Shown here: piece by piece, positions 1 to 61,443 of the stretch | Numbering within the stretch: position 1 is the first letter of the stretch | Layout of the letters: each line of letters starts with the position of its first letter | From: Rhodospirillales bacterium | Lineage (GTDB): Bacteria > Pseudomonadota > Alphaproteobacteria > BOG-932 > Roseiterribacteraceae | Direction of reading: 5' to 3' | Assembly: GCA_003165335.1 (NCBI GenBank) | Contig: PLTD01000083.1 | Coordinates: 1 to 61,443 of the forward strand | DNA length: 61,443 nt | Position numbers and translations under genes: made by a program | Notes under the pieces: model-generated | What the model was told of the DNA's origin: nothing | The model's database searches: none | What the model saw: only the letters and a program-made list of their open reading frames with translations

Positions 1-91
1 GCTGGATTTTATCCTGAAAATTTAGGTTTTGCTGAGGTTAGCATCTCGCTCGGATCGAACGCACCTGACCAACCATTGCTCTGAAAATTGC

Positions 92-2719
92 ATGTCCAAT
101 ACCATTCCACTTGAGGTGTCACAAAAAGCGCCAGGACGGTTCACACTTTTTCTAGGTGCTGCACCAGGCGTCGGAAAGACCCATCAGATGCTCCGGGCCG
201 CGCTTCGAAGGAAGGCGGATGGGACCGATGTGATAATCGGCGCCCTCGAATCTCACGGTCAACCTGACATGCACGCGCTTGCCGAGCCGTTCGAAACAAC
301 CCCGCTCCAGAAGGTGAAGCACAGGGGCCTCGATCTTGAAGAGATGGACCTCGACGCAATTCTTGCCCGACGACCGCAACTAGTTCTTGTTGACGAGCTC
401 GCTCACGTTAACGCGCCCGGGAGCGCTCGCCCGACCCGCTATCTCGACATTCAGGAGCTACTCGCGGCCGGTATCGACGTCTATTCGACCGTGAACATTC
501 AACATTTCGAAAGCCTGCACGGCACCGTCGCCAATATCGCCAAAATTCGTGTGCGCAATACCGTGCCGGACAGCATGATTGAACTGGCCGACTCGATCGA
601 ATTCGTTGACCTGCCACCAGAGAAGCTTCTCGACCGGCTTCACGAAGGCAAGGTCGATACAGGCAATCTGAAACAGCAGGCGATAACCCGCTATTTTTCG
701 CTTCGCACCCTCGGTGCGATGCGTGACCTCGCTGTGCGCGCCACGGCGAGCAACCGTATACTGGTTTGCGTTACCGAGGCTCCCCATTCTATCGAACTCC
801 TCCATTCGGCGAAGCGCATGGCCACCCGTCTCGGTGCCGAATGGACTGCGCTCTATGTGAAAACGGCGAGCTTCAATAGGCTTAAGGAGTCGGAGCGGGA
901 GTCATTGTCCGCGATTCTGCTGACCGCCAAAAAGCTGGGCGGCGAAGCGGTCGTTATTCCCGGCCGCCACATCGCCGACGACGTACTGCGATATGCCAGG
1001 CGGACAAATGCCAAGAACATCATCGTAAGAAAGTCGGAACGTTCCCGATGGTCCGAAGTGCTCCACGGCTCCGTCGTGCGCGAACTCGCGAAGCATGCAT
1101 GGAACATTGATTTACATGTTGTCACGAATGAAAGAGCCCCTTGGGATGAACCGGCGAAAGCACTCAAGCCTGCTTTTAAATGGACTGCCGCGGCCATACG
1201 GCCATATATAGTCAGCACTGGGATCGTCGCACTGGCGGTGGGCTTTGCCTATCTTATCAGCCAAGTTTCTACTCGCGACAACCTGTCGATCATTTTCTTG
1301 ATTCCCGTCTTATGGTCGGCACTCCGCTATGGGCTGTGGCCGTCGATCGCGGCGTCTATCCTAAGCGTCCTTGCGTGGGATTTCTTCTTTACCATACCTC
1401 TATACAGCCTCGAGATGGATGATCCACGAGACATTCTGGCTCTGGCTTTTTTCTTCGTTGTCGCACTCATTATCAGTGAACTAGTCGCCGCGAAGAAGAA
1501 ACTAAGCGAAAGTCTGGCGAAGCAAGCTGAGGTCGCGAAGCGCCTCAATGTGGTTAGCCAGAAGATCGCAGAGGCTGGATCGCAGGAAGAATTGCTGCGT
1601 GTTCTCGCAAACGACGTAGCGGTCATGCTCGACTGCGACGTGATCATACTGATGCCGGAAGCTAACGGGTTGCACCCTCGGGCGGCTTCAAGGCCCCAGC
1701 GCAAACTCACTGCTACGGATCAAGCCGCTGCGCACTGGGCTCTTAGCCGCATACTGCCCGTGGGACGAGGCACCAAGAGCCTACCTGGAGCAAACTATCT
1801 GTTCCACCCATTGCGCACGCCGCGGGGTGCTGTCGGTGTCGTAGGGATTAAGCGTGAGCAGTCTCCTCTCCTTCTGCCCGACGAGTACAGCCTGCTCTCA
1901 ACGCTTCTTGACCAAGCTGCCGTAGCAGTCGAGCGCGCGCAGCTTGCCGAGGCAATCGACCAAACCCGCTGGCAAGTCGAGACTGAGCGGCTGCGCAATA
2001 CGATGCTGACGTCGATCTCGCACGATCTACGCACACCGCTCACAACGATCATCGCGGCGCACTCGACACTCAAGAGCATCGGGCCTGAAGGCGATGCTGC
2101 GATTCGGATGGAATTGGTCGATATGGCGCAGGCCGAGGCGGAGCGATTAAACCGATTCATTGGCAATCTTCTCGACATAACCCGACTCGACTCTGGCAGT
2201 CTCAACCTCAGGCTTGAGCCAATCGATTTAGAGGATGTGATCCGATCGGCTCTCGACCGAGCGCGACCGCTCATTTCCAATCATGTTGTCGACGTCGATC
2301 TGGATCCCGATTTACCGATGGCAAGTGCTGATTTTCTGTTGCTCGAGCAAGTCATTTTCAATCTTCTCGACAACGCTGCAAAATATTCGCCCTCGAATAC
2401 CGCCATCACCATTCGCGCCTATCTTGAGCATGACGGGATAGGCATTGCCGTGATGGATAATGGAGAGGGGCTCCCCGCTCAATCGATCGAGGCGATCTTC
2501 GACAAATTTGTCCGTCTTCGGATGGGCGATAAGAAGCGCGCCGGCACCGGACTGGGGCTGCCGATTTGCCGAGGCTTTGTAGAAGCGATGGGGGGAACGT
2601 TGACCGCTACCAATCAGCGAGACCGATCGGGGGCAATATTCTCGATCAGCCTAGCGAAAGCTCCCGCCAGGACGTCGACCGTCGAAAGGTTAACCCCAGG
2701 AAGGCGAGCCGATCGCTGA
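92..2719 (+). CDS. kdpD: KdpD-type sensor histidine kinase (orphan)
   Basis: Membrane sensor kinase that in its family controls the Kdp high-affinity K+ pump through KdpE. Seen in order: N-terminal KdpD domain with Walker A GAAPGVGKT and a VLVDELAH Walker B, a USP-like domain (about residues 220-340), a block of four hydrophobic segments (about 370-470), a GAF-like region, then HisKA with the phospho-acceptor SHDLRTPL (His about 644), N-box DNAAKYSP and G-boxes MDNGEGL and GTGLGLPIC. About 875 aa, near full length for KdpD. I chose the ATG at 92, which begins MSNTIPLEV; the frame is open back to a TTG at 29 but that extension is not family-like. No kdpE follows, and no kdpB or kdpC is present in the window, so the partner regulator must be elsewhere or lost. 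Identity sure; function in this setting uncertain. Confidence 0.93.
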   Translation: MSNTIPLEVSQKAPGRFTLFLGAAPGVGKTHQMLRAALRRKADGTDVIIGALESHGQPDMHALAEPFETTPLQKVKHRGLDLEEMDLDAILARRPQLVLVDELAHVNAPGSARPTRYLDIQELLAAGIDVYSTVNIQHFESLHGTVANIAKIRVRNTVPDSMIELADSIEFVDLPPEKLLDRLHEGKVDTGNLKQQAITRYFSLRTLGAMRDLAVRATASNRILVCVTEAPHSIELLHSAKRMATRLGAEWTALYVKTASFNRLKESERESLSAILLTAKKLGGEAVVIPGRHIADDVLRYARRTNAKNIIVRKSERSRWSEVLHGSVVRELAKHAWNIDLHVVTNERAPWDEPAKALKPAFKWTAAAIRPYIVSTGIVALAVGFAYLISQVSTRDNLSIIFLIPVLWSALRYGLWPSIAASILSVLAWDFFFTIPLYSLEMDDPRDILALAFFFVVALIISELVAAKKKLSESLAKQAEVAKRLNVVSQKIAEAGSQEELLRVLANDVAVMLDCDVIILMPEANGLHPRAASRPQRKLTATDQAAAHWALSRILPVGRGTKSLPGANYLFHPLRTPRGAVGVVGIKREQSPLLLPDEYSLLSTLLDQAAVAVERAQLAEAIDQTRWQVETERLRNTMLTSISHDLRTPLTTIIAAHSTLKSIGPEGDAAIRMELVDMAQAEAERLNRFIGNLLDITRLDSGSLNLRLEPIDLEDVIRSALDRARPLISNHVVDVDLDPDLPMASADFLLLEQVIFNLLDNAAKYSPSNTAITIRAYLEHDGIGIAVMDNGEGLPAQSIEAIFDKFVRLRMGDKKRAGTGLGLPICRGFVEAMGGTLTATNQRDRSGAIFSISLAKAPARTSTVERLTPGRRADR

Positions 2720-3234
2720 TGGGCGTCGATGGTGCCGCCGGAAAGTGGGTGTGTCACGACACCGGCTCCCTGCACCGCCATCCGGCGTCGAATCGTTGGG
2801 TCGGCCCTGACGAACACCAGTAACGGGGAAGATTTCCCCCAAAAGACCCGGAGCCGGCAGTTGGCCGGAGGTCCCATTTACCTCGGCAAATGGCAGATCT
2901 CGGTCAGCGCGGTTGAACGGGTTCATTGTGGCGCGGTTTTCACGGCTAACTATAAATCGCCTGATCGGAAATATCCGCTCCATACGTTCCAATCGGCGAT
3001 CGTTCTGCTTTCCGTCACTTTGCGAAGGGGAGGCGGCCAAGCCATTCAGTTGAGTGATGGCAGCGCGCGAAAGCGGTCTTTGGGAGCTACCGCTCGATGC
3101 CACTCGAGCCAGCCGCCTAATGCGCATTAGCCTTAGACTGCCTAGTGCCAGTGGCTCAAACAGTTGATATGGGTCAATGGAGCGCTTTGCCAAATGACGT
3201 CAGTTAGGTTTGAATCGTGAAGCAGGAGGCGACG
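2720..3234. other. Intergenic stretch without a convincing gene
   Basis: Where kdpE would be expected after kdpD there is about 0.5 kb in which both strands have open frames of 130-170 codons, but neither shows a recognisable motif, a sensible start or any resemblance to a response regulator. I read it as rearrangement debris. Confidence 0.5.
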
Positions 3235-3546
3235 ATGTATTATAAATACTTCCGTGAACGCGCGTCCTTGTGCCGTCGCTCCGCCGAGGGAACGAACGCG
3301 TGGCTTTCGGAAGTGTCCCTAGAATTGGCGGTCATGTTCGAAGAGATGGCGGAGGACGCTTTAATCCGCGAACTCAGCCGCCGAAGCGAGGCCACTGCGG
3401 TGGCGGCCGGACTGAAAGCGCAACGTCCCATGCAACCAGACGCAGCGACGCTGCAGAGCCGGGCCTCCCCCTGGTGGCGGATAGGATGCGACCGACCGAG
3501 GGAAAGGCGGCCCGTGCATCCAACGAGCGCGATTGAATGCATCTGA
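3235..3546 (+). CDS. Small hypothetical protein
   Basis: Possible 103-aa protein. The ATG at 3235 follows an AGGAGG at 3224-3229 with ideal spacing, which is the main support. The first 50 residues (MYYKYFRERASLCRRSAEG onward) look like a short two-helix protein of the kind common in alphaproteobacteria, where an F-R-E-R-A-x-x-C-R pattern is followed by an acidic helix. The C-terminal half is arginine- and proline-rich and looks like read-through, so the original gene may have ended earlier or been frameshifted. Function unknown. Confidence 0.4.
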   Translation: MYYKYFRERASLCRRSAEGTNAWLSEVSLELAVMFEEMAEDALIRELSRRSEATAVAAGLKAQRPMQPDAATLQSRASPWWRIGCDRPRERRPVHPTSAIECI

Positions 3547-3721
3547 GCGTAAACCATAGGGCGGTCTTTTATTTCTCGTTTGCAACTTTGCGCTGCGGGG
3601 CCCATGGATTTTTTATGCCGAAATGGTCAGCTTTCACTCATGCCCGACTGCATAGAAGCGAAACGATATCGGCCCTCCGTGCCGCTGAGTCTCAATTGGC
3701 TGGTGTCATGAACTTGGTTTC

Positions 3722-5455
3722 GTGCCAGTGAGCGCCGCCGGTTGGGGACAGATCGGCCTACTCGCGCTCCTCGTCGCCGCTCTGGTGAGGCCGCTGGGTG
3801 GCTATATCGGCCGCGTCTATGCCGGTGAGCCGACGGTGTTACGGCCGGTTCTGAAGCCGGTTGAGTCGGCTATCTACCGATTAGCGGGCGTTGATACCGC
3901 GACCGAGCAGACCTGGTCTTCCTATACCGTTTCTCTACTCATCTTCAACGCGGTCGGAGCGGTCGTGCTATACGCCCTGTTACGCCTGCAGGAGCTGCTG
4001 CCGCTCAATGGACAAGCATTCCCGGCGGCGTCTCCGGATCTGTCGCTCGACACGGCGGTCAGCTTCGTTTCCAACACCAGCTGGCAATCCTATGCCGGCG
4101 AGACGACCTTGTCTTACCTATCCCAGATGGTGGGAATAGCCGTCCAGAGCTTCCTGTCCGCGGCGACCGGCATGGCGGTCGCGATGGCGCTGATCCGCGG
4201 AATCGCGCGCCGGGCTACCGAGACGATCGGCAATTTCTGGGCCGACCTGACGCGCGGCGTGCTTTACGTGCTGTTGCCTATCTCGATTGTGGCAGCGCTG
4301 TTCTTCATGTTCGAGGGCGTGCCGCAGACGCTGGAGCCATTTGTGGCGGCGCATACGATCACGGGTGACATACAGCTAATCGCGCGCGGTCCTGTCGCCA
4401 GCCAGGAGGCGATCAAGCTGCTAAGCGGCGACGGCGGCGGATTCTTCAACGTCAACTCGGCCCATCCGTTCGAAAACCCGACGGCGCTGACCAATCTCAT
4501 CGAAATGGTCCTGATGATGACGATCGGCGCAGCGCTAACCAACACGTTCGGCCGCATGGTCGGCAACGAAAAGCAGGGCTGGGCCGTGTTTGCGGCGATG
4601 GCATTGTTGTTCGCGCTTGGCACCGCCGGACTGAACGTGGCCGAACTCGACGGCAATCCGGCCTTCACGCCGCTCGGCGTCGACCAGGCGGCGGGCCCGC
4701 TGCAGCCGGGCGGAAACATGGAAGGCAAAGAGGTACGCTTCGGCATCGGCGGATCGGCGCTGTTCGCCGAGCTTTCGACCGCATCCTCCGACGGCGCGGT
4801 CAATGCGATGCATGACAGCTTCATGCCGCTCAGCGGCGCGATCCTGATGGCCAACATGATGGTCGACGAGGTGATCTTCGGTGCCCCCGGCTCTGGCCTG
4901 TGGGGGATGCTGCTCTTCGCCTTTGTGAGCGTATTCCTTGCCGGCCTGATGATCGGACGGACGCCGGAATTCATCGGCAAGAAGATCGAAGAGCGGGAGA
5001 TCAAGATGACCGCACTCGCTCTGCTCGTCGCGCCCGCCGCGATCTTGGGGCTGACGGCGGTGGCAAGCGTGATCGCGCCTGGCTTGGCGGGGCCGGCCAA
5101 TTTCGGACCGCACGGCTTCTCCGAAATCCTTTATGGCTTCACCTCGGCCGCAGCCACCAACGGAAGCGCCTTTGCCGGACTTTCGGCGAACTCGCCCTTC
5201 TACAATGTGACGCTGGCGCTCGCGATGTTCGCGGGCCGCTATCTGGTGATCGTTCCGGTGCTGGCGATTGCCGGATCGCTCGCCGCCAAAGGCGCTGCGC
5301 CGCGCAGCGCCGGCACGCTGCCGACCGATGGCGCGCTCTTCGCCCTGTTGCTTGCCGGCACTATCGTGATTGTCGGCGGACTCAGTTTCTTTCCCTCTTT
5401 GGCGCTAGGCCCGATCGTCGAGCATTTCGCCATGCAGACAGGGCTGACCTACTGA
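3722..5455 (+). CDS. kdpA: Potassium-transporting ATPase subunit KdpA (orphan)
   Basis: K+-conducting channel-like subunit of the KdpFABC P-type ATPase, inner membrane, full length at about 577 aa. Visible family signatures: NTSWQSYAGETTLSYLSQM, GGGFFNVNSAHPFENPTALTN, VDEVIFGAPGSGLWGML and FTSAAATNGSAFAGLSANS, corresponding to the four selectivity-filter repeats. Two filters depart from the common form: SGDGGGFFN where GTNGGGFFN is usual, and ATNGSAFAG where NNNGSAFAG is usual. Start is a GTG at 3722, or the in-frame GTG at 3728; neither has a clear ribosome-binding site. No kdpF precedes it, and directly downstream lies convergent hflX rather than kdpB/kdpC, so no pump can be assembled from this locus alone. 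Identity sure, functionality doubtful. Confidence 0.93.
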   Translation: MPVSAAGWGQIGLLALLVAALVRPLGGYIGRVYAGEPTVLRPVLKPVESAIYRLAGVDTATEQTWSSYTVSLLIFNAVGAVVLYALLRLQELLPLNGQAFPAASPDLSLDTAVSFVSNTSWQSYAGETTLSYLSQMVGIAVQSFLSAATGMAVAMALIRGIARRATETIGNFWADLTRGVLYVLLPISIVAALFFMFEGVPQTLEPFVAAHTITGDIQLIARGPVASQEAIKLLSGDGGGFFNVNSAHPFENPTALTNLIEMVLMMTIGAALTNTFGRMVGNEKQGWAVFAAMALLFALGTAGLNVAELDGNPAFTPLGVDQAAGPLQPGGNMEGKEVRFGIGGSALFAELSTASSDGAVNAMHDSFMPLSGAILMANMMVDEVIFGAPGSGLWGMLLFAFVSVFLAGLMIGRTPEFIGKKIEEREIKMTALALLVAPAAILGLTAVASVIAPGLAGPANFGPHGFSEILYGFTSAAATNGSAFAGLSANSPFYNVTLALAMFAGRYLVIVPVLAIAGSLAAKGAAPRSAGTLPTDGALFALLLAGTIVIVGGLSFFPSLALGPIVEHFAMQTGLTY

Positions 5456-5476
5456 AAGCCGAATAGTCGGGAGGCC

Positions 5477-6838
5477 TTAGGAACCCGCGAGTGTCCGCCT
5501 CAGCCGTGCGATCGCGGCGGGAAGACCGCGCACGGTCATGATCCTGCCGGTGGCGTCATAATCCTGAGACAGCACGCGTGCATTCTCGTATATTTCGCCA
5601 AGCAGCCCCTGTTTCGCGTAGGGCAGGGTCAGCTGTTCGTCGACCATCGACGCCTCGAAGAACGCAATAATGGTCTCGCGCAATGCGGCCACATCCTCGG
5701 GCCGCTTGGACGAGAGGAGGATCGCGTCAGGATGCTTGGCCTGCAGGTGGGCGCGATCCTCGTCGCTCACCCGATCGATCTTGTTGAGGATCAAGCGTGA
5801 CGGCACAACGTCCGCCCCGATCTCGCGCAGTACCTCGCGCGTGACCTCGAGCTGCGAGAGGTAGGTCGGATCGGAGGCGTCGACGACATAGAGCAGCAAG
5901 GAGGCCTCAAGCGCCTCGGCCAATGTGGAGCGGAACGAGGCGACCAGATCGTGGGGCAGCTTCTTGATGAAGCCGACCGTATCGGCAACCAGTACGCGCG
6001 GGCTCGCCTCCGGCTGCAATGCCCGCACCGTCGTGTCGAGCGTCGCAAACAGCTGGTTCGCCACCAGCACATCGCTGCCGGTGAGGGCGCGCATCAGGGA
6101 CGATTTCCCGGCGTTGGTGTAACCGACCAGCGCGACACGCAACTGGTCCCGGCGACCAGACCGGCGTTGGTCGTTTTCCTTCTGGGTAGCCTCAAGCTGC
6201 TCCTTCAACTCCGCCAGACGATCCCGGATCGCGCGCCGTTCGAGATCGAGATCGGATTCGCCCGCCCCGGCACCCTGTTGCCGACCGCCACCGGAAGCCG
6301 ATTCTCGCAGGCGTGGGGCGATATATTTCAGGCGCGCGATTTCGACTTGGAGCTTGGCCTCACGGCTGTGCGCATGGCGATGGAAGATTTCCATGATCAC
6401 GCCGGTCCGGTCGAGCACCTTGGCCCCGGTGGCACGTTCCAGATTGCGAATCTGGCTGGGCGAGATTTCGTGATCGACGATAACAAAATCCGGTTTCAGC
6501 GGCGCATCAGGTTCGGTCTCGGCGGAAGGCGGTTCAGGGGCCGTCGTTTCGGCGGATTCGATACGTTCACGCGCCTTCGTCGTATTTTTAGGCGCCATCG
6601 ATGCGACGACGCCCGTTCCGCCGGTTATCGCGGCAAGATCCTCAAGCCGGCCCTTACCGAGCACGGTCGCGCCGCTCACCCCGTCGCGTTTCTGCGACAG
6701 AGTGCCGACGACCTCGTATCCCAGCGTCTTCACGAGATGACCCAGTTCTTCCAGGCTTGCGGCAAGAACGGCATCGTCCACGCCGGGAAGCTGAATACCG
6801 ACCAGGATCGCGCGCTGCACAGGTGGTTTTGTGTCCAT
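5477..6838 (-). CDS. hflX: Ribosome-dissociating GTPase HflX
   Basis: GTPase of the Obg-HflX superfamily that splits stalled or stress-hibernating ribosomes. Seen: N-terminal HflX domain with GKGRLEDL and the glycine-rich SASGGGRQQGAGAGESDLD linker, a helical ERRAIRDRLAELK segment, then the G domain with G1 GYTNAGKSS, G3 DTVGFIKKLP and G4 NKID. About 453 aa from the ATG at 6838; an in-frame GTG at 6853 would add five residues and neither start has a strong ribosome-binding site. An unusual acidic/proline-rich insert (about residues 90-115, rich in E, P and T) splits the N-terminal domain. It converges on kdpA with 21 bp between stops. hfq, its common neighbour, is absent upstream. Confidence 0.95.
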   Translation of the reverse strand: MDTKPPVQRAILVGIQLPGVDDAVLAASLEELGHLVKTLGYEVVGTLSQKRDGVSGATVLGKGRLEDLAAITGGTGVVASMAPKNTTKARERIESAETTAPEPPSAETEPDAPLKPDFVIVDHEISPSQIRNLERATGAKVLDRTGVIMEIFHRHAHSREAKLQVEIARLKYIAPRLRESASGGGRQQGAGAGESDLDLERRAIRDRLAELKEQLEATQKENDQRRSGRRDQLRVALVGYTNAGKSSLMRALTGSDVLVANQLFATLDTTVRALQPEASPRVLVADTVGFIKKLPHDLVASFRSTLAEALEASLLLYVVDASDPTYLSQLEVTREVLREIGADVVPSRLILNKIDRVSDEDRAHLQAKHPDAILLSSKRPEDVAALRETIIAFFEASMVDEQLTLPYAKQGLLGEIYENARVLSQDYDATGRIMTVRGLPAAIARLRRTLAGS

Positions 6839-6934
6839 GATGGATGACGTCACACGAATTGCGCCGGGGCGCCAGTAGTATGCTGAAAATGCGATCGCCG
6901 GCTGTTCGACTGCGTCTCTGTTATGGGCTCGGCT

Positions 6935-7183
6935 TTATGCTGCTTCGTGCCGTGCCTGCTGGCGTTCGATAGCGCGGGCGAGCGTCCCACCTTCGAACAC
7001 CGTGTCCTCCACGCCGCGGAGCAGTTTGATGATGTAAAGCGCCTCGCCCCCCAATTCGGCCAGTTGGACGCAGAATCTCAGTGCGCTGTCCAAGGTCGGG
7101 AAGGTCTTCTCATATTCGATGGAGCTCGCGGGAGGAGCCGCCTTGGTTTTCGTGTAGCTCAGAACAAACAATATATTGGCCAT
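6935..7183 (-). CDS. Small hypothetical protein (paralog of 9349-9600)
   Basis: 82-aa protein of unknown function, MANILFVLSYTKTKAAPPAS at the N-terminus, no signal peptide or membrane span evident. It aligns over its first 60 residues with the protein read at 9349-9600 on the other strand, sharing the pattern F-V-x-x-Y-x-K-T-K-x-x-P-P-A, K-T-F, S-A-L-x-x-C and L-x-R-G. That shared pattern is the best evidence that this is a true gene family rather than a chance frame. It lies upstream of hflX on the same strand, in the accessory stretch. Confidence 0.55.
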   Translation of the reverse strand: MANILFVLSYTKTKAAPPASSIEYEKTFPTLDSALRFCVQLAELGGEALYIIKLLRGVEDTVFEGGTLARAIERQQARHEAA

Positions 7184-7539
7184 GATTGATCTCGATGTGC
7201 GGGAAACAGTTTGGACACTGGACAGGCCTGGACTAAAGGGCGATGGCCGAGTTCAGTCGGTGTCGCGGCATCGGTGGCGCTGTTCGGGTTGCCGGGTGGC
7301 TGACGACCAAATGAGCCGCATCGACCGCGTGTTGCTGCGGACCGCCCAAGCGTAAATTCCGACAATGGAATGCACGCAAGTCCAACTCACAATCCCTTGA
7401 GGATACGAAGAATCCTCGCCCCATCCGCCGCCCAGCCGGCTTCCCACCGATTGCGGACTGCTTGCCGGGGAGAGACGCTTCTTGCGGCTGCTCAGGACCA
7501 CGAACGTCGTCACGGGCGACAGGATGGCCAACCACCGGC
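7184..7539. other. Intergenic stretch without a convincing gene
   Basis: About 356 bp between the methyltransferase stop and the small hypothetical downstream of it on the same strand. Several overlapping frames are open but none has a start with a ribosome-binding site or any recognisable motif. I see no clear terminator or repeat here. Confidence 0.5.
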
Positions 7540-8529
7540 TCACGATGCCCACCGCTCTGACGTCGCGACCGGACGATGCGCGACAAGCAGCAAGTGGGCC
7601 GCATGCTCCATAAAACGCGGGCTCGCGCCATAGGCGTCCTCGATCCGGGAAAGCTCGCTGTCGAACTGATCGTCGGCCAGCGCCGGGACCAGGGGGTTCC
7701 AACGCGGGTCCAGCGCAAAGCGGCTATGGAACAGGTCCAGTCCGCGCAGCGTCTCGATCTCGAAATCATGCGCGAAATAACCGCGTAGTTCCGATGCCGA
7801 GAACAGGTGGATATTCATGGTGAAGCACCGCCCATCGCACAGTTCGACCCGGCAGCGGTCAAGAATATTGTCCTGGCGGAATTGCTGCGCGTTCTCGACC
7901 GTATCCACGAACACCGAAGGCGGGCTACCGATCGGGCGGACCGTGGCGACAAAGAAGCCTCGGGTAACCCGCGCAAGCTCCCGGGCGATCCAGGGAAGGC
8001 GTATGACCTCCAGATGGCTCAGAACGCTATAGAGGCAGATTGTCAGATCGACCGACTTGTCATTTTCAGGCAGCCGATCGCACAGATCGGCGACTTCGAA
8101 TGTCAGTGCGACTTCGGGCAGATCGCTCAAGTCGCGCGACAGTAGCCGCGCCCGCTCCACCTGGGCCCCGGCGATGTCAAAGCCGCGGGCGGATATCCGG
8201 GAAAAGCCGAGGCTATGCGCGCGGGTCACCAGTCGGCGCAGCCACGTGCCCGGGCCGCAGCCTGCATCGAGAATCCGGATCTCGCATCGGCCGGCGGCGC
8301 GTAGCGCCACCAGCTTGGCGTCGAGCACCTCCCATAGGCAGCGGTCGGCATAAGCGTGCGGGCCATCGAAGGCGAAAAGCTGATGCGGGTCACCGTCGGC
8401 ATAAGCGGCATAGCCTGCGCCGGCCTGATTATAAATTGCGGCGACGCCCTGTCCTGGGTTGGCGCGGGCCAACCGAGCTGCCGCGGCGACGTCACGCTCA
8501 GGCACGATCCGAATGTTCGGGTTAACCAT
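7540..8529 (-). CDS. Class I SAM-dependent methyltransferase
   Basis: Soluble 329-aa methyltransferase of unknown substrate. The Rossmann fold is clear: motif I ILDAGCGPGTWLRRLV, an acidic ARGFDIAGAQVERAR after strand 2, a FEVADLCDRLP motif and SVDLTICLYSVLSHL motif IV. The start at ATG 8529 is preferred over upstream in-frame codons because it overlaps by 8 nt the end of the 72-aa gene transcribed just before it, giving translational coupling. The N-terminal 60 residues (ARLARANPGQGVAAIYNQAG) precede the fold and may recognise the acceptor. It sits in a gene-poor accessory stretch; no pathway neighbours point to a substrate. Confidence 0.8.
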   Translation of the reverse strand: MVNPNIRIVPERDVAAAARLARANPGQGVAAIYNQAGAGYAAYADGDPHQLFAFDGPHAYADRCLWEVLDAKLVALRAAGRCEIRILDAGCGPGTWLRRLVTRAHSLGFSRISARGFDIAGAQVERARLLSRDLSDLPEVALTFEVADLCDRLPENDKSVDLTICLYSVLSHLEVIRLPWIARELARVTRGFFVATVRPIGSPPSVFVDTVENAQQFRQDNILDRCRVELCDGRCFTMNIHLFSASELRGYFAHDFEIETLRGLDLFHSRFALDPRWNPLVPALADDQFDSELSRIEDAYGASPRFMEHAAHLLLVAHRPVATSERWAS

Positions 8530-8740
8530 TGTTGGATACTGTTTCGAGTTCGATGGGGTAAGGCACCAGAATGGCTGCGTACTGGCGGCCATGATTCAGT
8601 GTTGCGAAACGCGTGGCTTCGGCGCGGCTGGTAAATAGACCACCGCGCAAGCCTAATGGGTCGCGGACGACCCAGAGCCCCCGCCTGTTCTTGCCGACCA
8701 GCAAAGCAGGAGAGCGGAAATATGCCAAGATTTGCTCCAT
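8522..8740 (-). CDS. Small hypothetical protein coupled to methyltransferase
   Basis: 72-aa protein. The centre, NRRGLWVVRDPLGLRGGLFTSRAEA-type (W-V-V-R-D, G-G-x-F-x-S-R-A-E-A-x-R-F-A), resembles a short beta-hairpin-plus-helix protein often seen in alphaproteobacteria and annotated only as hypothetical. Its TAA at 8522-8524 lies inside the first codons of the methyltransferase, so the two are almost certainly co-transcribed and coupled. Function unknown. Confidence 0.6.
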   Translation of the reverse strand: MEQILAYFRSPALLVGKNRRGLWVVRDPLGLRGGLFTSRAEATRFATLNHGRQYAAILVPYPIELETVSNNG

Positions 8741-9348
8741 TGACGAGTCACGCCGGAAACGGCCGCTCTACAGAAGTAAAATCGGCGCCATAAAAAATCG
8801 AGGAGACAAAAGTCTGTATATTATAAACGAGAAATAATAATGACGTTTTTACTAAAGCGAACCCTTGAGGCGATGAAGACTGAGGGTCCGAGCTCTGTGG
8901 CCAAACCTTGCGTTGACCATCATCAAGCTTCGGGCAATATCGATCTACGGTGGACAGAAGAAGGCCTGCGGAAAGCTCCCAATTTCTGCATGTCGACAGA
9001 GTTGGATAGTTTTTCCAGAAAGCCGACGTCGTTGCCACAGGGGCCGTAGCAGTTGCAGCAGGACATAGTCCTTGTCGTCATGTTCCTCCAGCAAAACTGG
9101 CCACCGGCAAGGAATGCCCTAGTCGAGCTTGAACAAGCGCTTAAAAACTCCATGTCAAAGTCAATAATAAATTATAAAGACCCTATAAAATTGCAAATGC
9201 GCAATATTGTTTTAGGTCTTCCTCCGGTCGGTTAAGGCTCTCGTTCTTTATAAATATCGCATTCGCTTGATATAGAATTTTTACGGCCATACGTGCTTCC
9301 TAGACGACACCCATCCATAAACGGGGTCGCAGCGGCCCAAAAGTTATC
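8741..9348. other. AT-rich gene-poor stretch
   Basis: About 600 bp, distinctly richer in A and T than the surroundings (for instance around 8800-8840 and 9150-9280). Short frames exist on both strands but overlap one another and show no motif or start signal. It marks the low-GC accessory interval between the methyltransferase pair and vapBC. Confidence 0.5.
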
Positions 9349-9600
9349 ATGAGCGATCTGTCATTTGTTCCAAATTACAAGAAGACTAAAGTGTCGCCTC
9401 CAGCGATTGGAACGGATTGTGGTAAGACTTTCTTAGCAAAAACCTCCGCACTCAACTTGTGCGGCGTGCGGACTAAGCTGGGCCGTAAAGCGATTGAGCC
9501 GGCCCAGCTATTTCGTGGTGAAGAAGTTGTACTGCTGGCGAGGCGAGAACCAGATCAAGCTATAGTTGGCCAGCGAACCCACTTGAACGAAGTACTGTGA
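9349..9600 (+). CDS. Diverged paralog of the 82-aa hypothetical
   Basis: 83-aa frame, MSDLSFVPNYKKTKVSPPAI at the start, recognisably related to the protein at 6935-7183 across roughly 60 residues (about 24 identical positions by eye, densest in the first 35). After the L-x-R-G position the two diverge completely, which suggests this copy has been truncated or frameshifted. It lies in inverse orientation 2.2 kb away. It may be a decaying duplicate rather than a working gene. Confidence 0.4.
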   Translation: MSDLSFVPNYKKTKVSPPAIGTDCGKTFLAKTSALNLCGVRTKLGRKAIEPAQLFRGEEVVLLARREPDQAIVGQRTHLNEVL

Positions 9601-9832
9601 TGGCACGACAATGATCTCGTTTGGAGGTTTGCCTCGTTTTTTGCGTTCGAACCTGCGTTGTTTGGTCGTCTTTTGCACTGCCGTTTATACCAATGCTCAC
9701 GCAGGAGCCATTAAAGCTACTCGGCAACAGGCCCTGGCCAATGCGCTAAACTTTCTCCTAATTCCTCCCGCACCGACGCTGCCCAGTGTCCGCATCGTCG
9801 ACCGGTGACCTGACACGACTCCATATTGCAAG

Positions 9833-10069
9833 ATGCAAATCGATCGAAGTTGGGTAATTGTCATACACTTTGTCTGGACCGTTGCCATTTCTGGGTACGC
9901 GTTTGGAATCCGTAGCCTCTGGTTTGATTTGATAATTTTGGCAAACGCCGCCGCCGCCGCCGCCGTCGCCATGTTTCGAGGTGAAAAATACGGAATATTA
10001 AAAGTTACTTTGTGGGACGAGGTTTTGGGCTTTGTCACCGTTATGGTCTTAGCGCACTTGTTCTATTAG
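9833..10069 (+). CDS. Possible small membrane protein
   Basis: 78-aa frame with three hydrophobic stretches (VIVIHFVWTVAISGYAF, FDLIILANAAAAAAVAMF, VLGFVTVMVLAHLFY). The alanine run is encoded by a GCC-rich tract near 9945-9970. No strong ribosome-binding site precedes the ATG and I do not recognise the family. The regular spacing of membrane-like segments is the only support. Confidence 0.35.
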   Translation: MQIDRSWVIVIHFVWTVAISGYAFGIRSLWFDLIILANAAAAAAVAMFRGEKYGILKVTLWDEVLGFVTVMVLAHLFY

Positions 10070-10200
10070 AGTCAGCGCTTGGGATTCAATGGAGGCTGGC
10101 TGTTGTCGCCGTTGAAGTGATATTCGGTAAAAGTGGTTTCCTGGACCCTTATCCTTCCGGCCCCACAACCTGCACATTGCCCCCAGCGGCATGGCGTTAG

Positions 10201-10260
10201 ACCCAATCGACAAGAGATTCGCCAAAGTGGTAATGGCCAATTCCTTCCCCGGGCACCATT
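10201..10260. repeat. 60-bp direct repeat, left copy
   Basis: Matches 11580-11639 at 53 of 60 positions, same orientation, 1379 bp apart, including an identical AAAGTGGTAATGGCCAA core and an identical TCCCCGGGCACCATT end. On the minus strand both copies read as the same protein tail, M-V-P-G-[ED]-G-[IF]-G-H-Y-H-F-x-E-S-L-V-x-W-V followed at once by a stop, so they may be the 3' ends of two decayed copies of one gene. The CCCCGGGCACCA end also resembles a tRNA 3' end; I cannot decide between these readings. Confidence 0.8.
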
Positions 10261-10281
10261 TCCCTGATAGCGTTTGGGCGT

Positions 10282-10686
10282 TTACTGCGCAGCTTCCAAG
10301 AAGGGGTTGCGGATCGTCAGCCCGCCGATAATGCGGCCATGCTGCATGTCCTCGGAATAAAGAATGTCGCAGCCGGCTTCGACGGCGGCGGCGACGACCA
10401 GGGCGTCATAAAATGCAAGGCCGTGGCTGCGGGCGAGCGCAACGGCGCTCGTGTGGGTGTCGAGCGTCAGGGGCCGCACAGCGTCGAAAGATAAGCGAAA
10501 TTGGCTTAAGGCAAGCTCGATATCCGGCCAGTCATGTTTCAACTTGCGGCGCGCGACGCTCACGAATTCATTGAGGACCTGCACCGAGACCACTCCCCCG
10601 CCGCGCAAGACACGGTCGGCCTGCATTTTTCGAGGATCGGACGTGACGGTGTAGACGAGCACGTTCGTGTCGAAGAAGGCCGTCAT
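10282..10686 (-). CDS. vapC: PIN-domain ribonuclease toxin (VapC family)
   Basis: 134-aa PIN-domain protein, expected to be a Mg2+-dependent RNase acting as the toxin of a type II toxin-antitoxin pair. The acidic active-site set is visible: Asp6 in FFDTNVLVY, Glu40 in LNEFVSVAR, Asp94 in FYDALVVAAA and Asp113 in LYSEDMQHG. The start overlaps the antitoxin stop by 4 nt, the usual arrangement. It lies in the low-GC accessory stretch between two direct repeats, suggesting acquisition. The RNA target cannot be told from sequence. Confidence 0.9.
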   Translation of the reverse strand: MTAFFDTNVLVYTVTSDPRKMQADRVLRGGGVVSVQVLNEFVSVARRKLKHDWPDIELALSQFRLSFDAVRPLTLDTHTSAVALARSHGLAFYDALVVAAAVEAGCDILYSEDMQHGRIIGGLTIRNPFLEAAQ

Positions 10687-10916
10687 CGCTCATTGGCCTC
10701 GTCCCGATCGAACCTATAGTCGTCGGGCAAGGTCCAATTCAGTGAAGCCAGCCGATCGAGCGCACGCCGGCGCCGCTGTTCTTTTGTTTCGACCGCGATG
10801 GACGCGTCTTTCGCGGCTACCACGTTCAACTCGTCGCCGGCTTTTAGCCCCAGCTCATCCACCAGCGCCTTGGGCAGCCGCACGGCCAAGCTGTTGCCCC
10901 ATTTCGAAACCTGCAT
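10683..10916 (-). CDS. vapB: AbrB/MazE-type antitoxin partner of VapC
   Basis: 77-aa antitoxin. The N-terminal half is an AbrB swapped-hairpin DNA-binding domain: MQVSKWGNSLAVRLPKALVD followed by LGLKAGDELNVV. The C-terminal half, rich in arginine then acidic (QRRRRALDRL, LPDDYRFDRDEANER), is the expected toxin-binding tail. It is first in the pair and overlaps vapC by 4 nt. Autoregulation is likely through the palindromes directly upstream at 10926-10969. Confidence 0.9.
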   Translation of the reverse strand: MQVSKWGNSLAVRLPKALVDELGLKAGDELNVVAAKDASIAVETKEQRRRRALDRLASLNWTLPDDYRFDRDEANER

Positions 10917-10925
10917 GTCCGCCTC

Positions 10926-10969
10926 GATGATATCTAATATTTATTGTATATCATGATATGGATATCATC
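10926..10969. promoter_or_regulatory. Palindromic operator/promoter of vapBC
   Basis: AT-rich region immediately upstream of vapB. Outer arms GATGATATC (10926-10934) and GATATCATC (10961-10969) form a perfect 9-bp inverted repeat; inside lies a perfect 12-bp palindrome ATATCATGATAT (10948-10959). AbrB-type antitoxins bind such sites to repress their own operon, so this is the likely operator. Binding itself is inferred. Confidence 0.65.
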
Positions 10970-11055
10970 GGATTTCAAGGCATCGCGAGCACGGGATCGG
11001 CGCGCCGGCTTTTGGGGCTCTGCTTTTGCCTATACCCGCCGCTCGCAACGCGCGA

Positions 11056-11128
11056 GTCCGGGAAGCTCAGTTGGTAGAACAGGCGATTGAAAATCACCGT
11101 GTCGGGTGTTCAAATCCGCCCCTAGACG
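11056..11128 (+). pseudogene. Decayed tRNA-Phe (GAA) remnant
   Basis: Reads along its length like a tRNA-Phe: acceptor GTCCGGG, GCTCAGTTGGTAGAAC D-arm, anticodon loop TTGAAAA with GAA, GTGTC variable region, T-arm with TTCAAAT and acceptor CCTAGAC. Pairing is damaged: C-A mismatch in the acceptor, GCTC against GAAC in the D stem, C-A in the anticodon stem and two mismatches in the T stem. No encoded CCA. It therefore looks like a dead copy, perhaps left by an element that integrated at a tRNA-Phe gene. Confidence 0.65.
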
Positions 11129-11579
11129 GAACGCTCAGTGTTGTCTGGTCCGGACACATTATCTCTTCAAAAGTCCGTATCCTGAGCGAGCTGTTCTCTG
11201 AACAGCGGGAGAGGCTGGGGTCTGGTGGCCACCCAGACGCCAGCGGCGCTGGATAGATCGTGGACACATAGGGTTTTGGCACCCGTACCTATCAGGGTTC
11301 ATCCAGAGCCCTCGCCTTGTCACTTGCAGAGTTGGAGTGGCGCCGACGGGTTTGCGTCGTTTCATGTATAACTGCGCCGCTTGACGGCGATTTCCAGCAA
11401 TTCGCGTTTGCTGATAATCATCCGTTGGTCGCCCACATTTGTTCGACCGTTTTGAACTGGGTCAGGGACATGAGCGGGCACCCCAGCGTAACCGCCTCAG
11501 ATTGCCTTCCGTAGGGAGCGTCGGGCTAGCCGGTCTGCCCGCGCACCACCTCCTCATCGGTGCCGGGTCATCGTATCAA

Positions 11580-11639
11580 ACCCATACGACGAGAGATTCA
11601 TCAAAGTGGTAATGGCCAAATCCGTCCCCGGGCACCATT
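11580..11639. repeat. 60-bp direct repeat, right copy
   Basis: Partner of 10201-10260 (7 mismatches in 60). On the minus strand this copy lies at the end of an open frame of about 50 codons that stops right after the W-V of the shared tail, which favours a gene-fragment origin. With the left copy it brackets vapBC and the tRNA relic. Confidence 0.8.
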
Positions 11640-11765
11640 CGCCGTGCGACTCCATTTTGTACCGCAGTCTCAATTTTGCTGGCGTGAGCCCCGTCGCCTG
11701 GGGTACGCCTGTAGAATGACGAACGGCGCTTCAGATCGCCGAATCATCTCCAGGAGGAATTTGGG

Positions 11766-13886
11766 GTGTCCACAGGTTTTCCGCATTTGATGTCGCCGGG
11801 CCGCATCGGCTCGCTGCAGCTTAAGAACCGAATTTTCATGACCGCCATGGGCGATAATCTCGCCGAGGACGACGGCATGTGCGGGGCGCGGACGCGCGCC
11901 TATTACGCCGCACGGGCCAAGGGCGGTGCGGCGCTGCTGACGGTCGGATCGGTGTCCGTCGGCTATCCGGTCGGATCGAACTGCCAGTTCCAGGTCGCTC
12001 TATCGGGCGACCGGCATATACCGTCGATCAAGGGCGTCGCCGACGTGGTGCACGAGCATGGGGCCAAGTTGGCTCTCCAGCTGCATTTCGGCGGGCTGGT
12101 CGCGATGACGGATATGAAGGAGGGACGGCCGGTCTGGTGTCCATCCGTACCTCTGCCGCCCAAGCCCGGCGACGTCATCGACGGGTTCCTGCCGGAAGAA
12201 TTGGCCCAGGCCGATTTCGCCCAGGTGAAGGATGTTCAGTTCAAAGTCATGACGGCGCAGGACGCCGAGCATCTGATTCAAATGTTCGCCGATGCCGCAG
12301 CCCGCGCAAAAGAGGCGGGGGCCGACGGCGTGGAACTGCACGGCGGCCACGGCTATATTTTTTCGTCCTTTATTTCGCCCGCCAGCAACCGGCGCACCGA
12401 CGAATATGGCGGCCCGCTGGAGAATCGCGCCCGGCTTCTGCTGGATGCGGTCAAGGCGGTGCGCTCCCAAGTGGGCCAGGATTATCCCGTTTGGTGCAAG
12501 ATCGACGAGGAAGAATTCGGCAAGGAAGACGGCATCCGGATCGAGGATGCCCAAAAGCTCGCAAAGCTGTTGCAGGAGGCCGGGGTCGATGCGATCACCG
12601 CCTCATCCTATGCCGACCAGTCCCAGGGCAAATATCATTCGGGCTCCAACATACCGCATAAGCCGGAACTGATGATTCCGGGCGCCATCGCCATCAAATC
12701 GGTGCTGGATATCCCGGTCATCACATCGGGCCGGATCGAACCGGAGGCGGCGGAGAAATATATCGGCGAGGGCAAATTCGATTTCGTCGCGATGGGCCGC
12801 AAGCTGTTGGCCGACCCGGAATTGCCGAACAAGCTGAAAGCCGGCAAGCCCGAGGATGTGAGGCCCTGCATCTATTGCTATGCATGCGTCAGCCAGATCT
12901 ATTTCAGCAAGAACGTCAAATGCGCGGTCAATCCCGAGACGGCGTTCGAGCGCGAACGGGCGATCGGATCGGGCGGCCATAAGCATGTGGTGGTCATCGG
13001 CGGCGGCCCCGGTGGCATGGAGAGTGCGCGGCGTCTTGCGCTGAAAGGGCATAAGGTCACGCTGCTGGAGCAGTCGGACCGGTTGGGCGGCACAGTGCAG
13101 TTCGCCTCTATCGCCTATGCACCGAACGAGCGGATATTGAACTGGCTGAAGCGCCAAGTCGCGGCGCTGCCGATCGACGTGAAGTTGAAAACCTCGGCGA
13201 CCCCTGAACTGCTAAAGTCGCTGAACCCCGACGAAGTGGTGGTGGCGACAGGTGCGATCCGCACTATGCCGCCGATCCCCGGCAGCGACCGGGCGAATGT
13301 GTTCAGCGGCGATGAGATGCGCAGCCTGGTGCTGGGCGAAAATCTGGATAGCCTGAAAGGCAAGACGAGCTGGACGACGCGCATCGCAGCCAAGGCCGGT
13401 TCATTCACCGGCGTGACGCGCAGCCCCGAGCTGATCCGTGAGGCGACAAAGGCCTGGATGCCGCTAGGCGATAAGATCGTCATCATCGGCGGGGAGCTTG
13501 TGGGCGTTGAGCTCGCCGAATTCCTGGCCGAACGCGGCCGCAAGGTGACGGTGGTGGACGAAGCTCCGCGTCTTGGCGCTGGGCTTCATATCGTCCGCCG
13601 CTGGCGGGCCTTGTCGGAGGCGCGCGACCTGGGCGTCGTGTTGCTGCCCGGCATGAAGGATATCGCCATCGGCGCCGACCGTGTGACCTTCTCCGACGCC
13701 GATGGGCTCAGTCATGTCGTCGAGGCGGATAATGTCATCGTCGCCAAAGGTGCAACCGGCAATCTGGCCTTGGCCGAATCACTCGCCGCCGCCGGATTCA
13801 AGGTTCATACGGTGGGTGATTGCAACGGTGTAGGCTATATCGAAGGCGCCATTGCCGGCGCTGCAGATGTGGCGATGGCGATTTGA
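11766..13886 (+). CDS. Old-Yellow-Enzyme-type FMN/FAD/Fe-S oxidoreductase
   Basis: 706-aa flavoenzyme of the 2,4-dienoyl-CoA reductase / 2-enoate reductase group, which reduces C=C bonds conjugated to a carbonyl using NAD(P)H. Seen: N-terminal OYE TIM barrel (about 1-370) with SPGRIGSLQLKNRIFMTAM and DGVELHGGHGYIFSSFISP, a cysteine cluster CIYCYACVSQ plus a later Cys for a [4Fe-4S] centre, an FAD-binding VVVIGGGPGGMESARRLA and a second Rossmann motif IVIIGGELVGVELAEFLAERG. Start is a GTG with AGGAGG upstream. The substrate is unknown; relatives act on unsaturated fatty acyl-CoAs, steroids or bile acids. The following Gfo/Idh gene and distant acyl-CoA genes do not settle it. Confidence 0.88.
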   Translation: MSTGFPHLMSPGRIGSLQLKNRIFMTAMGDNLAEDDGMCGARTRAYYAARAKGGAALLTVGSVSVGYPVGSNCQFQVALSGDRHIPSIKGVADVVHEHGAKLALQLHFGGLVAMTDMKEGRPVWCPSVPLPPKPGDVIDGFLPEELAQADFAQVKDVQFKVMTAQDAEHLIQMFADAAARAKEAGADGVELHGGHGYIFSSFISPASNRRTDEYGGPLENRARLLLDAVKAVRSQVGQDYPVWCKIDEEEFGKEDGIRIEDAQKLAKLLQEAGVDAITASSYADQSQGKYHSGSNIPHKPELMIPGAIAIKSVLDIPVITSGRIEPEAAEKYIGEGKFDFVAMGRKLLADPELPNKLKAGKPEDVRPCIYCYACVSQIYFSKNVKCAVNPETAFERERAIGSGGHKHVVVIGGGPGGMESARRLALKGHKVTLLEQSDRLGGTVQFASIAYAPNERILNWLKRQVAALPIDVKLKTSATPELLKSLNPDEVVVATGAIRTMPPIPGSDRANVFSGDEMRSLVLGENLDSLKGKTSWTTRIAAKAGSFTGVTRSPELIREATKAWMPLGDKIVIIGGELVGVELAEFLAERGRKVTVVDEAPRLGAGLHIVRRWRALSEARDLGVVLLPGMKDIAIGADRVTFSDADGLSHVVEADNVIVAKGATGNLALAESLAAAGFKVHTVGDCNGVGYIEGAIAGAADVAMAI

Positions 13887-13904
13887 GTTAAGGGAATTTG
13901 GATA

Positions 13905-14052
13905 CCAAGACGCTAAGGCACCAAGGAATCATATCGTTATTGCGAGGAGTGCAGCGACGAAGCAATCCAGGACTGCCGGTGCTTGAAACTTTGGAATGCT
14001 TCGCTGCGCTCGCAATGACGATCAGTACCAACTTGGCGCCTTGTGATCTTGG
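13905..14052. repeat. Nested inverted repeat (REP/MITE-like)
   Basis: Between two co-directional genes. Outer arms at 13905-13925 and 14032-14052 are inverted copies (CCAAGACGCTAAGGCACCAAG against CTTGGCGCCTTGTGATCTTGG, 4-5 mismatches). Inside, ATTGCGAGGAGTGCAGCGA (from about 13939) pairs with TCGCTGCGCTCGCAAT (ending about 14017). The inner unit is the kind of dispersed palindromic repeat seen repeatedly in sphingomonad genomes. No coding content. Confidence 0.7.
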
Positions 14053-14124
14053 TGGTTCTCTTCGCTTTCGTCGGACAGGCTGAGCGGTAGCCGTATCGAT
14101 GCCCGAAACCCCAAGGAAGTTTGC

Positions 14125-15108
14125 ATGCTGCGCATAGGATTGTTGGGTGCGGCGAAGATTGCGCCGATGGCGATTGTTGCGCCGGTCAAGCAGGTTCCGG
14201 AGGCGAGTCTGGTGGCTGTTGCGGCGCGAGACCTTCTGCGGGCGCGGGAGTTCGCGGCCAAAAGCGGGATCAAACGCGTCCATAAAAGCTATGACGCGAT
14301 GATCGACGACCCTGAGATCGACGCGCTTTATATCCCGTTGCCCAACGGACTCCATGGGAAATGGGCGATCAAGGCGCTGCGCGCGGGTAAACATGTGCTG
14401 TGCGAAAAGCCGATCGCGGCCAATGCCGAGGAGGCCGAGGCGATGGCCCAGGCGTCGCGTGAGACCGGCAAGGTTCTGATGGAGGCGTTTCATTACCGCT
14501 ATCATCCGCTGGCCCAGCGGATGGTCGATATCGTGGCGAGCGGGGAGCTGGGAACCATTCAACATATCCAGTCGACCATGTGCTTCCCGCTGCCGATCTT
14601 CAAAGACATCCGATATAATTTCGGCCTGGCCGGCGGGGCGATGATGGATGCCGGCTGCTATGCGGTTCATATGGCGCGCCTGATCGGCGGGCCGGACCCG
14701 GAGGTAGTGTCGGCGGTGCCGAAACTACGCGACGCCAAAGTCGATCGGGCGATGGAGGCGCAATTGCGCTTCAAATCCGGCGCAACCGGCACGGTGTCAG
14801 TTTCGATGTGGTCATGGAAGCTGCTCAATATCTCGCTGCGCGTTACCGGCAGCCTGGGCGAGATGCGGGTCATCAACCCCGTCGCGCCCCAAGCCTGGCA
14901 CCGGCTGACGGTCAAGACCGAGAAGATGAAGCGCAGCGAAAACCTGGGCAGGCGCCCGACCTATCTCTATCAGCTGGAAGCCTTTGTGAAGGCCTGCCTG
15001 CACGGTGGCCCGATCCTGACCTCGGCCGAAGACGGGGTGAAGAACATGGCGGTGATCGATGCCATCTACCGCGCGGCGGGGATGCCGGTGCGGCAGCCGA
15101 CGGCCTAA
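14125..15108 (+). CDS. Gfo/Idh/MocA-family oxidoreductase
   Basis: 327-aa NAD(P)-dependent dehydrogenase. N-terminal Rossmann fold with LRIGLLGAAKIAPMAIVAPV, the family motif CEKPIAANAEEA (EKP, catalytic Lys about 95), and a C-terminal beta-sheet domain with GGAMMDAGCYAVHMARLIGG. AAGGAAG lies upstream of the ATG. Members oxidise or reduce sugars, inositols or related alcohols; substrate here unknown. Its TAA overlaps the stop of the convergent EAL-PAS-GGDEF gene by three bases. Confidence 0.88.
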   Translation: MLRIGLLGAAKIAPMAIVAPVKQVPEASLVAVAARDLLRAREFAAKSGIKRVHKSYDAMIDDPEIDALYIPLPNGLHGKWAIKALRAGKHVLCEKPIAANAEEAEAMAQASRETGKVLMEAFHYRYHPLAQRMVDIVASGELGTIQHIQSTMCFPLPIFKDIRYNFGLAGGAMMDAGCYAVHMARLIGGPDPEVVSAVPKLRDAKVDRAMEAQLRFKSGATGTVSVSMWSWKLLNISLRVTGSLGEMRVINPVAPQAWHRLTVKTEKMKRSENLGRRPTYLYQLEAFVKACLHGGPILTSAEDGVKNMAVIDAIYRAAGMPVRQPTA

Positions 15109-16955
15109 CCTACGGTTTCAGGAATTTTCAGCGCTCGGCGGGTCGATTTCGATGCCTGGATTCGGACGCGGTTGCGGCCGGTGCGCTTGGCGACATACAT
15201 CGCGGAGTCGGCCCGCTCCATCAAAGTTGCGACGGTGTCGCCAGGGCTATAGCAGGCCACACCGAGACTGACGGTGATGTTCGCAGGGCCCACCGGCGTA
15301 TCAAATGCGTCCCCCGCGACAGCGCAGCGCAAGCGTTCCGCGAGCGCTCTTGCGTCCTGCAGGGCGACGGCGGGCATGCACACCGCGAATTCCTCGCCCC
15401 CGATACGACCGATAATATCCAAACGGCGGACATTCTCGGCCAGACAGTCAGCCATGCCGCAAAGGACGGCGTCGCCCACCGCATGGCCGCGTTCGTCGTT
15501 GACGCGTTTGAACTGGTCGATGTCGATGAAGGCCAGGCAGGGCCCCTTTACATTGGACGCGGTAAGCCCGCGCGCAACGGCGGCATCGCACTCGGATTTC
15601 ATTGCCCGCAGAAACGCGCGCCGGTTGGGAATGCCGGTCAGCGTGTCGCGGTCGGCCAGATGTTCCAACTCGTCCAGACGGCGCTTATCCAGCGTCACAT
15701 CGCGTTCTATCGCGGCAAAATGCGTGATCTTGCCCTGGGCATCGCGCAGCGGGACGATGTGCATATCAAGCCAATAGGGTGCACCGGATTTGCCGAAGTT
15801 CAATATCTTCTCGTGCACAGGGCGTCCCGCCCGTAACGACGCGTGAACAACGTCCAGCGTCGCGCGGCTGGTCCCTGGTCCTTGCAGGATGCGGGGGGAT
15901 AGTCCCAGCGCCTCGGCGGCGGTGTAGCCGGTCAATCGTGTGAAAGCCGGATTGACGTAGGTTATTATCGGACCCGGCGCCTCGAGATCGGCCGTAGTGA
16001 CCAAAATAATGTCATTCGCCGTCTCGGCGATCTGCAGAAACGGAATAGGTTGCAATAGCGGCTGTTGTGCATCGCCCATCACATTTTCGCTGTATATATT
16101 CAACCGGCGCAGCAAGTCGGGAATATTTCGTACCGTTTCGAGCGTGTCGGCCAGGGGTTGCGGCTTGCCGAGCAGATATCCCTGAATTTCCGTGCAGTTG
16201 GCCTGCATCAGCGTCGCCAGTTGTTCCTTGGTCTCCACGCCTTCCGCCAAGCAGATTATCTTGAGATCTTTGCAAAGTCCGATGATCGAACGCACGATCG
16301 TGATGGCCGCCTCATGACGATGCTCGTCCAGCGGAAGCTTACCGGTGAACGACCGGTCGATCTTGATTTTGGAAAAGGGGAAATTGAGTAGATAGCCGAG
16401 CGCGGAAAAGCCGATGTCGAAATCGTCCATCACAATTCCGACCCCGGAATCTCGGATCGCGCGCAGAACCGCCAGTGTGACGGGATCGTCCGGCATCATC
16501 TTCGTCTCGGTCACCTCCAATTCCAGCCTGGACGGTGAAAGACCGGCGGCGGCAAGGGTCGCGGCAACGACTGCGGGCAGGGAAATGTCCGCAATTTGAA
16601 GCGCCGAGACATTGACTGCGACCCCAACGTCTTCAGGCCAACTCATTGCCTCCCGGCACGCTCGCTCCAAAACCCACTGACCGATTTCACCGATAAGGCC
16701 GATTTCCTCTGCCAGCAGGATGAATTCGGCAGGTGGTACATCTCCGCGCTGAGGGTGATGCCAGCGTATCAGGGCTTCAAAAGTCGTAACGCGCCCGGTC
16801 CGCAGATCGACCTGTGGCTGGTACGCGATGTCGAAACCCTTGGTGGCGCATACTTCCCGCAGGTCTCTCTCAAATACCAGCCTGGCGTTAGGGTCCTCTG
16901 CGACAGATTCGGGTTCGCGCGCGATCGGTTCCGGTTGGGAATGCGGGTCGGCCAT
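15105..16955 (-). CDS. EAL-PAS-GGDEF cyclic-di-GMP protein
   Basis: 616-aa cytosolic c-di-GMP enzyme with domains in the order EAL (about 25-265), PAS (about 290-400), GGDEF (about 430-595). EAL residues are largely present: FEALIRW, NVSALQI, LELEVTETKMM, MDDFDIGFSALGYL (usual form DDFGTG), IKIDRSF, LAEGVET and IQGYLLGKP, so phosphodiesterase activity is plausible. The GGDEF site is GGEEF with an RRLD inhibitory-site motif five residues before it, so cyclase activity with product feedback is also plausible. Start at ATG 16955, chosen because CTCCT complement (AGGAG) sits just upstream; an upstream frame extension to 17012 lacks such a signal. The PAS would sense redox, light or ligand. Confidence 0.9.
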   Translation of the reverse strand: MADPHSQPEPIAREPESVAEDPNARLVFERDLREVCATKGFDIAYQPQVDLRTGRVTTFEALIRWHHPQRGDVPPAEFILLAEEIGLIGEIGQWVLERACREAMSWPEDVGVAVNVSALQIADISLPAVVAATLAAAGLSPSRLELEVTETKMMPDDPVTLAVLRAIRDSGVGIVMDDFDIGFSALGYLLNFPFSKIKIDRSFTGKLPLDEHRHEAAITIVRSIIGLCKDLKIICLAEGVETKEQLATLMQANCTEIQGYLLGKPQPLADTLETVRNIPDLLRRLNIYSENVMGDAQQPLLQPIPFLQIAETANDIILVTTADLEAPGPIITYVNPAFTRLTGYTAAEALGLSPRILQGPGTSRATLDVVHASLRAGRPVHEKILNFGKSGAPYWLDMHIVPLRDAQGKITHFAAIERDVTLDKRRLDELEHLADRDTLTGIPNRRAFLRAMKSECDAAVARGLTASNVKGPCLAFIDIDQFKRVNDERGHAVGDAVLCGMADCLAENVRRLDIIGRIGGEEFAVCMPAVALQDARALAERLRCAVAGDAFDTPVGPANITVSLGVACYSPGDTVATLMERADSAMYVAKRTGRNRVRIQASKSTRRALKIPETVG

Positions 16956-17122
16956 GTGTGCTCCTCTAAGCCCGCAGTCAGCCATGGGCGATGCCACCGT
17001 TTGGGGGCTCACCCGCCAAGTCGAGAGTCAGCTCGAATGCCGGTATCTACGCAGCCGCCGGCGGATCGTCCCGGGTGCACTTATGAAGGTTCCCAATCAA
17101 GCCCGACATCCTCGGAAAATAC

Positions 17123-18727
17123 TCACGTGGGGTTGCGTCCTCGCAACTCCGCCCGCTTTACCTTGCCCGTGGGGGTCTTGGGCAGGTCGGGGACAAATTC
17201 GAACAGAGCCGGCATCTTGTACTCGTCGCCGCCGTCGAACTTAGCGCGCAACGATGCGATCAGAGAATCATCCGCCTTCACGCCCGGCCTCACGACGACG
17301 AACGCCTTGATGACGTGACCGAGGTCCGCGTCGGGATGGGCGACGGCGGCTGCTTCGACGACAGCGGGGTGTTCGACCAGCAGGCTTTCGACTTCGAAGG
17401 GGCCAATGCGCAAGGGGCCGGTGATGATGACGTCGTCGGCGCGGCCGACAAACCAGTAGAAGCCTTCATCGTCGTAACTTGCGCGGTCGCCGGTCAGGTA
17501 CCAGTCGCCGCGTTTGCAGTTGGCGGTGGCCTCAGGGTTTTTCCAATATTCCATGAAGAGGCCCGGGGCAGGGTATTTGACCGCGAGGTCGCCGGGCGTC
17601 TGAGGACCGAGTTCGGTTCCATGCTCATCGATGACCGCAACGTGATAGCCGGGCACAGGCAGGCCCATCGAGCCGGTGCGCTCGGGTAGGCCGGCCAGAT
17701 TGGCGATCAAGAGGCCAGCTTCGCTCTGGCCGTAGCCGTCACGGATGGTGACGCCGGTCGCCGCCTTCCAGGCGCGGATGACCTCGGGGTTCAGCGGTTC
17801 GCCCGCCGCTACGCATTGGCGGAGTTTGGGTAGTTTTACGCCGTCCATCCCATGCTTCACCATCAGACGGTATTGGGTTGGCGGGGCGCAGAACACGTCG
17901 GGCGCCAGCGATTCGAGCAGGGCCAGTTCCTCGGCCGGGTTGAAAGCGCTGTTGACGATGACGATCTCGGCGCCAACCGACCAAGGGCCGAATGCGGCCT
18001 TTGCCCAGCCAGTCGTCGGCCAGAAGCGGTCGGTCGGACGAATGCCGTGCCAGATCGAGGCCTGGCGGGTACCGGTATAGGTATAGGTGTGGTTGTGCAA
18101 CACAGCCTTAGGCTTTCCGGTGGTGCCGGAGGTGTAGAAGACCAGGGCAGGGTCGGTGGTCAGCGTATCGCAGCCCGTGGAGGGCGTGGCGGCCGCGACG
18201 GCGGCATTGAAATCGATCCAGCCGGGTGGGGCTATCTCACCGGGGTTCACGACGACCAGGAAATGTTTCACCGACGGTATTTCGGGACGAAGCTGATCCA
18301 GCATGGGCACTGCGTCCGGAGTCGCGACCACGACCGAGGCTTCGCTGTGGTTGACTCGGTGCTGAATGTCGCGCGGGCTCAAGACCGCCATCGAGGTCGG
18401 GACCGCGACGGCGCCCGATGCCAGCGTGCCGACTGTCGCCACCTGCCATTCGGGGATGCGCGGCAGCAGAACGATGACCCGTTCTCCGCGGCCGACGTCC
18501 AGAGCCTCCAGCAGACCGGCGAAGCGGTGAATCCGATTGCTCATCTCAGCAAAAGTAATGCTAGTTTCGCTCCCTTGCGCGTCGCGATAGAGGGTCGCCG
18601 GCCGCGCCGGGTCAGCAGCGAAACGGTCGACCACATCGCGGGCAAAATTGAAGGCGCGCGGCACCTCCCAGACAAAGTCGTCTCTGCGGCGCCGGTAATC
18701 GTCGAGCGCGGTTACGAGTTCAGACAT
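17123..18727 (-). CDS. AMP-binding acyl-CoA synthetase
   Basis: 534-aa adenylate-forming ligase that activates a carboxylic acid with ATP and CoA. Seen: A3 motif VFYTSGTTGKPKAVLHNH (about 197), GYGQSEAGL, YLTGDRASYD (about 412) and the C-terminal catalytic-lysine motif PKTPTGKVKRAELRG. The N-terminus (FVWEVPRAFNFARDVVDRF) is typical of the medium-chain/benzoate-like ACSM type. Monocistronic and divergent from the cyclophilin gene. Substrate chain length or aromaticity cannot be read from the sequence. Confidence 0.9.
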   Translation of the reverse strand: MSELVTALDDYRRRRDDFVWEVPRAFNFARDVVDRFAADPARPATLYRDAQGSETSITFAEMSNRIHRFAGLLEALDVGRGERVIVLLPRIPEWQVATVGTLASGAVAVPTSMAVLSPRDIQHRVNHSEASVVVATPDAVPMLDQLRPEIPSVKHFLVVVNPGEIAPPGWIDFNAAVAAATPSTGCDTLTTDPALVFYTSGTTGKPKAVLHNHTYTYTGTRQASIWHGIRPTDRFWPTTGWAKAAFGPWSVGAEIVIVNSAFNPAEELALLESLAPDVFCAPPTQYRLMVKHGMDGVKLPKLRQCVAAGEPLNPEVIRAWKAATGVTIRDGYGQSEAGLLIANLAGLPERTGSMGLPVPGYHVAVIDEHGTELGPQTPGDLAVKYPAPGLFMEYWKNPEATANCKRGDWYLTGDRASYDDEGFYWFVGRADDVIITGPLRIGPFEVESLLVEHPAVVEAAAVAHPDADLGHVIKAFVVVRPGVKADDSLIASLRAKFDGGDEYKMPALFEFVPDLPKTPTGKVKRAELRGRNPT

Positions 18728-18879
18728 CTGAATTTATCGACACGGCGTATCGCCTCAAACGGGTGGTGGTGATATCAAGCAGCCATCATCCTCGCTAATG
18801 CGCCATTGCGCTATCCGCCTTTGGCCCCATTTTGTCTAAATCGAAGCTTAGATCGCTTCAGAACTTCAAGAGAGCTATT

Positions 18880-19332
18880 ATGGCCGAAATCATCATTCTG
18901 GAAACTTCCCAAGGGCCGGTCGAAATCGAGACCAAGCCCGACCTGGCCCCCGGCCATGTCGCCCGCATCACCGAGCTGGTGCGCGAAGGCTTTTACGACG
19001 GCATCGTGTTCCATCGCGTGATCGACGGCTTCATGGCGCAGACTGGCGACCCGACCGGCACCGGCATGGGCGGTTCGGGCACCAAGCTGAAGGCCGAGTT
19101 CAACAAGGCCCGCCACGGTCGCGGCACGGTTTCGATGGCCCGCGCCGGACATCCTGATTCGGCCGACAGCCAGTTCTTCATTTGCTTCGGCGACGCTTCG
19201 TTCCTTGACGGGCAATATACCGTCTGGGGCCAGGTGATCTCAGGCATGGAGAATGTCGACAAGATCAAACGCGGCGAGCCGGTAAAGGACCCGGACCAGA
19301 TCATCACCGCGAAGATCAAAGACGCTACGTAA
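18880..19332 (+). CDS. Cyclophilin-type peptidylprolyl isomerase
   Basis: 150-aa cyclophilin without signal peptide, so probably cytosolic, catalysing cis-trans isomerisation of Xaa-Pro bonds. The core signature FHRVIDGFMAQTGDPTGTGMG carries the catalytic Arg, and SQFFICFGDASFLDGQYTVWG the substrate pocket. The ATG at 18880 with AAGAGAG upstream fits the family N-terminus (MAEIIILETSQGPVEIE); the frame extends further upstream without support. Confidence 0.93.
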   Translation: MAEIIILETSQGPVEIETKPDLAPGHVARITELVREGFYDGIVFHRVIDGFMAQTGDPTGTGMGGSGTKLKAEFNKARHGRGTVSMARAGHPDSADSQFFICFGDASFLDGQYTVWGQVISGMENVDKIKRGEPVKDPDQIITAKIKDAT

Positions 19333-19366
19333 GGCTCAATTTACGAAAAGGCGGGGGAGGGACGGA

Positions 19367-19933
19367 ATGAAACGGATCGCTGCGAGACTTTTCGCCCTCA
19401 TCGCCTTTTCGGGCGTGGCCGGCTGCGTCGTTGCTCCGGCCATATCGGATAAGGCGCCGGTCAATTTGGCGAGCAATGTCGATCTCCATCGCTTTTCGGG
19501 GAGATGGTACATTATCGCCAACGTTCCCTATTTCGCCGAAGCCGGTAAGGTCGCCAGCTATTTCGATATCGAGATGACGGGCAATAAACTTCTCGACGTC
19601 TATTATGGCCGCGACAGCTTCGATAAGCCGGCCGGCACCTTCACGATGGACGATTATGTGGTCCCCGGCACGGGCAACGCCTATTGGCGGGAATCGCCGC
19701 TGTGGCCGTTCTATTTTTCGTATCTGATCGTCTATGTCGACCCGGACTACAAGACCGCGCTGGTCGGCTATCCGGGACACGGATATGCCTGGGTGATGTC
19801 GCGCGAACCCAAAATGGACGAGGCGACATACCAGACCTTGCTCGCCCGTTTCGCCACCGCCGGTTACGACCCGTCAAAGCTCAAGAAGGTCCCGCAATTC
19901 CCCGACCAGGTGGGGCAGCCCGGGTTTCAGTGA
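19367..19933 (+). CDS. Lipocalin-family outer-membrane lipoprotein (Blc-like)
   Basis: 188-aa lipoprotein. Signal peptide ends in the lipobox VAGC (Cys about 20). The lipocalin signature FSGRWYIIANVPYF includes the conserved GxW, and YAWVMSREP with the later Arg completes the barrel pattern. Bacterial lipocalins bind lipids such as lysophospholipids. It follows the cyclophilin by 34 bp on the same strand with a purine-rich ribosome-binding site. Its stop directly abuts the stop of the convergent efflux adaptor gene. Confidence 0.9.
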   Translation: MKRIAARLFALIAFSGVAGCVVAPAISDKAPVNLASNVDLHRFSGRWYIIANVPYFAEAGKVASYFDIEMTGNKLLDVYYGRDSFDKPAGTFTMDDYVVPGTGNAYWRESPLWPFYFSYLIVYVDPDYKTALVGYPGHGYAWVMSREPKMDEATYQTLLARFATAGYDPSKLKKVPQFPDQVGQPGFQ

Positions 19934-21220
19934 TCACGACTTTGGCGCTGCGCTTTCCCTGACTGCAACTGGCGCACCGTCCACAAGGTCGACCGGCAGG
20001 CTAACGATCACGCGGTCGGTGGGCTGAAGCCCTGTCGCTATATCGACATGGTCGCCGTCGTCCTCAGCCAGGCTGACCTTTCGGATGCTGGCCTTGCCGT
20101 CCTGATAAACCGCAACCTGAGTGCCATCGCGGTTGAAGATCAGAGCCTCTGCCGGAATTTCGAGTACAGGATTGGCGCGCGGGACCTCGAACTTGACCGT
20201 GCAATAGGTTCCCGCGGCCAACGCGCCATCGGTATTGTCCACATCGACCTCGGCCAACAGGGTGCGAGTGCCGGCCTGAAGGGCCTCGGCAGTGCGGGCG
20301 ACATGGCCGGTGAAGGTCCGGCCCGGCATTTCCGGTACGGTAATGTCGGCGACGACGCCGTCCTTCAGGCCCAAGGCGGCATCCTGAGGCACATAGACTT
20401 GGACGCGCATGACATTGGTGCGGGCGATCGCGAACATCGAGCTGCCGTTCGTGCTGTCGGCGGTGACCAGGCTGCCGGTATCGATCGAACGCTGGGTGAT
20501 GACGCCGTCGAAGGGCGCGACCACCTGTTCATAGGCCTGTTCCTTCTCCAGACGGGCGACTTGCGCAGCTTGGGCGGCGATATTGGCCTGCGCGACGCCC
20601 ACGCCTGCGGCCTGAGTCTGCACGGCTACACTGTCTGTGTCGCCCTGTTGCTTGGTCTGCCAGCCGTCGGCGACTAGCGCCTGCGTGCGGCTGTTGGTGA
20701 CCTGTGCAAGACGGTGGTTTGCCTCGGCCTGTTTCAGCGCCGCCTGCATCTGGACCAGCTGAGCGCGGGCCTGGTTCAACTGATCGTCGATTTCAGGCGC
20801 TGCAATCGTCGCCAGAACGTCGCCGGCTTTGACCTTGCTGCCGATATCGACGCGTCGTTCTGCGACATAGCCGCTCTGGCGGGCATAGATCGTCGCGCTC
20901 TCGAACGCGTTCATGGTGCCGGGTAAGAAAAGGTCGCGGGCGCTGCCGTTCACCTTTACCGGCTCGACGCGCACCTTGGGTACTGCCCGCTGGCGGGCCT
21001 CCATCGCCGCTACTGCGGCATTGTGGCTGCTGTAATGCTGAACCGCGCCGGCCGCCAAGAGGACGATCAGCGTGGCTGCGGCGCCCAGACCGATCCGGCG
21101 GGCGAGGCGCATGCGGTCACGCTCAAGGTCGTCGCCGCTGCGATTGATCGCGACTGCGCGGTCCTGTGGGGTGAATTCATAAGCTTCGAGGGCGTAGGGA
21201 GCATTGTCATAAGGTGTCAT
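19934..21220 (-). CDS. RND efflux periplasmic adaptor (MFP)
   Basis: 428-aa membrane-fusion protein. N-terminal anchor helix about residues 43-65, then barrel-sandwich half-motif VNGSARDLFLPGTMNAFESATIYARQ-region, a long alpha-hairpin rich in Q and A (LNQARAQLVQMQAALKQAEANHRLAQ region), a second lipoyl half with VVAPFDGVITQRSIDTGSLV and a beta-barrel C-terminus. Its start overlaps the RND gene stop (ATGA), so the two are coupled. Last gene of the tetR-RND-MFP operon; no outer-membrane channel gene follows, so a TolC-like partner must come from elsewhere. Confidence 0.93.
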   Translation of the reverse strand: MTPYDNAPYALEAYEFTPQDRAVAINRSGDDLERDRMRLARRIGLGAAATLIVLLAAGAVQHYSSHNAAVAAMEARQRAVPKVRVEPVKVNGSARDLFLPGTMNAFESATIYARQSGYVAERRVDIGSKVKAGDVLATIAAPEIDDQLNQARAQLVQMQAALKQAEANHRLAQVTNSRTQALVADGWQTKQQGDTDSVAVQTQAAGVGVAQANIAAQAAQVARLEKEQAYEQVVAPFDGVITQRSIDTGSLVTADSTNGSSMFAIARTNVMRVQVYVPQDAALGLKDGVVADITVPEMPGRTFTGHVARTAEALQAGTRTLLAEVDVDNTDGALAAGTYCTVKFEVPRANPVLEIPAEALIFNRDGTQVAVYQDGKASIRKVSLAEDDGDHVDIATGLQPTDRVIVSLPVDLVDGAPVAVRESAAPKS

Positions 21221-24200
21221 GCCGGGTGACCTTTTGTTTCACCGAAATCGATATCGTTGCGCTTGTGCTCACCGACGGTGCGGCGGAGCAGGGCATAGAG
21301 GTAGGGCACGACCAGAAGGGTCGTGCAGGTGCCGAACAGCAGTCCGCCGATAACGGCGCGGGCCAGCACGGCGTTCTGTTCCTCGCCGGCGCCGCCGATG
21401 GCCATCGGCAGCATGCCGACGATCATCGCCGCGGCGGTCATGAGGACGGGGCGCAGCCGCGTCCCGCCAGCTGCGATGGCGGCCTCGATCGGGCTCTTGC
21501 CCTCAAGGCTCTGCTCGCGGGCGAATGTGACCAGCAGGATGGAGTTGGCCGAGGCGACGCCGATCGACATGATCGCGCCCATCAGCGAGGGCACGCTGAG
21601 CGTGGTTCCCGTGACGAACAAGGCGACGATGATACCGGCGGCGGCACCCGGCAGGGCGAGGATGACCACGAACGGATCCAGGAAATCCTGAAAGTTCACG
21701 ACCATCAGCAGATAGACGAACACCGCGGCAAAGATCAGTCCCAGGGTCAGACGCGAGAAGGCAGAGTTCATGCTTTCGATCTGGCCGCGGACGACGATAT
21801 GGTTTCCGGGTGCGAGCTTAGGCGTTTCCTGCGCCACGATCTTGTCGATATCCACTGCGACGCCGCCCAGATCGCGATCCTGAACGCTGGCGTAAATGTC
21901 GTAGACCGGCTGAACGTTGGAATGGTTGATGACCGACTGGATCGACCTGCGTTCCATCTGCGCGACATTGCCCAGAGTGTCGGGAACCGGCGCGCCGGTG
22001 CCGGACGTAGAGGTCAGTGCGATATTATTGAGGTCGTTCAGCGACGAGACGCGATATTCCGGCGTTTGCACGGCTAGATAATAGGGGATGCCGGCTTTCG
22101 TATCGGTCCAGAAGTTCGGATAGACCTGCTCGGAGGAGCTTAGGCTGATCATGAGGTTGTTGGAGATGGCGCTGACCGTCTGACCGAGTTCCTGCGCCCG
22201 GGTACGGTCGATGGAGAAATAGAGTTCCGGTGCGTCGATTTCCTGCTGCAGATGGACATCTACAGCACCGGGAACGTTCGACATGCGCCGCTGAAGCTCC
22301 TGGGCGATCTCGAGATTCTTTGCGCGGTTTTTCCCCACCACCTGGACGTCGACCTGGGTCGGGACGCCGAAATTGAGTATCTGGGTCACCATGTCGGCCG
22401 GCTGAAAATAGAACCGCACGTCGGGGAACGCCGCCGGTAGCTCCTCGCGCAGCCGCTTCACATAATCGGCGGTCGGGGCATGGCCGGGCTTCAGCGCGAT
22501 CTGGATCACGCCGTCGTTAACGCCTATGGCCGAGCCGTCGGTGAAGGCCAGATTGATCGGCCGCTGCGGCAGGCCGATATCGTCGATGATCAGATCGCGT
22601 TCTTTCTCCGGAATCGTGTCGCGGATCTGGTTCTCGACCGCCTGAAATATCTTCTCGGTTTCCTCGATGCGGGTGCGGGCAGGTGCGCGGACATGCAGCT
22701 GAATCACGCCGGCGTCGACCTGGGGAAAGAAGTCCCGTCCGACGAATGGCGCCAGCCCTGCTGCAACCAGCAGTACTGCACCGGCCACGCAGGGTACGAT
22801 CAGCCGATGATTCAAAAGCCGTTCCAGCAACCAGACATAGAAGGATCGGAACCGCTCGAAGCGATTGTTAAAGCCTTCGTGGAACCGGCCGAACCAGCCC
22901 AGCTTGCGGGTCGTGTCGTGCTTTTGCGCATGTTCCTTGCGCAGAAGCGCGCGGATGATGATGGGGGTGAGCGTTCGCGACAGGCCATACGAGGCCAGCA
23001 TCGCGAAGACCACCGCTAGGCCCTGGGGCGTGAAGAGATAGCGCGGTGCTCCGTCCAAGAAGACGACCGAAATGAAGACGCAGGAAATGGCCAGCGTCGA
23101 GACGAGGGTCGGCACCGCAATCCCGGCTGCGCCTTCCAGCACGCCACGGTCGAACGGGTGGCCCTCTTCGAGCATCCGGTGGGTGTTCTCGATCGTCACG
23201 GTTGAATCGTCGACCAATATGCCGACGGCCAGAGCGAGCCCGCCCAAGGTCATCGTGTTAATGGTTTCGCCTAGCGCCGACAGGATCGCAATCGAAGTCA
23301 GGATGGACAGCGGGATCGACACCATGACTACGACGGTCGAGCGCCAGCTGCCCAGGAACATCAGGATCATGAGCGCGGTCAGCCCGGCGGCGATGGCGCC
23401 TTCACGCAGCACCGCGTCGATCGAGTTGCTGACGAAGACCGACTGGTCGAAGAGCTCCTTGATTTCCATGCCGGGCGGAGCGGCGGCGCGGATGCCGGGC
23501 AGTGCGTCCTTGACGCGGCTGACCACATCCAAAGTCGAAGCCTCACCGTTCTTGATGATGGTGAGCAGGACCGATCGCTTGCCGCCGGTGCGCACGACAT
23601 TCTGCTGAACTGCCCAGGCGTCGCGCACATGGGCAACGTCGCGCAGATAGACGGTCGTACCGTTCACCTGGCGGATCGGGATATCGTTCAGCGCTGCCAC
23701 GGTCTGCGGCTGGGCATTCAGTTTTACGATATACTGCTTGTCGCCGATCTTCGCGTCGCCGGAGGGAACGGTCAGATTCTGAGCGTTCACGGCGTTGGTG
23801 ACGTCCGTCGGGGTCAGGCCCTGAGCCAGTAGGGCCTTGGGATCGAGATCGACCATGATCTGGCGGTACTTGCCGCCATAGGGCGTGGGCAGGGTGAGGC
23901 CCGGTATTGGGGCCAGCTGCTGGCGCACCTGATAGATGCCGTAGTCGTAGAGCTGCTGTTCGTTTAACTGGTCGGAACTGAGGCTCAACTGTAGAATCGG
24001 CACGCTGGAGGCGTTGAACTGCACGATGACCGGCGGGTTGATTCCGGGCGGCATCAGGGCGCGGATCGAATTGGTGGCCGAGACGATCTGAGAGATCGCC
24101 AGCTCCAGATTCACGTTGGGCTGGAAATAGATCTTCTGAACGACGATCCCGGACAGGGTCTGGGATTCCATGTTCTTGATGCCGTTGACCGTCGAGCTGA

Positions 24201-24411
24201 TGGAATATTCGCTATAGGTCGCGACGCGGGCTTCCATCTCGTCCGGCGACAGGCCGGTATATTGCCAGATCACGCTGACCACCGGGATGCGGATCTGCGG
24301 GAAGATATCGGTCGGTGTCGTTTTGATGGCACTGATCCCCAAAAACAGGATCAGGATCGCGACGACATAGAATGTGTGCGGAAAGCGCAGGGCGAATTTG
24401 ACAATGCCCAT
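21217..24411 (-). CDS. RND-family efflux transporter permease
   Basis: 1064-aa inner-membrane proton-driven pump of the AcrB/HAE-1 type. The N-terminus IVKFALRFPHTFYVVAILILF gives TM1; the TM4 proton-relay Asp pair is visible in LAVGILVDDSTVTIEN, and the fold is duplicated, with PLMG-type loop SVPSLMGAIMSIGVASANS in the second half. Start at ATG 24411, just 5 nt after the tetR stop and preceded by GAGGAAG; an upstream extension would run into tetR. Middle gene of an operon whose first gene encodes the likely repressor. Substrate unknown. Confidence 0.94.
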   Translation of the reverse strand: MGIVKFALRFPHTFYVVAILILFLGISAIKTTPTDIFPQIRIPVVSVIWQYTGLSPDEMEARVATYSEYSISSTVNGIKNMESQTLSGIVVQKIYFQPNVNLELAISQIVSATNSIRALMPPGINPPVIVQFNASSVPILQLSLSSDQLNEQQLYDYGIYQVRQQLAPIPGLTLPTPYGGKYRQIMVDLDPKALLAQGLTPTDVTNAVNAQNLTVPSGDAKIGDKQYIVKLNAQPQTVAALNDIPIRQVNGTTVYLRDVAHVRDAWAVQQNVVRTGGKRSVLLTIIKNGEASTLDVVSRVKDALPGIRAAAPPGMEIKELFDQSVFVSNSIDAVLREGAIAAGLTALMILMFLGSWRSTVVVMVSIPLSILTSIAILSALGETINTMTLGGLALAVGILVDDSTVTIENTHRMLEEGHPFDRGVLEGAAGIAVPTLVSTLAISCVFISVVFLDGAPRYLFTPQGLAVVFAMLASYGLSRTLTPIIIRALLRKEHAQKHDTTRKLGWFGRFHEGFNNRFERFRSFYVWLLERLLNHRLIVPCVAGAVLLVAAGLAPFVGRDFFPQVDAGVIQLHVRAPARTRIEETEKIFQAVENQIRDTIPEKERDLIIDDIGLPQRPINLAFTDGSAIGVNDGVIQIALKPGHAPTADYVKRLREELPAAFPDVRFYFQPADMVTQILNFGVPTQVDVQVVGKNRAKNLEIAQELQRRMSNVPGAVDVHLQQEIDAPELYFSIDRTRAQELGQTVSAISNNLMISLSSSEQVYPNFWTDTKAGIPYYLAVQTPEYRVSSLNDLNNIALTSTSGTGAPVPDTLGNVAQMERRSIQSVINHSNVQPVYDIYASVQDRDLGGVAVDIDKIVAQETPKLAPGNHIVVRGQIESMNSAFSRLTLGLIFAAVFVYLLMVVNFQDFLDPFVVILALPGAAAGIIVALFVTGTTLSVPSLMGAIMSIGVASANSILLVTFAREQSLEGKSPIEAAIAAGGTRLRPVLMTAAAMIVGMLPMAIGGAGEEQNAVLARAVIGGLLFGTCTTLLVVPYLYALLRRTVGEHKRNDIDFGETKGHPA

Positions 24412-24415
24412 GGGC

Positions 24416-25033
24416 TTACTTCCTCGCTGCATAAACGCGCAGTGCAGCCACAGCGATCGGCGGATAATCGCGCTCGAACGCCTCGTCCAGCGGCGCATGT
24501 CTCAGCAACAGGCGCTGATAGAGCGGGCCATAGAGAATATCAATGGCAAGATCCTGGTCGATGTCCGGGCGATAGAGGCCTGCGGCAATGCCGCGCTCAA
24601 TAGCTGCGCGCATGGCTGCGCGCCGCGGTCCCAGCAATTGCTGGCGATAGGCCTCGGCGATTTCAGGGTCGGACTGAGCCTGGCCGATTAGGGAAGCAAC
24701 GACGCGCCCCCTGGGACCGCGGAACAGGGCTACCGTGCGTCGGATTTTTGCGATTAGGTCCTCTTCAGGGAAGGGACTGATCGGCACATGGACCTCAGCC
24801 TCGGTCGAGGTCAGCAGCGCCTCCATCACGATCGCCGACTTATTCGGCCACCAGCGATAAATCGTTGCCTTGCTGACGCCGGCGACCTGGGCGATGGCGT
24901 CAACGGACATACGCGCCAATCCTTCGCGGGCGAAGAGTTCGTCGGCGGCGGCGAGCACCTTGTGCCGGCAGTCTTCGCTGCGCGGGCGTCCCACACGTGG
25001 GAGCAATGTCGATTCAGGTTGGACGGCGGCCAT
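24416..25033 (-). CDS. TetR-family repressor of the efflux operon
   Basis: 205-aa regulator. Helix-turn-helix at about residues 30-60: LFAREGLARMSVDAIAQVAG followed by VSKATIYRWWPNKSAIV. The C-terminal ligand-binding domain is of the TetR_C (AcrR-like) type. It is the first gene of the operon with RND permease and adaptor, and a perfect 20-bp palindrome lies 17 bp upstream, so autoregulation and derepression by an efflux substrate are likely. Confidence 0.92.
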   Translation of the reverse strand: MAAVQPESTLLPRVGRPRSEDCRHKVLAAADELFAREGLARMSVDAIAQVAGVSKATIYRWWPNKSAIVMEALLTSTEAEVHVPISPFPEEDLIAKIRRTVALFRGPRGRVVASLIGQAQSDPEIAEAYRQQLLGPRRAAMRAAIERGIAAGLYRPDIDQDLAIDILYGPLYQRLLLRHAPLDEAFERDYPPIAVAALRVYAARK

Positions 25034-25050
25034 GCTTCACTTCATGAAAC

Positions 25051-25070
25051 GATACGAGACGTCTCGTATC
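25051..25070. promoter_or_regulatory. TetR operator palindrome
   Basis: Perfect 20-bp palindrome, GATACGAGAC followed by its reverse complement GTCTCGTATC, between tetR and the divergent small gene. Length and position are classic for a TetR-family operator. It probably controls the leftward efflux operon; ligand-dependent release is inferred. Confidence 0.8.
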
Positions 25071-25257
25071 TAAATAGGTGGATCTATGCTGCATAGCAAT
25101 ATGGCCTGGCCGAGACGGCGTCCCATTTCAGCGCTGCCAGCTATGCGCAAACTTCATAAGTCCCCAGCGCAGGAGCATCGCGCGTGACAATTGCGGGTGC
25201 GACGCCATATAAGACGGCAGGCCGGGAAAAACCGGCCCAATCCAAAGTGAGAGAACC

Positions 25258-25482
25258 ATGGCCCGCAAGAAACCCGCGGAAAGCGAGTTTATCGCCTTCG
25301 ACGTGCTGTATCAGGATGGAACGCAGACATCGAACCGCCGCGTGGCCTCGGCCGATCTGGACCCGATCGACGGGGACAAGTCGGCGCAAGCCTTGATCGA
25401 AGCGCAGGACCGGAAAATCGCCGAAATGTCGGGACGTCCGCGCGGCGCGATCAAATCCATGAAACGGTCCGCCGTCCGCTGA
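25258..25482 (+). CDS. Small conserved hypothetical protein
   Basis: 74-aa basic/acidic protein, MARKKPAESEFIAFDVLYQD at the N-terminus and KSMKRSAVR at the C-terminus. The central LIEAQDRKIAEMSGRPRG region is helical. GAGAGAACC precedes the ATG. It lies 13 bp before the DUF188 gene and probably shares its transcript. I do not recognise a function. Confidence 0.65.
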   Translation: MARKKPAESEFIAFDVLYQDGTQTSNRRVASADLDPIDGDKSAQALIEAQDRKIAEMSGRPRGAIKSMKRSAVR

Positions 25483-25495
25483 GCGAATCCGCAAC

Positions 25496-25966
25496 GTGAC
25501 GGCGATCTATATCGACGCCGACGCCTGCCCGGTCCGCGAAGAGATTTACCGTGTGGCGGGACGCTACGGTCTGGATGTATTTGTCGTGTCCAACGGCTCG
25601 CGACCGATCCGTCCGGTTCAGGATCAGCGGATCAAGATGATAACCGTGGGCGAGGGGGCTGATGTGGCCGACGACTGGATCGCCGAACAAATCACAGCCG
25701 CGGATATCTGCGTGACAGCCGACATACCTCTGGCGTCGCGCTGTCTGGCCAAGGGCGCGCGAGCCCTGGCACATAACGGCAAGCTCTGGACCACCGACAA
25801 TATCGGCAGCGCGCTCGCTGGGCGGGAAATCGGGCGGCATCTGCGCGAGCTGGGCGTTGCCACCGGCGGCCCGGCATCTTTCGCTAAGTCGGATCGTTCG
25901 CGCTTTCTGGTGGCGCTGGATACCGTGGTGTCGGCGGCGCTACGCGCTTCAGGCGCGAAGCATTGA
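25496..25966 (+). CDS. YaiI/YqxD (DUF188) family protein
   Basis: 156-aa member of the UPF0178/DUF188 family, a PIN-like fold of unproven function. Signatures: IYIDADACPVREEIYRVA at the N-terminus, GADVADDWIAEQ, and TADIPLASRCLAKGA with conserved acidic residues that could bind metal. GTG start at 25496 fits the family N-terminus. Follows the small hypothetical directly. Confidence 0.9.
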   Translation: MTAIYIDADACPVREEIYRVAGRYGLDVFVVSNGSRPIRPVQDQRIKMITVGEGADVADDWIAEQITAADICVTADIPLASRCLAKGARALAHNGKLWTTDNIGSALAGREIGRHLRELGVATGGPASFAKSDRSRFLVALDTVVSAALRASGAKH

Positions 25967-26009
25967 ACCTGGCTCAAGCCTGCTCAATTCATTTCGTGAA
26001 CGATAGTCT

Positions 26010-26037
26010 TTGACGCGTCATGTCCCTGTGTCATACT
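26010..26037 (+). promoter_or_regulatory. Promoter-like element of paralog 1
   Basis: TTGACG (26010-26015), 16 bp, CATACT (26032-26037), followed by TATAAGAT about 8 bp on. The same layout with the same spacing lies before paralogs 2 and 3, which is the main evidence that it is functional. About 94 bp of leader precede the ATG. Confidence 0.55.
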
Positions 26038-26131
26038 TCAAACTTATAAGATTGCGGGCGGCTCAGGCGATTATCATGGGCTGGACTGCGACGCGGACGT
26101 GAAGAGATTTTGACTTGGGGAGGCTACTCAT

Positions 26132-27295
26132 ATGGCACTCATTTTCGATCGGGCTGGGGTAAATCACCGGTTCTGCGCGCTGGCTATCGGCGCCGCCGGT
26201 TTGGCGCTTACGACATTTGGCGCACATTCCGCGCGTGCCGAAACCCGAGGCTATGCCGTCAGCTGGTTCTATATGGCCGCCGAATCGCAGCCCGACGATT
26301 GCCCTGAGGGCACCAATCCGCTTTCGGATGTGATGGTAAAGCAGTTCCTGGTGGATATGGGCAAAACACCCGCCGAGATCACCGAACTGTTCAAGGACTA
26401 TCCGAACAATCTCTATGGCGCGCTCTATATGCGCGGCAAGCGCGACGGCAAACCGGTCAATGTCTACAGCAATCCGACTTCGGTTCCCGATCCGAACATC
26501 AAGACCGCCAAGGGCCATGTTGCCTTTGGTTTCAACCTGGATAGCAAGGAGGGTCCGAACGATTTCGTGGATCCGCAGACCAATGAGCGCGGCGTCGACG
26601 ACATGCTGTATCGCGCCGTCGGCTGTTTCATTACTCAGCGCGCCAGCGGCGGCACGCGTGCTACCTGGCCGGCGATCGAATGGGACATGACCCGCGACCA
26701 GATGCCTGCCTGGGTTATCGAAATTTCGGGTATCGAGCGCGACGCCAACGGGAAAGTTAAGGACGGTGACGTCAAGGTCGGCTTTTATCGCGCTACCAGC
26801 CCGGTGACGCGCAACGCCGCGGGCGATCCTCAGGCGGATATGAGTTTTGCCGTCGACACCAATCCGCGGACGCAGAATTTGGTGCATGCGACGATGAGGA
26901 ACGGCACGCTCACCACCGACCCGTTTGAATTCTACCTGTTGCAGGACCCGTTTGGAGTCGCCGAATATCATTTCAAACAGGCCAAGGTTCGTCTCACGCT
27001 GAACGACGATGGATCGGCCAAGGGTGTACTGGGCGGCTATGAGCCGTGGCTGCCGATCTATCACAGCTTTGCGCTGGGCGGATCGACGAACGAACTGAAT
27101 CTATCGGTCAACACGCCGGGTATCTATTATGCGCTGAAGAAGCTCGCCGATGCCTATCCGGACGCATCGGGCCAGAACCAGTTCATTTCGGCATCGTATA
27201 TGATCGAAGCCGTTCCTGCGTTCGTCAGTCATCCGAACGCAGATAAGACCTCAATGAATGTCGGTCCGGTACGGCTGGCTCAAGTGCGGCAATAA
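26132..27295 (+). CDS. Secreted protein of unknown family, tandem paralog 1
   Basis: 387-aa exported protein; a signal peptide ends near residue 38 (AHSARA then ETRGYAVSWFYMAAES). I do not recognise the family. The mature protein has only two cysteines (in DDCPEGTN and RAVGCFITQ), conserved in all three paralogs and likely disulfide-bonded, and many acidic loops (DFVDPQTNERGVDDMLYRA). Conserved central block VIEISGIERDANGKVKDGDV. Mature sequence is close to paralogs 2 and 3. GGGGAGG precedes the ATG. First of six co-directional envelope genes ending at the terminator at 34410; probably periplasmic or extracellular, role unknown. Confidence 0.85.
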   Translation: MALIFDRAGVNHRFCALAIGAAGLALTTFGAHSARAETRGYAVSWFYMAAESQPDDCPEGTNPLSDVMVKQFLVDMGKTPAEITELFKDYPNNLYGALYMRGKRDGKPVNVYSNPTSVPDPNIKTAKGHVAFGFNLDSKEGPNDFVDPQTNERGVDDMLYRAVGCFITQRASGGTRATWPAIEWDMTRDQMPAWVIEISGIERDANGKVKDGDVKVGFYRATSPVTRNAAGDPQADMSFAVDTNPRTQNLVHATMRNGTLTTDPFEFYLLQDPFGVAEYHFKQAKVRLTLNDDGSAKGVLGGYEPWLPIYHSFALGGSTNELNLSVNTPGIYYALKKLADAYPDASGQNQFISASYMIEAVPAFVSHPNADKTSMNVGPVRLAQVRQ

Positions 27296-27353
27296 GGTGG
27301 TTGCGGAACAGAACGACTAGGATCGGACAGGCCTTAAAGTCAGATAACGCGCT

Positions 27354-27381
27354 TTGTCACGAACAGTCGTTGTCCCACACT
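27354..27381 (+). promoter_or_regulatory. Promoter-like element of paralog 2
   Basis: TTGTCA (27354-27359), 16 bp, CACACT (27376-27381), matching the element before paralogs 1 and 3 with two or three base changes. A downstream AAGATTAGCAAGAAGCTGA tract resembles the same position before paralog 3 (AAGATCAGCAGGAAGCTGA). Confidence 0.5.
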
Positions 27382-27467
27382 CATCTTCTAAAAGATTAGC
27401 AAGAAGCTGACGAGTGGCGTTTGCTATTGGAACGCTGGTTACGTCGGCTCCAGGGAGGCAGCGGGTT

Positions 27468-28640
27468 ATGAATTATTCGCATTTGCCAAAGATTAAGCAT
27501 CGCGGCGGCACGTTCGTACGCACTGTTGCTATCTGTGCTGCGGGTTTTCTGGCCGCAGGATATGCGGCGCATTCTGCGCAGGCCGAAACGCGGGGCTATG
27601 CGGTCAGCTGGTTCTACATGGCCGCGGAATCGCAGAACGATGACTGCCCCGACGGCACCAATCCCCTGTCCGAAGTGATGGTACGAAAGCTTTTGAGCGA
27701 GAAGGGTAAGACCCCGGCTGAGATCGACTTCATTATGAAGGATTTCCCCAACAACTTGCGCGACACACTCTATATGCGGGGAAAAATCGACGGCAAACCG
27801 GTCAATGTCTATATCAACCCGACCTCAGTTCCCGATACGAACATCAAGACCGCCAAGGGCCATGTCGCCTATGGCTTTAACCTGGACGGCAAGGACGGCC
27901 CGAACGATTTCGTCGATCCCCAGACGAACGAGCACGGCGTAGATGACATGTTGTACCGGGCAGTCGGCTGTTTCGGTACACAGCGCGCCAGCGGCGGCAT
28001 GCGTCCGACCTATCCTGCCATTCAATGGGATACAACGCGCGACCAGATGCCGGCCTGGATTATCGAGATTTCGGGTATCGAGCGCGACGCCAACGGGAAA
28101 GTTAAAGACGGGGACGTCAAGGTCGGCTTTTATCGCGCAACTACCCCGGTGACGCGCAATGCGGCGGGCGATCCCCAGGCGGATATGAGTTTCACCGTCG
28201 ATACCAATCCGCGCATGCAAAATGTCGTCCACGCGACGATACAGAACGGCACGTTGGTAACGGACCCCTTCGAGTTCTATCTGGTACAGGATCCATTCGC
28301 CGTCGCGGAGTATCACTTCAAGCAGACCCGCGTCCGTCTGATGCTGAATGAGGACGGTACCGCCAAGGGCGTTCTGGGCGGCTATGAGCCTTGGTTGCCA
28401 GTCTATGAGAGCTTCGCATTGGGCGGTTCGACCAACGAGCTCAACCTGTCGATCGACACACCCGGAATATATTACGCGCTGAGGAAGCTGGCCGATGCAT
28501 ATCCGGATGCTTCGGGGCAGAATCAGTATATTTCAGCGTCCTACTGGATCGAGGCGGTGCCGGCCTTCGTCAGCCATTCCAACGCCGAAAAAACTGCCGG
28601 GATCGCCGGGCCGGTGCGTCTAGCGCAAATGCATCAATAG
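27468..28640 (+). CDS. Secreted protein of unknown family, tandem paralog 2
   Basis: 390-aa homolog of the preceding gene. Start at ATG 27468, which follows CAGGGAGGCAGCGGGTT, a leader shared almost base for base with paralog 3; the frame is open further upstream but without signal. Signal peptide to about residue 41 (AHSAQA then ETRGYAVSWFYM). Cysteines are again DDCPDGTN and RAVGCFGTQ. The stretch from about 28070 to 28190 is nearly identical in DNA to 26730-26850 of paralog 1, suggesting recent duplication or gene conversion. Function unknown. Confidence 0.85.
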   Translation: MNYSHLPKIKHRGGTFVRTVAICAAGFLAAGYAAHSAQAETRGYAVSWFYMAAESQNDDCPDGTNPLSEVMVRKLLSEKGKTPAEIDFIMKDFPNNLRDTLYMRGKIDGKPVNVYINPTSVPDTNIKTAKGHVAYGFNLDGKDGPNDFVDPQTNEHGVDDMLYRAVGCFGTQRASGGMRPTYPAIQWDTTRDQMPAWIIEISGIERDANGKVKDGDVKVGFYRATTPVTRNAAGDPQADMSFTVDTNPRMQNVVHATIQNGTLVTDPFEFYLVQDPFAVAEYHFKQTRVRLMLNEDGTAKGVLGGYEPWLPVYESFALGGSTNELNLSIDTPGIYYALRKLADAYPDASGQNQYISASYWIEAVPAFVSHSNAEKTAGIAGPVRLAQMHQ

Positions 28641-28698
28641 CGTGAAATCGGTACGGAACTATCGGGATCGGGTAGCCTCTGAACCTAAACGACACACT

Positions 28699-28726
28699 TT
28701 GACGCAACAGGTTGTTGTGTCATACT
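28699..28726 (+). promoter_or_regulatory. Promoter-like element of paralog 3
   Basis: TTGACG (28699-28704), 16 bp, CATACT (28721-28726), then TATAAGATCAGC. Same -35/-10-like hexamers and spacing as before paralog 1. Conservation across three copies suggests shared transcriptional control. Confidence 0.55.
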
Positions 28727-28822
28727 CATTAGATATAAGATCAGCAGGAAGCTGATCGTATGCGAAGAGTGCGTTTGCGGTCGGAACGGCGGATTAGGTC
28801 GGTTCCAGGGAGGCAGCGGGTT

Positions 28823-29992
28823 ATGAGTTATTCGGATTTGCCAGGCGCGAAACTGCGTGTCGGAGCGTTCGCTCGTGGCTTGGCGCTCGGCGTTGCAAGC
28901 GTCGCTGCGGTCGGGTTCGGCGCGCATTCGGCGCAGGCCGAGACTCGCGGCTATGCGGTCAGCTGGTTCTATATGGCTGCCGAGTCGCAGCCGGATGATT
29001 GCCCTGAAGGCACCAATATGTTGTCGGAGCCGATGGCGCGCAAGATCATGACGGACCTAGGTAAAACTCCGGCTGAGATCGAAGCCGCATTCAAGGATTA
29101 CCCGTCCAATATGTACGGTCAGGTCGTGATGCGCGGGAAGGTCAACGGCAAACCGGCAAATATTTATACCAACCCGACATCGGAGCCCGACCCGATGGTC
29201 AAGACGGCCAAGGGCCATGTCGCCTATGGCTTCAATCTGGACGGCAAAGATGGGCCGAACGATTTCGTCGATCCGCAAACGGGTGAGCACGGCGTCGATG
29301 ACATGGCATATCGCGCGCTCGGCTGTTTCATCACCCAGCGCGCCAGCGGGGGGCAGCGGCCGACCTGGCCTGCCATTGAGTGGGATACAACGCGCGACCA
29401 GATGCCCGCCTGGATTATCGAGATTTCCGGCATCGAGCGCGACGCCAACGGCAAGGTGAAAGACGGCGACGTCAAGGTCGGCTTTTATCGCGCCACCACG
29501 CCGGTGACGCGCAACGCCGCGGGCGATCCTCAGGCCGATATGAGCTTTACCGTCGATACCAACCCGCGGATGCAGAATGTTGTCCATGCAACACTGCATA
29601 ACGGGACGCTGACCACCGACCCGTTCGAGTTCTATATGATCCAGGACCCCTTTGCGGTCGCGGAATATCATTTCAAGCAGACGCGCGTTCGGCTGACATT
29701 GAACGATGATGGGACGCTGAAGGGCGTGCTTGGCGGATATCAACCCTGGCTGCCGGTCTATGAGAGCTTCGCGGTGGGCGGACCGGTCAATGAGTTGAAC
29801 CTCTCCGTCGACGCGGCTGGCATCTATTATGCGCTGAAGAAACTGGCCGACGCCTATCCCGATGCATCGGGTCAGAACCAATATATTTCAGCATCTTATT
29901 GGATCGAGGCGGTGCCGGGCTTCATCAGTCACCCGAACGCCGAAAAGACGTCAATGGTTGTCGGGCCGGTTAAACTGGCGGCGGCGCGTTGA
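28823..29992 (+). CDS. Secreted protein of unknown family, tandem paralog 3
   Basis: 389-aa third copy. Start at ATG 28823 after GGGAGGCAGCGGGTT. Signal peptide to about residue 40 (AHSAQA then ETRGYAV). Two mature cysteines, DDCPEGTN and RALGCFITQ. It differs from copies 1 and 2 mainly in residues 75-110 (IMTDLGKTPAEIEAAFKDYP region) while the C-terminal third, including LADAYPDASGQNQYISASYWIEAVP, is strongly conserved. It is followed after 43 bp by the CxxCH protein, so the paralogs and the DUF1592/DUF1552 pair probably act together. Confidence 0.85.
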   Translation: MSYSDLPGAKLRVGAFARGLALGVASVAAVGFGAHSAQAETRGYAVSWFYMAAESQPDDCPEGTNMLSEPMARKIMTDLGKTPAEIEAAFKDYPSNMYGQVVMRGKVNGKPANIYTNPTSEPDPMVKTAKGHVAYGFNLDGKDGPNDFVDPQTGEHGVDDMAYRALGCFITQRASGGQRPTWPAIEWDTTRDQMPAWIIEISGIERDANGKVKDGDVKVGFYRATTPVTRNAAGDPQADMSFTVDTNPRMQNVVHATLHNGTLTTDPFEFYMIQDPFAVAEYHFKQTRVRLTLNDDGTLKGVLGGYQPWLPVYESFAVGGPVNELNLSVDAAGIYYALKKLADAYPDASGQNQYISASYWIEAVPGFISHPNAEKTSMVVGPVKLAAAR

Positions 29993-30035
29993 AAATTTGC
30001 GGATCGAAATGAAAATGTCAGGTAAGGGCAGGGGA

Positions 30036-31745
30036 ATGACGGGTAAAGGAATGATGCGGCGCTTGGCATTATGCGGTGCTGTCGCTGCGCTCTGTTTGAC
30101 CGGTTTCACCGGTCAGTCGAAAGCTGACGGCGATGCTGCGGGTCAGGTTGCCATGCGACGACTGACGCAGGACCAGTATAAGCAAATTATCAACGATATA
30201 TTCGGTCCCACCGTTACGTTGGGCGGCCGCTTCGAGCCGGATTTGCGCGACTCCGGATTGCTCGCGGTTGGCGCGGCGCAGGTCAGCGTCACGGCCGCCG
30301 GGCTTGAGCAATACGACCTCATGGCGCGCAGCATCGCGACCCAGGTCGTCGACGAAAAGCATCGGCCGTTACTGGTCGGTTGCAAGCCTGCTTCGGAGAC
30401 GGCTCCGGACGACGCTTGCAGCAAGGCGTTTCTCTCCAAGGTCGGCAAGTTGCTCTATCGCCGTCCTCTGACGCAGCACGAGCTCGACGCCGAAGTCGCA
30501 GCCGCCAATGCGGCGACGGTCAAGACCGGCAGCTTTTACAACGGCCTGGGCCTTAGCCTGGCCGGTATGCTGGAAGCGCCGGAGTTCCTGTTCCGCCAGG
30601 AAGCCGTCGAGCCCGATCCGGATCATGCCGGCGCCTATCGACTGGACGCCTATTCCAAGGCCTCGCGCCTGAGCTTTTTCCTGTGGAACGCGGCGCCCGA
30701 CCCCGAGCTTTTGGCCGCCGCCCAAAACGGGGATCTGAATTCCTCCAGCGGTCTGAAAAAACAGGTCGACCGGTTGATGGCATCGCCGCGGCTGGAAGCC
30801 GGTGTAAGGGCGTTCTTCGGCGACATGCTGGCCTTCGACGGGTTCAGCACTCTGGCCAAGGACACGACGCTCTATCCGAAATTCACCTCACAGGTCCTGC
30901 GCGACGCGCAGGAGCAGACGATGCGTACGATTGTCGACCATCTGCTCGTTCAAAAGGCCGATTATCGCGATCTGTTCACCACCAATAAAACCTTTCTGAC
31001 ACCGCTTTTGGCGTCAATCTACAAAGTCCAGGCTTCGTTCCCCGAGGGCGTGCAGGACCCTTGGGTCGCTTTCGAATATCCGGCTGACGTTCCGCAGGCC
31101 GGTATTCTGACCGAAGCGAGCTTTGTCGGCCTGCATTCCCATCCAGGCCGCAGTTCGGCAACGATCCGCGGCAAGGCGCTGCGTACTGTTCTGCTGTGCC
31201 AGAAAGTCCCTGATCCGCCGGGCAATGTGAATTTCAACTTGGTTCAAGACACCAACAACCCCAACTATAAGACTGCACGTCAGCGTCTTGAGGCCCATCG
31301 CACGCAACCGAGCTGCGCCGGATGCCACAAGATTATGGATCCGGTAGGATTGGCGATGGAGAATTTCGACACGATCGGCGGCTTCCGCACGACAGAGAAC
31401 GGCGCCCCGATCGACGCCAGCGGAGAGTTGGACGGCGCGAAATTCAGCGACGTCGCGGGCTTGGGCAAGGCAGTGCACGACAATCCAGCGGCCACCGCCT
31501 GCATCGTCAACCGGGTCTATGAGTTCGGCGCGGGTCATGCCCCCAATAAATCAGAGACCGAATGGGTGCGCGGCACGCTAGCCAAGGACTTCGCGTCCGG
31601 CGGGTATAAATTTACCGATCTGCTTAAGGATGTCGCAACCAGCGACGTGTTCTATCGCGCGTCCGCTCCCCAGACCGGGGCTTTGGACACACCTAAAGCG
31701 AAACTTGCTTCCGATGTGACTGGGAACCAGGAGGTTCAGAAATGA
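30036..31745 (+). CDS. DUF1592/DUF1588/DUF1585-type protein with CxxCH motif
   Basis: 569-aa exported protein. N-terminal signal-type segment (MMRRLALCGAVAALCLTGF) then MRRLTQDQYKQIINDIFG, typical of the DUF1587/DUF1595/DUF1592/DUF1588/DUF1585 set found in planctomycetes, myxobacteria and some proteobacteria. A CAGCH haem-c motif lies at about 427-431, followed by KIMDPVGLAMENFD, the DUF1588 signature; covalent haem is inferred. Start choice among ATGs at 30009, 30036 and 30051 is uncertain; 30036 has the best-spaced AAGGG. The frame continues upstream into paralog 3 without meaning. Its stop overlaps the DUF1552 start (ATGA). Biochemical role unknown. Confidence 0.88.
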   Translation: MTGKGMMRRLALCGAVAALCLTGFTGQSKADGDAAGQVAMRRLTQDQYKQIINDIFGPTVTLGGRFEPDLRDSGLLAVGAAQVSVTAAGLEQYDLMARSIATQVVDEKHRPLLVGCKPASETAPDDACSKAFLSKVGKLLYRRPLTQHELDAEVAAANAATVKTGSFYNGLGLSLAGMLEAPEFLFRQEAVEPDPDHAGAYRLDAYSKASRLSFFLWNAAPDPELLAAAQNGDLNSSSGLKKQVDRLMASPRLEAGVRAFFGDMLAFDGFSTLAKDTTLYPKFTSQVLRDAQEQTMRTIVDHLLVQKADYRDLFTTNKTFLTPLLASIYKVQASFPEGVQDPWVAFEYPADVPQAGILTEASFVGLHSHPGRSSATIRGKALRTVLLCQKVPDPPGNVNFNLVQDTNNPNYKTARQRLEAHRTQPSCAGCHKIMDPVGLAMENFDTIGGFRTTENGAPIDASGELDGAKFSDVAGLGKAVHDNPAATACIVNRVYEFGAGHAPNKSETEWVRGTLAKDFASGGYKFTDLLKDVATSDVFYRASAPQTGALDTPKAKLASDVTGNQEVQK

Positions 31746-33082
31746 TTACGCTTAGGTCAATCGATCGTCGTCGCGTACTCCGTGGCATGCTTGGCGGCAC
31801 AGCCGTCACGGTCGCTCTACCGTTCCTTGACTGCTTCCTGGACGAGAACGGAACCGCTCTGGCATCGGGCGCGCCGCTTCCGGTGTGCTTCGGCACATGG
31901 TTCTGGGGCCTTGGCCTCAATCCAGGCCGGTGGGAGCCGCCGACAGCCGGCAAGATTACCCAATTCGGTCCCGAACTGGCCGGGCTGACCCCCTATAAGG
32001 ACAAGGTCAACGTCTATTCGGGTACAAAGGTCATTCTGGACGGGCGTCCGATGATTACCCACTTCACCGGCGACTGGGCGGTGTTGACCGGCACGACGCC
32101 GCGCGAAGAACGCGTGATCATTCCCAGCGTCGACATGCTGATCGCCGATGTGATCGGCACCAAGACGCGTTTCCGGTCGCTCGAAGTCTCCTCGACCGGC
32201 AACCCGGTCCATTCCTACAGCCGACGCGAGGGGGCTGCGATCAATCCGGCAGAGGTTTCGCCGGCGGCGCTCTATACCCGCATCTTCGGACCCGAGTTCA
32301 AGGACCCGAACGCAGCCGACTTCAAGCCGGACCCGCAGGTGATGGCGCGCCAGAGCGTGCTTTCGGCCGTGCGCGCACAGCGCGAAGACCTGGCCAAGAC
32401 TTTGGGCGCCTCCGACAAGGCGCGCCTAGACGAATATTACTCGTCGCTTCGCCAGATCGAGCAGCAGCTTGACCTCGAGTTGCAGAAGCCGGCCCCGCTG
32501 GAGGCCTGCACCTCTCCGGACAAGCCGACCGACATCGTGCTGGGTTCAGAAATCGAATCGGTAAAGGGCAACCACAAGCTGTTCGCCGGACTGTTGTCCC
32601 ATGCGTTGGCCTGCGGTCAGACCCGGGTCATCAACGTAACCTTCAACGACGCGACATCGTCGCTGCGCAAGCAGGGTTCCTCGATGACCCACCATGTCTA
32701 CAGCCACGAAGAATCAATCGACCCGGTGCTCGGCTATCAGCCGAACGTTACCTCCTTCATTATGAACATCAGCGGCGGTCTGGCCGATATGGTCGGCGCT
32801 CTCGACAGCATCAAAGAAGGCGACGGGACGCTGCTCGATCGGATGCTGCTGATGGCATCGACCGACACGGGCTATGCCAAGGTTCACAGCCTGGACGACA
32901 TGCCGCTCATCACCGCGGGCCGCGCCGGCGGGCGGATGAAGACGGGCTATCACGTCGTGGCCAAAGGCGATCCGGCAACACGCCTGGGTCTGACTGTGCA
33001 GCAAGCGGTCGGCGTGCCGATCAATAGCTGGGGCACGGATTCGATGCAGACATCGAAGACCTTCACTGAGGTGATGGCCTAA
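31742..33082 (+). CDS. DUF1552 protein with Tat-like signal
   Basis: 446-aa protein of the DUF1552 family, which almost always accompanies DUF1592 proteins. The N-terminus DRRRVLRGMLGGTAVTVALPF is a twin-arginine-like export signal. Family features include FGTWFWGLGLNPGRWEP, THFTGDWAVLTGT and the C-terminal MASTDTGYAKVHSLDDMP. DUF1552 is structurally related to the DUF1501/alkaline-phosphatase-like group by general knowledge, but no function is proven. Translation is coupled to the preceding gene by a 4-nt overlap, with AGGAGG upstream. Confidence 0.9.
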   Translation: MITLRSIDRRRVLRGMLGGTAVTVALPFLDCFLDENGTALASGAPLPVCFGTWFWGLGLNPGRWEPPTAGKITQFGPELAGLTPYKDKVNVYSGTKVILDGRPMITHFTGDWAVLTGTTPREERVIIPSVDMLIADVIGTKTRFRSLEVSSTGNPVHSYSRREGAAINPAEVSPAALYTRIFGPEFKDPNAADFKPDPQVMARQSVLSAVRAQREDLAKTLGASDKARLDEYYSSLRQIEQQLDLELQKPAPLEACTSPDKPTDIVLGSEIESVKGNHKLFAGLLSHALACGQTRVINVTFNDATSSLRKQGSSMTHHVYSHEESIDPVLGYQPNVTSFIMNISGGLADMVGALDSIKEGDGTLLDRMLLMASTDTGYAKVHSLDDMPLITAGRAGGRMKTGYHVVAKGDPATRLGLTVQQAVGVPINSWGTDSMQTSKTFTEVMA

Positions 33083-33116
33083 TCGGGCGCATCTGGTTTT
33101 TGGGAGGAATTGGGAA

Positions 33117-34403
33117 ATGGGGCTGAAAACGGCTCTTGCTATCGGTGTCGTCGCCGTGGTTGTCGTCGGTGGCGGCCTGTACTTGGTGAACCAGCATAAG
33201 GCGACGGTTTCGTCGCCGATCGTGGCACGGCTCTCGACGCCGCCCGGCGTGACCTTTCAGAAGGTCAAGGTCGGCACGGTAACTGCCATTCCGGGTTCTA
33301 GCTCGGATCAGCAGGCTCAGCTTACGGTCTATGCCGACGCGAAAGGACTGACGCTTTATACGTTCGACAAGGACACACCCGGCAAGTCTGCCTGCACCAG
33401 CGACGAATGCGTCAAGGCATGGCCAATTCTGGCTGCCTCGGCCGATGCCAAGCCGGTCGACGACTGGAGCATCGTCACCCGCGACGACGGCAGCAAGCAG
33501 TGGGCCCTTAAAGGCAAGCCGCTTTATACTTTCGTCAAAGACCAGAAGTTCGGCGATTATACCGGCGACGGCGTGGCCAAGCTTTGGCACATGGCGCTTC
33601 TGGAGCCGGCCGCGGATATGCAGCTGCCGATCGGCGTGGATGTGGCGGAAGTAAATGAGGCGAACGGTCAGACGCTGGTCGATTCCCGCAGCATGCCGCT
33701 TTATGCCTACGACGGCGATGTTTCCGGCGGTAAAGTCGATTGCGACAAGGGTCCTTGCGGGCCGCAGTGGAAGCCGCTGCTGACCGGGCAACTCGCCAAT
33801 AATCTGGGTGATTTTTCGGTCGTCAGCCGCGCGGACGGTATCCAGCAGTGGGCCTTCCAGGGCCATCCGCTGTTCACCTATGGCGGCGATCTGGATATAG
33901 GCGATGCCAATGGCGTCGATGCCGATAAGCATTTCCAGATCGCGCAGATCGAGAAATATTTCATTCCCCCGGAAGTGAAGGTCTTACCGAACGAACGCAA
34001 GGGCGGGCTGCTGGCCGATGCGAACGGCAAGACGCTCTATGCCCGGGACCGTGTCCGTTTCGACGGTACAGGCGGTCATGCTGCACGTGGAGCCGACCGG
34101 GGCGTTCCGATGCTGGGCGTGACGATCGGCACGTCTGGTTGCGATGTGGAATGCGCCAAAGACTGGCATCCTTTGATCGCCTCAGCGGATGCAAAGCCTT
34201 CGGGATATTGGTCGCTGATGAAGCGTGACGACGGTGCGCAGCAATGGGCCTATCAAGGCTATGCCCTGTACAGCTATTCCGGCGACAGGAAGCCTGGCGA
34301 TATGATAGGCCAGGACACCTATACGCTGATGGTGACAGATGGCGAGAAAATCGCCGACGCACGCCACGGTATGGGACTTTATTGGCGGACCACCTCGCCA
34401 TAA
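33117..34403 (+). CDS. Membrane-anchored COG4315-like repeat protein
   Basis: 428-aa envelope protein. N-terminal membrane anchor (ALAIGVVAVVVVGGGLYLV, residues 5-23) without lipobox. Three related modules of the 'secreted repeat of unknown function' type: LTVYADAKGLTLYTFDKD with CTSDECVKAW; MPLYAYDGD with CDKGPCGPQW; and LLADANGKTLYARD with CDVECAKDWHPL. Each has the C-x3-C-x3-W pattern and a following WSLM/WSIV...D-D-G...QWA...G..LY block. Family function is unknown; redox or copper/haem handling is a guess. GGGAGGAATTGGG precedes the ATG. Last gene before the terminator. Confidence 0.85.
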   Translation: MGLKTALAIGVVAVVVVGGGLYLVNQHKATVSSPIVARLSTPPGVTFQKVKVGTVTAIPGSSSDQQAQLTVYADAKGLTLYTFDKDTPGKSACTSDECVKAWPILAASADAKPVDDWSIVTRDDGSKQWALKGKPLYTFVKDQKFGDYTGDGVAKLWHMALLEPAADMQLPIGVDVAEVNEANGQTLVDSRSMPLYAYDGDVSGGKVDCDKGPCGPQWKPLLTGQLANNLGDFSVVSRADGIQQWAFQGHPLFTYGGDLDIGDANGVDADKHFQIAQIEKYFIPPEVKVLPNERKGGLLADANGKTLYARDRVRFDGTGGHAARGADRGVPMLGVTIGTSGCDVECAKDWHPLIASADAKPSGYWSLMKRDDGAQQWAYQGYALYSYSGDRKPGDMIGQDTYTLMVTDGEKIADARHGMGLYWRTTSP

Positions 34404-34409
34404 GATCCA

Positions 34410-34439
34410 GGGCGGGGAGAGATCCCCGCCCTTTTTTTT
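34410..34439 (+). terminator. Rho-independent terminator of the DUF1592/DUF1552 cluster
   Basis: Perfect 9-bp GC-rich stem GGGCGGGGA / TCCCCGCCC with a GAGA loop and a run of eight T. It starts 6 bp after the COG4315-like stop and defines the end of the 26-34 kb transcription unit. Confidence 0.95.
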
Positions 34440-34471
34440 ATCTCATCAAACCGAACACTCAACGAGGAACG

Positions 34472-35365
34472 ATGAAAATCGGCATTTTGCCTTTGTTCAA
34501 TAAAGGCTTCATCGATAACGGCGCTTGGTGCAAATCCTTCCTCCAGACGATAGATGTGATCGGCGTCGAATCCGTCTGGCAGGTCGAGCATCCGATCGTC
34601 GCGGAAGACTACGAACAGCTCTATTCCTATTCCGATGACGGACGGGCGCCGTTCACGGCCGATACGATCATGCCGGATCCTCTGGAATGGCTGAGTTTCG
34701 CCGCCGGCTGCACCAATAACGTCAAGCTCGGCACCGGTGTGCTGCTGCTGCCGCTGCACAGCCCGATCATCATCGCCAAGCGCGTCGCCACGTTGGATGC
34801 ACTCTCAGGCGGACGCGTGCTGTTGGGTGTGGGCATCGGCTGGCAAAAGGAAGAATTCGCCGCAGTCAGCGTGCCTTATAACGAGCGCGGCCGACGCTTC
34901 GACGAGGGAATCGACGCGGTCCGCACCCTGTGGCGGGACGATATAGCCACCTATGACGGGAAATATTACCAGTTTCACCGCGTCCACTCGGACCCCAAGC
35001 CCGCAAACCCAAATCTCGTTCCGTTGATTATCGGCGGTTCCACCGATGTTGCGGCGCGCCGCGCCGGGCGCACGGGCGACGGCTATTTTCCGCACGCGAT
35101 ATCGCCCGACGATTTCGCAGCGCGGATCGAGACCATGAAGGCGGCTGCAAAGGAATTCGGCCGCGACCCGGCAAAGATCGAGCTGTCGGTATCGCCGACA
35201 AGCTGGAAGTTTGGCTCCACAATGGACTTGGGCATCTGCCGGGCTTATGCGCAGTTGGGCGTAACGCGCCTGATCATCTCGGCTTACGAAGCCGGAGGAC
35301 ATGAGCCGGCAGATATCGAACGTTATGTAAAACGCTTTCAGGACGATATCGTCGCGCGCCTATAA
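34472..35365 (+). CDS. LLM-class flavin-dependent oxidoreductase
   Basis: 297-aa luciferase-like monooxygenase-fold protein (TIGR03619 F420-type by pattern). Signatures: MKIGILPLFNKG, ESVWQVEHPIVAEDY, KLGTGVLLLPLHSPIIIAKRVATLD, GRVLLGVGIGWQKEEF and VPLIIGGSTDVAARRAGRTGDGY. Start at ATG 34472 with AACGAGGAAC upstream, clear of the terminator. Whether it uses F420 or FMN cannot be told; most sphingomonads lack F420, so FMN is my inference. Separate transcription unit from the preceding cluster. Confidence 0.88.
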   Translation: MKIGILPLFNKGFIDNGAWCKSFLQTIDVIGVESVWQVEHPIVAEDYEQLYSYSDDGRAPFTADTIMPDPLEWLSFAAGCTNNVKLGTGVLLLPLHSPIIIAKRVATLDALSGGRVLLGVGIGWQKEEFAAVSVPYNERGRRFDEGIDAVRTLWRDDIATYDGKYYQFHRVHSDPKPANPNLVPLIIGGSTDVAARRAGRTGDGYFPHAISPDDFAARIETMKAAAKEFGRDPAKIELSVSPTSWKFGSTMDLGICRAYAQLGVTRLIISAYEAGGHEPADIERYVKRFQDDIVARL

Positions 35366-35387
35366 CGCTTGAGGATGTTTCGCCTGA

Positions 35388-35999
35388 ATGACTAAAACCG
35401 CGCCGCGCCCGAAAGTCTATCTCGCAGGGCCGGAGGTTTTCTTGCGCAATGCGGTGGAGGCGGGGGCGGCCAAGGCCGCGATTTGTGCGCGCCACGGGCT
35501 GGAGGGCAAATTTCCCCTCGACGCTCAGATCGCACTGGACGGTTTGACGCTGGCTGAGCGGGCCTATGCCATATTCCATGCCAATGAAGAGCTGATCCGC
35601 GGATGCGATGCGGTGATTGCCAATCTGACGCCTTTCAGAGGCGTTGGGATGGATACGGGCACCGCCTATGAGGTCGGCTTCATGCGCGGGTTGGGACGAC
35701 CGGTGTTCGGCTATAGCAACAACACCTTGTCTTTCTTTGATCGCGTGGTCGAACACAACCCGAAGCCGCTTAAGAAACGACACGGCGCCGACCCGACGAT
35801 GGGCTATGAGGACAGCAACCGAATGGGCGTAGAGCAATTCGGATTGGCGGAAAATCTGATGATTGTGAGCGCCGTGCACGACAGCGGTGGGACGATCGTC
35901 CAGGTCAAGACCAAGCGGCGCGAGCGCTATACCGACTTCACCGCCTTCGAGGATTGTGTGAAGCAGGTAGCGCTAAGGCTTTGCCTGGCGAGGTGTTGA
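35388..35999 (+). CDS. Nucleoside 2-deoxyribosyltransferase-like protein
   Basis: 203-aa member of the NDT family, which exchanges or hydrolyses bases on 2'-deoxynucleosides. Signatures: KVYLAGPEVF near the N-terminus, CDAVIANLTPFRGVGMDTGTAYEVGF with the likely catalytic Glu, and GRPVFGYSN. The family is also called Nuc_deoxyrib_tr and overlaps RCL-type deoxynucleotide hydrolases. It follows the LLM gene by 22 bp and may share its transcript; its TGA at 35997-35999 is convergent to the NRAMP gene. Confidence 0.85.
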   Translation: MTKTAPRPKVYLAGPEVFLRNAVEAGAAKAAICARHGLEGKFPLDAQIALDGLTLAERAYAIFHANEELIRGCDAVIANLTPFRGVGMDTGTAYEVGFMRGLGRPVFGYSNNTLSFFDRVVEHNPKPLKKRHGADPTMGYEDSNRMGVEQFGLAENLMIVSAVHDSGGTIVQVKTKRRERYTDFTAFEDCVKQVALRLCLARC

Positions 36000-36004
36000 G
36001 AACC

Positions 36005-37321
36005 CTATCCGGGAACGAACATTCTGATTGCGGCCGCGCCCATGACCGCCGTGGCGATCCAACCCAGGACGACCAAAGGTCGACTGGCGGTAAAGGCGCC
36101 CATTACTGATTTTCGCGACACCAACAGGATGATGACAGCCATCAGAGGCACGGCGACGACCCCGTTTATCACCGCGCTCCAGAACAAAGCGCGCATCGGA
36201 CTGATGGGGGAATATTGGATGACAAGGCCCGCGAGGACGCTGATGGCGATGACCCCGTAGAAGCCTCGCGCATCTGTGACCTTGCGCTCAAGTCCCCAGT
36301 TCCAGCTCACCGCTTCAGCCAGCGCATAGGCGCCGGAGCCTGCAAGAACGGGGACGCCAATCAGCCCGACGCCGAGGATGCCCAAGGCGAACACTATATA
36401 GGCGAATTCACCTGCGAGCGGCCGAAGCGCTGTCGCCGCCTGTGCAGCCGTCTCGATTTGGGTAATTCCAGCCACATTCAGGGTCACCGCCGTCGCCAGA
36501 ATGATGAAATAGGCGGTGATATCGGAATATAACATGCCGCTCCATGTATCCCATTTGATGCGGCGCAGCTCTGCCAGCGCATCTTGTTTGCCGAGACCGG
36601 TCAGGGCATCGCCATGCTTTTCCTGCATGTCCTCGACCTCCTCCGAAGCCTGCCAGAAAAAGAGATAAGGGCTGATCGTGGTGCCGAACACGCCGACGAT
36701 CACAGCTGCGGCATCGGAGTTCATCGTGAATTTGGGCCAAACAGTCCTCAACGCCACCTGACCCCAGGGGACGTGCACCGTGAACAACACTGCGGCATAG
36801 GCCAGAAGCGAGAGCGTCAGCCACTTCAGGAAGACGACATAGCGGTGATAGGGGATGAATATCTGGAGCAGCAGCGTTGCGAAAACGAAGAAGACGGTCA
36901 TCAGATGTCGGTTGAAGCCGGTGACCAGTTCCGCAACCTCTCCCATTGCGGCCACATCGGCCGCGATATTGAGGATATTGGCGATCAGCAGCAGAGCTAC
37001 GACGGTGTAGAGAACAGCCGGGGGAAAGCTGGTCTTGATGTTGGACGCCAATCCTTTGCCGGTTACCCGCCCGATGCGCGCGCACATCAACTGTATTGCC
37101 GACATCAGCGGGTATGCGAGCGGCATGGTCCACAGCATATTCAGGCCGAACTGAGCCCCGGCCTGGGAATATGTGGCAATTCCGCTTGGGTCGTCGTCGG
37201 CGACGCCGGTGATCAACCCGGGACCCACGCGTGAAAGCGGATGCGCCTTCACGCGCCGTATCCAAGTCTTGAGTGTGGCCTCTCGCCGCCGGCCAACCAA
37301 AAGATCCAGAGAAAATCGCAT
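36005..37321 (-). CDS. NRAMP-family divalent metal transporter, atypical motif
   Basis: 438-aa inner-membrane transporter with about 11 hydrophobic segments. The TM1 metal site reads ADDDPSGIATYSQAG, so DPSG stands where classical Mn/Fe NRAMPs have DPGN, and the TM6 stretch VFGTTISPYLFFWQASEE lacks the usual metal-coordinating Met of the MPH motif. These changes argue against an MntH-type manganese importer; some NRAMP relatives with altered sites carry Mg2+, so that is a possible role. Start at the ATG 37321 or a nearby codon. Stands alone between convergent and same-strand neighbours. Confidence 0.85.
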   Translation of the reverse strand: MRFSLDLLVGRRREATLKTWIRRVKAHPLSRVGPGLITGVADDDPSGIATYSQAGAQFGLNMLWTMPLAYPLMSAIQLMCARIGRVTGKGLASNIKTSFPPAVLYTVVALLLIANILNIAADVAAMGEVAELVTGFNRHLMTVFFVFATLLLQIFIPYHRYVVFLKWLTLSLLAYAAVLFTVHVPWGQVALRTVWPKFTMNSDAAAVIVGVFGTTISPYLFFWQASEEVEDMQEKHGDALTGLGKQDALAELRRIKWDTWSGMLYSDITAYFIILATAVTLNVAGITQIETAAQAATALRPLAGEFAYIVFALGILGVGLIGVPVLAGSGAYALAEAVSWNWGLERKVTDARGFYGVIAISVLAGLVIQYSPISPMRALFWSAVINGVVAVPLMAVIILLVSRKSVMGAFTASRPLVVLGWIATAVMGAAAIRMFVPG

Positions 37322-37486
37322 ACAAATCCCCTCCGGTTCTCAGGAATCGCGGACCGGCCTAGCTACAGTTCAGTGTACCGGTATAAACTGTTTGTCGGTA
37401 AGAATTTCCGGCCGCTGTCCAGGTTTATCTGGCGAAAAAGGCCCGCTTGTCAGGCTTGGAGGACGGTTCAGCCATTAAGCAGGCCG

Positions 37487-40400
37487 CTAAGGCTTGGCAT
37501 CGATGGTAACTTCGACTGTCATCTTCACGCCCTGCCGCATGAATTCGACGGGAACTACGGCGCCGATTGGTTCCACGGAAACCATGCCGATGAATTCGGG
37601 AATTGTCGTCCTGTCCAATGGCTTGGCGTCGAAGCTGGTGAGGAGGTCGCCGGGTTGAAGGCCCGCTTTCATGGCAGGGGAATCAGGTAGGATACTTTGG
37701 GCGCGAATAATCGATGTCGCGCTGGGGGTGGCGAGTGGTTTGGCGATGCCAAAGCCCATATACGGTGCGCCCTTGGCGCGATATTCCGGGATCGTGATGG
37801 TCGATTGCGGAGAGACAGTACGCGTTAGCCGATCGGCGAAAAACCATGCTCCCGCTTTGCTCCAGAAGTCGTTGCCGGAGGCCTTAGACAGCCGGTTTTT
37901 GAGTTCGAAATAGTTATCGTTGTTCGCGACGGCAAGGGAGCCTGAGTCCGAGAGTGATTCGCCGCCAACGGCTTCGGCGAGATCGGCAAGCCAGGCAGGC
38001 GGTTGGCTTCCGGCTGGGGGAAGAATGTCCCATATCCGACCGGTTTTGTCGGCCGAGGCTGTAACCACGAAGGTCCCATCCGGGCTGAAATCGGCAGAGG
38101 AGACGGAATCGTCGTGACGCAGCGGATCGCTGATTGGTTGGCCGCTCTGCCCGTCCCATACACGGGCCGTGTGGTCTTCGGAGCTTGTGATTATGCGCAA
38201 TCCGTCACGGCTGAATTTGGCCGTGTAGACCGTTCCATCGTGGCGCATCGGCTCGCCTATCGGCTTAGTCGTTAAAGCGTCCCAGATCCTTGCTGTATGA
38301 TCCCCCGACGCGGTAAGCACGCGTGCGCCGTCGGGGCTAAAGCTGGCCTGGCCTATGAAATCATTATGGCGAAGAGGGTCCCCGAACGATTGGCCCGTCG
38401 TCGCGTCCCAGAGGCGTGCCGTGTGGTCGAACCCCGATATCAGAACATGTGTGCTGTCTGGACTGAACTCGGCCGAGTTGATCGTTTCGGAATGCTCGAT
38501 TTTCTGCCCGATCAAATGACCGCTGCGAATGTCCCAGAGATGGGCTTCCGACCCCAGATCGTACAGCATTCGCGAATTATCCGGGCTGACGGTGGCCGTC
38601 CAGACCTGAAACCCGGTCTCCAACGGCTTGCCTACCGGCTGTCCCGTTTGAGCGTTCCAGAGTCTTGCGGTCTGATCATTGGACGCGGTTACAATCCAGG
38701 CGCCGTCGGGGCTATATTGGGCCGAGCGGATGTTATCTTTATGGACTATCGGTTCGGCAACCGGCCGTCCGGTATGACCGTCCCACAGTTCGGCAATGTT
38801 GCCCGAAGCTGTCAGAATGCGCATCCCGTCGGGACTGAAGCTCGTCGCGGTCGGATACTCCTCTGCTGTAGTCACCTTAAAATACATGGTCTGGCCGATG
38901 GATTGACCGGAGTGCAGGTCCCAAAGGCGGGCTGTTTTATCGTTGGAGCCGGTCAATACGCGTTCGCCATCGGGGCTGACTGCGGCATAGCGAACATAGT
39001 CCTGGTGGCGCATGGCTTTGCCGATCAGCAAGCTTGGGTGTGCGCCCCACAATTGGGCGGTATCGCCGGAAACCGTGGCAATCAGAGCGCCGTCGGGGCT
39101 GATCTCGGCGTCGCGAACGAATCCATCATGGCGTATCGGCTCACCGACCGGCATACCCGAATATGCGTTCCAAACCTTTGCCGTGCTGTCTTGCGACGCG
39201 GTGATGACCAGCAAGCCGTCTCGGCTGAACTTTGCAGATTCGACCGTGGCGTCATGGTGCATTACCTCGCCGATCGCTCGGCCGGTTCGCGCGTCCCACA
39301 AGCGCGCCGTATGGTCGAATGACGCGGTGACGATGCGCGTCCCGTCGGGACTAAACTTTGCCGAATTGATCGTGGCTGCGTGGCGCATCACCTCGCCGAA
39401 CGGTTCACCTGTATGCGCGTCCCAAAGCCGAGCGGTTTCATCGAACGATGCGGTCAGTACATGGTTGCCGTCTGGGCTGAAGCTTGCCGAAGAGAGTTGA
39501 AACTGATGCTGCATCGGTTTGCCGATCGGCTGGCCCGTGGCAGCATCCCATAAACGGGCCGTGCTATCAGATGAGGCCGTAACGACGCGGGTGTCGTCAG
39601 GGCTGATCGCCGCCCCAACGATATCCCGGTCATGGTGCATGGCTTTCCCGATCGGCTCACCCGATTGGGCATCCCAGAGCCGCACCGTGTCGTTTGCGAT
39701 GGTGATTATGCGTTTTCCGTCGGGGCTGAATTCGGCGAAGGTCAGTCCGTCGTCATGCTGCATGGGTTTGCCTATCGGCTGCCCGGTATGGCCATCCCAA
39801 AGTCGCGCGGTTTTGTCGTAGGAGGCTGTCACCACCCTCGTGCCGTCAGGGCTGAAACTGGCAGAGCTCACCGTACCTTGGTGATGCATCCGCGCGCCAA
39901 TCGGCTGGCCTGTTTGCGCGTCCCATAGTCGGGCTGTGCGGTCCCACGATGCGGTGACCACGCGTGTGCCGTCGGGGCTGAAGCTCGCAGTGTTGATCGC
40001 AGTCGAGAAGCCGAAGCTTCCGTCATTGATTTCACCGTCGTGGCGCAACGGCTTCGCCGCCGGCAGGAACCACGAGTGCTGGCTGATCAACAAGGAGTAG
40101 AGCCGGGCGACAGCACCATGATTTCCTGGGCTTGAACGCACCGCGCGCGCCAGATAGGCCAGCGCATCGGAATCACGGCCTTGTTTCACCAGTTGGACGC
40201 CCTGGAGGAAATCGGATTGGCTAAGCGTTGCCACGGCCTTTAGCCGGGCTGCGTCCGCAGCCTGTCTTTGCGCTTCAGCCTGCTGGGTCTGGCGAATTGC
40301 GACAGCGCCGCCGGCGATGGCGACCAGCGCCAGCACGCCCACGGCGACGAGCCATCGGCGCAGGGTTTTTGCGCGTTTCTGGGCGAGGGCGAGCTGATAG

Positions 40401-41140
40401 GCCTTGTCGCGTTGGGTGAGCGTTCCGAGCGGAATGCCGAGTATCCCGGCGATAATCTTGAGCTTCATCAGCTCGCACTGCTTGCGGTATTCCTCGACCC
40501 GGGCGTCCAGGGCCTTGGCGCTAAGCTTGCCGTCGCTGCGCAACGCCAGACGATAGGCCTCGGGGCTGGTCCAGCCCTGGGCGCTGCCGATGCGGAAATC
40601 GGCGGCAATGGGTTCGGTCCGGTCGCCGAGCAAGGACCCGTCCGGACCGACCGCGTGGCGTAACGCTTCAGGGAAACATTCGTCCTCCACAGCAAAGCCC
40701 AGCGCCTGCTTGCCGGCATCCCAGCTGGCATTGGGCTCGCCCTCGATCATGACCGCCAGAACACGGTCGCCGTGCCCCAGCTGTTTGAAGTAGCGAATCT
40801 CGTTGCCGACATAGGGCGAGGCGACGGAGCGCGGGGAGCAGATCACCAGCAGGAACTTGCTGGCGTCCAGGGCGCGATATATGGGCGAGGCGAGGTCGGC
40901 ATCGACCGGCAGTTCCTCCTCGTCGCGAAAGACCGGGAAAATACGCTCCGGGATCGTGTCGCCCCGGTCGTTGACCGTGCCGACCAAATCGGCCGGCACT
41001 TCATAGGTCTCGATCGCCTGATGGAGCCAGGTCGCCCACTGACGTCCAGGCTCCTTATTGTCGGCATGCCGATAGGAGATGAAACACCAATAGGAACGCT
41101 TGTCAGGCGCGGAGGACGGGGCGGATTCAGACGCGCTCAT
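37487..41140 (-). CDS. TIR-TM-WD40(16)-PDZ protein
   Basis: 1217-aa multidomain protein. Residues about 14-165 are a TIR-type domain (WCFISYRHADN, FPVFRDEEELP, FLLVICSPRSVASPYVGNE with Glu114 at the position of the TIR catalytic Glu). A helical linker and one membrane span follow (about 263-283, WLVAVGVLALVAIAGGAVAI), then about 16 WD40 repeats (375-1055), each built on SFSPDGTRVVTAS and TARLWDAQTGQPIG, enough for two propellers, and a C-terminal PDZ (about 1115-1217, SPAMKAGLQPGDLLTSFD). The TIR half is predicted to be cytosolic and the propellers periplasmic if the span is correct. Function unknown; NAD-cleaving signalling or defence is possible. Confidence 0.9.
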   Translation of the reverse strand: MSASESAPSSAPDKRSYWCFISYRHADNKEPGRQWATWLHQAIETYEVPADLVGTVNDRGDTIPERIFPVFRDEEELPVDADLASPIYRALDASKFLLVICSPRSVASPYVGNEIRYFKQLGHGDRVLAVMIEGEPNASWDAGKQALGFAVEDECFPEALRHAVGPDGSLLGDRTEPIAADFRIGSAQGWTSPEAYRLALRSDGKLSAKALDARVEEYRKQCELMKLKIIAGILGIPLGTLTQRDKAYQLALAQKRAKTLRRWLVAVGVLALVAIAGGAVAIRQTQQAEAQRQAADAARLKAVATLSQSDFLQGVQLVKQGRDSDALAYLARAVRSSPGNHGAVARLYSLLISQHSWFLPAAKPLRHDGEINDGSFGFSTAINTASFSPDGTRVVTASWDRTARLWDAQTGQPIGARMHHQGTVSSASFSPDGTRVVTASYDKTARLWDGHTGQPIGKPMQHDDGLTFAEFSPDGKRIITIANDTVRLWDAQSGEPIGKAMHHDRDIVGAAISPDDTRVVTASSDSTARLWDAATGQPIGKPMQHQFQLSSASFSPDGNHVLTASFDETARLWDAHTGEPFGEVMRHAATINSAKFSPDGTRIVTASFDHTARLWDARTGRAIGEVMHHDATVESAKFSRDGLLVITASQDSTAKVWNAYSGMPVGEPIRHDGFVRDAEISPDGALIATVSGDTAQLWGAHPSLLIGKAMRHQDYVRYAAVSPDGERVLTGSNDKTARLWDLHSGQSIGQTMYFKVTTAEEYPTATSFSPDGMRILTASGNIAELWDGHTGRPVAEPIVHKDNIRSAQYSPDGAWIVTASNDQTARLWNAQTGQPVGKPLETGFQVWTATVSPDNSRMLYDLGSEAHLWDIRSGHLIGQKIEHSETINSAEFSPDSTHVLISGFDHTARLWDATTGQSFGDPLRHNDFIGQASFSPDGARVLTASGDHTARIWDALTTKPIGEPMRHDGTVYTAKFSRDGLRIITSSEDHTARVWDGQSGQPISDPLRHDDSVSSADFSPDGTFVVTASADKTGRIWDILPPAGSQPPAWLADLAEAVGGESLSDSGSLAVANNDNYFELKNRLSKASGNDFWSKAGAWFFADRLTRTVSPQSTITIPEYRAKGAPYMGFGIAKPLATPSATSIIRAQSILPDSPAMKAGLQPGDLLTSFDAKPLDRTTIPEFIGMVSVEPIGAVVPVEFMRQGVKMTVEVTIDAKP

Positions 41141-41364
41141 GAGGCTGCGCCTTTCGGCGACTTATTGTTTTGCATGCGAGGTTAAAAGTGCGGATTCGAC
41201 AGGGCCGGCGCTTTTGACAAACCGCTTGCGACTTCCGAGCGGTGAGCTTCCGGTTGGACTTATACTACAGCGCCATACCGGTTAGTAGCTGTGTCTATCA
41301 CCCCGTTGCGGTTTGGCGTGGTGCCTGATACCGCTCTGGAGTTCGGATTTAAGGAGCATATGCG

Positions 41365-42177
41365 ATGACGTCGGAAGACTCTTCCGTTCTGGTTTCGGTG
41401 GCGCAAGGCGTTGCGACGATCACTCTTAATCGTCCTGCGGTTCTGAATGCCTTGAACAACGCGCTAGCGGAGGCGCTGCTGGCGGCATTGCAGGGCGCGG
41501 CAAAAGACGATGCGGTGCGGGTCATCGTCATCACCGGGGCAGGCGACGCGTTCATGGCCGGCGGTGATGTCGGCTACTTCCATCGCAAACTGGCCGAATA
41601 TCCCAATCGCGCGGAGTTCAAGCCGATTATCGTTGAGATGATCGAGCGGGCGCAGAATTTGGCGCGCACGATCCGCAATATTTCCAAGCCGGTCATCGCC
41701 TCGGTTCACGGCGGCTGCGCCGGATTCGGGCTTAGCCTGATGCTGGCCTGCGACCTGGCGATCGCGGCTGATAATGCCAAGTTCACACTGGCTTATATTC
41801 ATCTGGCAACAACGCCGGACGGCGGGGCGAGTTTTCACTTGCCGCGGATCGTCGGGCAAAAGAGGGCCGCCGAGATCGCGCTGCTGGGCGACCGGTTCGG
41901 CGCAGTCGAGGCAGAGCGCTGGGGCTTGATCAATCGCGTCGTGCCTCTGGCGGAACTGGAGGCGACGATCGCGAAGCTGGCCGGGCGGATGGCCAAGGGA
42001 CCGGCGTTGGCCTATGGGCGGACCAAGAAACTACTCAATGCTTCGGACGGAAACAGCCTGGACGAACAGCTGGCGGCGGAGACGGAATCGTTCGCCTTGA
42101 GCGCCCTGACCGAGGATTTTGCGGCGGGTGTTGCTGCCTTTGTCGAGAAAAAGCCGGCTAACTTCACGGGACGCTGA
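41365..42177 (+). CDS. Enoyl-CoA hydratase/isomerase family protein
   Basis: 270-aa crotonase-fold protein. Seen: VRVIVITGAGDAFMAGGDVGYF with the oxyanion-hole region, KPVIASVHGGCAGFGLSLMLACDLAIAAD, and a DGGASFHLPRIVG stretch where hydratases carry a catalytic Glu; here the second acidic residue is an Asp (TTPDGGAS), so isomerase-type chemistry or a different acid is possible. AAGGAGCATATGCG precedes the ATG. Stands alone; substrate unknown. Confidence 0.9.
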   Translation: MTSEDSSVLVSVAQGVATITLNRPAVLNALNNALAEALLAALQGAAKDDAVRVIVITGAGDAFMAGGDVGYFHRKLAEYPNRAEFKPIIVEMIERAQNLARTIRNISKPVIASVHGGCAGFGLSLMLACDLAIAADNAKFTLAYIHLATTPDGGASFHLPRIVGQKRAAEIALLGDRFGAVEAERWGLINRVVPLAELEATIAKLAGRMAKGPALAYGRTKKLLNASDGNSLDEQLAAETESFALSALTEDFAAGVAAFVEKKPANFTGR

Positions 42178-42181
42178 CAGG

Positions 42182-42201
42182 CTGTTGCCGAACGGCAACA
42201 G
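42182..42201. terminator. Hairpin after the enoyl-CoA hydratase gene
   Basis: Perfect 9-bp stem CTGTTGCCG / CGGCAACAG with a 2-nt AA centre, starting 5 bp after the stop codon. No T run follows, so it may be a weak or Rho-assisted terminator or an mRNA 3' stabiliser. Confidence 0.55.
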
Positions 42202-42293
42202 GGCTGACCTATTCCTAAATAAATGAACGCGATGGACTGTGTCGGGTTCGGTCGCGCAATATTCTATTGTCAGAACCCGGATAGAGTTTCGCT

Positions 42294-43925
42294 ATGCTTT
42301 GGCTCGTCATTCACCGAACTGTTAGAGCCGCATCCTGCGCGTTGGCACTGACGTCGCTGACGATGGCTGGCGCACATGCGACGCCGGGCGGTCGTGCTGG
42401 TCTGGCGATGATGCGACTGATCTCACCGGGCGAGATTACGCTCGACGGGCAGATCCTCGACAAGGACCAGCTGCGCGAATTTTACGCCTTCCGGCATTAC
42501 GCCCTGGCTTGGGACAGCCCCGAGGCCGGGCTGGGCGCGCGGGCGTGGACTGTCTATGAAGTTTTGGCCGCGGCCGAGGACGAAGGTCTGGAGCCAGCGG
42601 ATTACCATGTCCGCGAGATCGCCCTGCTGGCCGACGCATCGACAGACGAAGAGCGGCTGGAGCGCGACTTTCTGATCAGCGACGGGTTGATCCACTACGC
42701 AGCCGATGTCGCCGGCGGCAAGCTGAGCCCCAAACAGACCGACGAGCGATTTGGGGACAGCCAGAGCCTGGGACTGCCGCAATATTTGGCAGCGGGCGCA
42801 AGACTCGGCTCTGCCGATTTGGTGGGTTTTCTGGCTGGGCTGGAGCCGCAGGAACCGCAATATGCGGCCTTGAAGGCGATGCTGGCGCGGACACGGGAAT
42901 TGGTCGCTGCCGGAGGATGGCCGACATTGCCGGATGGGCCGACTATCCGTCCCGGCATGCATGACCCCGCAGTGCCGACGCTTCGCCAGCGCCTCACAGC
43001 AGAAGGCTGGATTGCTGCTAACGGCAAGCCGTCAGCCAAAGGCAATGAGGATTATTACGATCCGGTACTGAGCAAGGCTGTGGCCGACTTTCAGGGTGAA
43101 CATGCGATCAAGCCGGATGGGGTCATCGGCAAGGACACGCGCGCCGCGCTCGACCTGCCCGCCGAGGCCCGCCTGGAGCAGGCGGCGGTCAATCTCGAAC
43201 GGATCAGATGGACCGATATTCCTGCCGCTGGACGCGCTGTCGAGGTCAATCTCGCGGCTTATTTGCTTCAGGTCTATCAGAACGGCGATCCGATTATGGC
43301 GATGCCCGTAGTCGTGGGCACGCCGGAGAATCCGACGCCGATGATCTCGACCCAGATCACAACCTTGGTGCTGAACCCGAATTGGACGCTGCCGCCCAAT
43401 GTAATCAAGGAGATGCTGCCGCGCATCCGCGAGGATGCGGCCTATCTGGGGAGCAAAGGGATTGCACGGTGCGAGGAAGAGGGTGGGCGCGTGAGGCTGG
43501 TGCAGCCGCCGGGACCAACCAACCCGCTGGGCCGCTATAAATTCATCATGCCCAACGACAAAGATATCTATCTTCACGATTCACCGGATTCGGTGAAGTT
43601 CCATTATGCCCTGCGAGCTTATAGCCACGGCTGCATCCGTCTCAGCAATCCGGCCGGGTTGGCCGCTTTGCTGCTCGACGACCGCTTGGCGACACTGCCG
43701 GATGGATTGGACGGATTGGTGCAGAAGGGCGAGACGCGTCATATCCTTCTATCGAAACCGGTTCCGATATCGCTGGTTTATCGGACAGCGTGGTTGGACG
43801 GGCAAGGCCATCTTGTCATGGGTCAGGACGGTTACGGCCGCGATACGCGCCTGTGGAAAGCCCTGCACAAGGCGAAGCAGGGAACTGCGCGCAAGATGGT
43901 TCAGCGGATTTCCATCGCCGGTTAG
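42294..43925 (+). CDS. YcbB-like L,D-transpeptidase
   Basis: 543-aa exported enzyme that makes 3-3 crosslinks in peptidoglycan. Signal peptide about residues 1-29 (ending AHATPGG). A scaffold region (FYAFRHYALAWDSPEAG, EGLEPADYHV), a peptidoglycan-binding domain (about 222-285, DPAVPTLRQRLTAEGW ... AVADFQGEHAIKPDGVIGKDT) and a C-terminal YkuD catalytic domain with HYALRAYSHGCIRLSNP carrying the nucleophilic Cys. Followed on the same strand by a DUF882 peptidase, the usual ycbB-ycbK pairing. Confidence 0.93.
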   Translation: MLWLVIHRTVRAASCALALTSLTMAGAHATPGGRAGLAMMRLISPGEITLDGQILDKDQLREFYAFRHYALAWDSPEAGLGARAWTVYEVLAAAEDEGLEPADYHVREIALLADASTDEERLERDFLISDGLIHYAADVAGGKLSPKQTDERFGDSQSLGLPQYLAAGARLGSADLVGFLAGLEPQEPQYAALKAMLARTRELVAAGGWPTLPDGPTIRPGMHDPAVPTLRQRLTAEGWIAANGKPSAKGNEDYYDPVLSKAVADFQGEHAIKPDGVIGKDTRAALDLPAEARLEQAAVNLERIRWTDIPAAGRAVEVNLAAYLLQVYQNGDPIMAMPVVVGTPENPTPMISTQITTLVLNPNWTLPPNVIKEMLPRIREDAAYLGSKGIARCEEEGGRVRLVQPPGPTNPLGRYKFIMPNDKDIYLHDSPDSVKFHYALRAYSHGCIRLSNPAGLAALLLDDRLATLPDGLDGLVQKGETRHILLSKPVPISLVYRTAWLDGQGHLVMGQDGYGRDTRLWKALHKAKQGTARKMVQRISIAG

Positions 43926-43964
43926 CGGCGAGAGCTTCTCATAGATTCAATAACTTATTGATTG

Positions 43965-44004
43965 CGTTACAGTATTACAACTGTAGCATTCTGTAATTAC
44001 AGAA
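43965..44004. promoter_or_regulatory. Clustered TACAG/CTGTA boxes upstream of the YcbK-like gene
   Basis: Within 40 AT-rich bases there are GTTACAG, TTACAAC, CTGTAG and a perfect 16-bp palindrome TTCTGTAATTACAGAA (43989-44004); ACAGT/ACTGT also pair across 43969-43984. The reiterated box suggests a regulator binding site, though a hairpin is also possible. Confidence 0.4.
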
Positions 44005-44043
44005 AATTTTCTTGATCTTTTAGTCACGGCGTGAAACCTTTGC

Positions 44044-44065
44044 CCCAACTTCAAATAATGTTGGG
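44044..44065 (+). promoter_or_regulatory. Leader hairpin before the YcbK-like gene
   Basis: CCCAAC (44044-44049) and GTTGGG (44060-44065) form a 6-bp stem ending 8 bp before the ATG at 44074, so it could affect ribosome access. Confidence 0.35.
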
Positions 44066-44073
44066 ACGACCGG

Positions 44074-44661
44074 ATGAGGGTTCACAAGACGGCGCAAGAC
44101 GCCGGCGCTGTCGATTTTCCGACGCGTCGCATGGCTTTGAAAGCAGGTTTGGGTCTGGTCGCCGCAGTGGCGACTCCGATGCCCGCCTGGGCCCGCATTC
44201 TGGCAAAGAAGCCCAACCGTGAACTGTCTTTCCTCAATCTGCATACCGGCGAACGGCTGAAAGCAGAATATTTCCACAACGGCCAATATGTGCCGAGCGC
44301 CATGCACGCGGTGTCGGTGCTGCTGCGCGACCACCACAACAACAAAATTCATCCGATAGACCCGTATCTGCTGGATCTAGCGCATTTGCTTCACGCCAAT
44401 GTCGCTAGCGCCACACCGATCAATGTCGTCTGCGGTTACCGCTCGCCGGAAACCAATGCGATGATGCATGAGGTCTCTGCGGGCGTGGCGGTACACAGCA
44501 TGCATATCCAGGGCAAGGCAATCGACATTCGCCTGCCGGGGACCCGCCTATCGTCACTGCGCAAGGCGGCTCTGGCCCTACGCCAGGGCGGCGTCGGCTA
44601 CTATCCCGAAGATAACTTCGTTCATATCGATACCGGCAAGGTTCGGCACTGGGCCGGTTAA
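44074..44661 (+). CDS. YcbK-like DUF882 peptidase (M15 family)
   Basis: 195-aa exported murein peptidase. Twin-arginine-like signal TRRMALKAGLGLVAAVATPMP. Zinc-site motifs of the DUF882/M15 fold: VVCGYRSPETN, HSMHIQGKAIDI (HxxGxAxD) and NFVHIDTG (HxD). Relatives (YcbK/MepK) cut 3-3 crosslinks, which fits the adjacent L,D-transpeptidase. Full-length. Convergent to the lytic transglycosylase gene. Confidence 0.92.
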   Translation: MRVHKTAQDAGAVDFPTRRMALKAGLGLVAAVATPMPAWARILAKKPNRELSFLNLHTGERLKAEYFHNGQYVPSAMHAVSVLLRDHHNNKIHPIDPYLLDLAHLLHANVASATPINVVCGYRSPETNAMMHEVSAGVAVHSMHIQGKAIDIRLPGTRLSSLRKAALALRQGGVGYYPEDNFVHIDTGKVRHWAG

Positions 44662-44670
44662 CCTCACCGT

Positions 44671-46680
44671 TTAGCGCACCAGGTCCTTGACGATATTGTT
44701 GGGGGCCGAACCGCCCGCCAACCGCGCGCGGTATATCTGAAGATTTTCGATGACCCGCTGAACGTAGTTGCGGGTCTCACCGACGCCGATCTTTTCGATC
44801 CAGTCGATCGTATCCTCGAGCTTTGCCCGCGGATCCCCATTCTCGCCGATCCATCCCGACACACGGCCAGGACCGGCATTGTAGCCAGCGATCGCAAGCA
44901 CGTAGGAACCGTCGAAGCGGTCAACCAATCCATCCAGATAATTCGACCCGAGCACGACATTGGTCCTGGGGTCGGTGGTCAATTGGGCGGGGTTGAAGCG
45001 CTTGATCTTCATTTTTGCGGCAACGCTGCGGGCGGTCGCGGGCATCAGCTGCATGAGGCCCAGAGCGCCCGAGGGGCTGACGGCGCCGGCGTCGAACAGG
45101 CTTTCCTGACGGATGATCGCATGCACCAGCGCCGGTTCAGGCGCCTTGGGTCCGAGTTGGGCAATGACCGGGTAGCCGTCGGCGAGAACCGGCATACCAC
45201 CCTGCATCAGTTTCTTGGAGACCTGGACCTCGGCGGCCAGGGAGTTGTTGGATTTGGCGAGGCGCATCGCCAGAAGGGCGTCTTCGGGCGTCCGCGCCAG
45301 TTCGGCCATCCGCCGCACGAATGGATCGCCGCGGCTGGAGAGACCTATAGAACCGAGCAGTTCGGTTACCTGTACCAGTTCGCGATTGCTGAAGGATCTG
45401 GCGTCGAGCCCGGCGATCTGCGGCTGCGGCGGTAGCGTCAGATGGGCCGAAGGATTCACCTTTGCCAGTGCGATCTGACCGTAAAAGGTCCCGATATAGC
45501 CGGCGGCTTTGGCATAATCGGTATCGGCGGCCGCCTGATCGTTCAGCGCCTCTTCAGCGCGCCCGGCCCAATAGGCGGCCCGTGAGATGCTGATCGGCGT
45601 GCCGACCGAGGTCAGCATTGTGGAAAAATGGTCTTTCGCGGCCTTTGCATCGTGCAGGAAGCGCAATGCGATCCAGCCCGAGAGCCATTCGCCGTCGGCC
45701 AGAGCCGAACCGCTGGCCTGGCGATGATCGCGGGCCAACTCATAGGCGGTCTTGGCATCACCGCTTTCCAGCGCTCGGCGCGCGAGGATCGCCCGCTCGT
45801 TCCACCAGAGATCGGCGTGGGGCAGGGTCGGCGGCGCGATCGCCAGCAGGGCAATCGCCTCGCTGTCCCGGTTCTGGCGCCGCAGCCATCGCATGCGATC
45901 ATAGAGCAGGCCGAGGTCGTTCTTCTGATCGTCGGACAGTTGCGACAGCATGGTCAATGCATTCGACGATTGAGTTTCGAACGCTATCCGCGTTTGCGCC
46001 ACAGCACGTGGTCCGGGCCCGAGATAGGGGAGCACCGCCGTCGCGTCGTCGGTGTTTCCGGCCCAAAGCAAACGGTCCGCGCGCAGCTCGAATTCGGCCT
46101 CCCGAAGCATCGGTTGGAAGCGACCGACATATTCGGCGAGCTGCGATTGCGTCATCGTCCCTTCGATGAGGAACTGGTGCGCCGTTGCTTCCGCCTGGAG
46201 GTGGTGGTTGGTTGCATTAAGGGCATCGATATAATGTGCCGCCCCGGTCGGACCTTGCGGCGGGTATCTTTGGAACCAGACAACCGCCTGATCTGCCGGG
46301 GTGGAATCGGCAATGGCGTCTTCGGCGCGCTTTTTCAGCAAGGTCTGCGACGGCCAATCCGGGTTTTGCTCGATGAAGGCGCTGATATGGGGAAAATCAG
46401 CCAAACTGCCCGGACGGGTCATGTCGAACCATGTCACCAGTTTGGTCAGCAGGGGGAATTTGGCGCGATCGCCGGCGGCATAGGCGTCGTCCCATTTGCC
46501 GTGATCGATGTCGACCATCGCCGCGCGGGCGGCCGAAGTCTCCGCAGCGGTGAAGGCATGCGCCGGGTTGGCGATTACTATCGGCGCGAGCAGGGCAAAA
46601 CACAGCCTCACCTTGCCCGTCCGGGCGGCGCCGACTAAGGTCGAAACAAGGTGGGCGAAAGCCCTGCGGAGGTTATGCAT
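44671..46680 (-). CDS. slt: Soluble lytic murein transglycosylase
   Basis: 669-aa periplasmic Slt70-type enzyme cleaving the glycan backbone with 1,6-anhydro product formation. Signal peptide about 1-41 (ending NPAHAF), long helical superhelix (about 60-480) and a C-terminal goose-lysozyme-like domain: VHAIIRQESLFDAGAVSPSGALGLMQLMPATA with the catalytic Glu in ES, and LAIAGYNAGPGRVSGWIG. Start at ATG 46680 fits the signal peptide; in-frame upstream codons exist. The chosen start overlaps the start codon of divergent dapA. Confidence 0.93.
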   Translation of the reverse strand: MHNLRRAFAHLVSTLVGAARTGKVRLCFALLAPIVIANPAHAFTAAETSAARAAMVDIDHGKWDDAYAAGDRAKFPLLTKLVTWFDMTRPGSLADFPHISAFIEQNPDWPSQTLLKKRAEDAIADSTPADQAVVWFQRYPPQGPTGAAHYIDALNATNHHLQAEATAHQFLIEGTMTQSQLAEYVGRFQPMLREAEFELRADRLLWAGNTDDATAVLPYLGPGPRAVAQTRIAFETQSSNALTMLSQLSDDQKNDLGLLYDRMRWLRRQNRDSEAIALLAIAPPTLPHADLWWNERAILARRALESGDAKTAYELARDHRQASGSALADGEWLSGWIALRFLHDAKAAKDHFSTMLTSVGTPISISRAAYWAGRAEEALNDQAAADTDYAKAAGYIGTFYGQIALAKVNPSAHLTLPPQPQIAGLDARSFSNRELVQVTELLGSIGLSSRGDPFVRRMAELARTPEDALLAMRLAKSNNSLAAEVQVSKKLMQGGMPVLADGYPVIAQLGPKAPEPALVHAIIRQESLFDAGAVSPSGALGLMQLMPATARSVAAKMKIKRFNPAQLTTDPRTNVVLGSNYLDGLVDRFDGSYVLAIAGYNAGPGRVSGWIGENGDPRAKLEDTIDWIEKIGVGETRNYVQRVIENLQIYRARLAGGSAPNNIVKDLVR

Positions 46681-47557
46681 GTTTTCCGGATCCATCACTG
46701 CTCTCATTACGCCCTTCGCGAAGAACGGCCAGATCGACGACGCGTCGTTCCAGCGCTTCGTTGAATGGCAGATCGGTCAAGGTTCCAACGGATTGGTCCC
46801 CAGCGGCTCGACCGGCGAATCGGCGACTTTGTCTCACGACGAACATGAGCGCGTCATTCGCCTGTGTGTCGAGGCGACAGCCGGACGCGTTCCGGTCATC
46901 GCCGGCACGGGTTCCAATTCGACGAGCGAGGCGATCAGCCTGACCAAGGCCGCACAGGCCTGTGGTGCCGACGCCGCGCTGATCGTCATGCCCTATTACA
47001 ACAAGCCATCGCAAGAAGGCTTGTACCAGCATTACAAGGCAATCCACGACTCGGTCGGCATCCCGATCATCATTTATAATATTCCAGGGCGCAGCGTTGT
47101 GGATATGAGCGTGGAGACGATGGCACGTCTGGCCAAGCTGCCGCGTATCGTCGGCGTGAAGGATGCCACCGCTGATTTGACCCGCCCGACCCGCACGCGA
47201 CATGCGATCGGCCCCGATTTCTGCCAGCTGTCCGGCGAAGACCCGACCATTGCCGCCTTCCTGGCGCAGGGTGGGCACGGCTGCATTTCAGTGACGGCCA
47301 ATGTCGCCCCGGCGATCTGCACGGCGCTGCAGGCGGCCTGGCGGTCGGGAAACCTGACCGAAATGGCACGACTGCGCGATCTTCTCGTACCGCTGAATTC
47401 CGCTCTGTTTGTCGAAGTGAACCCGGTGCCGGTGAAATATGCCGTCAGCCTGCTGGGCTTTTGCGACCCGAATCTGCGCCTGCCGCTGATCGAAGCCTCG
47501 CCCGAAACGCGTGTGACGGTAGAGGCCGCGATGCGCTTTGCCGGCATTTTGAACTAA
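46679..47557 (+). CDS. dapA: 4-hydroxy-tetrahydrodipicolinate synthase
   Basis: 292-aa enzyme condensing pyruvate with aspartate semialdehyde in lysine/diaminopimelate synthesis. Seen: FSGSITALITPFAKNGQID, LVPSGSTGESATLSHDEH, the Tyr-containing VMPYYNKPSQEGL, and the Schiff-base Lys in IVGVKDATAD. GGAGG at 46668-46672 with 6-nt spacing fixes the start at 46679; the frame is open upstream within slt but without signal. Followed after 6 bp by smpB. Confidence 0.96.
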   Translation: MFSGSITALITPFAKNGQIDDASFQRFVEWQIGQGSNGLVPSGSTGESATLSHDEHERVIRLCVEATAGRVPVIAGTGSNSTSEAISLTKAAQACGADAALIVMPYYNKPSQEGLYQHYKAIHDSVGIPIIIYNIPGRSVVDMSVETMARLAKLPRIVGVKDATADLTRPTRTRHAIGPDFCQLSGEDPTIAAFLAQGGHGCISVTANVAPAICTALQAAWRSGNLTEMARLRDLLVPLNSALFVEVNPVPVKYAVSLLGFCDPNLRLPLIEASPETRVTVEAAMRFAGILN

Positions 47558-47563
47558 GCCATC

Positions 47564-48040
47564 ATGGCCGCATCCGAGATTCTGCCGGGTAAGATAGCGG
47601 CACAAAACCGCCGCGCACGGCATGACTATTTCATCGAGGATACGGTCGAGGCCGGGATCGTGCTGGTCGGCACCGAGGTGAAGTCGCTGCGCACCGGCCA
47701 AGCCAGCATTGCCGAAGCTTTTGCGCGCGAGATGAACGGCGAATTGTATCTGGTCAACGCCCATATTCCCGAATATCGCCAAGCCCATAAGCTGTTGCAG
47801 CATGAGGTCAAACGCCAGCGCAAGCTTCTGCTTCACTGGCGTGAGATGGCGAAGCTGATGGGATCGATCAAACGCGAGGGCGTAACGATCGTGCCCCTTG
47901 CGGTCTATTTCAACCCGCGCGGGATCGCCAAGGTTCAGCTCGGCCTGGCCAAGGGCAAGCGCAAAGAAGATAAGCGCGATGCCGACAAGGCGCGCGATTG
48001 GCAGCGCGAGAAATCCAGGCTGCTGCGGAACAAGGGATGA
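47564..48040 (+). CDS. smpB: SsrA-binding protein SmpB
   Basis: 158-aa partner of tmRNA in ribosome rescue. Signatures: [40 protein letters not shown] and the basic C-terminal tail [14 protein letters not shown]. Position right after dapA is common in this lineage. Its stop overlaps the start of the next gene (ATGA). Confidence 0.96.
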
Positions 48041-49050
48041 GCCGGATGCGGCTGGCGTGCCTGCTGGGCATTGCCGCGATCTACCTGGCAGTAGCCCCTG
48101 CAATGGCCGGTAGGCTCGAGGACATCAAGGCGCGGGGCGCCGTTAATTGCGGCGTATTTCCGGGTGTAGCCGGATTTTCCGTCGTCTCAAAGGATGGCCG
48201 ATACAGCGGATTCGATATCGATATCTGCCGAGCGGTGTCGGCCGCGATATTCGGCGTGCCGGACAAGGTCAAATTCATCGCAGCGCCCAGTATCGACGTG
48301 TTCCGGCACTCGCCCGGACCGGATCTGGTCATCCGACGCCTGACATGGACGCTGACCCGCGAAGCACCGCTGGGGCTGATGTTCGGACCGATCATCTATT
48401 TCGACGGGCAGGGGTTCCTCGTCCCTAAGTCCATAGGTGTCACCGATGTGCAGAAGCTTACAGGCAAGCGGGTCTGCGTTATGTCGGGCGAGGGATGGGT
48501 CGGCAATCTTATGCGATTTTCCCAGGCCAACAGCCTCGATATCAGGTCGATCGTCGTGACAAGCCGGAGCGATGGGGAAAAGGCATTTATCGCCGGCCGC
48601 TGCGACGCCTTCAGCGCCGACAAGACCATGCTGGGCGCGATCCGCGCGGACGCGGCAGAGCCGCAGGATTACGACATTCTGCCCGAGCAGATATCGAAAG
48701 AACCGCTGGCTCCGCTGGTTAGGGAGGGTGACGACCGGTTTTTCCAAGTCGTGCGCTGGACCGTTTTTGCTCTAATAGAATCTGAGGAACTTTCTGTAAC
48801 ATCAAAAAATATAGATGAAATGAGGAACTCTTCTAATCCCGATGTAAGGGCCTTGCTCGGGGTCGCGCCCGGTAATGGGAAGGCCCTCGGCCTTCGTGAA
48901 GACTGGGCCGCCAAAGTCATCTCGAGCATTGGAAATTATGGAGAAATCTTCGCGCGCAATGTCGGCCCGGACAGCAATATCCAGCTCGACCGCGGCCTCA
49001 ACAGATTGTGGACCGACGGCGGTTTGATGTACGCACCGCCGCTGCGGTGA
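48037..49050 (+). CDS. Periplasmic amino-acid-type solute-binding protein (family 3)
   Basis: 337-aa exported protein. Signal peptide about 1-22 ([15 protein letters not shown]). The mature N-terminus [43 protein letters not shown] is that of AapJ/BztA-type binding proteins for polar amino acids, and [14 protein letters not shown] plus [12 protein letters not shown] complete the fold. No ABC permease or ATPase lies nearby, so it may serve a sensor. Start codon overlaps the smpB stop. A short stretch near 48770-48840 is unusually AT-rich (codons such as ATA and AGA) compared with the rest of the gene. Confidence 0.85.
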
Positions 49051-49141
49051 CCGGCGTACAAAATACGGATAATGGTTGTATTGGCGAGAAGCATCGGTTC
49101 AAGAATGTCGCCGGCAACAACCAATGGCGGTACTCTTCAGC

Positions 49142-50157
49142 ATGAACATTTCGAGGGGATTCGCCTTCGGTTTTGCAACGTGCGCAGTGGTGCTTATAGG
49201 CGCATCCTCTTTAGCTCAAGTGGCCTCCCACCTGGCGCCTACAGCGTTGGCGCAGGCAAACCCACCATCTGAAGGCGGATCGTCGGCGTCAGATTCAGCT
49301 TTGCAGGCTAGCCAACCACGCGATGGAAAAGAGACCTCTAAGGAACCGGAAAGCTCGCAACCCGATGTGAGTTTAATCGGGCTCAAAATGTCACGGATTG
49401 CCGCACACATCGCGAAAGCACGTCAGCAAGACGATCCTTTTGGCGCTGTGGTCCAGACTGTGAGTCCTGGGTTACCTGCGGCCCAGGCGGGCATCAGACC
49501 AGGTGATGTTATCCTCACTATCGATGACATGCCCATAAACTTGCCCGGCGATCTACCGCAGCTAATTGCCAAAACAACGGTCGGCCAGATTCTCATCATT
49601 ACAGTTCTGCGGGATAATCAACGGATTCACCTGTCACTCATAACTGTTGGTGCACGAATCTTGGCCCAATCAGGGAATGTTTATGGAATGATGGGCATCG
49701 CCGAGGCCTATCGTAATGGTAGAGTAATCTCAAAGGATTATATCGAAGCTGCTCGATGGTTTCGTCGGGCCGCCGATTTGGGCGAGGCGACGGCAATGTA
49801 CTCACTCGGCAATCTTTATATGAGTGGGAGCGGCGTCACCAAGGACTACGGCGAGACGGTACGCTGGTATCGCAAAGCGGCAGATCTGGGCGACGTGAAC
49901 GCGATGGATGCCCTGGCGGCTCTATTTATCAACGGCCTGGCGTGCCGAGAAGCGACGCGGAAGCGGTGAACTGGTACCGCAAGGCCGCCGATAGCGGCGA
50001 CCTTTTCGCGATGGATGAGATCGCGACTTGGTATGCTATCGGGCGCGGAGTGCCTAAAGATGAAGCGGAGGCGGCGCGCTGGTATCGTAAGGCTGCCGAT
50101 CTGGACGACGACGACGCCAAGAAATGGCTGGATACGCACGGCCATTCATCCCGATAA
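49142..50157 (+). pseudogene. PDZ-Sel1 protein, frameshifted
   Basis: Exported protein, signal peptide from ATG 49142 (FAFGFATCAVVLIGASSLAQ), then a PDZ domain (AVVQTVSPGLPAAQAGIRPGDVILTIDDM) and Sel1/TPR-like repeats (YIEAARWFRRAADLGEATAM, YGETVRWYRKAADLGDVNAM). The first frame stops at 49969, but the repeats continue in the next frame (VPRSDAEAVNWYRKAADSGD ... EAARWYRKAADLDDDDAK) to 50157. One lost G at the GG of 49939-49940 would explain it: GLGVP reads across the junction if restored. Whether this is decay, a sequencing error or a real slip site cannot be decided here. Followed by the TIR gene. Confidence 0.75.
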
Positions 50158-50227
50158 AAGCTTGTTTTGCCCCGTAGCTGGCCGCATCTTCGCCGAAACG
50201 ATCAAAGACGGGGCGGGTGCCGGATTC

Positions 50228-51329
50228 ATGAATCACGATGTTTTCATCAGCTATACGACGCAAGACAAGCCGACGGCCGATGCGATCTGCCATACGCTGG
50301 AAGCGCAGGGCGTCCGCTGTTGGATTGCGCCGCGTGATATTCAGTTGGGCGACAATTACGCTGAAACGATCATCAAAGCGATCAACGCGGCCAAGCTGAT
50401 GGTGCTGGTGTTTTCCGGCAGCACAAACAATTCCCGTCATGTCGGCAACGAGGTCGAGCGCGCCTTTAACCGGGGCGTCCCGATGATCCCGTTCCGGATT
50501 GAGGATACGGTGGCGACCGGGGCGCTGGAATATGTCCTCCGCATGCCCCATTGGCTCGACGCCTTCAGCCCGCCCCTTCAGCAGCACCTCAATAGCCTGG
50601 GTGAATCTGTCCTCGGGCTGCTGGCGGCGCGGGAAGGCCAACCTCCGGCAGCGCCGGCCCAGCAGTCGGCCGTCACCGCGCCGATTTCACCGCCACCTCA
50701 AAGCCCGAGGCGTTTGTTGCGTGTGCCGCTGGCTCTGGCAGGCGCCACGGTGGTCCTGGCCGCTGTGGGCTTCGGGGCGTTTTACCTCCGCGCACCGAAG
50801 CCGGACGTCAAAATCTCCGTCGTTCCGGAGCCTGTGGTACGACAGATACAATCCGCGTCTGCTGCCCGGGAACGCACCGCCTCCACAAGCGCTATCCGCA
50901 CCTGTTGCGTCGCCTCAGCCAGCGCCAGTCTTGACGCCGAACCCGGGCCCCGTGGTGCAGGCGGAAACGGCCACGCCGTTAGGTAGGCTAAGGGAGACCG
51001 TCGCGCCTGCCGAAGGCAAAGCATTTCTGCAAGACCCCGGACAGATTGGGATGGTGATACGGGTTTTGCCGGAGGAGATGGCCAAGAACATGCCTCGCAA
51101 GGAGGAACATGGCGCGGTGGTGCAGGAGGTGGTTCCCAATTCACCCGCGGCAGCCATCGGCATCAGGGCAGGCGATCGCGTGGTCGGTTTTGCCGGTCAG
51201 CCGGTAGGCACGCCTGCGGAACTACAGCGAATCATCATGGACATAAAAGGGAAGCGTTTCGTCTTCATCACCTACAGCCGTGATGGGCAGAACACACGAC
51301 TGGTGATGAAGCTTCCAGCCGCGCAGTAG
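50228..51329 (+). pseudogene. TIR-TM-PDZ protein, frameshifted
   Basis: From ATG 50228: a TIR_2-type domain (MNHDVFISYTTQDKPTADAI, CWIAPRDIQLGDNYAE, SRHVGNEVERAFNRGVPMIPF; Glu75 at the TIR catalytic position), a proline-rich linker and one membrane span (about 165-187, LLRVPLALAGATVVLAAVGF). Between about 50850 and 50880 the meaningful reading frame shifts by one; the downstream frame gives a Pro/Ala linker (PQALSAPVASPQPAPVLTP) and a PDZ domain (GAVVQEVVPNSPAAAIGIRAGDRVVGFAG) ending at 51329. The undisturbed first frame would end at 50986. Shares architecture with the TIR-WD40-PDZ protein at 37.5-41.1 kb. Confidence 0.78.
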
Positions 51330-51338
51330 GAACGGGCT

Positions 51339-51773
51339 TTACTTCGATGCCAATTCCTTGGCCATCACGAAGTCGATTTCGTAGGTGCCTTCGGGTTTCA
51401 GCGGCACTTTGACTTCCTTGGCCTGCTTATAGCCCTTCTTTTCGCATTTGATGGTGATCTTGGACGGATCGACGGTTTCGCCGGCGTCCTTGATCTGGGC
51501 GCCGATGTCGGGGCTGCGGTAATGGCCGGGGCTGTCGTTGTCGAAGGGGAAGGTCATGCCGATTCCGTCGACGTGGATCGTCATTTCGGCATCGTCGAGA
51601 TAGTTGCCGTCCGTGTCCTTGATATGTCCGAAATAGACCAGATCGACATGACCATGTTCAGGCGCCGGAAGGAAGAATTCCCCGCCATTGGCCAGCGCGA
51701 TGCCTGACGCCATCAAGCCTAGTCCCAGAACGCTTCCCCCCAGGGAAACTGCAAATCGATGTGGGCGTTTCAT
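51339..51773 (-). CDS. Secreted protein of unknown function
   Basis: 144-aa exported protein; signal peptide to about residue 29 (GIALA then NGGEFF). The rest looks like a single beta-sandwich, with VDLVYFGHIKDTDGNYLDDAEMTIHV resembling a carboxypeptidase-regulatory or transthyretin-like fold. GGAGG precedes the ATG on this strand. Last gene of a three-gene envelope operon; no partner with known role. Confidence 0.75.
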   Translation of the reverse strand: MKRPHRFAVSLGGSVLGLGLMASGIALANGGEFFLPAPEHGHVDLVYFGHIKDTDGNYLDDAEMTIHVDGIGMTFPFDNDSPGHYRSPDIGAQIKDAGETVDPSKITIKCEKKGYKQAKEVKVPLKPEGTYEIDFVMAKELASK

Positions 51774-51856
51774 TCGACCCCTCCGTTGAAGCGCGCACCA
51801 TATTGCGCACGACCGTTTCAGTCAAAAAATGGGCTCATCCGCGCCCGGGATCAAGA

Positions 51857-52171
51857 TCAAAGAAACCAGCGTTTCTCATAAATCAAAACTGCCACGATCA
51901 GGATCGCCGGGGTCAAACCAGCCCACAGCGGCGAAAGTCTGTCGGCCCATTTGCGTGGCACGATCAATGCGATCGGCAGGCTGACGATCAAGGCAGTTGC
52001 GAGCCAGCCATACCAGGAGATAGGTGGGCCGGCTGATTTTCCCTGGTCATCGATATGGAACTGGCCGTTCAGCGGATAATATTTGAACAGCGCCAGGCTG
52101 AAATAAAAGGCGAGGGTGTAGACGAGGCCGAAGACGATCGAAAACACGGAGAATTTGCCGTGACCCTTCAT
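51857..52171 (-). CDS. Small membrane protein of unknown function
   Basis: 104-aa protein with three hydrophobic segments (FSIVFGLVYTLAFYFSLALF, WYGWLATALIVSLPIALIV, LSPLWAGLTPAILIVAVLIY). Its ATG overlaps the preceding gene's TGA by 4 nt, so the two are coupled. Family not recognised. Confidence 0.7.
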   Translation of the reverse strand: MKGHGKFSVFSIVFGLVYTLAFYFSLALFKYYPLNGQFHIDDQGKSAGPPISWYGWLATALIVSLPIALIVPRKWADRLSPLWAGLTPAILIVAVLIYEKRWFL

Positions 52172-52632
52172 TGGAATAGGCCCCGAATATTATTGAGGAC
52201 ATGGCCGACCAGGAAATTCCACCAGATGATGAAGGCCAAAATCCAGGTCAGATAGCGACGGGCGACTGCGCCTTCTGGGGCGAGCGGCGTGCGCCAGAAA
52301 ACCCAATAGGCAGGCAGCAAACCCAGACCGATTGCAGCCAGATGCTCCTTGATCTCGAAGACGCCGTTCGCCTCCCTAAGGCCGAGATCTTCCAGCGTGG
52401 GGCGAACGTCGAGGCGATATTGCGGATAGAGCAGGCCGCCGCCGATGCTGGTCACGATAAAGAGGACGATCACCGCATTGGTATAGGACGCAGCTCCGAC
52501 CGCGCGGTACTTGTCGATGAATGATCGATTGGCCGCCGGTGTACGCTTGGTCGTGCTGAAGGCTTGATGGGTTATGGCCCCAAGCAGCGCAACCGCAAGC
52601 AAGCCGTGAATGATAAGAATGGTTGTGATCAT
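52168..52632 (-). CDS. Membrane protein of unknown function
   Basis: 154-aa protein with four hydrophobic segments (ILIIHGLLAVALLGAITH, AVIVLFIVTSIGGGLLY, HLAAIGLGLLPAYWVFW, YLTWILAFIIWWNFLVGHV). Buried His residues in the first and last segments could bind haem, but this is a guess. First gene of the operon with the 104-aa and 144-aa proteins. Confidence 0.7.
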   Translation of the reverse strand: MITTILIIHGLLAVALLGAITHQAFSTTKRTPAANRSFIDKYRAVGAASYTNAVIVLFIVTSIGGGLLYPQYRLDVRPTLEDLGLREANGVFEIKEHLAAIGLGLLPAYWVFWRTPLAPEGAVARRYLTWILAFIIWWNFLVGHVLNNIRGLFQ

Positions 52633-52775
52633 TCGACCAGGACCACAGAATGGTCTTGCCCTGTGCGGCAGCGGCCGCCCGATGTTGTCATTTAATCGTT
52701 CCCCGACCCTGAATATGTCGCGACGATATATGATTCTGCGCCGGGCGCGCGAGGAAATTCAGGTGCGGCGGACGA

Positions 52776-53471
52776 TCAGCCTTCCGAAATGCTGCGTGGC
52801 CGGGTCAAATGAGCGGGAAGGGAGGCAGGCCCCTCGTCTGCGTCCTCATCGGTATCGGAATAGGGGCGCGGTTGGTGCTTGCGGCCGATATGGGGCGCCA
52901 GCGCCTGAAGCTCCAGGAAATGGTCGGCCTGCCGGCGGAGTTCGTCTGCGACCATCGGCGGCTGGGAACGGACGGTCGATACGACCGTGACGCGCACGCC
53001 CTTGCGCTGAACGGATTCGACCAGCCGGCGGAAATCGCCATCCCCGGAAAAGAGCATTATATGGTTTACATGCTCAGCCATCTCCATCACATCGACGGCG
53101 AGTTCGATATCCATGTTTCCTTTGATTTTCCGCCGACCCGACGCGTCGGTGAATTCCTTGGTCGGCTTTGTCACCATGGTGTAGCCGTTGTAATCAAGCC
53201 AATCGACCAGCGGCCGTATCGGTGAATATTCCTGATCCTCGATGAGTGCGGTGTAGTAAAAAGCGCGGATCAGACGGCCCTTAGAAGCGCCCCACTTCAG
53301 AAGCTTCTTATAATCGATCTCGAAGCCCAGTGCGCGTGCCGCGCCATAGAGATTGGCGCCGTCGATGAAGATGGCTGTCCGATCTTCTTTGTAGAAGATA
53401 CCGTCATCGTCACCGCGGGGCGAATTATCCGAATCTTGATCCATTGACCTTGTCGAATTTTCGTTAAACAT
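52776..53471 (-). CDS. NYN-domain (LabA-like) protein
   Basis: 231-aa protein with a PIN-like NYN domain, predicted metal-dependent RNase. Acidic site visible in RTAIFIDGANLYGAARALG and MLFSGDGDFRRLVESVQRKG, with KGNMDIELAVDVMEMA between. The C-terminus is disordered and acidic (PYSDTDEDADEGPAS). Start at ATG 53471 or the in-frame ATG 53483. Divergent from rpoZ across a structured leader; this neighbourhood is common in sphingomonads. Confidence 0.88.
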   Translation of the reverse strand: MFNENSTRSMDQDSDNSPRGDDDGIFYKEDRTAIFIDGANLYGAARALGFEIDYKKLLKWGASKGRLIRAFYYTALIEDQEYSPIRPLVDWLDYNGYTMVTKPTKEFTDASGRRKIKGNMDIELAVDVMEMAEHVNHIMLFSGDGDFRRLVESVQRKGVRVTVVSTVRSQPPMVADELRRQADHFLELQALAPHIGRKHQPRPYSDTDEDADEGPASLPAHLTRPRSISEG

Positions 53472-53547
53472 GATGTCTCTCAATATATGGGGTGAACACC
53501 CCCGATAAATTTATGGTTCCGGCGATAAATAAGCCGCAGCTAATTGC

Positions 53548-53618
53548 TATAATGTCAGATGTAAATCGCGCCACTCGACCTGCAACCCTTGCGCTTGGGA
53601 GGTTGCCGATTTACATCT
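53548..53618 (+). promoter_or_regulatory. rpoZ promoter region and leader hairpin
   Basis: A TATAAT hexamer (53548-53553) is followed by a long inverted repeat: AGATGTAAATCG (53557-53568) pairs perfectly with CGATTTACATCT (53607-53618), and GCAACC (53582-53587) pairs with GGTTGC (53601-53606) inside it. Together they could form an 18-bp stem with one 13-nt bulge. No clear -35 hexamer. It lies just upstream of rpoZ and could shape the rpoZ-spoT mRNA leader or act as an operator. Confidence 0.55.
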
Positions 53619-53653
53619 AGGAATCAAGCTAACATTGTCGGGACACTAGAATT

Positions 53654-54115
53654 ATGGCGCGGGTTACTGCCGAAGATTGCGTTCTCAAGATTCCCAATCG
53701 TTTCGAACTGGTCATGATGGCCTCTCAGCGCGCACGCGAGATCGGCGGCGGGATGACCTTGACGGTTGACCGGGACAACGACAAGAACCCGGTTGTCGCT
53801 CTGCGCGAGATCGCCGAAGAGACGGTCGTTCTCGATGAACTGAAGGAATCGCTGGTTCGCGGCCATCAGAAGGTCATTCCTTCCGACGAGCATGAAGACG
53901 ACATCATCGACCTCATGGAAGGCGAACAGGGCTGGATCCGACCCGACGGCGAACTTCAGACTTTGGCCGAAGAAGGCATGATCGATCACGGCGACGAGGA
54001 AGACCTCGCGTTGGGCGACGATGCCAATCTCGATGCCGCGATGGACGATGACGAGGAAGCGATCCCAGGCCACGGCATGGAGCCGGCTGACGATTTCGTG
54101 ACCGAAGACGAGTAA
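53654..54115 (+). CDS. rpoZ: RNA polymerase omega subunit
   Basis: 153-aa omega subunit, assembly and ppGpp-site partner of RNA polymerase. Core signature [30 protein letters not shown] and [14 protein letters not shown]. The C-terminal extension (residues about 80-153) is strongly acidic ([26 protein letters not shown]), longer than in enterobacteria and usual for alphaproteobacteria. Directly precedes spoT. Confidence 0.96.
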
Positions 54116-54177
54116 TTTTGTCGGGCAAAGGTCCAAACCTGCGGGCGCAGCTGAGCCAACCTGAATATTTGGGCTGA

Positions 54178-56388
54178 ATGAGCGCGGCCGCCGAACCATC
54201 CAAACGTCCTATGATCCGCCAGTACGAGCTGGTCGAGCGGGTCAAGGCCTATGATGCGAATGCGGACGAAGACGCGCTGAACCGCGCCTATGTCTATTCC
54301 CTGAAGATGCACGGCAGCCAGCTTCGTGCATCCGGGGATTCCTATTTTTCCCATCCGCTCGAAGTCGCCGGCATTCTGACGGGGATGAAGCTGGACAGCG
54401 CCTCGATCGTGACGGCGCTGCTCCACGATACGATCGAGGATACATCGGCGACGCTTGCCGATGTCGAGCGGCTGTTCGGACCCGAGATTGCCCGTCTGGT
54501 CGACGGCGTGACCAAGCTGTCGCGAATCGAACTGCAGAATGTCGAAGCCGGCGAGCCGAACGATCAGACCAAGCAGGCGGAGAATTTCCGCAAGCTGCTG
54601 CTGGCGATGTCCGAGGATATCCGCGTCCTTCTCGTGAAGTTGGCGGATCGGCTGCATAATATGCGGACGCTGCATTATATCGGCGACAAGATGAAACGCC
54701 GCCGGATTGCCCGCGAGACGCTGGAAATTTATGCCCCGCTGGCGGAGCGCATCGGTATTCACGGTATCAAGGACGAGCTGGAAGACCTGGCTTTCGCCGA
54801 GCTGTACCCCGATGCCCGCAACGGCATTCTGTCCCGGCTGGCCTTTCTGCGGCAGGAAGGGGGCGATGTCGCCCACCGGATCGTCGACGCGCTCGAGCGC
54901 GATATGGCCGCCGAAAAGATCGTCGCTTCGGTCTCAGGCCGGGAGAAATCGCCCTATTCGATCTGGCGCAAGATGCAGATCAAGAATGTGGCGTTCGAGC
55001 AGCTTTCGGACATCATGGCATTCCGCATCGTCGTGGAGACGATCGCCGAATGCTATCAGGTGCTGGGCGTCGTCCACGGTCGGTATCCCACCGTTCCGGG
55101 TCGATTCAAAGATTATATTTCGACGCCCAAGCCTAACGGGTATCGCAGCCTGCATACAGCCGCGATCGGCCCCGAGCGGCAGCGTATCGAGATCCAGATC
55201 CGCACGCGCGAGATGCATGAAGAGGCCGAACTGGGTGTCGCGGCCCACTGGGCCTATAAATCCAACACCCGGTCCGACGGCAAGCAATATCGCTGGCTGC
55301 GCGAACTGCTGGAAATCGTCGATCAGGCGCAGAAGCCGGAAGAGTTCCTCGAACATACGAAGCTGGAACTGTTCCAGGACCAAGTGTTCTGCTTTACGCC
55401 GAAGGGCGACCTGATAGCACTCCCGCGCGGCGCGACTCCGGTCGATTTCGCCTATGCCGTGCATTCTGAGGTTGGAGATCATTGCGTCGGCGCCAAGGTC
55501 AACGGACGCATCGTCCCGCTGAACAGCCAGTTGGGTAACGGCGACCAGGTCGACATCATCCGGTCCAAAAGCCAGACGCCGTCGCCGGCCTGGGAACGAT
55601 TCGTCGTCACCGGCAAGGCGCGGGCGCGCATCCGGCGCTATGTCCGCAACCAGCAGCGACAGGAATATGTGACGCTGGGCAAGGCCATGTTGCAGAAGGG
55701 ATTTCGCCAAGAGGGTCATGATTTCAGCGAAAAGCTGCTCCAGTCGGCGATAAAGACGCTCCATATCGAGACGCTGGAAGATCTTTATGCCGAGATCGGT
55801 GCGGGCAACCGGACCACGCGGGAAATCGCCGTGGTGCTGTTTCCGCCGGATAAGACTCAGCCGGCTCTGGGCGACGATGGGAGCGAGACCAAGGTTCTGC
55901 CGTTTCCGCCCAAGGCGCGGCTCAAAGGCAAGGAGCGGCCGCTGCCGATCCGCGGTCTTATTCCCGGCCTCGCAGTCCATTTCGCGCGCTGCTGCCACCC
56001 GCTCCCGGGCGACAGAATCGTCGGCATCGTGACCACCGGCAAGGGAGTGACGGTTCACACGCTGGATTGCGAGACGCTGGAAAGCTTTTCCGAGACACCG
56101 GAACGCTGGCTGGATATTTCCTGGGGCGATGATGCGGATGCGACCGAGCATGTGGGCCGGCTGTTCGTCACGATCGCCAACGAGCCCGGCAGCCTCGGCA
56201 CGCTGTCGACCGTGATCGGGCGTAACGGCGGCAATATCATCAATCTCAGAATCACCAGCCGGTCGATCGATTTCTGGGAATTGCTGATCGATATCCAGGT
56301 CCACGACCTGAAGCACCTCACCAATATCATTGCCGTATTGCGCGCGACGCCGGTCATCAACCAGGTCGATCGCGCCCGCAGCCACTGA
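54178..56388 (+). CDS. spoT: Bifunctional (p)ppGpp synthetase/hydrolase (Rsh/SpoT)
   Basis: 736-aa stringent-response enzyme. HD hydrolase domain with YFSHPLEVAGIL and LLHDTIEDT (about 56-90), RelA/SpoT synthetase domain with PYSIWRKMQIKN and DIMAFRIVV, TGS domain (VFCFTPKGDLIALPRGATPVDFAY) and C-terminal ACT domain (LFVTIANEPGSLGTLSTVIG). The intact HD motif argues for both hydrolysis and synthesis. Starts 62 bp after rpoZ; heads the pdxJ-acpS-lepB-rnc-era run. Confidence 0.96.
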   Translation: MSAAAEPSKRPMIRQYELVERVKAYDANADEDALNRAYVYSLKMHGSQLRASGDSYFSHPLEVAGILTGMKLDSASIVTALLHDTIEDTSATLADVERLFGPEIARLVDGVTKLSRIELQNVEAGEPNDQTKQAENFRKLLLAMSEDIRVLLVKLADRLHNMRTLHYIGDKMKRRRIARETLEIYAPLAERIGIHGIKDELEDLAFAELYPDARNGILSRLAFLRQEGGDVAHRIVDALERDMAAEKIVASVSGREKSPYSIWRKMQIKNVAFEQLSDIMAFRIVVETIAECYQVLGVVHGRYPTVPGRFKDYISTPKPNGYRSLHTAAIGPERQRIEIQIRTREMHEEAELGVAAHWAYKSNTRSDGKQYRWLRELLEIVDQAQKPEEFLEHTKLELFQDQVFCFTPKGDLIALPRGATPVDFAYAVHSEVGDHCVGAKVNGRIVPLNSQLGNGDQVDIIRSKSQTPSPAWERFVVTGKARARIRRYVRNQQRQEYVTLGKAMLQKGFRQEGHDFSEKLLQSAIKTLHIETLEDLYAEIGAGNRTTREIAVVLFPPDKTQPALGDDGSETKVLPFPPKARLKGKERPLPIRGLIPGLAVHFARCCHPLPGDRIVGIVTTGKGVTVHTLDCETLESFSETPERWLDISWGDDADATEHVGRLFVTIANEPGSLGTLSTVIGRNGGNIINLRITSRSIDFWELLIDIQVHDLKHLTNIIAVLRATPVINQVDRARSH

Positions 56389-56399
56389 AACAACGAAAT

Positions 56400-57143
56400 A
56401 TGACAGTCTCAATTCCCCGGCTCGGGGTAAATATCGACCATATCGCAACTTTGCGGAATGCCAGGGGCGGCTTGCACCCTGACCCCGTGCGCGCCGCAAT
56501 TGTTGCGGCCGAAGCCGGGGCGGACGGGATTACTGCGCATTTGCGCGAGGATCGCCGCCATATCCGCGACGAAGACGTGCCGCAAATCATGACCGCGACC
56601 GGGCTGCCGCTCAATCTCGAAATGGCCGCGACCGAGGAAATGCTGTCTATCGCGCTCAGGCTCAAGCCGCACGCGGTTTGTCTGGTTCCCGAACGGCGAG
56701 AAGAGCGGACAACCGAGGGCGGCCTCGAGGTTGCGGGCGATTCAAACTGGATATCGCATGTCGTCCGGCGCCTGGCCGAAACCGGAATCCGGGTATCGCT
56801 GTTTATCGGCCCGGCCGAGGCGCAAGTTCGCGCCGCACGGGATGTCGGCGCGGCGGTCATAGAGTTGCATACGGGCGCCTATGCAGAAGCCGAGGGTGAG
56901 GAGCAGGCTGTCGAGTTGTGCCGACTGACCGCGGCGGCGACGCTGGGGGCTGGGCTTGGTCTGGAAATTCACGCCGGACATGGGCTGACCTTCGAGAATG
57001 TCGGCTCGATAGCCGCGATCCCTGAGGTGAAGGAGCTGAATATTGGGCATTTCCTGGTCGGCGAAGCGCTGTTTACCGGGTTCGATGCGGCGATCCGGGA
57101 AATGCGGTCGCGGATATCCCAAGCCCGCGAGCGATCCGCATGA
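56400..57143 (+). CDS. pdxJ: Pyridoxine 5'-phosphate synthase
   Basis: 247-aa enzyme of vitamin B6 synthesis, condensing 3-amino-2-oxopropyl phosphate with deoxyxylulose 5-phosphate. Signatures: [45 protein letters not shown] and [13 protein letters not shown]. Ends with ATGA overlap into acpS. Confidence 0.96.
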
Positions 57144-57553
57144 TCCTGGGGCTGGGCAGCGACTTGATCGATATCACCCGCATCGCCCGGTCTATCGAGC
57201 GTTTCGGCGACCGGTTCATCGACCGCTGCTTCACCGAAACGGAGCGCGCCAAGGCTGCGCGCAGACCGCTGACTTCGGCAGCGACCTATGCCAAGCGGTT
57301 TGCCGCGAAGGAGGCATGTGCTAAAGCGCTCGGCACCGGTCTTCGGGCTGGGGTGTTCTGGCGCGATATGGGTGTGGTGAATTTGCCGGGCGGTCGACCG
57401 ACGCTGATTTTAACCGGAGGCGCGCTGGCCCGACTGGAGGCTATAACGCCCCCCGGCATGAGCGCGCGGATTGATTTGACGATCACCGATGAACCGCCAT
57501 TGGCGCAGGCCATGGTGATCATATCGGCAGTACCGCTGGTTGAGGCGACTTGA
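57140..57553 (+). CDS. acpS: Holo-[acyl-carrier-protein] synthase
   Basis: 137-aa phosphopantetheinyl transferase that activates ACP. Signatures: [22 protein letters not shown] and [17 protein letters not shown]. Start overlaps pdxJ stop by 4 nt; stop overlaps a TTG that opens the lepB frame. Confidence 0.95.
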
Positions 57554-57564
57554 ATGGATATGGC

Positions 57565-58371
57565 ATGAAAAATCGCGACATCGATCTGGTGAAAAGCGCC
57601 GCAGTCGGCCTGCCGGTACGCAAGCAAGAGAGCGTCGGGGAGGTGATTCGCACGGTCATCTATGCGCTGATCATCGCGCTGGTCATCCGCACGCTGGCCT
57701 TCGAGCCGTTCAATATTCCATCGGGCTCGATGACGCCGACATTGCTGACCGGAGACTATGTCTTCGTGTCCAAGTTTTCCTACGGCTATGGCCGCTATTC
57801 CTTGCCCTGGTCACCCGATTTTCTGCGTGGGCGCATCCTGGGCAGCCTGCCCAAGCGCGGCGACGTCGCGGTCTTCGTCAATCCGCATACCGGCGAGGAT
57901 TATATCAAACGCATCGTCGGCCTGCCGGGCGACAAGATCCAGGTCAGCCACGGTATTCTCACTATCAACGGCGAGGCCTCGAAGCGCGAACGGGTAGACG
58001 ATTATCTGGTTCACGATTGGAGCGAAAACTACAATCGTCCCGAGGAAGAGCTTCGCTATCACTATATCGAGACCATGCCTAACGGTGTGAAGCACGATAT
58101 TCTGGGCGATGTGACCAGCGAGCCGGAAGATTCGTTACCGCAGGACGATACCGGCGTGTTCGAGGTGCCCGCTGATCATTTCTTCGCGATGGGCGACAAC
58201 CGCGACAACTCTAGCGACAGCCGCTTGGGCCTGGGTTATGTGCCGGTCGAGAATCTGGTCGGCCGGGCCGACAGACGGTTCATCTCGCTTGAGGCCGGCT
58301 CTCACCTTTGGGAAGTCTGGCGCTGGCCCTGGAGCTTGCGGATCAGCCGCTTCTTCGGGGCGATTCATTGA
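57565..58371 (+). CDS. lepB: Signal peptidase I
   Basis: 268-aa inner-membrane protease removing signal peptides. One N-terminal membrane span (VIRTVIYALIIALVIRTLAF), catalytic Ser in IPSGSMTPTLL and catalytic Lys in YIKRIVGLPGDKIQ, and box E GDNRDNSSDSR. I prefer ATG 57565; the TTG at 57550 would overlap the acpS stop and add five residues. rnc follows immediately. Confidence 0.94.
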   Translation: MKNRDIDLVKSAAVGLPVRKQESVGEVIRTVIYALIIALVIRTLAFEPFNIPSGSMTPTLLTGDYVFVSKFSYGYGRYSLPWSPDFLRGRILGSLPKRGDVAVFVNPHTGEDYIKRIVGLPGDKIQVSHGILTINGEASKRERVDDYLVHDWSENYNRPEEELRYHYIETMPNGVKHDILGDVTSEPEDSLPQDDTGVFEVPADHFFAMGDNRDNSSDSRLGLGYVPVENLVGRADRRFISLEAGSHLWEVWRWPWSLRISRFFGAIH

Positions 58372-58384
58372 AGCGGTCGATCCG

Positions 58385-59098
58385 TTGAAGACTTCGGTCG
58401 GGCCTGCGGCACTCGGCGGGCTCGAACAGGCGCTGGGCCATAGTTTCCGTGACCCCGGCCTGCTGGTTCAGGCGACGACCCATTCCGGTGCTGCCCACGG
58501 CCGCGGCGAGCCGGTGGACAACGAGCGCCTGGAGTTTCTGGGCGACCGGGTCCTGGGCCTCGTCATCGCGCAGCTTTTGATCGAGACCTTCCCCAGGGCC
58601 AGCGAAGGCGAGCTTGGACCGCGGCTGACGGCATTGGTCAGGCGCGAGGCCTTGGCCGAAGTGGCGAGCGAGATCGATCTGGGCGCCTATCTGGTGCTGT
58701 CGGCAGCGGATTCGGCGACAGGCGCGCGCAGCCACCCCAAGCTGCTGGCCGATGCGTGCGAGGCGGTGATCGCCGCCCTCTATCTCGACGGCGGGCTGGA
58801 GGCGGCGCGCAGCTTTGTCGCCAAGGGCTGGGCGCGACAGATCAGGGCGGTGTCGGTGATGCCGCTGGAGCCCAAGACCGCGCTTCAGGAATGGGCGCAG
58901 GGGCGCGGACTGCCGCTGCCGTCATACAAAGTTACACATTCCGCCGGTAAGGCGCATGATCCGGTATTCGAGGTTCAGGTGGACGTTCAAGGATTGGAGC
59001 CGATGACGGCTAAAGGCTCATCGAAGCGCATCGCGGAAAAAGCGGCCGCGCTCGCCCTGTTGCGCAGACTCGGTGTCGTGCCGGCGGAGGCATCGTGA
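58385..59098 (+). CDS. rnc: Ribonuclease III
   Basis: About 237-aa double-strand RNA endonuclease for rRNA and mRNA processing. Signature NERLEFLGDRVLGLVIAQLL with the catalytic acidic residues, and a C-terminal dsRNA-binding domain (KTALQEWAQGRGLPLPSYK ... KAAALALLRRLG). No ATG or GTG fits the N-terminus; the TTG at 58385 is the likeliest start (weak GAAGCGG upstream). Overlaps era by GTGA. Confidence 0.93.
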   Translation: MKTSVGPAALGGLEQALGHSFRDPGLLVQATTHSGAAHGRGEPVDNERLEFLGDRVLGLVIAQLLIETFPRASEGELGPRLTALVRREALAEVASEIDLGAYLVLSAADSATGARSHPKLLADACEAVIAALYLDGGLEAARSFVAKGWARQIRAVSVMPLEPKTALQEWAQGRGLPLPSYKVTHSAGKAHDPVFEVQVDVQGLEPMTAKGSSKRIAEKAAALALLRRLGVVPAEAS

Positions 59099-60030
59099 CG
59101 ATCGCGGGGAACGCGGTCGGCGGCCCGGCAGGCCCAGACACGCGCTGCGGCTTCATCGCGCTGATCGGCGCGCCGAACGCCGGCAAGTCGACCCTGCTGA
59201 ACGCGCTGGTCGGCAGCAAGGTGGCGATCGTCAGCCCCAAGCCGCAGACGACGCGGATGCGGGTTCTGGGCATCGCCATCGAGGGGCAAAGCCAGCTGAT
59301 CTATGTCGACACGCCGGGTATCTTCTCGCCGCGCCGGCGCCTGGACCGGGCGATGGTGAAGGCGGCCTGGAGCGGGGCAGGGGACGCGGACATAGTCGCG
59401 CTCCTGGTCGACGCCAGCCTGGACCGGATCAGCAAGGACACCAAGGCGATCATCGCCAAACTGATCGAGAGCAAAAGTTCGGCGATTCTGATCCTGAACA
59501 AGATCGACGCCACCGAACGCTCACGCCTTTTGACGCTTGCGGCCGACCTGAACGCGGCCTTTCCCTTCACCGACACCTATATGGTTTCGGCGCGGACGGG
59601 CGATGGGCTGGAGGATTTGCGCAAAGTCTTCGCCGAGCGTGTGCCGCCCGGCCCCTGGCATTATCCCGACGATCAACTGTCGGACCTGCCGACCCGGCTG
59701 CTGGCGACCGAGATTACACGCGAACAGCTCTACCTGCAGTTGGAGCAGGAACTGCCCTATGCCACAACGGTCGAGCATGAGAAGTGGGAGGAAAAGGACG
59801 ACGGCAGCGTTCTGATCCACCAGGTGATCCTTGTCGAGCGTCCCAACCAGAAAGCCATCGTCATCGGCAAGGGCGGGGCGCAGATCAAATCCATCGGCGA
59901 GGCGGCGCGGCGCGAACTGATCAAGGTACTGGACCAACCGGTTCACCTGCTGCTGCATGTCAAAGTCCGCGAAGACTGGGCCAACGATTCCGGCCATTTC
60001 CGGGATATTGGGTTGGATTGGAAGGCTTAG
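59095..60030 (+). CDS. era: GTPase Era
   Basis: 311-aa GTPase that binds 16S rRNA and aids 30S assembly. G1 GAPNAGKSTLLN, G3 DTPGIFSPRRRLD, G4 NKIDATERSR, and a C-terminal KH domain with VIGKGGAQIKSIGEAARREL. GTG start overlaps rnc stop, giving coupling. Confidence 0.96.
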   Translation: MTIAGNAVGGPAGPDTRCGFIALIGAPNAGKSTLLNALVGSKVAIVSPKPQTTRMRVLGIAIEGQSQLIYVDTPGIFSPRRRLDRAMVKAAWSGAGDADIVALLVDASLDRISKDTKAIIAKLIESKSSAILILNKIDATERSRLLTLAADLNAAFPFTDTYMVSARTGDGLEDLRKVFAERVPPGPWHYPDDQLSDLPTRLLATEITREQLYLQLEQELPYATTVEHEKWEEKDDGSVLIHQVILVERPNQKAIVIGKGGAQIKSIGEAARRELIKVLDQPVHLLLHVKVREDWANDSGHFRDIGLDWKA

Positions 60031-60374
60031 AGCCTTTTCGCGTCTCTTGTCTGCCGGCAATCTTGGCGTATTTGCGGGTATGTATCTACGGGTGAGACGC
60101 TCATGACGACTGCTCGCATATTCAAGTCCGGCAACAGCCAAGCTGTTCGGCAGCATTCTGCGTCGGAACACGGCGTCTATGCGCATCAACAAGGAAGGGC
60201 ATAAGCTCTCCGGAGTGCGAACTGAACGGAGCCTCAAAAACCCCGAAAATCCTCCGGCTTCAGCCGGGGGAAGATGTTAAATTGGTAACGAATAACGAGT
60301 GTGAGTTTCGTCGAGTACCGGGCCTTATTGTCGAAAACTGGGTCAACTGACCCCTGCTGCTGTAGACTTCCCCA
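60031..60374. other. Gap between era and recO with antitoxin relic
   Basis: Interrupts an otherwise tight housekeeping run. It holds a decayed vapB-like antitoxin start (60103-60230), a GC hairpin with CCGGCT/AGCCGG arms near 60258-60275, and a short GGGTCA/TGACCC hairpin near 60342-60354. This looks like the scar of an insertion. Confidence 0.55.
60103..60230 (+). pseudogene. Decayed VapB-type antitoxin fragment
   Basis: The ATG at 60103 opens with MTTARIFKSGNSQAVR, the standard start of VapB antitoxins (normally continuing LPKEFRF), but then runs into HSASEHGV and stops. In another frame just downstream RINKEGHKL resembles the next antitoxin block (RINKEGDKL). Small indels therefore killed it, and no toxin follows. 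Confidence 0.65.
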
Positions 60375-61121
60375 ATGTCCGTTGAATGGTGCGAATCGGC
60401 GATTGTTTTGGCGGCGCGGCCGCATGGGGAGTCCAGCGTCATTGCCACGCTGCTGACTGCCAATTACGGCGCTCATGCGGGGTTGGTGCAGGCGGCGCGG
60501 GGGCGTAAGGGCGGGGGCATTCAGCCGGGCAACCGGGTTGTCGCCCGCTGGCGGGCGCGCCTGCCGGAGCATCTGGGCAGTTACACGATAGAGGCGGAAT
60601 CGAACGGCGCGGCGGCTTTGATGCATGAGCCGCTTAGGCTGATTGCGCTGCAATCGGCCTGCAGCCTGGTGGCCGTCTCGGCGCCTGAGCGTGAGCCCCA
60701 TCCCGGCCTCTATGAGGCTACAGCGGCGCTGATCGACACGCTGCCCGGACCGGCCTGGGATGCGGCCTATGTCGCCTGGGAAGTCGGTTTGCTGCGTCTG
60801 CTGGGATTCGGCCTGGACCTGGAGCGCTGCGCCGCGACCGGGGTCAACGATATGCTGACCTATGTTAGCCCCCGCACCGGACGGGCTATTTCGGAATCGG
60901 CGTCCGAACCCTGGCGCGACCGTCTTCTGAAGCTGCCGGGCTTTCTGATCGGCCGCGGCCCTGCCGAGCCGCCGGATGTTCTGGACGGGCTGATCCTGAC
61001 GGGTCATTTCCTGGAGCGGGTCGCCTTCGCCGCGACCCATAGCCCGCTGCCGGCTGCACGTACGCGATTCATCGAAAGCTATCGCCGTTACGCAGGAGAT
61101 TCTGCTATTCCGGCATCATGA
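60375..61121 (+). CDS. recO: DNA repair protein RecO
   Basis: 248-aa recombination mediator working with RecF/RecR. N-terminal OB-fold signature [21 protein letters not shown] and [23 protein letters not shown]-terminal helical domain with [18 protein letters not shown]. Stop overlaps parC start (ATGA). Confidence 0.94.
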
Positions 61122-61443
61122 ACGATCCGACTCGGGGCAATATCGTCGACCAGCAGATGGCCGACATTCTGGGTGAGAAATATCTCGCTTATGCCCTCTC
61201 AACCATTATGTCCCGCTCGCTGCCCGATGTACGCGATGGGCTGAAGCCGGTTCACCGCCGCGTACTCTACGCGATGCGGGAGCTGAACCTTGCCTCCAAC
61301 ACGCCGCCGCGCAAATCGGCGCAGGTGGTGGGCAGCGTGATCGGCAAATATCACCCGCACGGCGACACCGCGGTCTATGACACGATGGTGCGGCTGGCGC
61401 AGGATTTCTCCAGCCGGTATCCGCTGGTCGACGGCCAGGGCAA
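61118..61443 (+). CDS. parC: Topoisomerase IV subunit A (5' part)
   Basis: First 108 residues of a type IIA topoisomerase A subunit; cut by the window edge before the catalytic Tyr. [22 protein letters not shown] and [22 protein letters not shown] favour ParC over GyrA. The quinolone-determining region reads [16 protein letters not shown], with Thr and Asp where E. coli has Ser80 and Glu84. Confidence 0.9.

Follow-up and report, generated by a model that had tools for sequence, protein, structure and literature searches.

Direct repeats around a toxin-antitoxin pair and a tRNA-Phe relic in a Rhodospirillales bacterium: probable attR scars of serine-recombinase islands at the tRNA-Phe 3' end

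What placed a pair of direct repeats around a toxin-antitoxin pair and the remains of a tRNA gene in the genome of a Rhodospirillales bacterium (GenBank assembly GCA_003165335.1)? The repeats lie on contig PLTD01000083.1 (hereafter C4), which was analysed as one stretch of 61,443 nucleotides and is referred to as the window. The original prediction gave two 60-nt repeats matching at 53 positions around 1.3 kb, and our recount of the copies at 10201-10260 and 11580-11639 agreed (53/60 identical positions, about 1.3 kb in between). Taken over 71 nt (10190-10260 and 11569-11639), the two direct repeats are 83% identical, and the match between repeat 1 and repeat 2 has an E-value of 1.3e-15 in a search of the 5.19-Mb genome, so that their similarity is far beyond chance. 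Weak similarity extends leftward to about 105 nt, past the limits first given. We annotated copy 1 at 10158-10260 (plus strand, best conserved over 10201-10260 and weaker leftward) and copy 2 at 11536-11639 (plus strand, best conserved over 11580-11639). To the left, positions 29-6853 hold kdpD and kdpA near the contig start and then an HflX-like GTPase gene on the other strand; neither kdpB nor kdpC appears among the scanned ORFs, and the potassium-transport operon may be incomplete. A lower-GC, gene-poor and decayed-looking stretch (8740-10190) contains a short run of CGC repeats at 9946-9968.

Both genes of the toxin-antitoxin pair proposed between the repeats were recognized by Pfam. A PIN-domain, VapC-like toxin is encoded at 10282-10686 on the minus strand (PF01850, E=2.3e-14) and a SpoVT/AbrB (MazE-type), VapB-like antitoxin lies upstream of it at 10683-10916 on the same strand (PF04014, E=4e-14), the two genes overlapping by 4 nt. 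With a PIN toxin, an upstream AbrB-type antitoxin and overlapping genes, the locus is a predicted VapBC pair, the antitoxin scoring below the cut-off of NCBIfam TIGR02609. The pair is ordinary island cargo. The tRNA-Phe relic was also borne out. ARAGORN returned no tRNA in the window, nor did Rfam at its gathering threshold; with an E-value threshold, Rfam placed a tRNA at 11056-11128 on the plus strand, its 28.8 bits falling just short of the gathering score (29), and positions 11022-11122 are 92% identical to the intact tRNA-Phe gene together with 34 bp of its upstream DNA. We annotated 11022-11131 (plus strand) as a decayed tRNA-Phe gene that retains 34 bp from upstream of the intact locus. 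Site-specific integration copies only the 3' end of a tRNA, so a complete relic with upstream DNA is hard to account for and is not explained by site-specific integration alone.

A genome-wide search for the repeat, proposed with the original prediction, yielded four copies in total rather than the many unrelated sites of an ordinary dispersed repeat: two in the window and two on contig C243 (712-772 and 3776-3847), all four on the plus strand of their contigs, to which a sister genome (G002) adds two. The C243 copies form a second pair of the same repeat family. On that contig, positions 712-3847 are a stretch of about 3 kb in which repeats bracket genes for a CLC chloride channel, a DUF1330 protein and a Na/H exchanger, the last of these genes being truncated. 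Using repeat 2 as a query against 59 genomes including the own genome (E<=0.01), we retrieved the own copies, the two repeats of the sister genome and six other matches (one each in G001, G002, G004, G016, G028 and G054), every one of which is the 3' end of a tRNA-Phe gene according to ARAGORN. A sequence model built from the six repeat copies was searched against five family genomes; its four own-genome and two G002 matches are expected by construction, the remaining six all have E>0.1, and three of these six are tRNA-Phe 3' ends (G001, G002 and G004). An integron attC reading of the repeats was rejected by inspection of the six copies, in which the R' and R'' core sites are absent.

The right end of the repeats is the tRNA-Phe 3' end. 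Exactly the last 12 nt of tRNA-Phe terminate three of the four genomic copies, in the same orientation as in the intact gene, with which gene order in the congener G001 (below) is consistent; in copy 1 this core, CCCCGGGCACCA, spans 10247-10258 next to an arm at 10197-10246, and in copy 2 it spans 11626-11637 next to an arm at 11576-11625 (both on the plus strand), while the core end of the fourth copy (C243, 712-772) is degraded. Allowing at most one mismatch, AATCCNNCCCCGGGCACCA occurs four times in the 5.19 Mb, at the intact tRNA-Phe gene on contig C150 and in three of the four repeats; with up to three mismatches it gives 32 matches and its reversed control 8. The two repeats were also said to read as the same protein C-terminus on the minus strand, and they do so as VPGEGIGHYHFGESLVDWV followed by a stop (10197-10256) and VPGDGFGHYHFDESLVVWV followed by a stop (11576-11635), which we annotated as alternative C-terminal tails of a recombinase. 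All six copies have the terminal stop. Their variable columns by codon position 1, 2 and 3 number 7/14, 5/14 and 12/14 (Fisher p=0.01 for position 3 against positions 1 and 2), a test that is supportive only, as these 42 columns are few and related. Differing codon pairs in the tail comprise 43 synonymous and 79 non-synonymous pairs; one of the six copies (G002, contig C79) has an internal stop, and two have single-base gaps.

Comparison with the intact tRNA-Phe locus, also suggested at the outset, links the repeat core to the tRNA-Phe 3' end and that end to a recombinase. The intact gene lies at 4166-4241 on C150, and directly behind it, convergent with it, is a broken large serine recombinase gene whose pieces match Resolvase (E=1e-19) and a zinc ribbon (E=5e-7) and no other recombinase domain; the full domain set of a large serine recombinase (Resolvase, Recombinase and zinc ribbon) is present in a homologue from another genome (G125). 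The last codons of the C150 gene run antisense within the tRNA and read GMVVPGGGFEPPTRRFSVACSTN before the stop (equivalently VGMVVPGGGFEPPTRRFSVACSTN). The repeat peptides are in the same frame as this C-terminus, VVPGGGFEPPTRR: VPGEGIGHYHFGESLVDWV and VPGDGFGHYHFDESLVVWV have the core VPGxG in common with the recombinase and then diverge from the tRNA into a different tail. New relative to the original account are the further pair of repeats on C243, the connection with the intact tRNA-Phe gene and the serine recombinase. C150, C243 and C4 are separate contigs, unlinked in the assembly, and their ends have no overlap in common. An erythromycin-esterase family gene (PF05139) at 721-2094 on C150, a few hundred bases past the broken recombinase, is probably island cargo. 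No recombinase DNA was detected after any of the four own-genome repeats, and a tblastn search (E<=1) of the stretch from the relic to repeat 2 and of 8740-10190 for recombinase remnants returned only the tRNA read antisense. Decayed ORFs scanned in two sets (10 and 4) gave only sub-cut-off matches in Pfam and none in PHROGs.

Family genomes place the same locus in context. In the sister genome, contig C118 carries a tRNA-Phe gene with a recombinase remnant in the same place (77-78% nucleotide identity), and on contig C79 the repeat at 649-711 abuts the decayed C-terminus of a recombinase, as would be expected for an attP site or a tandem array; this C79 copy is the only repeat-recombinase junction found. 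A recombinase-like C-terminal fragment suspected by eye before the repeat on C139 of the same genome had no Pfam match and is not claimed. In a congener (G001), no recombinase was matched at tRNA-Phe (E<=1e-15), while RNase G-like (56% amino acid identity) and yacG-like (70%) genes lie upstream of the tRNA, as on C150. Besides the displaced tRNA 3' end, two further features of a tDNA island are in place, an integrase gene beside an intact tRNA (broken on C150, a remnant on C118) and an empty site in a relative (G001).

The host flank of the window was recognized by comparison with G001; a search for genes in the same order covered five genomes. To the right of repeat 2, at 18832-24498, lie genes for a peptidyl-prolyl isomerase (plus strand) and for an HlyD protein and an RND pump (minus strand), 74, 78 and 82% identical in amino acids to orthologues downstream of the G001 tRNA-Phe gene and in a G001-like orientation relative to the tRNA end. 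In G001 the isomerase gene lies 1.9 kb downstream of tRNA-Phe, with HlyD and RND later. Between tRNA end and isomerase, the DNA amounts to 1.9 kb in G001 as against a block here (11678-18709, right of the outer repeat) of OYE-type flavin oxidoreductase, GFO-IDH-MocA and AMP-ligase genes, so the empty-site junction of G001 is not base-exact. A formate-THF-ligase-like gene stands among the isomerase, HlyD and RND genes in G001 and on another contig here; with this moved gene and the OYE block, which has no G001 counterpart, the flank is rearranged but recognizable. The block is collinear with contig C313 of G002 except for an EAL/GGDEF gene at 15105-17012, where there is no nucleotide match. The G002 OYE gene is preceded by decayed DNA with no Pfam match and no repeat, which leaves unsupported the idea that the OYE gene originally stood next to tRNA-Phe, and in G001, G003 and G004 the best matches are short and no more than 40% identical.

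We consider it probable (roughly 0.86) that the repeats are attR sites left by elements that integrated successively at the tRNA-Phe 3' end by means of a large serine recombinase whose gene extends across the attachment site at its 3' end. The original prediction had offered two readings, ends of duplicated lost genes or att-like scars, and this one favours both at once, as att scars whose common protein tail is the C-terminus of an integrase gene spanning the site. If attP lies inside the recombinase 3' end, the gene ends in the tail on the circle and in the tRNA once integrated. On a circular element, the recombinase would read via the core (the tRNA 3' end in antisense, VPGxG) into the tail GHYHFxESLVxWV and its stop; upon integration it would stay beside the intact tRNA with the tRNA-encoded tail VPGGGFEPPTRRFSVACSTN and a stop, and the old tail and core would remain as attR at the far end. 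Every later insertion would displace the older attR sites farther from the tRNA. The repeats at 10.2 and 11.6 kb would accordingly be successive right boundaries, with repeat 2 (ending at 11639) outermost and repeat 1 (ending at 10260) next, the 1.3 kb between them (PIN/AbrB pair and tRNA relic) a worn outermost unit, and C4:1-11639 the right end of the tRNA-Phe island region. We infer that the contigs are physically linked, that the elements had a circular form, that they inserted in this order and that the ancestral recombinase was active. That the own-genome repeats stand without a recombinase would be explained by loss of the older recombinases, or by cargo units moved in trans.

Two other origins of the repeats were considered. 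A small dispersed intergenic or MITE-like element, non-integrative and matching the tRNA-Phe end by coincidence, would suit short repeats that occur in four copies around unrelated cargo; with only four own copies and two in the sister genome, the 12 terminal nucleotides of tRNA-Phe reproduced exactly in three own copies, the frame of the tRNA-abutting recombinase, a copy joined to the recombinase in G002 and six further matches in 59 genomes that are all tRNA-Phe ends, it is very improbable and largely refuted already. Slightly less probable still are 3' ends of duplicated host genes unrelated to integrases, their bodies since lost: the terminal stop in all six copies and the third-position bias speak for coding ends of some kind, but the frame and the core peptide fit a recombinase that reads into tRNA-Phe, and the C79 copy of G002 retains a recombinase C-terminus beside the repeat.

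Other alternatives concern how the 1.3-kb unit and the relic came about. The unit may be a separate non-autonomous cassette moved in trans by the recombinase, the tRNA-Phe region then being an array like an integron or a composite SCC island. This would fit the two cargo units (1.3 kb and 3.0 kb), each flanked by a pair of att copies that point the same way and each with no detectable recombinase; decay of the recombinase accounts for them equally well, neither unit came up elsewhere as a lone cassette in searches aimed at other features, and in G002 the relic matched the tRNA-Phe gene and one weak site (81%, E=2e-6), so that we regard the cassette as unlikely. Somewhat better placed, if still doubtful, is the idea that the relic is a second, former copy of tRNA-Phe, namely the right-hand copy that remains when a circle with a complete tRNA-Phe gene and its upstream DNA inserts by a single (Campbell-type) crossover, repeat 2 being the attR of an older element at that copy. 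Such a crossover would leave the pattern of the relic, which keeps 34 bp of upstream DNA before breaking into the DNA upstream of the antitoxin gene and sits some 450 nt to the left of the second attR copy, after which comes host flank. Against it, tblastn revealed no recombinase remnant between the relic and repeat 2, the sole match being the tRNA in antisense, and each of four relatives from the family has a single tRNA-Phe locus, or a site of like score, that matches the relic, with weaker matches besides in G001 and G002.

On the preferred reading of successive attR sites, one may go further and suppose that the recombinase has two forms fixed by the state of the DNA, one with the GHYHFxESLVxWV tail on the circle or downstream of another tandem island and one with the tRNA-antisense tail beside the tRNA. 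The tail would then be a switch for the integration state, and arrays would return the native tail to a second recombinase. We hold this extension to be rather unlikely.

Relatives of the recombinase were collected from one bacterial class, with at most three candidates scored per genome, yielding at least 26 matches (E<=1e-100) in 20 of 385 genomes including the own one. A tRNA gene was present in eight of the 26 loci (Thr, Met in five, Glu and Phe) and absent from the other 18. All eight tRNAs are convergent with the recombinase and overlap its aligned 3' end or lie within 50 bp of it, with none elsewhere in those loci. The recombinase frame enters the tRNA in all seven translated cases (six relatives and C150, leaving out the Glu case), and this frame differs in the tRNA-Thr case. 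Contig C43 carries a convergent pair of full-length serine recombinase ORFs from this superfamily, at 8111-9991 (plus strand) and 9398-11464 (minus strand), whose 3' ends overlap; the 20 kb read there contain no tRNA.

We then searched six tRNA-linked elements (in G164, G267, G324, G221, G240 and G125) for right ends. A 20-nt search with up to four mismatches gave none in any of the six. In G164, the terminal 14 nt of tRNA-Met recur without mismatch 44,072 bp away (contig C4 of that genome, from tRNA-Met near 3061723-3061799 to about 3017651), with VAGARNSQSPKFRFCA and a stop in the minus-strand frame. Controls gave no matches at 12 nt exact and at 18 nt (up to three mismatches); the G164 control had one reverse-complement match at 14 nt (up to one mismatch) and at 16 nt (up to two), and looser settings gave some single matches, G164's among them. 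The DNA beyond the G164 right end (AGTTTTAAGCAAACGCCGCCC) matches the DNA directly after tRNA-Met in a relative (G036; AGTTTCCAGCAAACGCCGCCC), further along the two are 87% identical for 1.8 kb, and this flank settles the predicted right end, which we find convincing. In the tail-swap model, the circular junction of this element would join the recombinase codons ...VVAGA to RNSQSPKFRFCA and a stop. The 44-kb tRNA-Met element is a good bench candidate for work on tRNA-targeting serine integrases. The G267 right end (12 nt exact, 90,252 bp away) is weak. For G324, about 100 kb were covered and yielded no right end at 12-18 nt, only one loose 24-nt match with up to seven mismatches; for G221, G240 and G125, where 5-12 kb were available, there was likewise none at 12-18 nt.

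Taken as a whole, the locus represents a variation on a known type of mobile element and nothing wholly new. Staphylococcal SCC elements (CcrAB/CcrC) form composite arrays at the 3' end of one gene, rlmH, whereas the target here is a tRNA. Against NCBIfam, the G125 recombinase scores 92.9 bits for CcrB (E=1.9e-26) and 51.8 bits for CcrC (E=4.8e-14) where the cut-offs are 900, and so is not a member of either. Integron attC sites have a paired RYYYAAC/GTTRRRY arrangement. Like integron cassette arrays, the locus holds cargo between 60-70-bp direct repeats; unlike attC sites, the copies have no such pairs on inspection, and a tRNA end and a serine recombinase explain them. The SSV integrase is of the tyrosine type. 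Integration of phage Mx8 reportedly alters the integrase C-terminus (a finding ascribed to Tojo et al. in 1996), and in the mechanism proposed here integration would likewise change the C-terminus of the recombinase. Mx8 and SSV integrases extend across attP, according to the excerpted text of PMC4383910.

The closest counterparts are the ssrA islands of Dehalococcoides. According to McMurdie et al. (2011, PMC3146451), these tandem islands have direct repeats made up of the RNA 3' end and a conserved adjacent motif, occur with or without a recombinase, and carry at their left end the serine recombinase DsiB (540 residues, a CcrB homologue), the 3' end of whose gene always overlaps attL. The authors suggest that full function of the DsiB gene may require the circular form or a position downstream of a neighbouring island that supplies the 3' fragment (PMC3146451). 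As in the DsiB islands so described, the recombinase 3' end here overlaps attL with its stop in the RNA gene, and the direct repeats have a conserved arm. Unlike those islands, which target ssrA, these occupy tRNA-Phe here and tRNA-Met, Thr and Glu in relatives, and the 3' fragment persists as a recognizable tail peptide in the att repeats. Islands of the Dehalococcoides type also carry a second, small serine recombinase (DsiA) and module genes of the dsiA/mom type. Among Alphaproteobacteria, the Paracoccus phage vB_PamS_Pami6 has a serine recombinase and a predicted tRNA-Met site, the only serine-recombinase phage with a predicted site in the available part of a 2019 paper (PMC6536676), which describes no tail swap or array of the kind seen here. 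In Sinorhizobium hot spots, tyrosine integrases lie at tRNA genes, one of these integrases also resembling a serine recombinase (PMC11476347, in the part available); the available parts of PMC12884075 and PMC12765450 contain nothing on serine integrases at tRNA genes. A literature search that extended to few subscription journals returned no tRNA-Phe serine-recombinase island with direct repeats.

One serine recombinase family, sampled in one bacterial class, is thus found at tRNA-Phe, Met, Thr and Glu, with one well-delimited element of 44 kb. The anatomy of the DsiB islands, in the features compared, is now seen at tRNA genes, with a preserved tail in addition. The repeats supply concrete sequences for a question that McMurdie et al. 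(2011, PMC3146451) raise, namely whether the circle alone, or else a neighbouring island, completes a recombinase that overlaps its own site of attachment. If the tail switch were true, it could, for example, limit re-excision of the innermost island.

What the first reader, a model, noticed from the sequence alone, without database searches (positions are those of the whole stretch)
26010..34439. Candidate undescribed envelope module: three tandem secreted paralogs with DUF1592, DUF1552 and COG4315-like genes
Six co-directional exported or membrane-anchored proteins end at one strong terminator. Three are near-identical paralogs of a family I do not recognise, each with a conserved pair of cysteines. 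They precede a CxxCH haem-c-type DUF1592 protein, a translationally coupled Tat-type DUF1552 protein and a three-module repeat protein. DUF1592 and DUF1552 co-occur by general knowledge but have no proven function; linkage to triplicated secreted proteins suggests a complex or a substrate-processing chain outside the cytoplasm.
Basis: partly seen in the sequence, partly recalled or inferred. Interest (0 to 1): 0.85.

Follow-up and report, generated by a model that had tools for sequence, protein, structure and literature searches.

The report
Nine-copy exported haem-protein operon, unnamed family
This bacterium carries nine copies of an exported gene set that pairs an unnamed ligand-barrel-like protein family with two well-known but functionless protein families (one a haem protein), and close relatives of the set sit inside steroid-degradation regions of tomato-toxin-eating soil bacteria, so an old 'unknown function' problem becomes testable.

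Summary
Six co-directional genes at 26132-34403 encode three exported ~390-aa paralogs, a one-haem DUF1592 protein, a Tat-exported DUF1552 protein and a COG4315 repeat protein, ending at a strong terminator-like hairpin. Corrections: the paralogs are 77-81% identical with dS about 1.1 (not near-identical), and upstream regions carrying a promoter-like element were duplicated with them. The linkage is real and much larger than this window: the same genome has nine such clusters; 74 of 93 assessable relatives of the 390-aa gene are followed by DUF1592, 72 of them then by DUF1552, and COG4315 follows 64 of 72 DUF1552 genes. In 289 alphaproteobacterial genomes the 390-aa family and DUF1552 occur in the same five; among 72,556 plasmids, on the same thirteen. 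The 390-aa family matches no Pfam, NCBIfam or PHROG model. Its model is a calycin-like barrel; DUF1552 has an alkaline-phosphatase-superfamily fold with apparently altered catalytic motifs. Relatives lie beside TonB receptors; in alpha-tomatine-degrading Sphingobium they lie beside cytochrome c', cytochrome b561 and steroid-type catabolic genes. Best reading: a modular extracytoplasmic redox system acting on hydrophobic natural products such as steroids. Substrate, reaction and electron direction are inferred. The bare DUF1592-DUF1552 pairing was apparently already noticed; the module was not found described.

The parts
26010..26037 (+). promoter-like element (TTGACG-16-CATACT) upstream of paralog 1, inside a block duplicated with the paralogs
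   Evidence: Consensus scan, alignment of the three upstream regions, 29 of 33 bases of a consensus made from the three copies also kept before the corresponding gene of a related genome, L034. Number of promoter-like sites in the region is at chance, so function is inferred.
26132..27295 (+). 390-aa family, paralog 1 (387 aa; Sec-type leader; C57 and C165)
   Evidence: no Pfam, NCBIfam or PHROG match
27468..28640 (+). 390-aa family, paralog 2 (390 aa; the longer ORF with GTG at 27414 is less likely)
28699..28726 (+). promoter-like element upstream of paralog 3 (duplicate of 26010-26037)
28823..29992 (+). 390-aa family, paralog 3 (389 aa)
30009..31745 (+). DUF1592-type protein (PSD3-PSD5-PSD4-PSCyt3-PSD2), one CxxCH haem-c motif, exported; start uncertain between 30009 and 30054
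   Evidence: Pfam; alignments; start inspected
31742..33082 (+). DUF1552/HXXSHH protein with RR (Tat-like) leader; alkaline-phosphatase-superfamily fold in the model
   Evidence: Pfam; model; fold search; motif alignment
33117..34403 (+). COG4315/Lipoprotein_15 repeat protein with N-terminal membrane-anchor-like segment
   Evidence: Pfam; conserved as the next gene after DUF1552 in 64 of 72 loci
34409..34439 (+). intrinsic-terminator-like hairpin and T run

Best explanation
The six genes are one copy of a modular extracytoplasmic redox system, used nine times in this genome on different substrates. The 390-aa protein is an exported barrel that probably binds a hydrophobic substrate or intermediate and sets specificity; it is the part that is duplicated and diverges most. 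DUF1552, exported folded by Tat, has the alkaline-phosphatase-superfamily fold but apparently a histidine-rich metal site in place of the hydrolase nucleophile; it probably does the chemistry (oxidation). DUF1592, fixed to or released outside the inner membrane, passes electrons through its single haem c. The COG4315 protein takes the slot that in other loci is held by cytochrome c' plus membrane cytochrome b561 or by a blue-copper protein, so it probably connects the module to the membrane or to an electron carrier. TonB receptors beside many copies would bring the substrate through the outer membrane, and cytoplasmic oxygenases, dehydrogenases and hydrolases nearby would finish it. Likely substrate class: steroid, terpenoid or similar ring compounds. 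SHOWN: gene content and order, export signals, haem motif, conserved cysteines and histidines, co-occurrence, fusions, genomic settings. PREDICTED by model: the two folds. INFERRED: ligand binding, DUF1552 as the catalyst, the reaction, the direction of electron flow and the substrate.
For: Nine clusters of identical order in the own genome. 74 of 93 arrays with visible downstream sequence are followed by DUF1592 and 72 of these by DUF1552. COG4315 follows in 64 of 72. Same five of 289 genomes; same 13 of 72,556 plasmids, 23 places each. Distance matrices of 64 complete triads correlate r 0.76-0.86, no permutation as high in 999. One-frame fusions 390-aa+COG4315 (L105:7707-9575) and 390-aa+DUF1592 (L072). 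CxxCH in 64 of 64. Electron-carrier substitutes in the COG4315 slot: cytochrome c' and cytochrome b561 (L163, L164), plastocyanin-type cupredoxin (L135). TonB receptors are the commonest Pfam families among operon neighbours, directly adjacent in 12 loci. Setting: Sphingobium strains that degrade alpha-tomatine (PMC10653915), with FadE30, 7-alpha-hydroxysteroid dehydrogenase, Rieske and flavin monooxygenase genes beside the module. A KshA-type Rieske gene directly follows one own-genome copy; the own genome has the most KshA-type matches of the 14 positive genomes among 289. The 390-aa model is a barrel resembling avidins, fatty-acid-binding proteins and lipocalins, weakly.
Against: No biochemistry, expression or knock-out was found for any part. 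The barrel matches are weak (best Z 7.2, no Foldseek hit under 0.001), so 'ligand binding' rests on overall shape. KshA-type genes are absent from three of the five 390-aa-positive alphaproteobacterial genomes, so steroids cannot be the general substrate on that evidence. The tomatine-degrading Sphingobium strains form mostly one clade, so the link to steroid breakdown is confounded by descent; in TomTYG65 the 390-aa gene lies about 200 kb from its DUF1592-DUF1552 pair, and in S. herbicidovorans the 390-aa reading frame is split into two annotated genes. DUF1552 without the 390-aa gene exists, so the pair can work alone or with other partners. About half of the DUF1592 proteins show no lipobox by a simple pattern. 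The nucleophile loss in DUF1552 was deduced from motifs and very weak profile alignments, not from superposed coordinates.
Confidence: 0.45

Rival explanations
1. A hydrolytic processing chain: DUF1552 is a true sulfatase/phosphodiesterase-like hydrolase that removes a group from an exported or imported substrate, the 390-aa protein is the substrate carrier, and the haem protein has a regulatory or folding role.
For: DUF1552 model matches sulfatases, phosphodiesterases and alkaline phosphatases well (Z 17.2, 273 residues at 3.9 A for 5too). PSCyt genes neighbour sulfatase genes in Verrucomicrobia (PMC5615132).
Against: The canonical nucleophile (Thr/Ser/Cys) appears replaced by an invariant His (H107), and the 'DH' metal motif of phosphodiesterases reads D/E followed by a variable residue (manual motif mapping). 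A haem protein is conserved in nearly all loci, and electron carriers replace COG4315.
Confidence: 0.15
2. An electron-donor system for oxidative breakdown of polymers, as proposed for Cbp2D/Cbp2E of Cellvibrio with lytic polysaccharide monooxygenases.
For: Cbp2D contains DUF1587, one of the DUF1592-set domains, and a cytochrome c domain that reduces LPMOs (PMC8981238). Some PSCyt proteins carry carbohydrate-binding modules (PMC5615132).
Against: No LPMO_10 gene in any of the five 390-aa-positive genomes tested (other LPMO families not tested). No carbohydrate-binding module was matched in the window's DUF1592 protein. Neighbour genes are of small-molecule catabolism.
Confidence: 0.07
3. A haem- or metal-acquisition module: the barrel binds haem or a metal chelate for the neighbouring TonB receptors, and DUF1592/DUF1552 process it.
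For: TonB receptors adjacent in 12 loci; weak barrel matches include the haem-binding HtaA domain and nitrobindin.
Against: No invariant histidine in the 390-aa family; matches not significant. Nine copies in one genome next to varied catabolic genes fit substrates better than iron.
Confidence: 0.08
4. An envelope maintenance or stress module with no dedicated substrate.
For: All parts are exported; a DUF1552 protein is listed in a stress transcriptome table of Rhodopirellula (PMC2754498).
Against: Very patchy distribution (5 of 289 Alphaproteobacteria) and carriage on megaplasmids within catabolic islands argue against a housekeeping role.
Confidence: 0.1

Closest known systems
PSCyt3/PSD proteins with adjacent unknown genes (Pfam DUF1587-1595-1592-1588-1585, and PF07586 HXXSHH/DUF1552), as noted in Planctomycetes and Verrucomicrobia (PMC5615132, PMC2754498)
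   Same: Same domain set and haem motif in the window's DUF1592 protein, over Pfam cut-offs; DUF1552 over cut-off and directly adjacent.
   Different: Here a third, unnamed 390-aa family precedes the pair and COG4315 follows. The DUF1592 proteins are short (about 550 aa against 830-2157 aa in six Pseudomonadota loci without the 390-aa gene), and the HXXSHH motif reads HxxTHEE/HxxSHEE in nearly all.
Cbp2D/Cbp2E of Cellvibrio japonicus (PMC8981238)
   Same: Exported multi-domain protein containing DUF1587 and c-type haem; redox role in use of an extracellular substrate.
   Different: Cbp2D has a cellulose-binding module and a YceI-like domain. The window's protein has neither by Pfam, and no LPMO_10 partner was found in the genome.
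Alkaline phosphatase superfamily (sulfatases, NPPs, DUF1501)
   Same: Predicted fold of DUF1552.
   Different: The catalytic nucleophile and part of the metal-ligand pattern appear changed (inferred).
Calycin-type barrels (avidins, fatty-acid-binding proteins, lipocalins)
   Same: Closed-barrel strand arrangement in the 390-aa model.
   Different: No sequence relation found; a long helical insertion; structural scores at background level (best Z 7.2).
COG4315 / Lipoprotein_15 (PF03640; SCO0930-type lipoproteins)
   Same: Clear Pfam match, E 7.4e-52, five stretches.
   Different: Weaker than the NCBIfam SCO0930 cut-off (145.6 against 275 bits); here anchored by a hydrophobic segment and tied to DUF1552.

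Membership tests
PSCyt3/PSD (DUF1592-set) protein | PSD3, PSD5, PSD4, PSCyt3 and PSD2 domains above Pfam cut-offs | tested here: met
   All five above gathering scores.
PSCyt3/PSD (DUF1592-set) protein | CxxCH haem-c motif | tested here: met
   Present in the window protein and 64 of 64 relatives. Haem attachment itself not testable.
DUF1552 (PF07586, HXXSHH) | Match above Pfam cut-off | tested here: met
   148.9 bits against 30.
DUF1552 (PF07586, HXXSHH) | HxxSHH signature | tested here: inconclusive
   First two histidines invariant even against six DUF1552 proteins from loci without the 390-aa gene; third position is E (or rarely D/T), reading HxxTHEE or HxxSHEE. A subtype rather than a non-member.
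Alkaline phosphatase superfamily | Fold | tested here: met
   VIA-align Z 17.2, 273 residues, 3.9 A (5too); 480 chains at Z 8 or more.
Alkaline phosphatase superfamily (active hydrolase) | Thr/Ser/Cys nucleophile and bimetal Asp/His set | tested here: inconclusive
   Motif comparison suggests His at the nucleophile position and an incomplete 'DH' motif, but coordinates could not be superposed and the profile alignments are statistically weak.
COG4315 / Lipoprotein_15 | PF03640 repeats above cut-off | tested here: met
   173.1 bits against 24.4, five stretches.
Calycin/lipocalin/avidin family (for the 390-aa protein) | Structural match well above background | tested here: inconclusive
   Best Z 7.2 over 91 residues; no Foldseek hit under 0.001.
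Any named family (for the 390-aa protein) | Match to Pfam, NCBIfam or PHROG model, or PDB sequence | tested here: not met
   0 of 72 members match at 0.01 in NCBIfam; only isolated hits of 0.04 or worse in Pfam; none in PHROGs; none meaningful in PDB sequences.
Cbp2D-like LPMO electron donor | LPMO partner in the genome | tested here: not met
   No LPMO_10 in five 390-aa-positive genomes; other LPMO families not tested.
Steroid-catabolism gene set | Steroid-type genes in the neighbourhood | tested here: inconclusive
   Clear in Sphingobium and next to one own-genome copy, but KshA-type genes are absent from three of five positive genomes and none adjoin the window's own copy.

The most novel reading that the evidence does not exclude
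The 390-aa/DUF1592/DUF1552/COG4315 set is a previously unrecognised class of extracytoplasmic oxidoreductase: DUF1552 is a metal-dependent redox enzyme built on the alkaline phosphatase fold, DUF1592 is its haem partner, and exchangeable 390-aa barrels give specificity, so genomes can stack many copies, much as polysaccharide-utilisation loci do, for steroids and other hydrophobic natural products.
Probability: 0.22. Interest if true: 0.88.

Novelty: new variant of a known kind. Interest (0 to 1): 0.7.

Why it matters
DUF1592-set and DUF1552 proteins are widespread orphan families: an R. baltica paper counts one PSD domain pair 41 times in that genome, and a 2017 survey says nothing is known of their functions. 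A fixed third and fourth partner, cultured hosts (Sphingobium, Steroidobacter gossypii), a plausible substrate class and predicted folds turn this into a set of simple experiments. If right, it would add an exported redox route to the breakdown of plant toxins such as tomatine, whose later degradation steps are only proposed (PMC10653915).

Tried and rejected
Sequence searches of the 390-aa family against Pfam, NCBIfam, PHROGs and PDB sequences gave nothing meaningful. Foldseek for the 390-aa model gave no hit under 0.001 and VIA-align only background-level barrel matches, so no fold family is claimed. PDB sequence searches with DUF1592, DUF1552 and COG4315 were empty. Profile comparisons of DUF1552 with DUF1501 and phosphodiesterases aligned only short stretches with low probability and are used only as hints. 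Literature: no paper in the library holds both DUF1592 and DUF1552 as terms; COG4315 none. The LPMO partner idea was tested and not supported. The steroid idea was tested across 289 genomes and only partly held. Considered and dropped: that the triplication itself is the point (most loci have one copy), and that the downstream luciferase-like monooxygenase (34472-35365) is part of the unit; it lies beyond the terminator, though it keeps its place in a related genome (L034).
Full report
WHAT WAS CHECKED. The window is contig C4 of a 5.19 Mb, 265-contig alphaproteobacterial draft genome (class inferred). The six reported genes exist as described. Three paralogs of about 390 aa (26132-27295, 27468-28640, 28823-29992) are followed by a DUF1592-set protein, a DUF1552 protein whose start overlaps the previous stop by four bases, and a COG4315 (Lipoprotein_15) repeat protein; a 10-pair GC-rich hairpin with a T run follows at 34409. 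Two corrections: the paralogs are 77-81% identical with synonymous divergence about 1.1 and dN/dS 0.12-0.15, so they are old, maintained duplicates; and the duplicated unit includes the upstream region with a promoter-like box (TTGACG-16-CATACT before paralogs 1 and 3, degenerate before 2; 29 of 33 bases of a consensus kept before the corresponding gene in L034). A single six-gene transcript is therefore not the only possibility; the last four genes are the tight unit.

THE LINKAGE IS REAL AND LARGE. Searching the own genome gave nine DUF1592-set genes, nine DUF1552 genes and eleven 390-aa genes, all falling in nine clusters of the same order. A scan of genomes gave 78 loci, mostly in alpha- and gammaproteobacterial assemblies (several assemblies titled 'Candidatus Marinimicrobia' also appear). 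Counting the window, the eight other own-genome clusters and those 78 loci, there are 99 arrays of the 390-aa gene; six are cut by a contig end, and of the other 93, 74 are followed by DUF1592, 72 of these by DUF1552. COG4315 is the next gene after DUF1552 in 64 of 72 cases where a next gene is visible. In an even sample of 289 Alphaproteobacteria the 390-aa family occurs in five genomes and DUF1552 in exactly the same five. In 299 Pseudomonadota DUF1552 occurs in six genomes, two of which have the 390-aa family, so DUF1552 also exists without it; those loci have much longer DUF1592 proteins. Among 72,556 plasmids the 390-aa family and this DUF1552 subtype are found on the same 13 records, 23 places each. 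Pairwise distances of the three proteins across 64 complete triads correlate at 0.76-0.86, as expected if they are inherited and adapt as a unit. One gene fuses the 390-aa protein to COG4315 repeats (L105:7707-9575), another runs from the 390-aa protein into DUF1592 without a stop (L072, to the contig end).

WHAT THE PARTS LOOK LIKE. The 390-aa family has no Pfam, NCBIfam or PHROG model. It has a Sec-type leader, an invariant pair of cysteines (C57, C165) and invariant P115, G133, L136, Y303, D340, D344 and S353 across 72 diverse members. Its model (pLDDT 89.3) is a beta-barrel with a helical insertion; the best structural matches are avidin-, lipocalin- and fatty-acid-binding-like barrels at background level (Z up to 7.2). 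Among the window paralogs, differences concentrate in the leader and in residues 61-100, the helical insertion. DUF1592 carries one CxxCH, present in 64 of 64 relatives; 37 of 76 show a lipobox-like leader by a simple pattern, the window protein not. DUF1552 has an RR leader in 72 of 73. Its model (pLDDT 87.9) clearly has the alkaline-phosphatase-superfamily fold (Z 17.2). H318 and H322 (the HxxSH motif) and D366 are invariant even against six DUF1552 proteins from loci without the 390-aa gene. By motif comparison with phosphodiesterases the nucleophile position appears to hold H107, invariant in the 67-member alignment, and the 'DH' motif has lost its histidine. This last step is inference: coordinates could not be superposed and the profile alignments are weak.

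SURROUNDINGS. Pfam annotation of 122 operon neighbours put TonB-receptor domains first; 12 loci have a TonB receptor immediately adjacent. Own-genome copies sit beside a KshA-type Rieske oxygenase and a gluconolactonase-like protein, a flavin monooxygenase and SDR-type genes, a molybdenum hydroxylase with its iron-sulfur subunit, a dienelactone hydrolase, and a PQQ-type dehydrogenase with a cupredoxin domain. Where COG4315 is missing, its slot is taken by cytochrome c' plus membrane cytochrome b561 (Sphingobium), a plastocyanin-type protein (L135), or a glyoxalase-fold protein (L140, L172). These substitutions are the best hint of an electron path between DUF1592 and the membrane.

A HANDLE ON FUNCTION. 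The plasmid hits are megaplasmids of tomato-associated Sphingobium strains and of S. herbicidovorans MH, plus one Novosphingobium. The Tom isolates come from a study of alpha-tomatine degraders, and S. herbicidovorans MH also degraded alpha-tomatine, to putative intermediates (PMC10653915). The module there lies beside FadE-type acyl-CoA dehydrogenases, hydroxysteroid dehydrogenases, Rieske and flavin monooxygenases; in TomTYG65 a lone 390-aa gene lies beside a beta-xylosidase and a 3-beta-hydroxysteroid dehydrogenase gene. The paper does not discuss the module (no mention of DUF, TonB or cytochrome in its main text). In the broad test, the window's genome had the most KshA-type matches among the 14 positive genomes of 289, its congener seven, but the three other 390-aa-positive genomes had none. 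Steroids are thus a likely substrate for some copies, not proven for the window's copy and not general.

CONCLUSION. The finding is a real, recurrent gene module built on a known but functionless pair, DUF1592-DUF1552, extended by an unnamed family and by COG4315. The most probable role is extracytoplasmic, haem-dependent processing of hydrophobic natural products, with the 390-aa barrels giving specificity. The PSCyt3-type pairing with a family of unknown genes was apparently noticed before (PMC5615132), and a protein containing DUF1587 and cytochrome c domains has an electron-transfer role in Cellvibrio (PMC8981238); the 390-aa family, the four-gene unit and its setting were not found described in the papers searched. 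Mechanism and substrate remain hypotheses with direct tests.

Noticed in passing
window 37487-41140 (-) and 50162-50986 (+): Two genes whose products contain TIR-like starts (SYWCFISYRHAD..., HDVFISYTTQDK...), the second next to Sel1-like repeat genes at 49688-50157; recognised by eye only.
   Followed up: no
window 10282-10916 (-): A PIN-like toxin gene and an AbrB-like antitoxin gene overlapping by a few bases, probably a VapBC-type pair; recognised by eye only.
   Followed up: no
window 34472-35365 and 35388-35999: Luciferase-like monooxygenase and a following gene lie beyond the terminator, but keep the same place downstream of the module in the related genome L034 (L034:13593-15122).
   Followed up: partly
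L034:6686-9074: The corresponding locus of a related Rhodospirillales assembly has two 390-aa paralogs instead of three; another contig of that assembly (L033) has a lone copy 79% identical to a window paralog without DUF1592 beside it.
   Followed up: partly
L097:1623-5340 and L098:2773-6510: Arrays of three 390-aa genes followed directly by a COG4315-sized gene, with no DUF1592 or DUF1552 right after the array.
   Followed up: no
L063:6922-12672: Three DUF1552 genes in one locus, two of them additional and next to each other.
   Followed up: no
L164:11438-12783 (S. herbicidovorans MH plasmid pMSHV): The 390-aa gene is annotated as two overlapping hypothetical proteins, so it may be frameshifted there, while DUF1592 and DUF1552 are intact; this strain degrades alpha-tomatine incompletely.
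   Followed up: partly
L110:3189-3653 and relatives (L093-L110): In one group of loci a CHRD-domain exported protein sits directly upstream of the 390-aa gene (CHRD in 9 of 122 neighbours).
   Followed up: partly
L027:10498-11652 and L032:9126-10376: Two of the eleven own-genome 390-aa proteins end in the same tail, GWLRKLGW, which the others lack.
   Followed up: no
own genome, e.g. C233, C95, C156, C140, C24, C216: At least ten KshA-type Rieske oxygenase matches in this genome, the most among the 14 positive genomes in a sample of 289 Alphaproteobacteria.
   Followed up: partly
L029:12435-13036: A Fic/Doc-like gene with a small partner upstream of one module copy, probably a toxin-antitoxin pair; recognised by eye only.
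   Followed up: no
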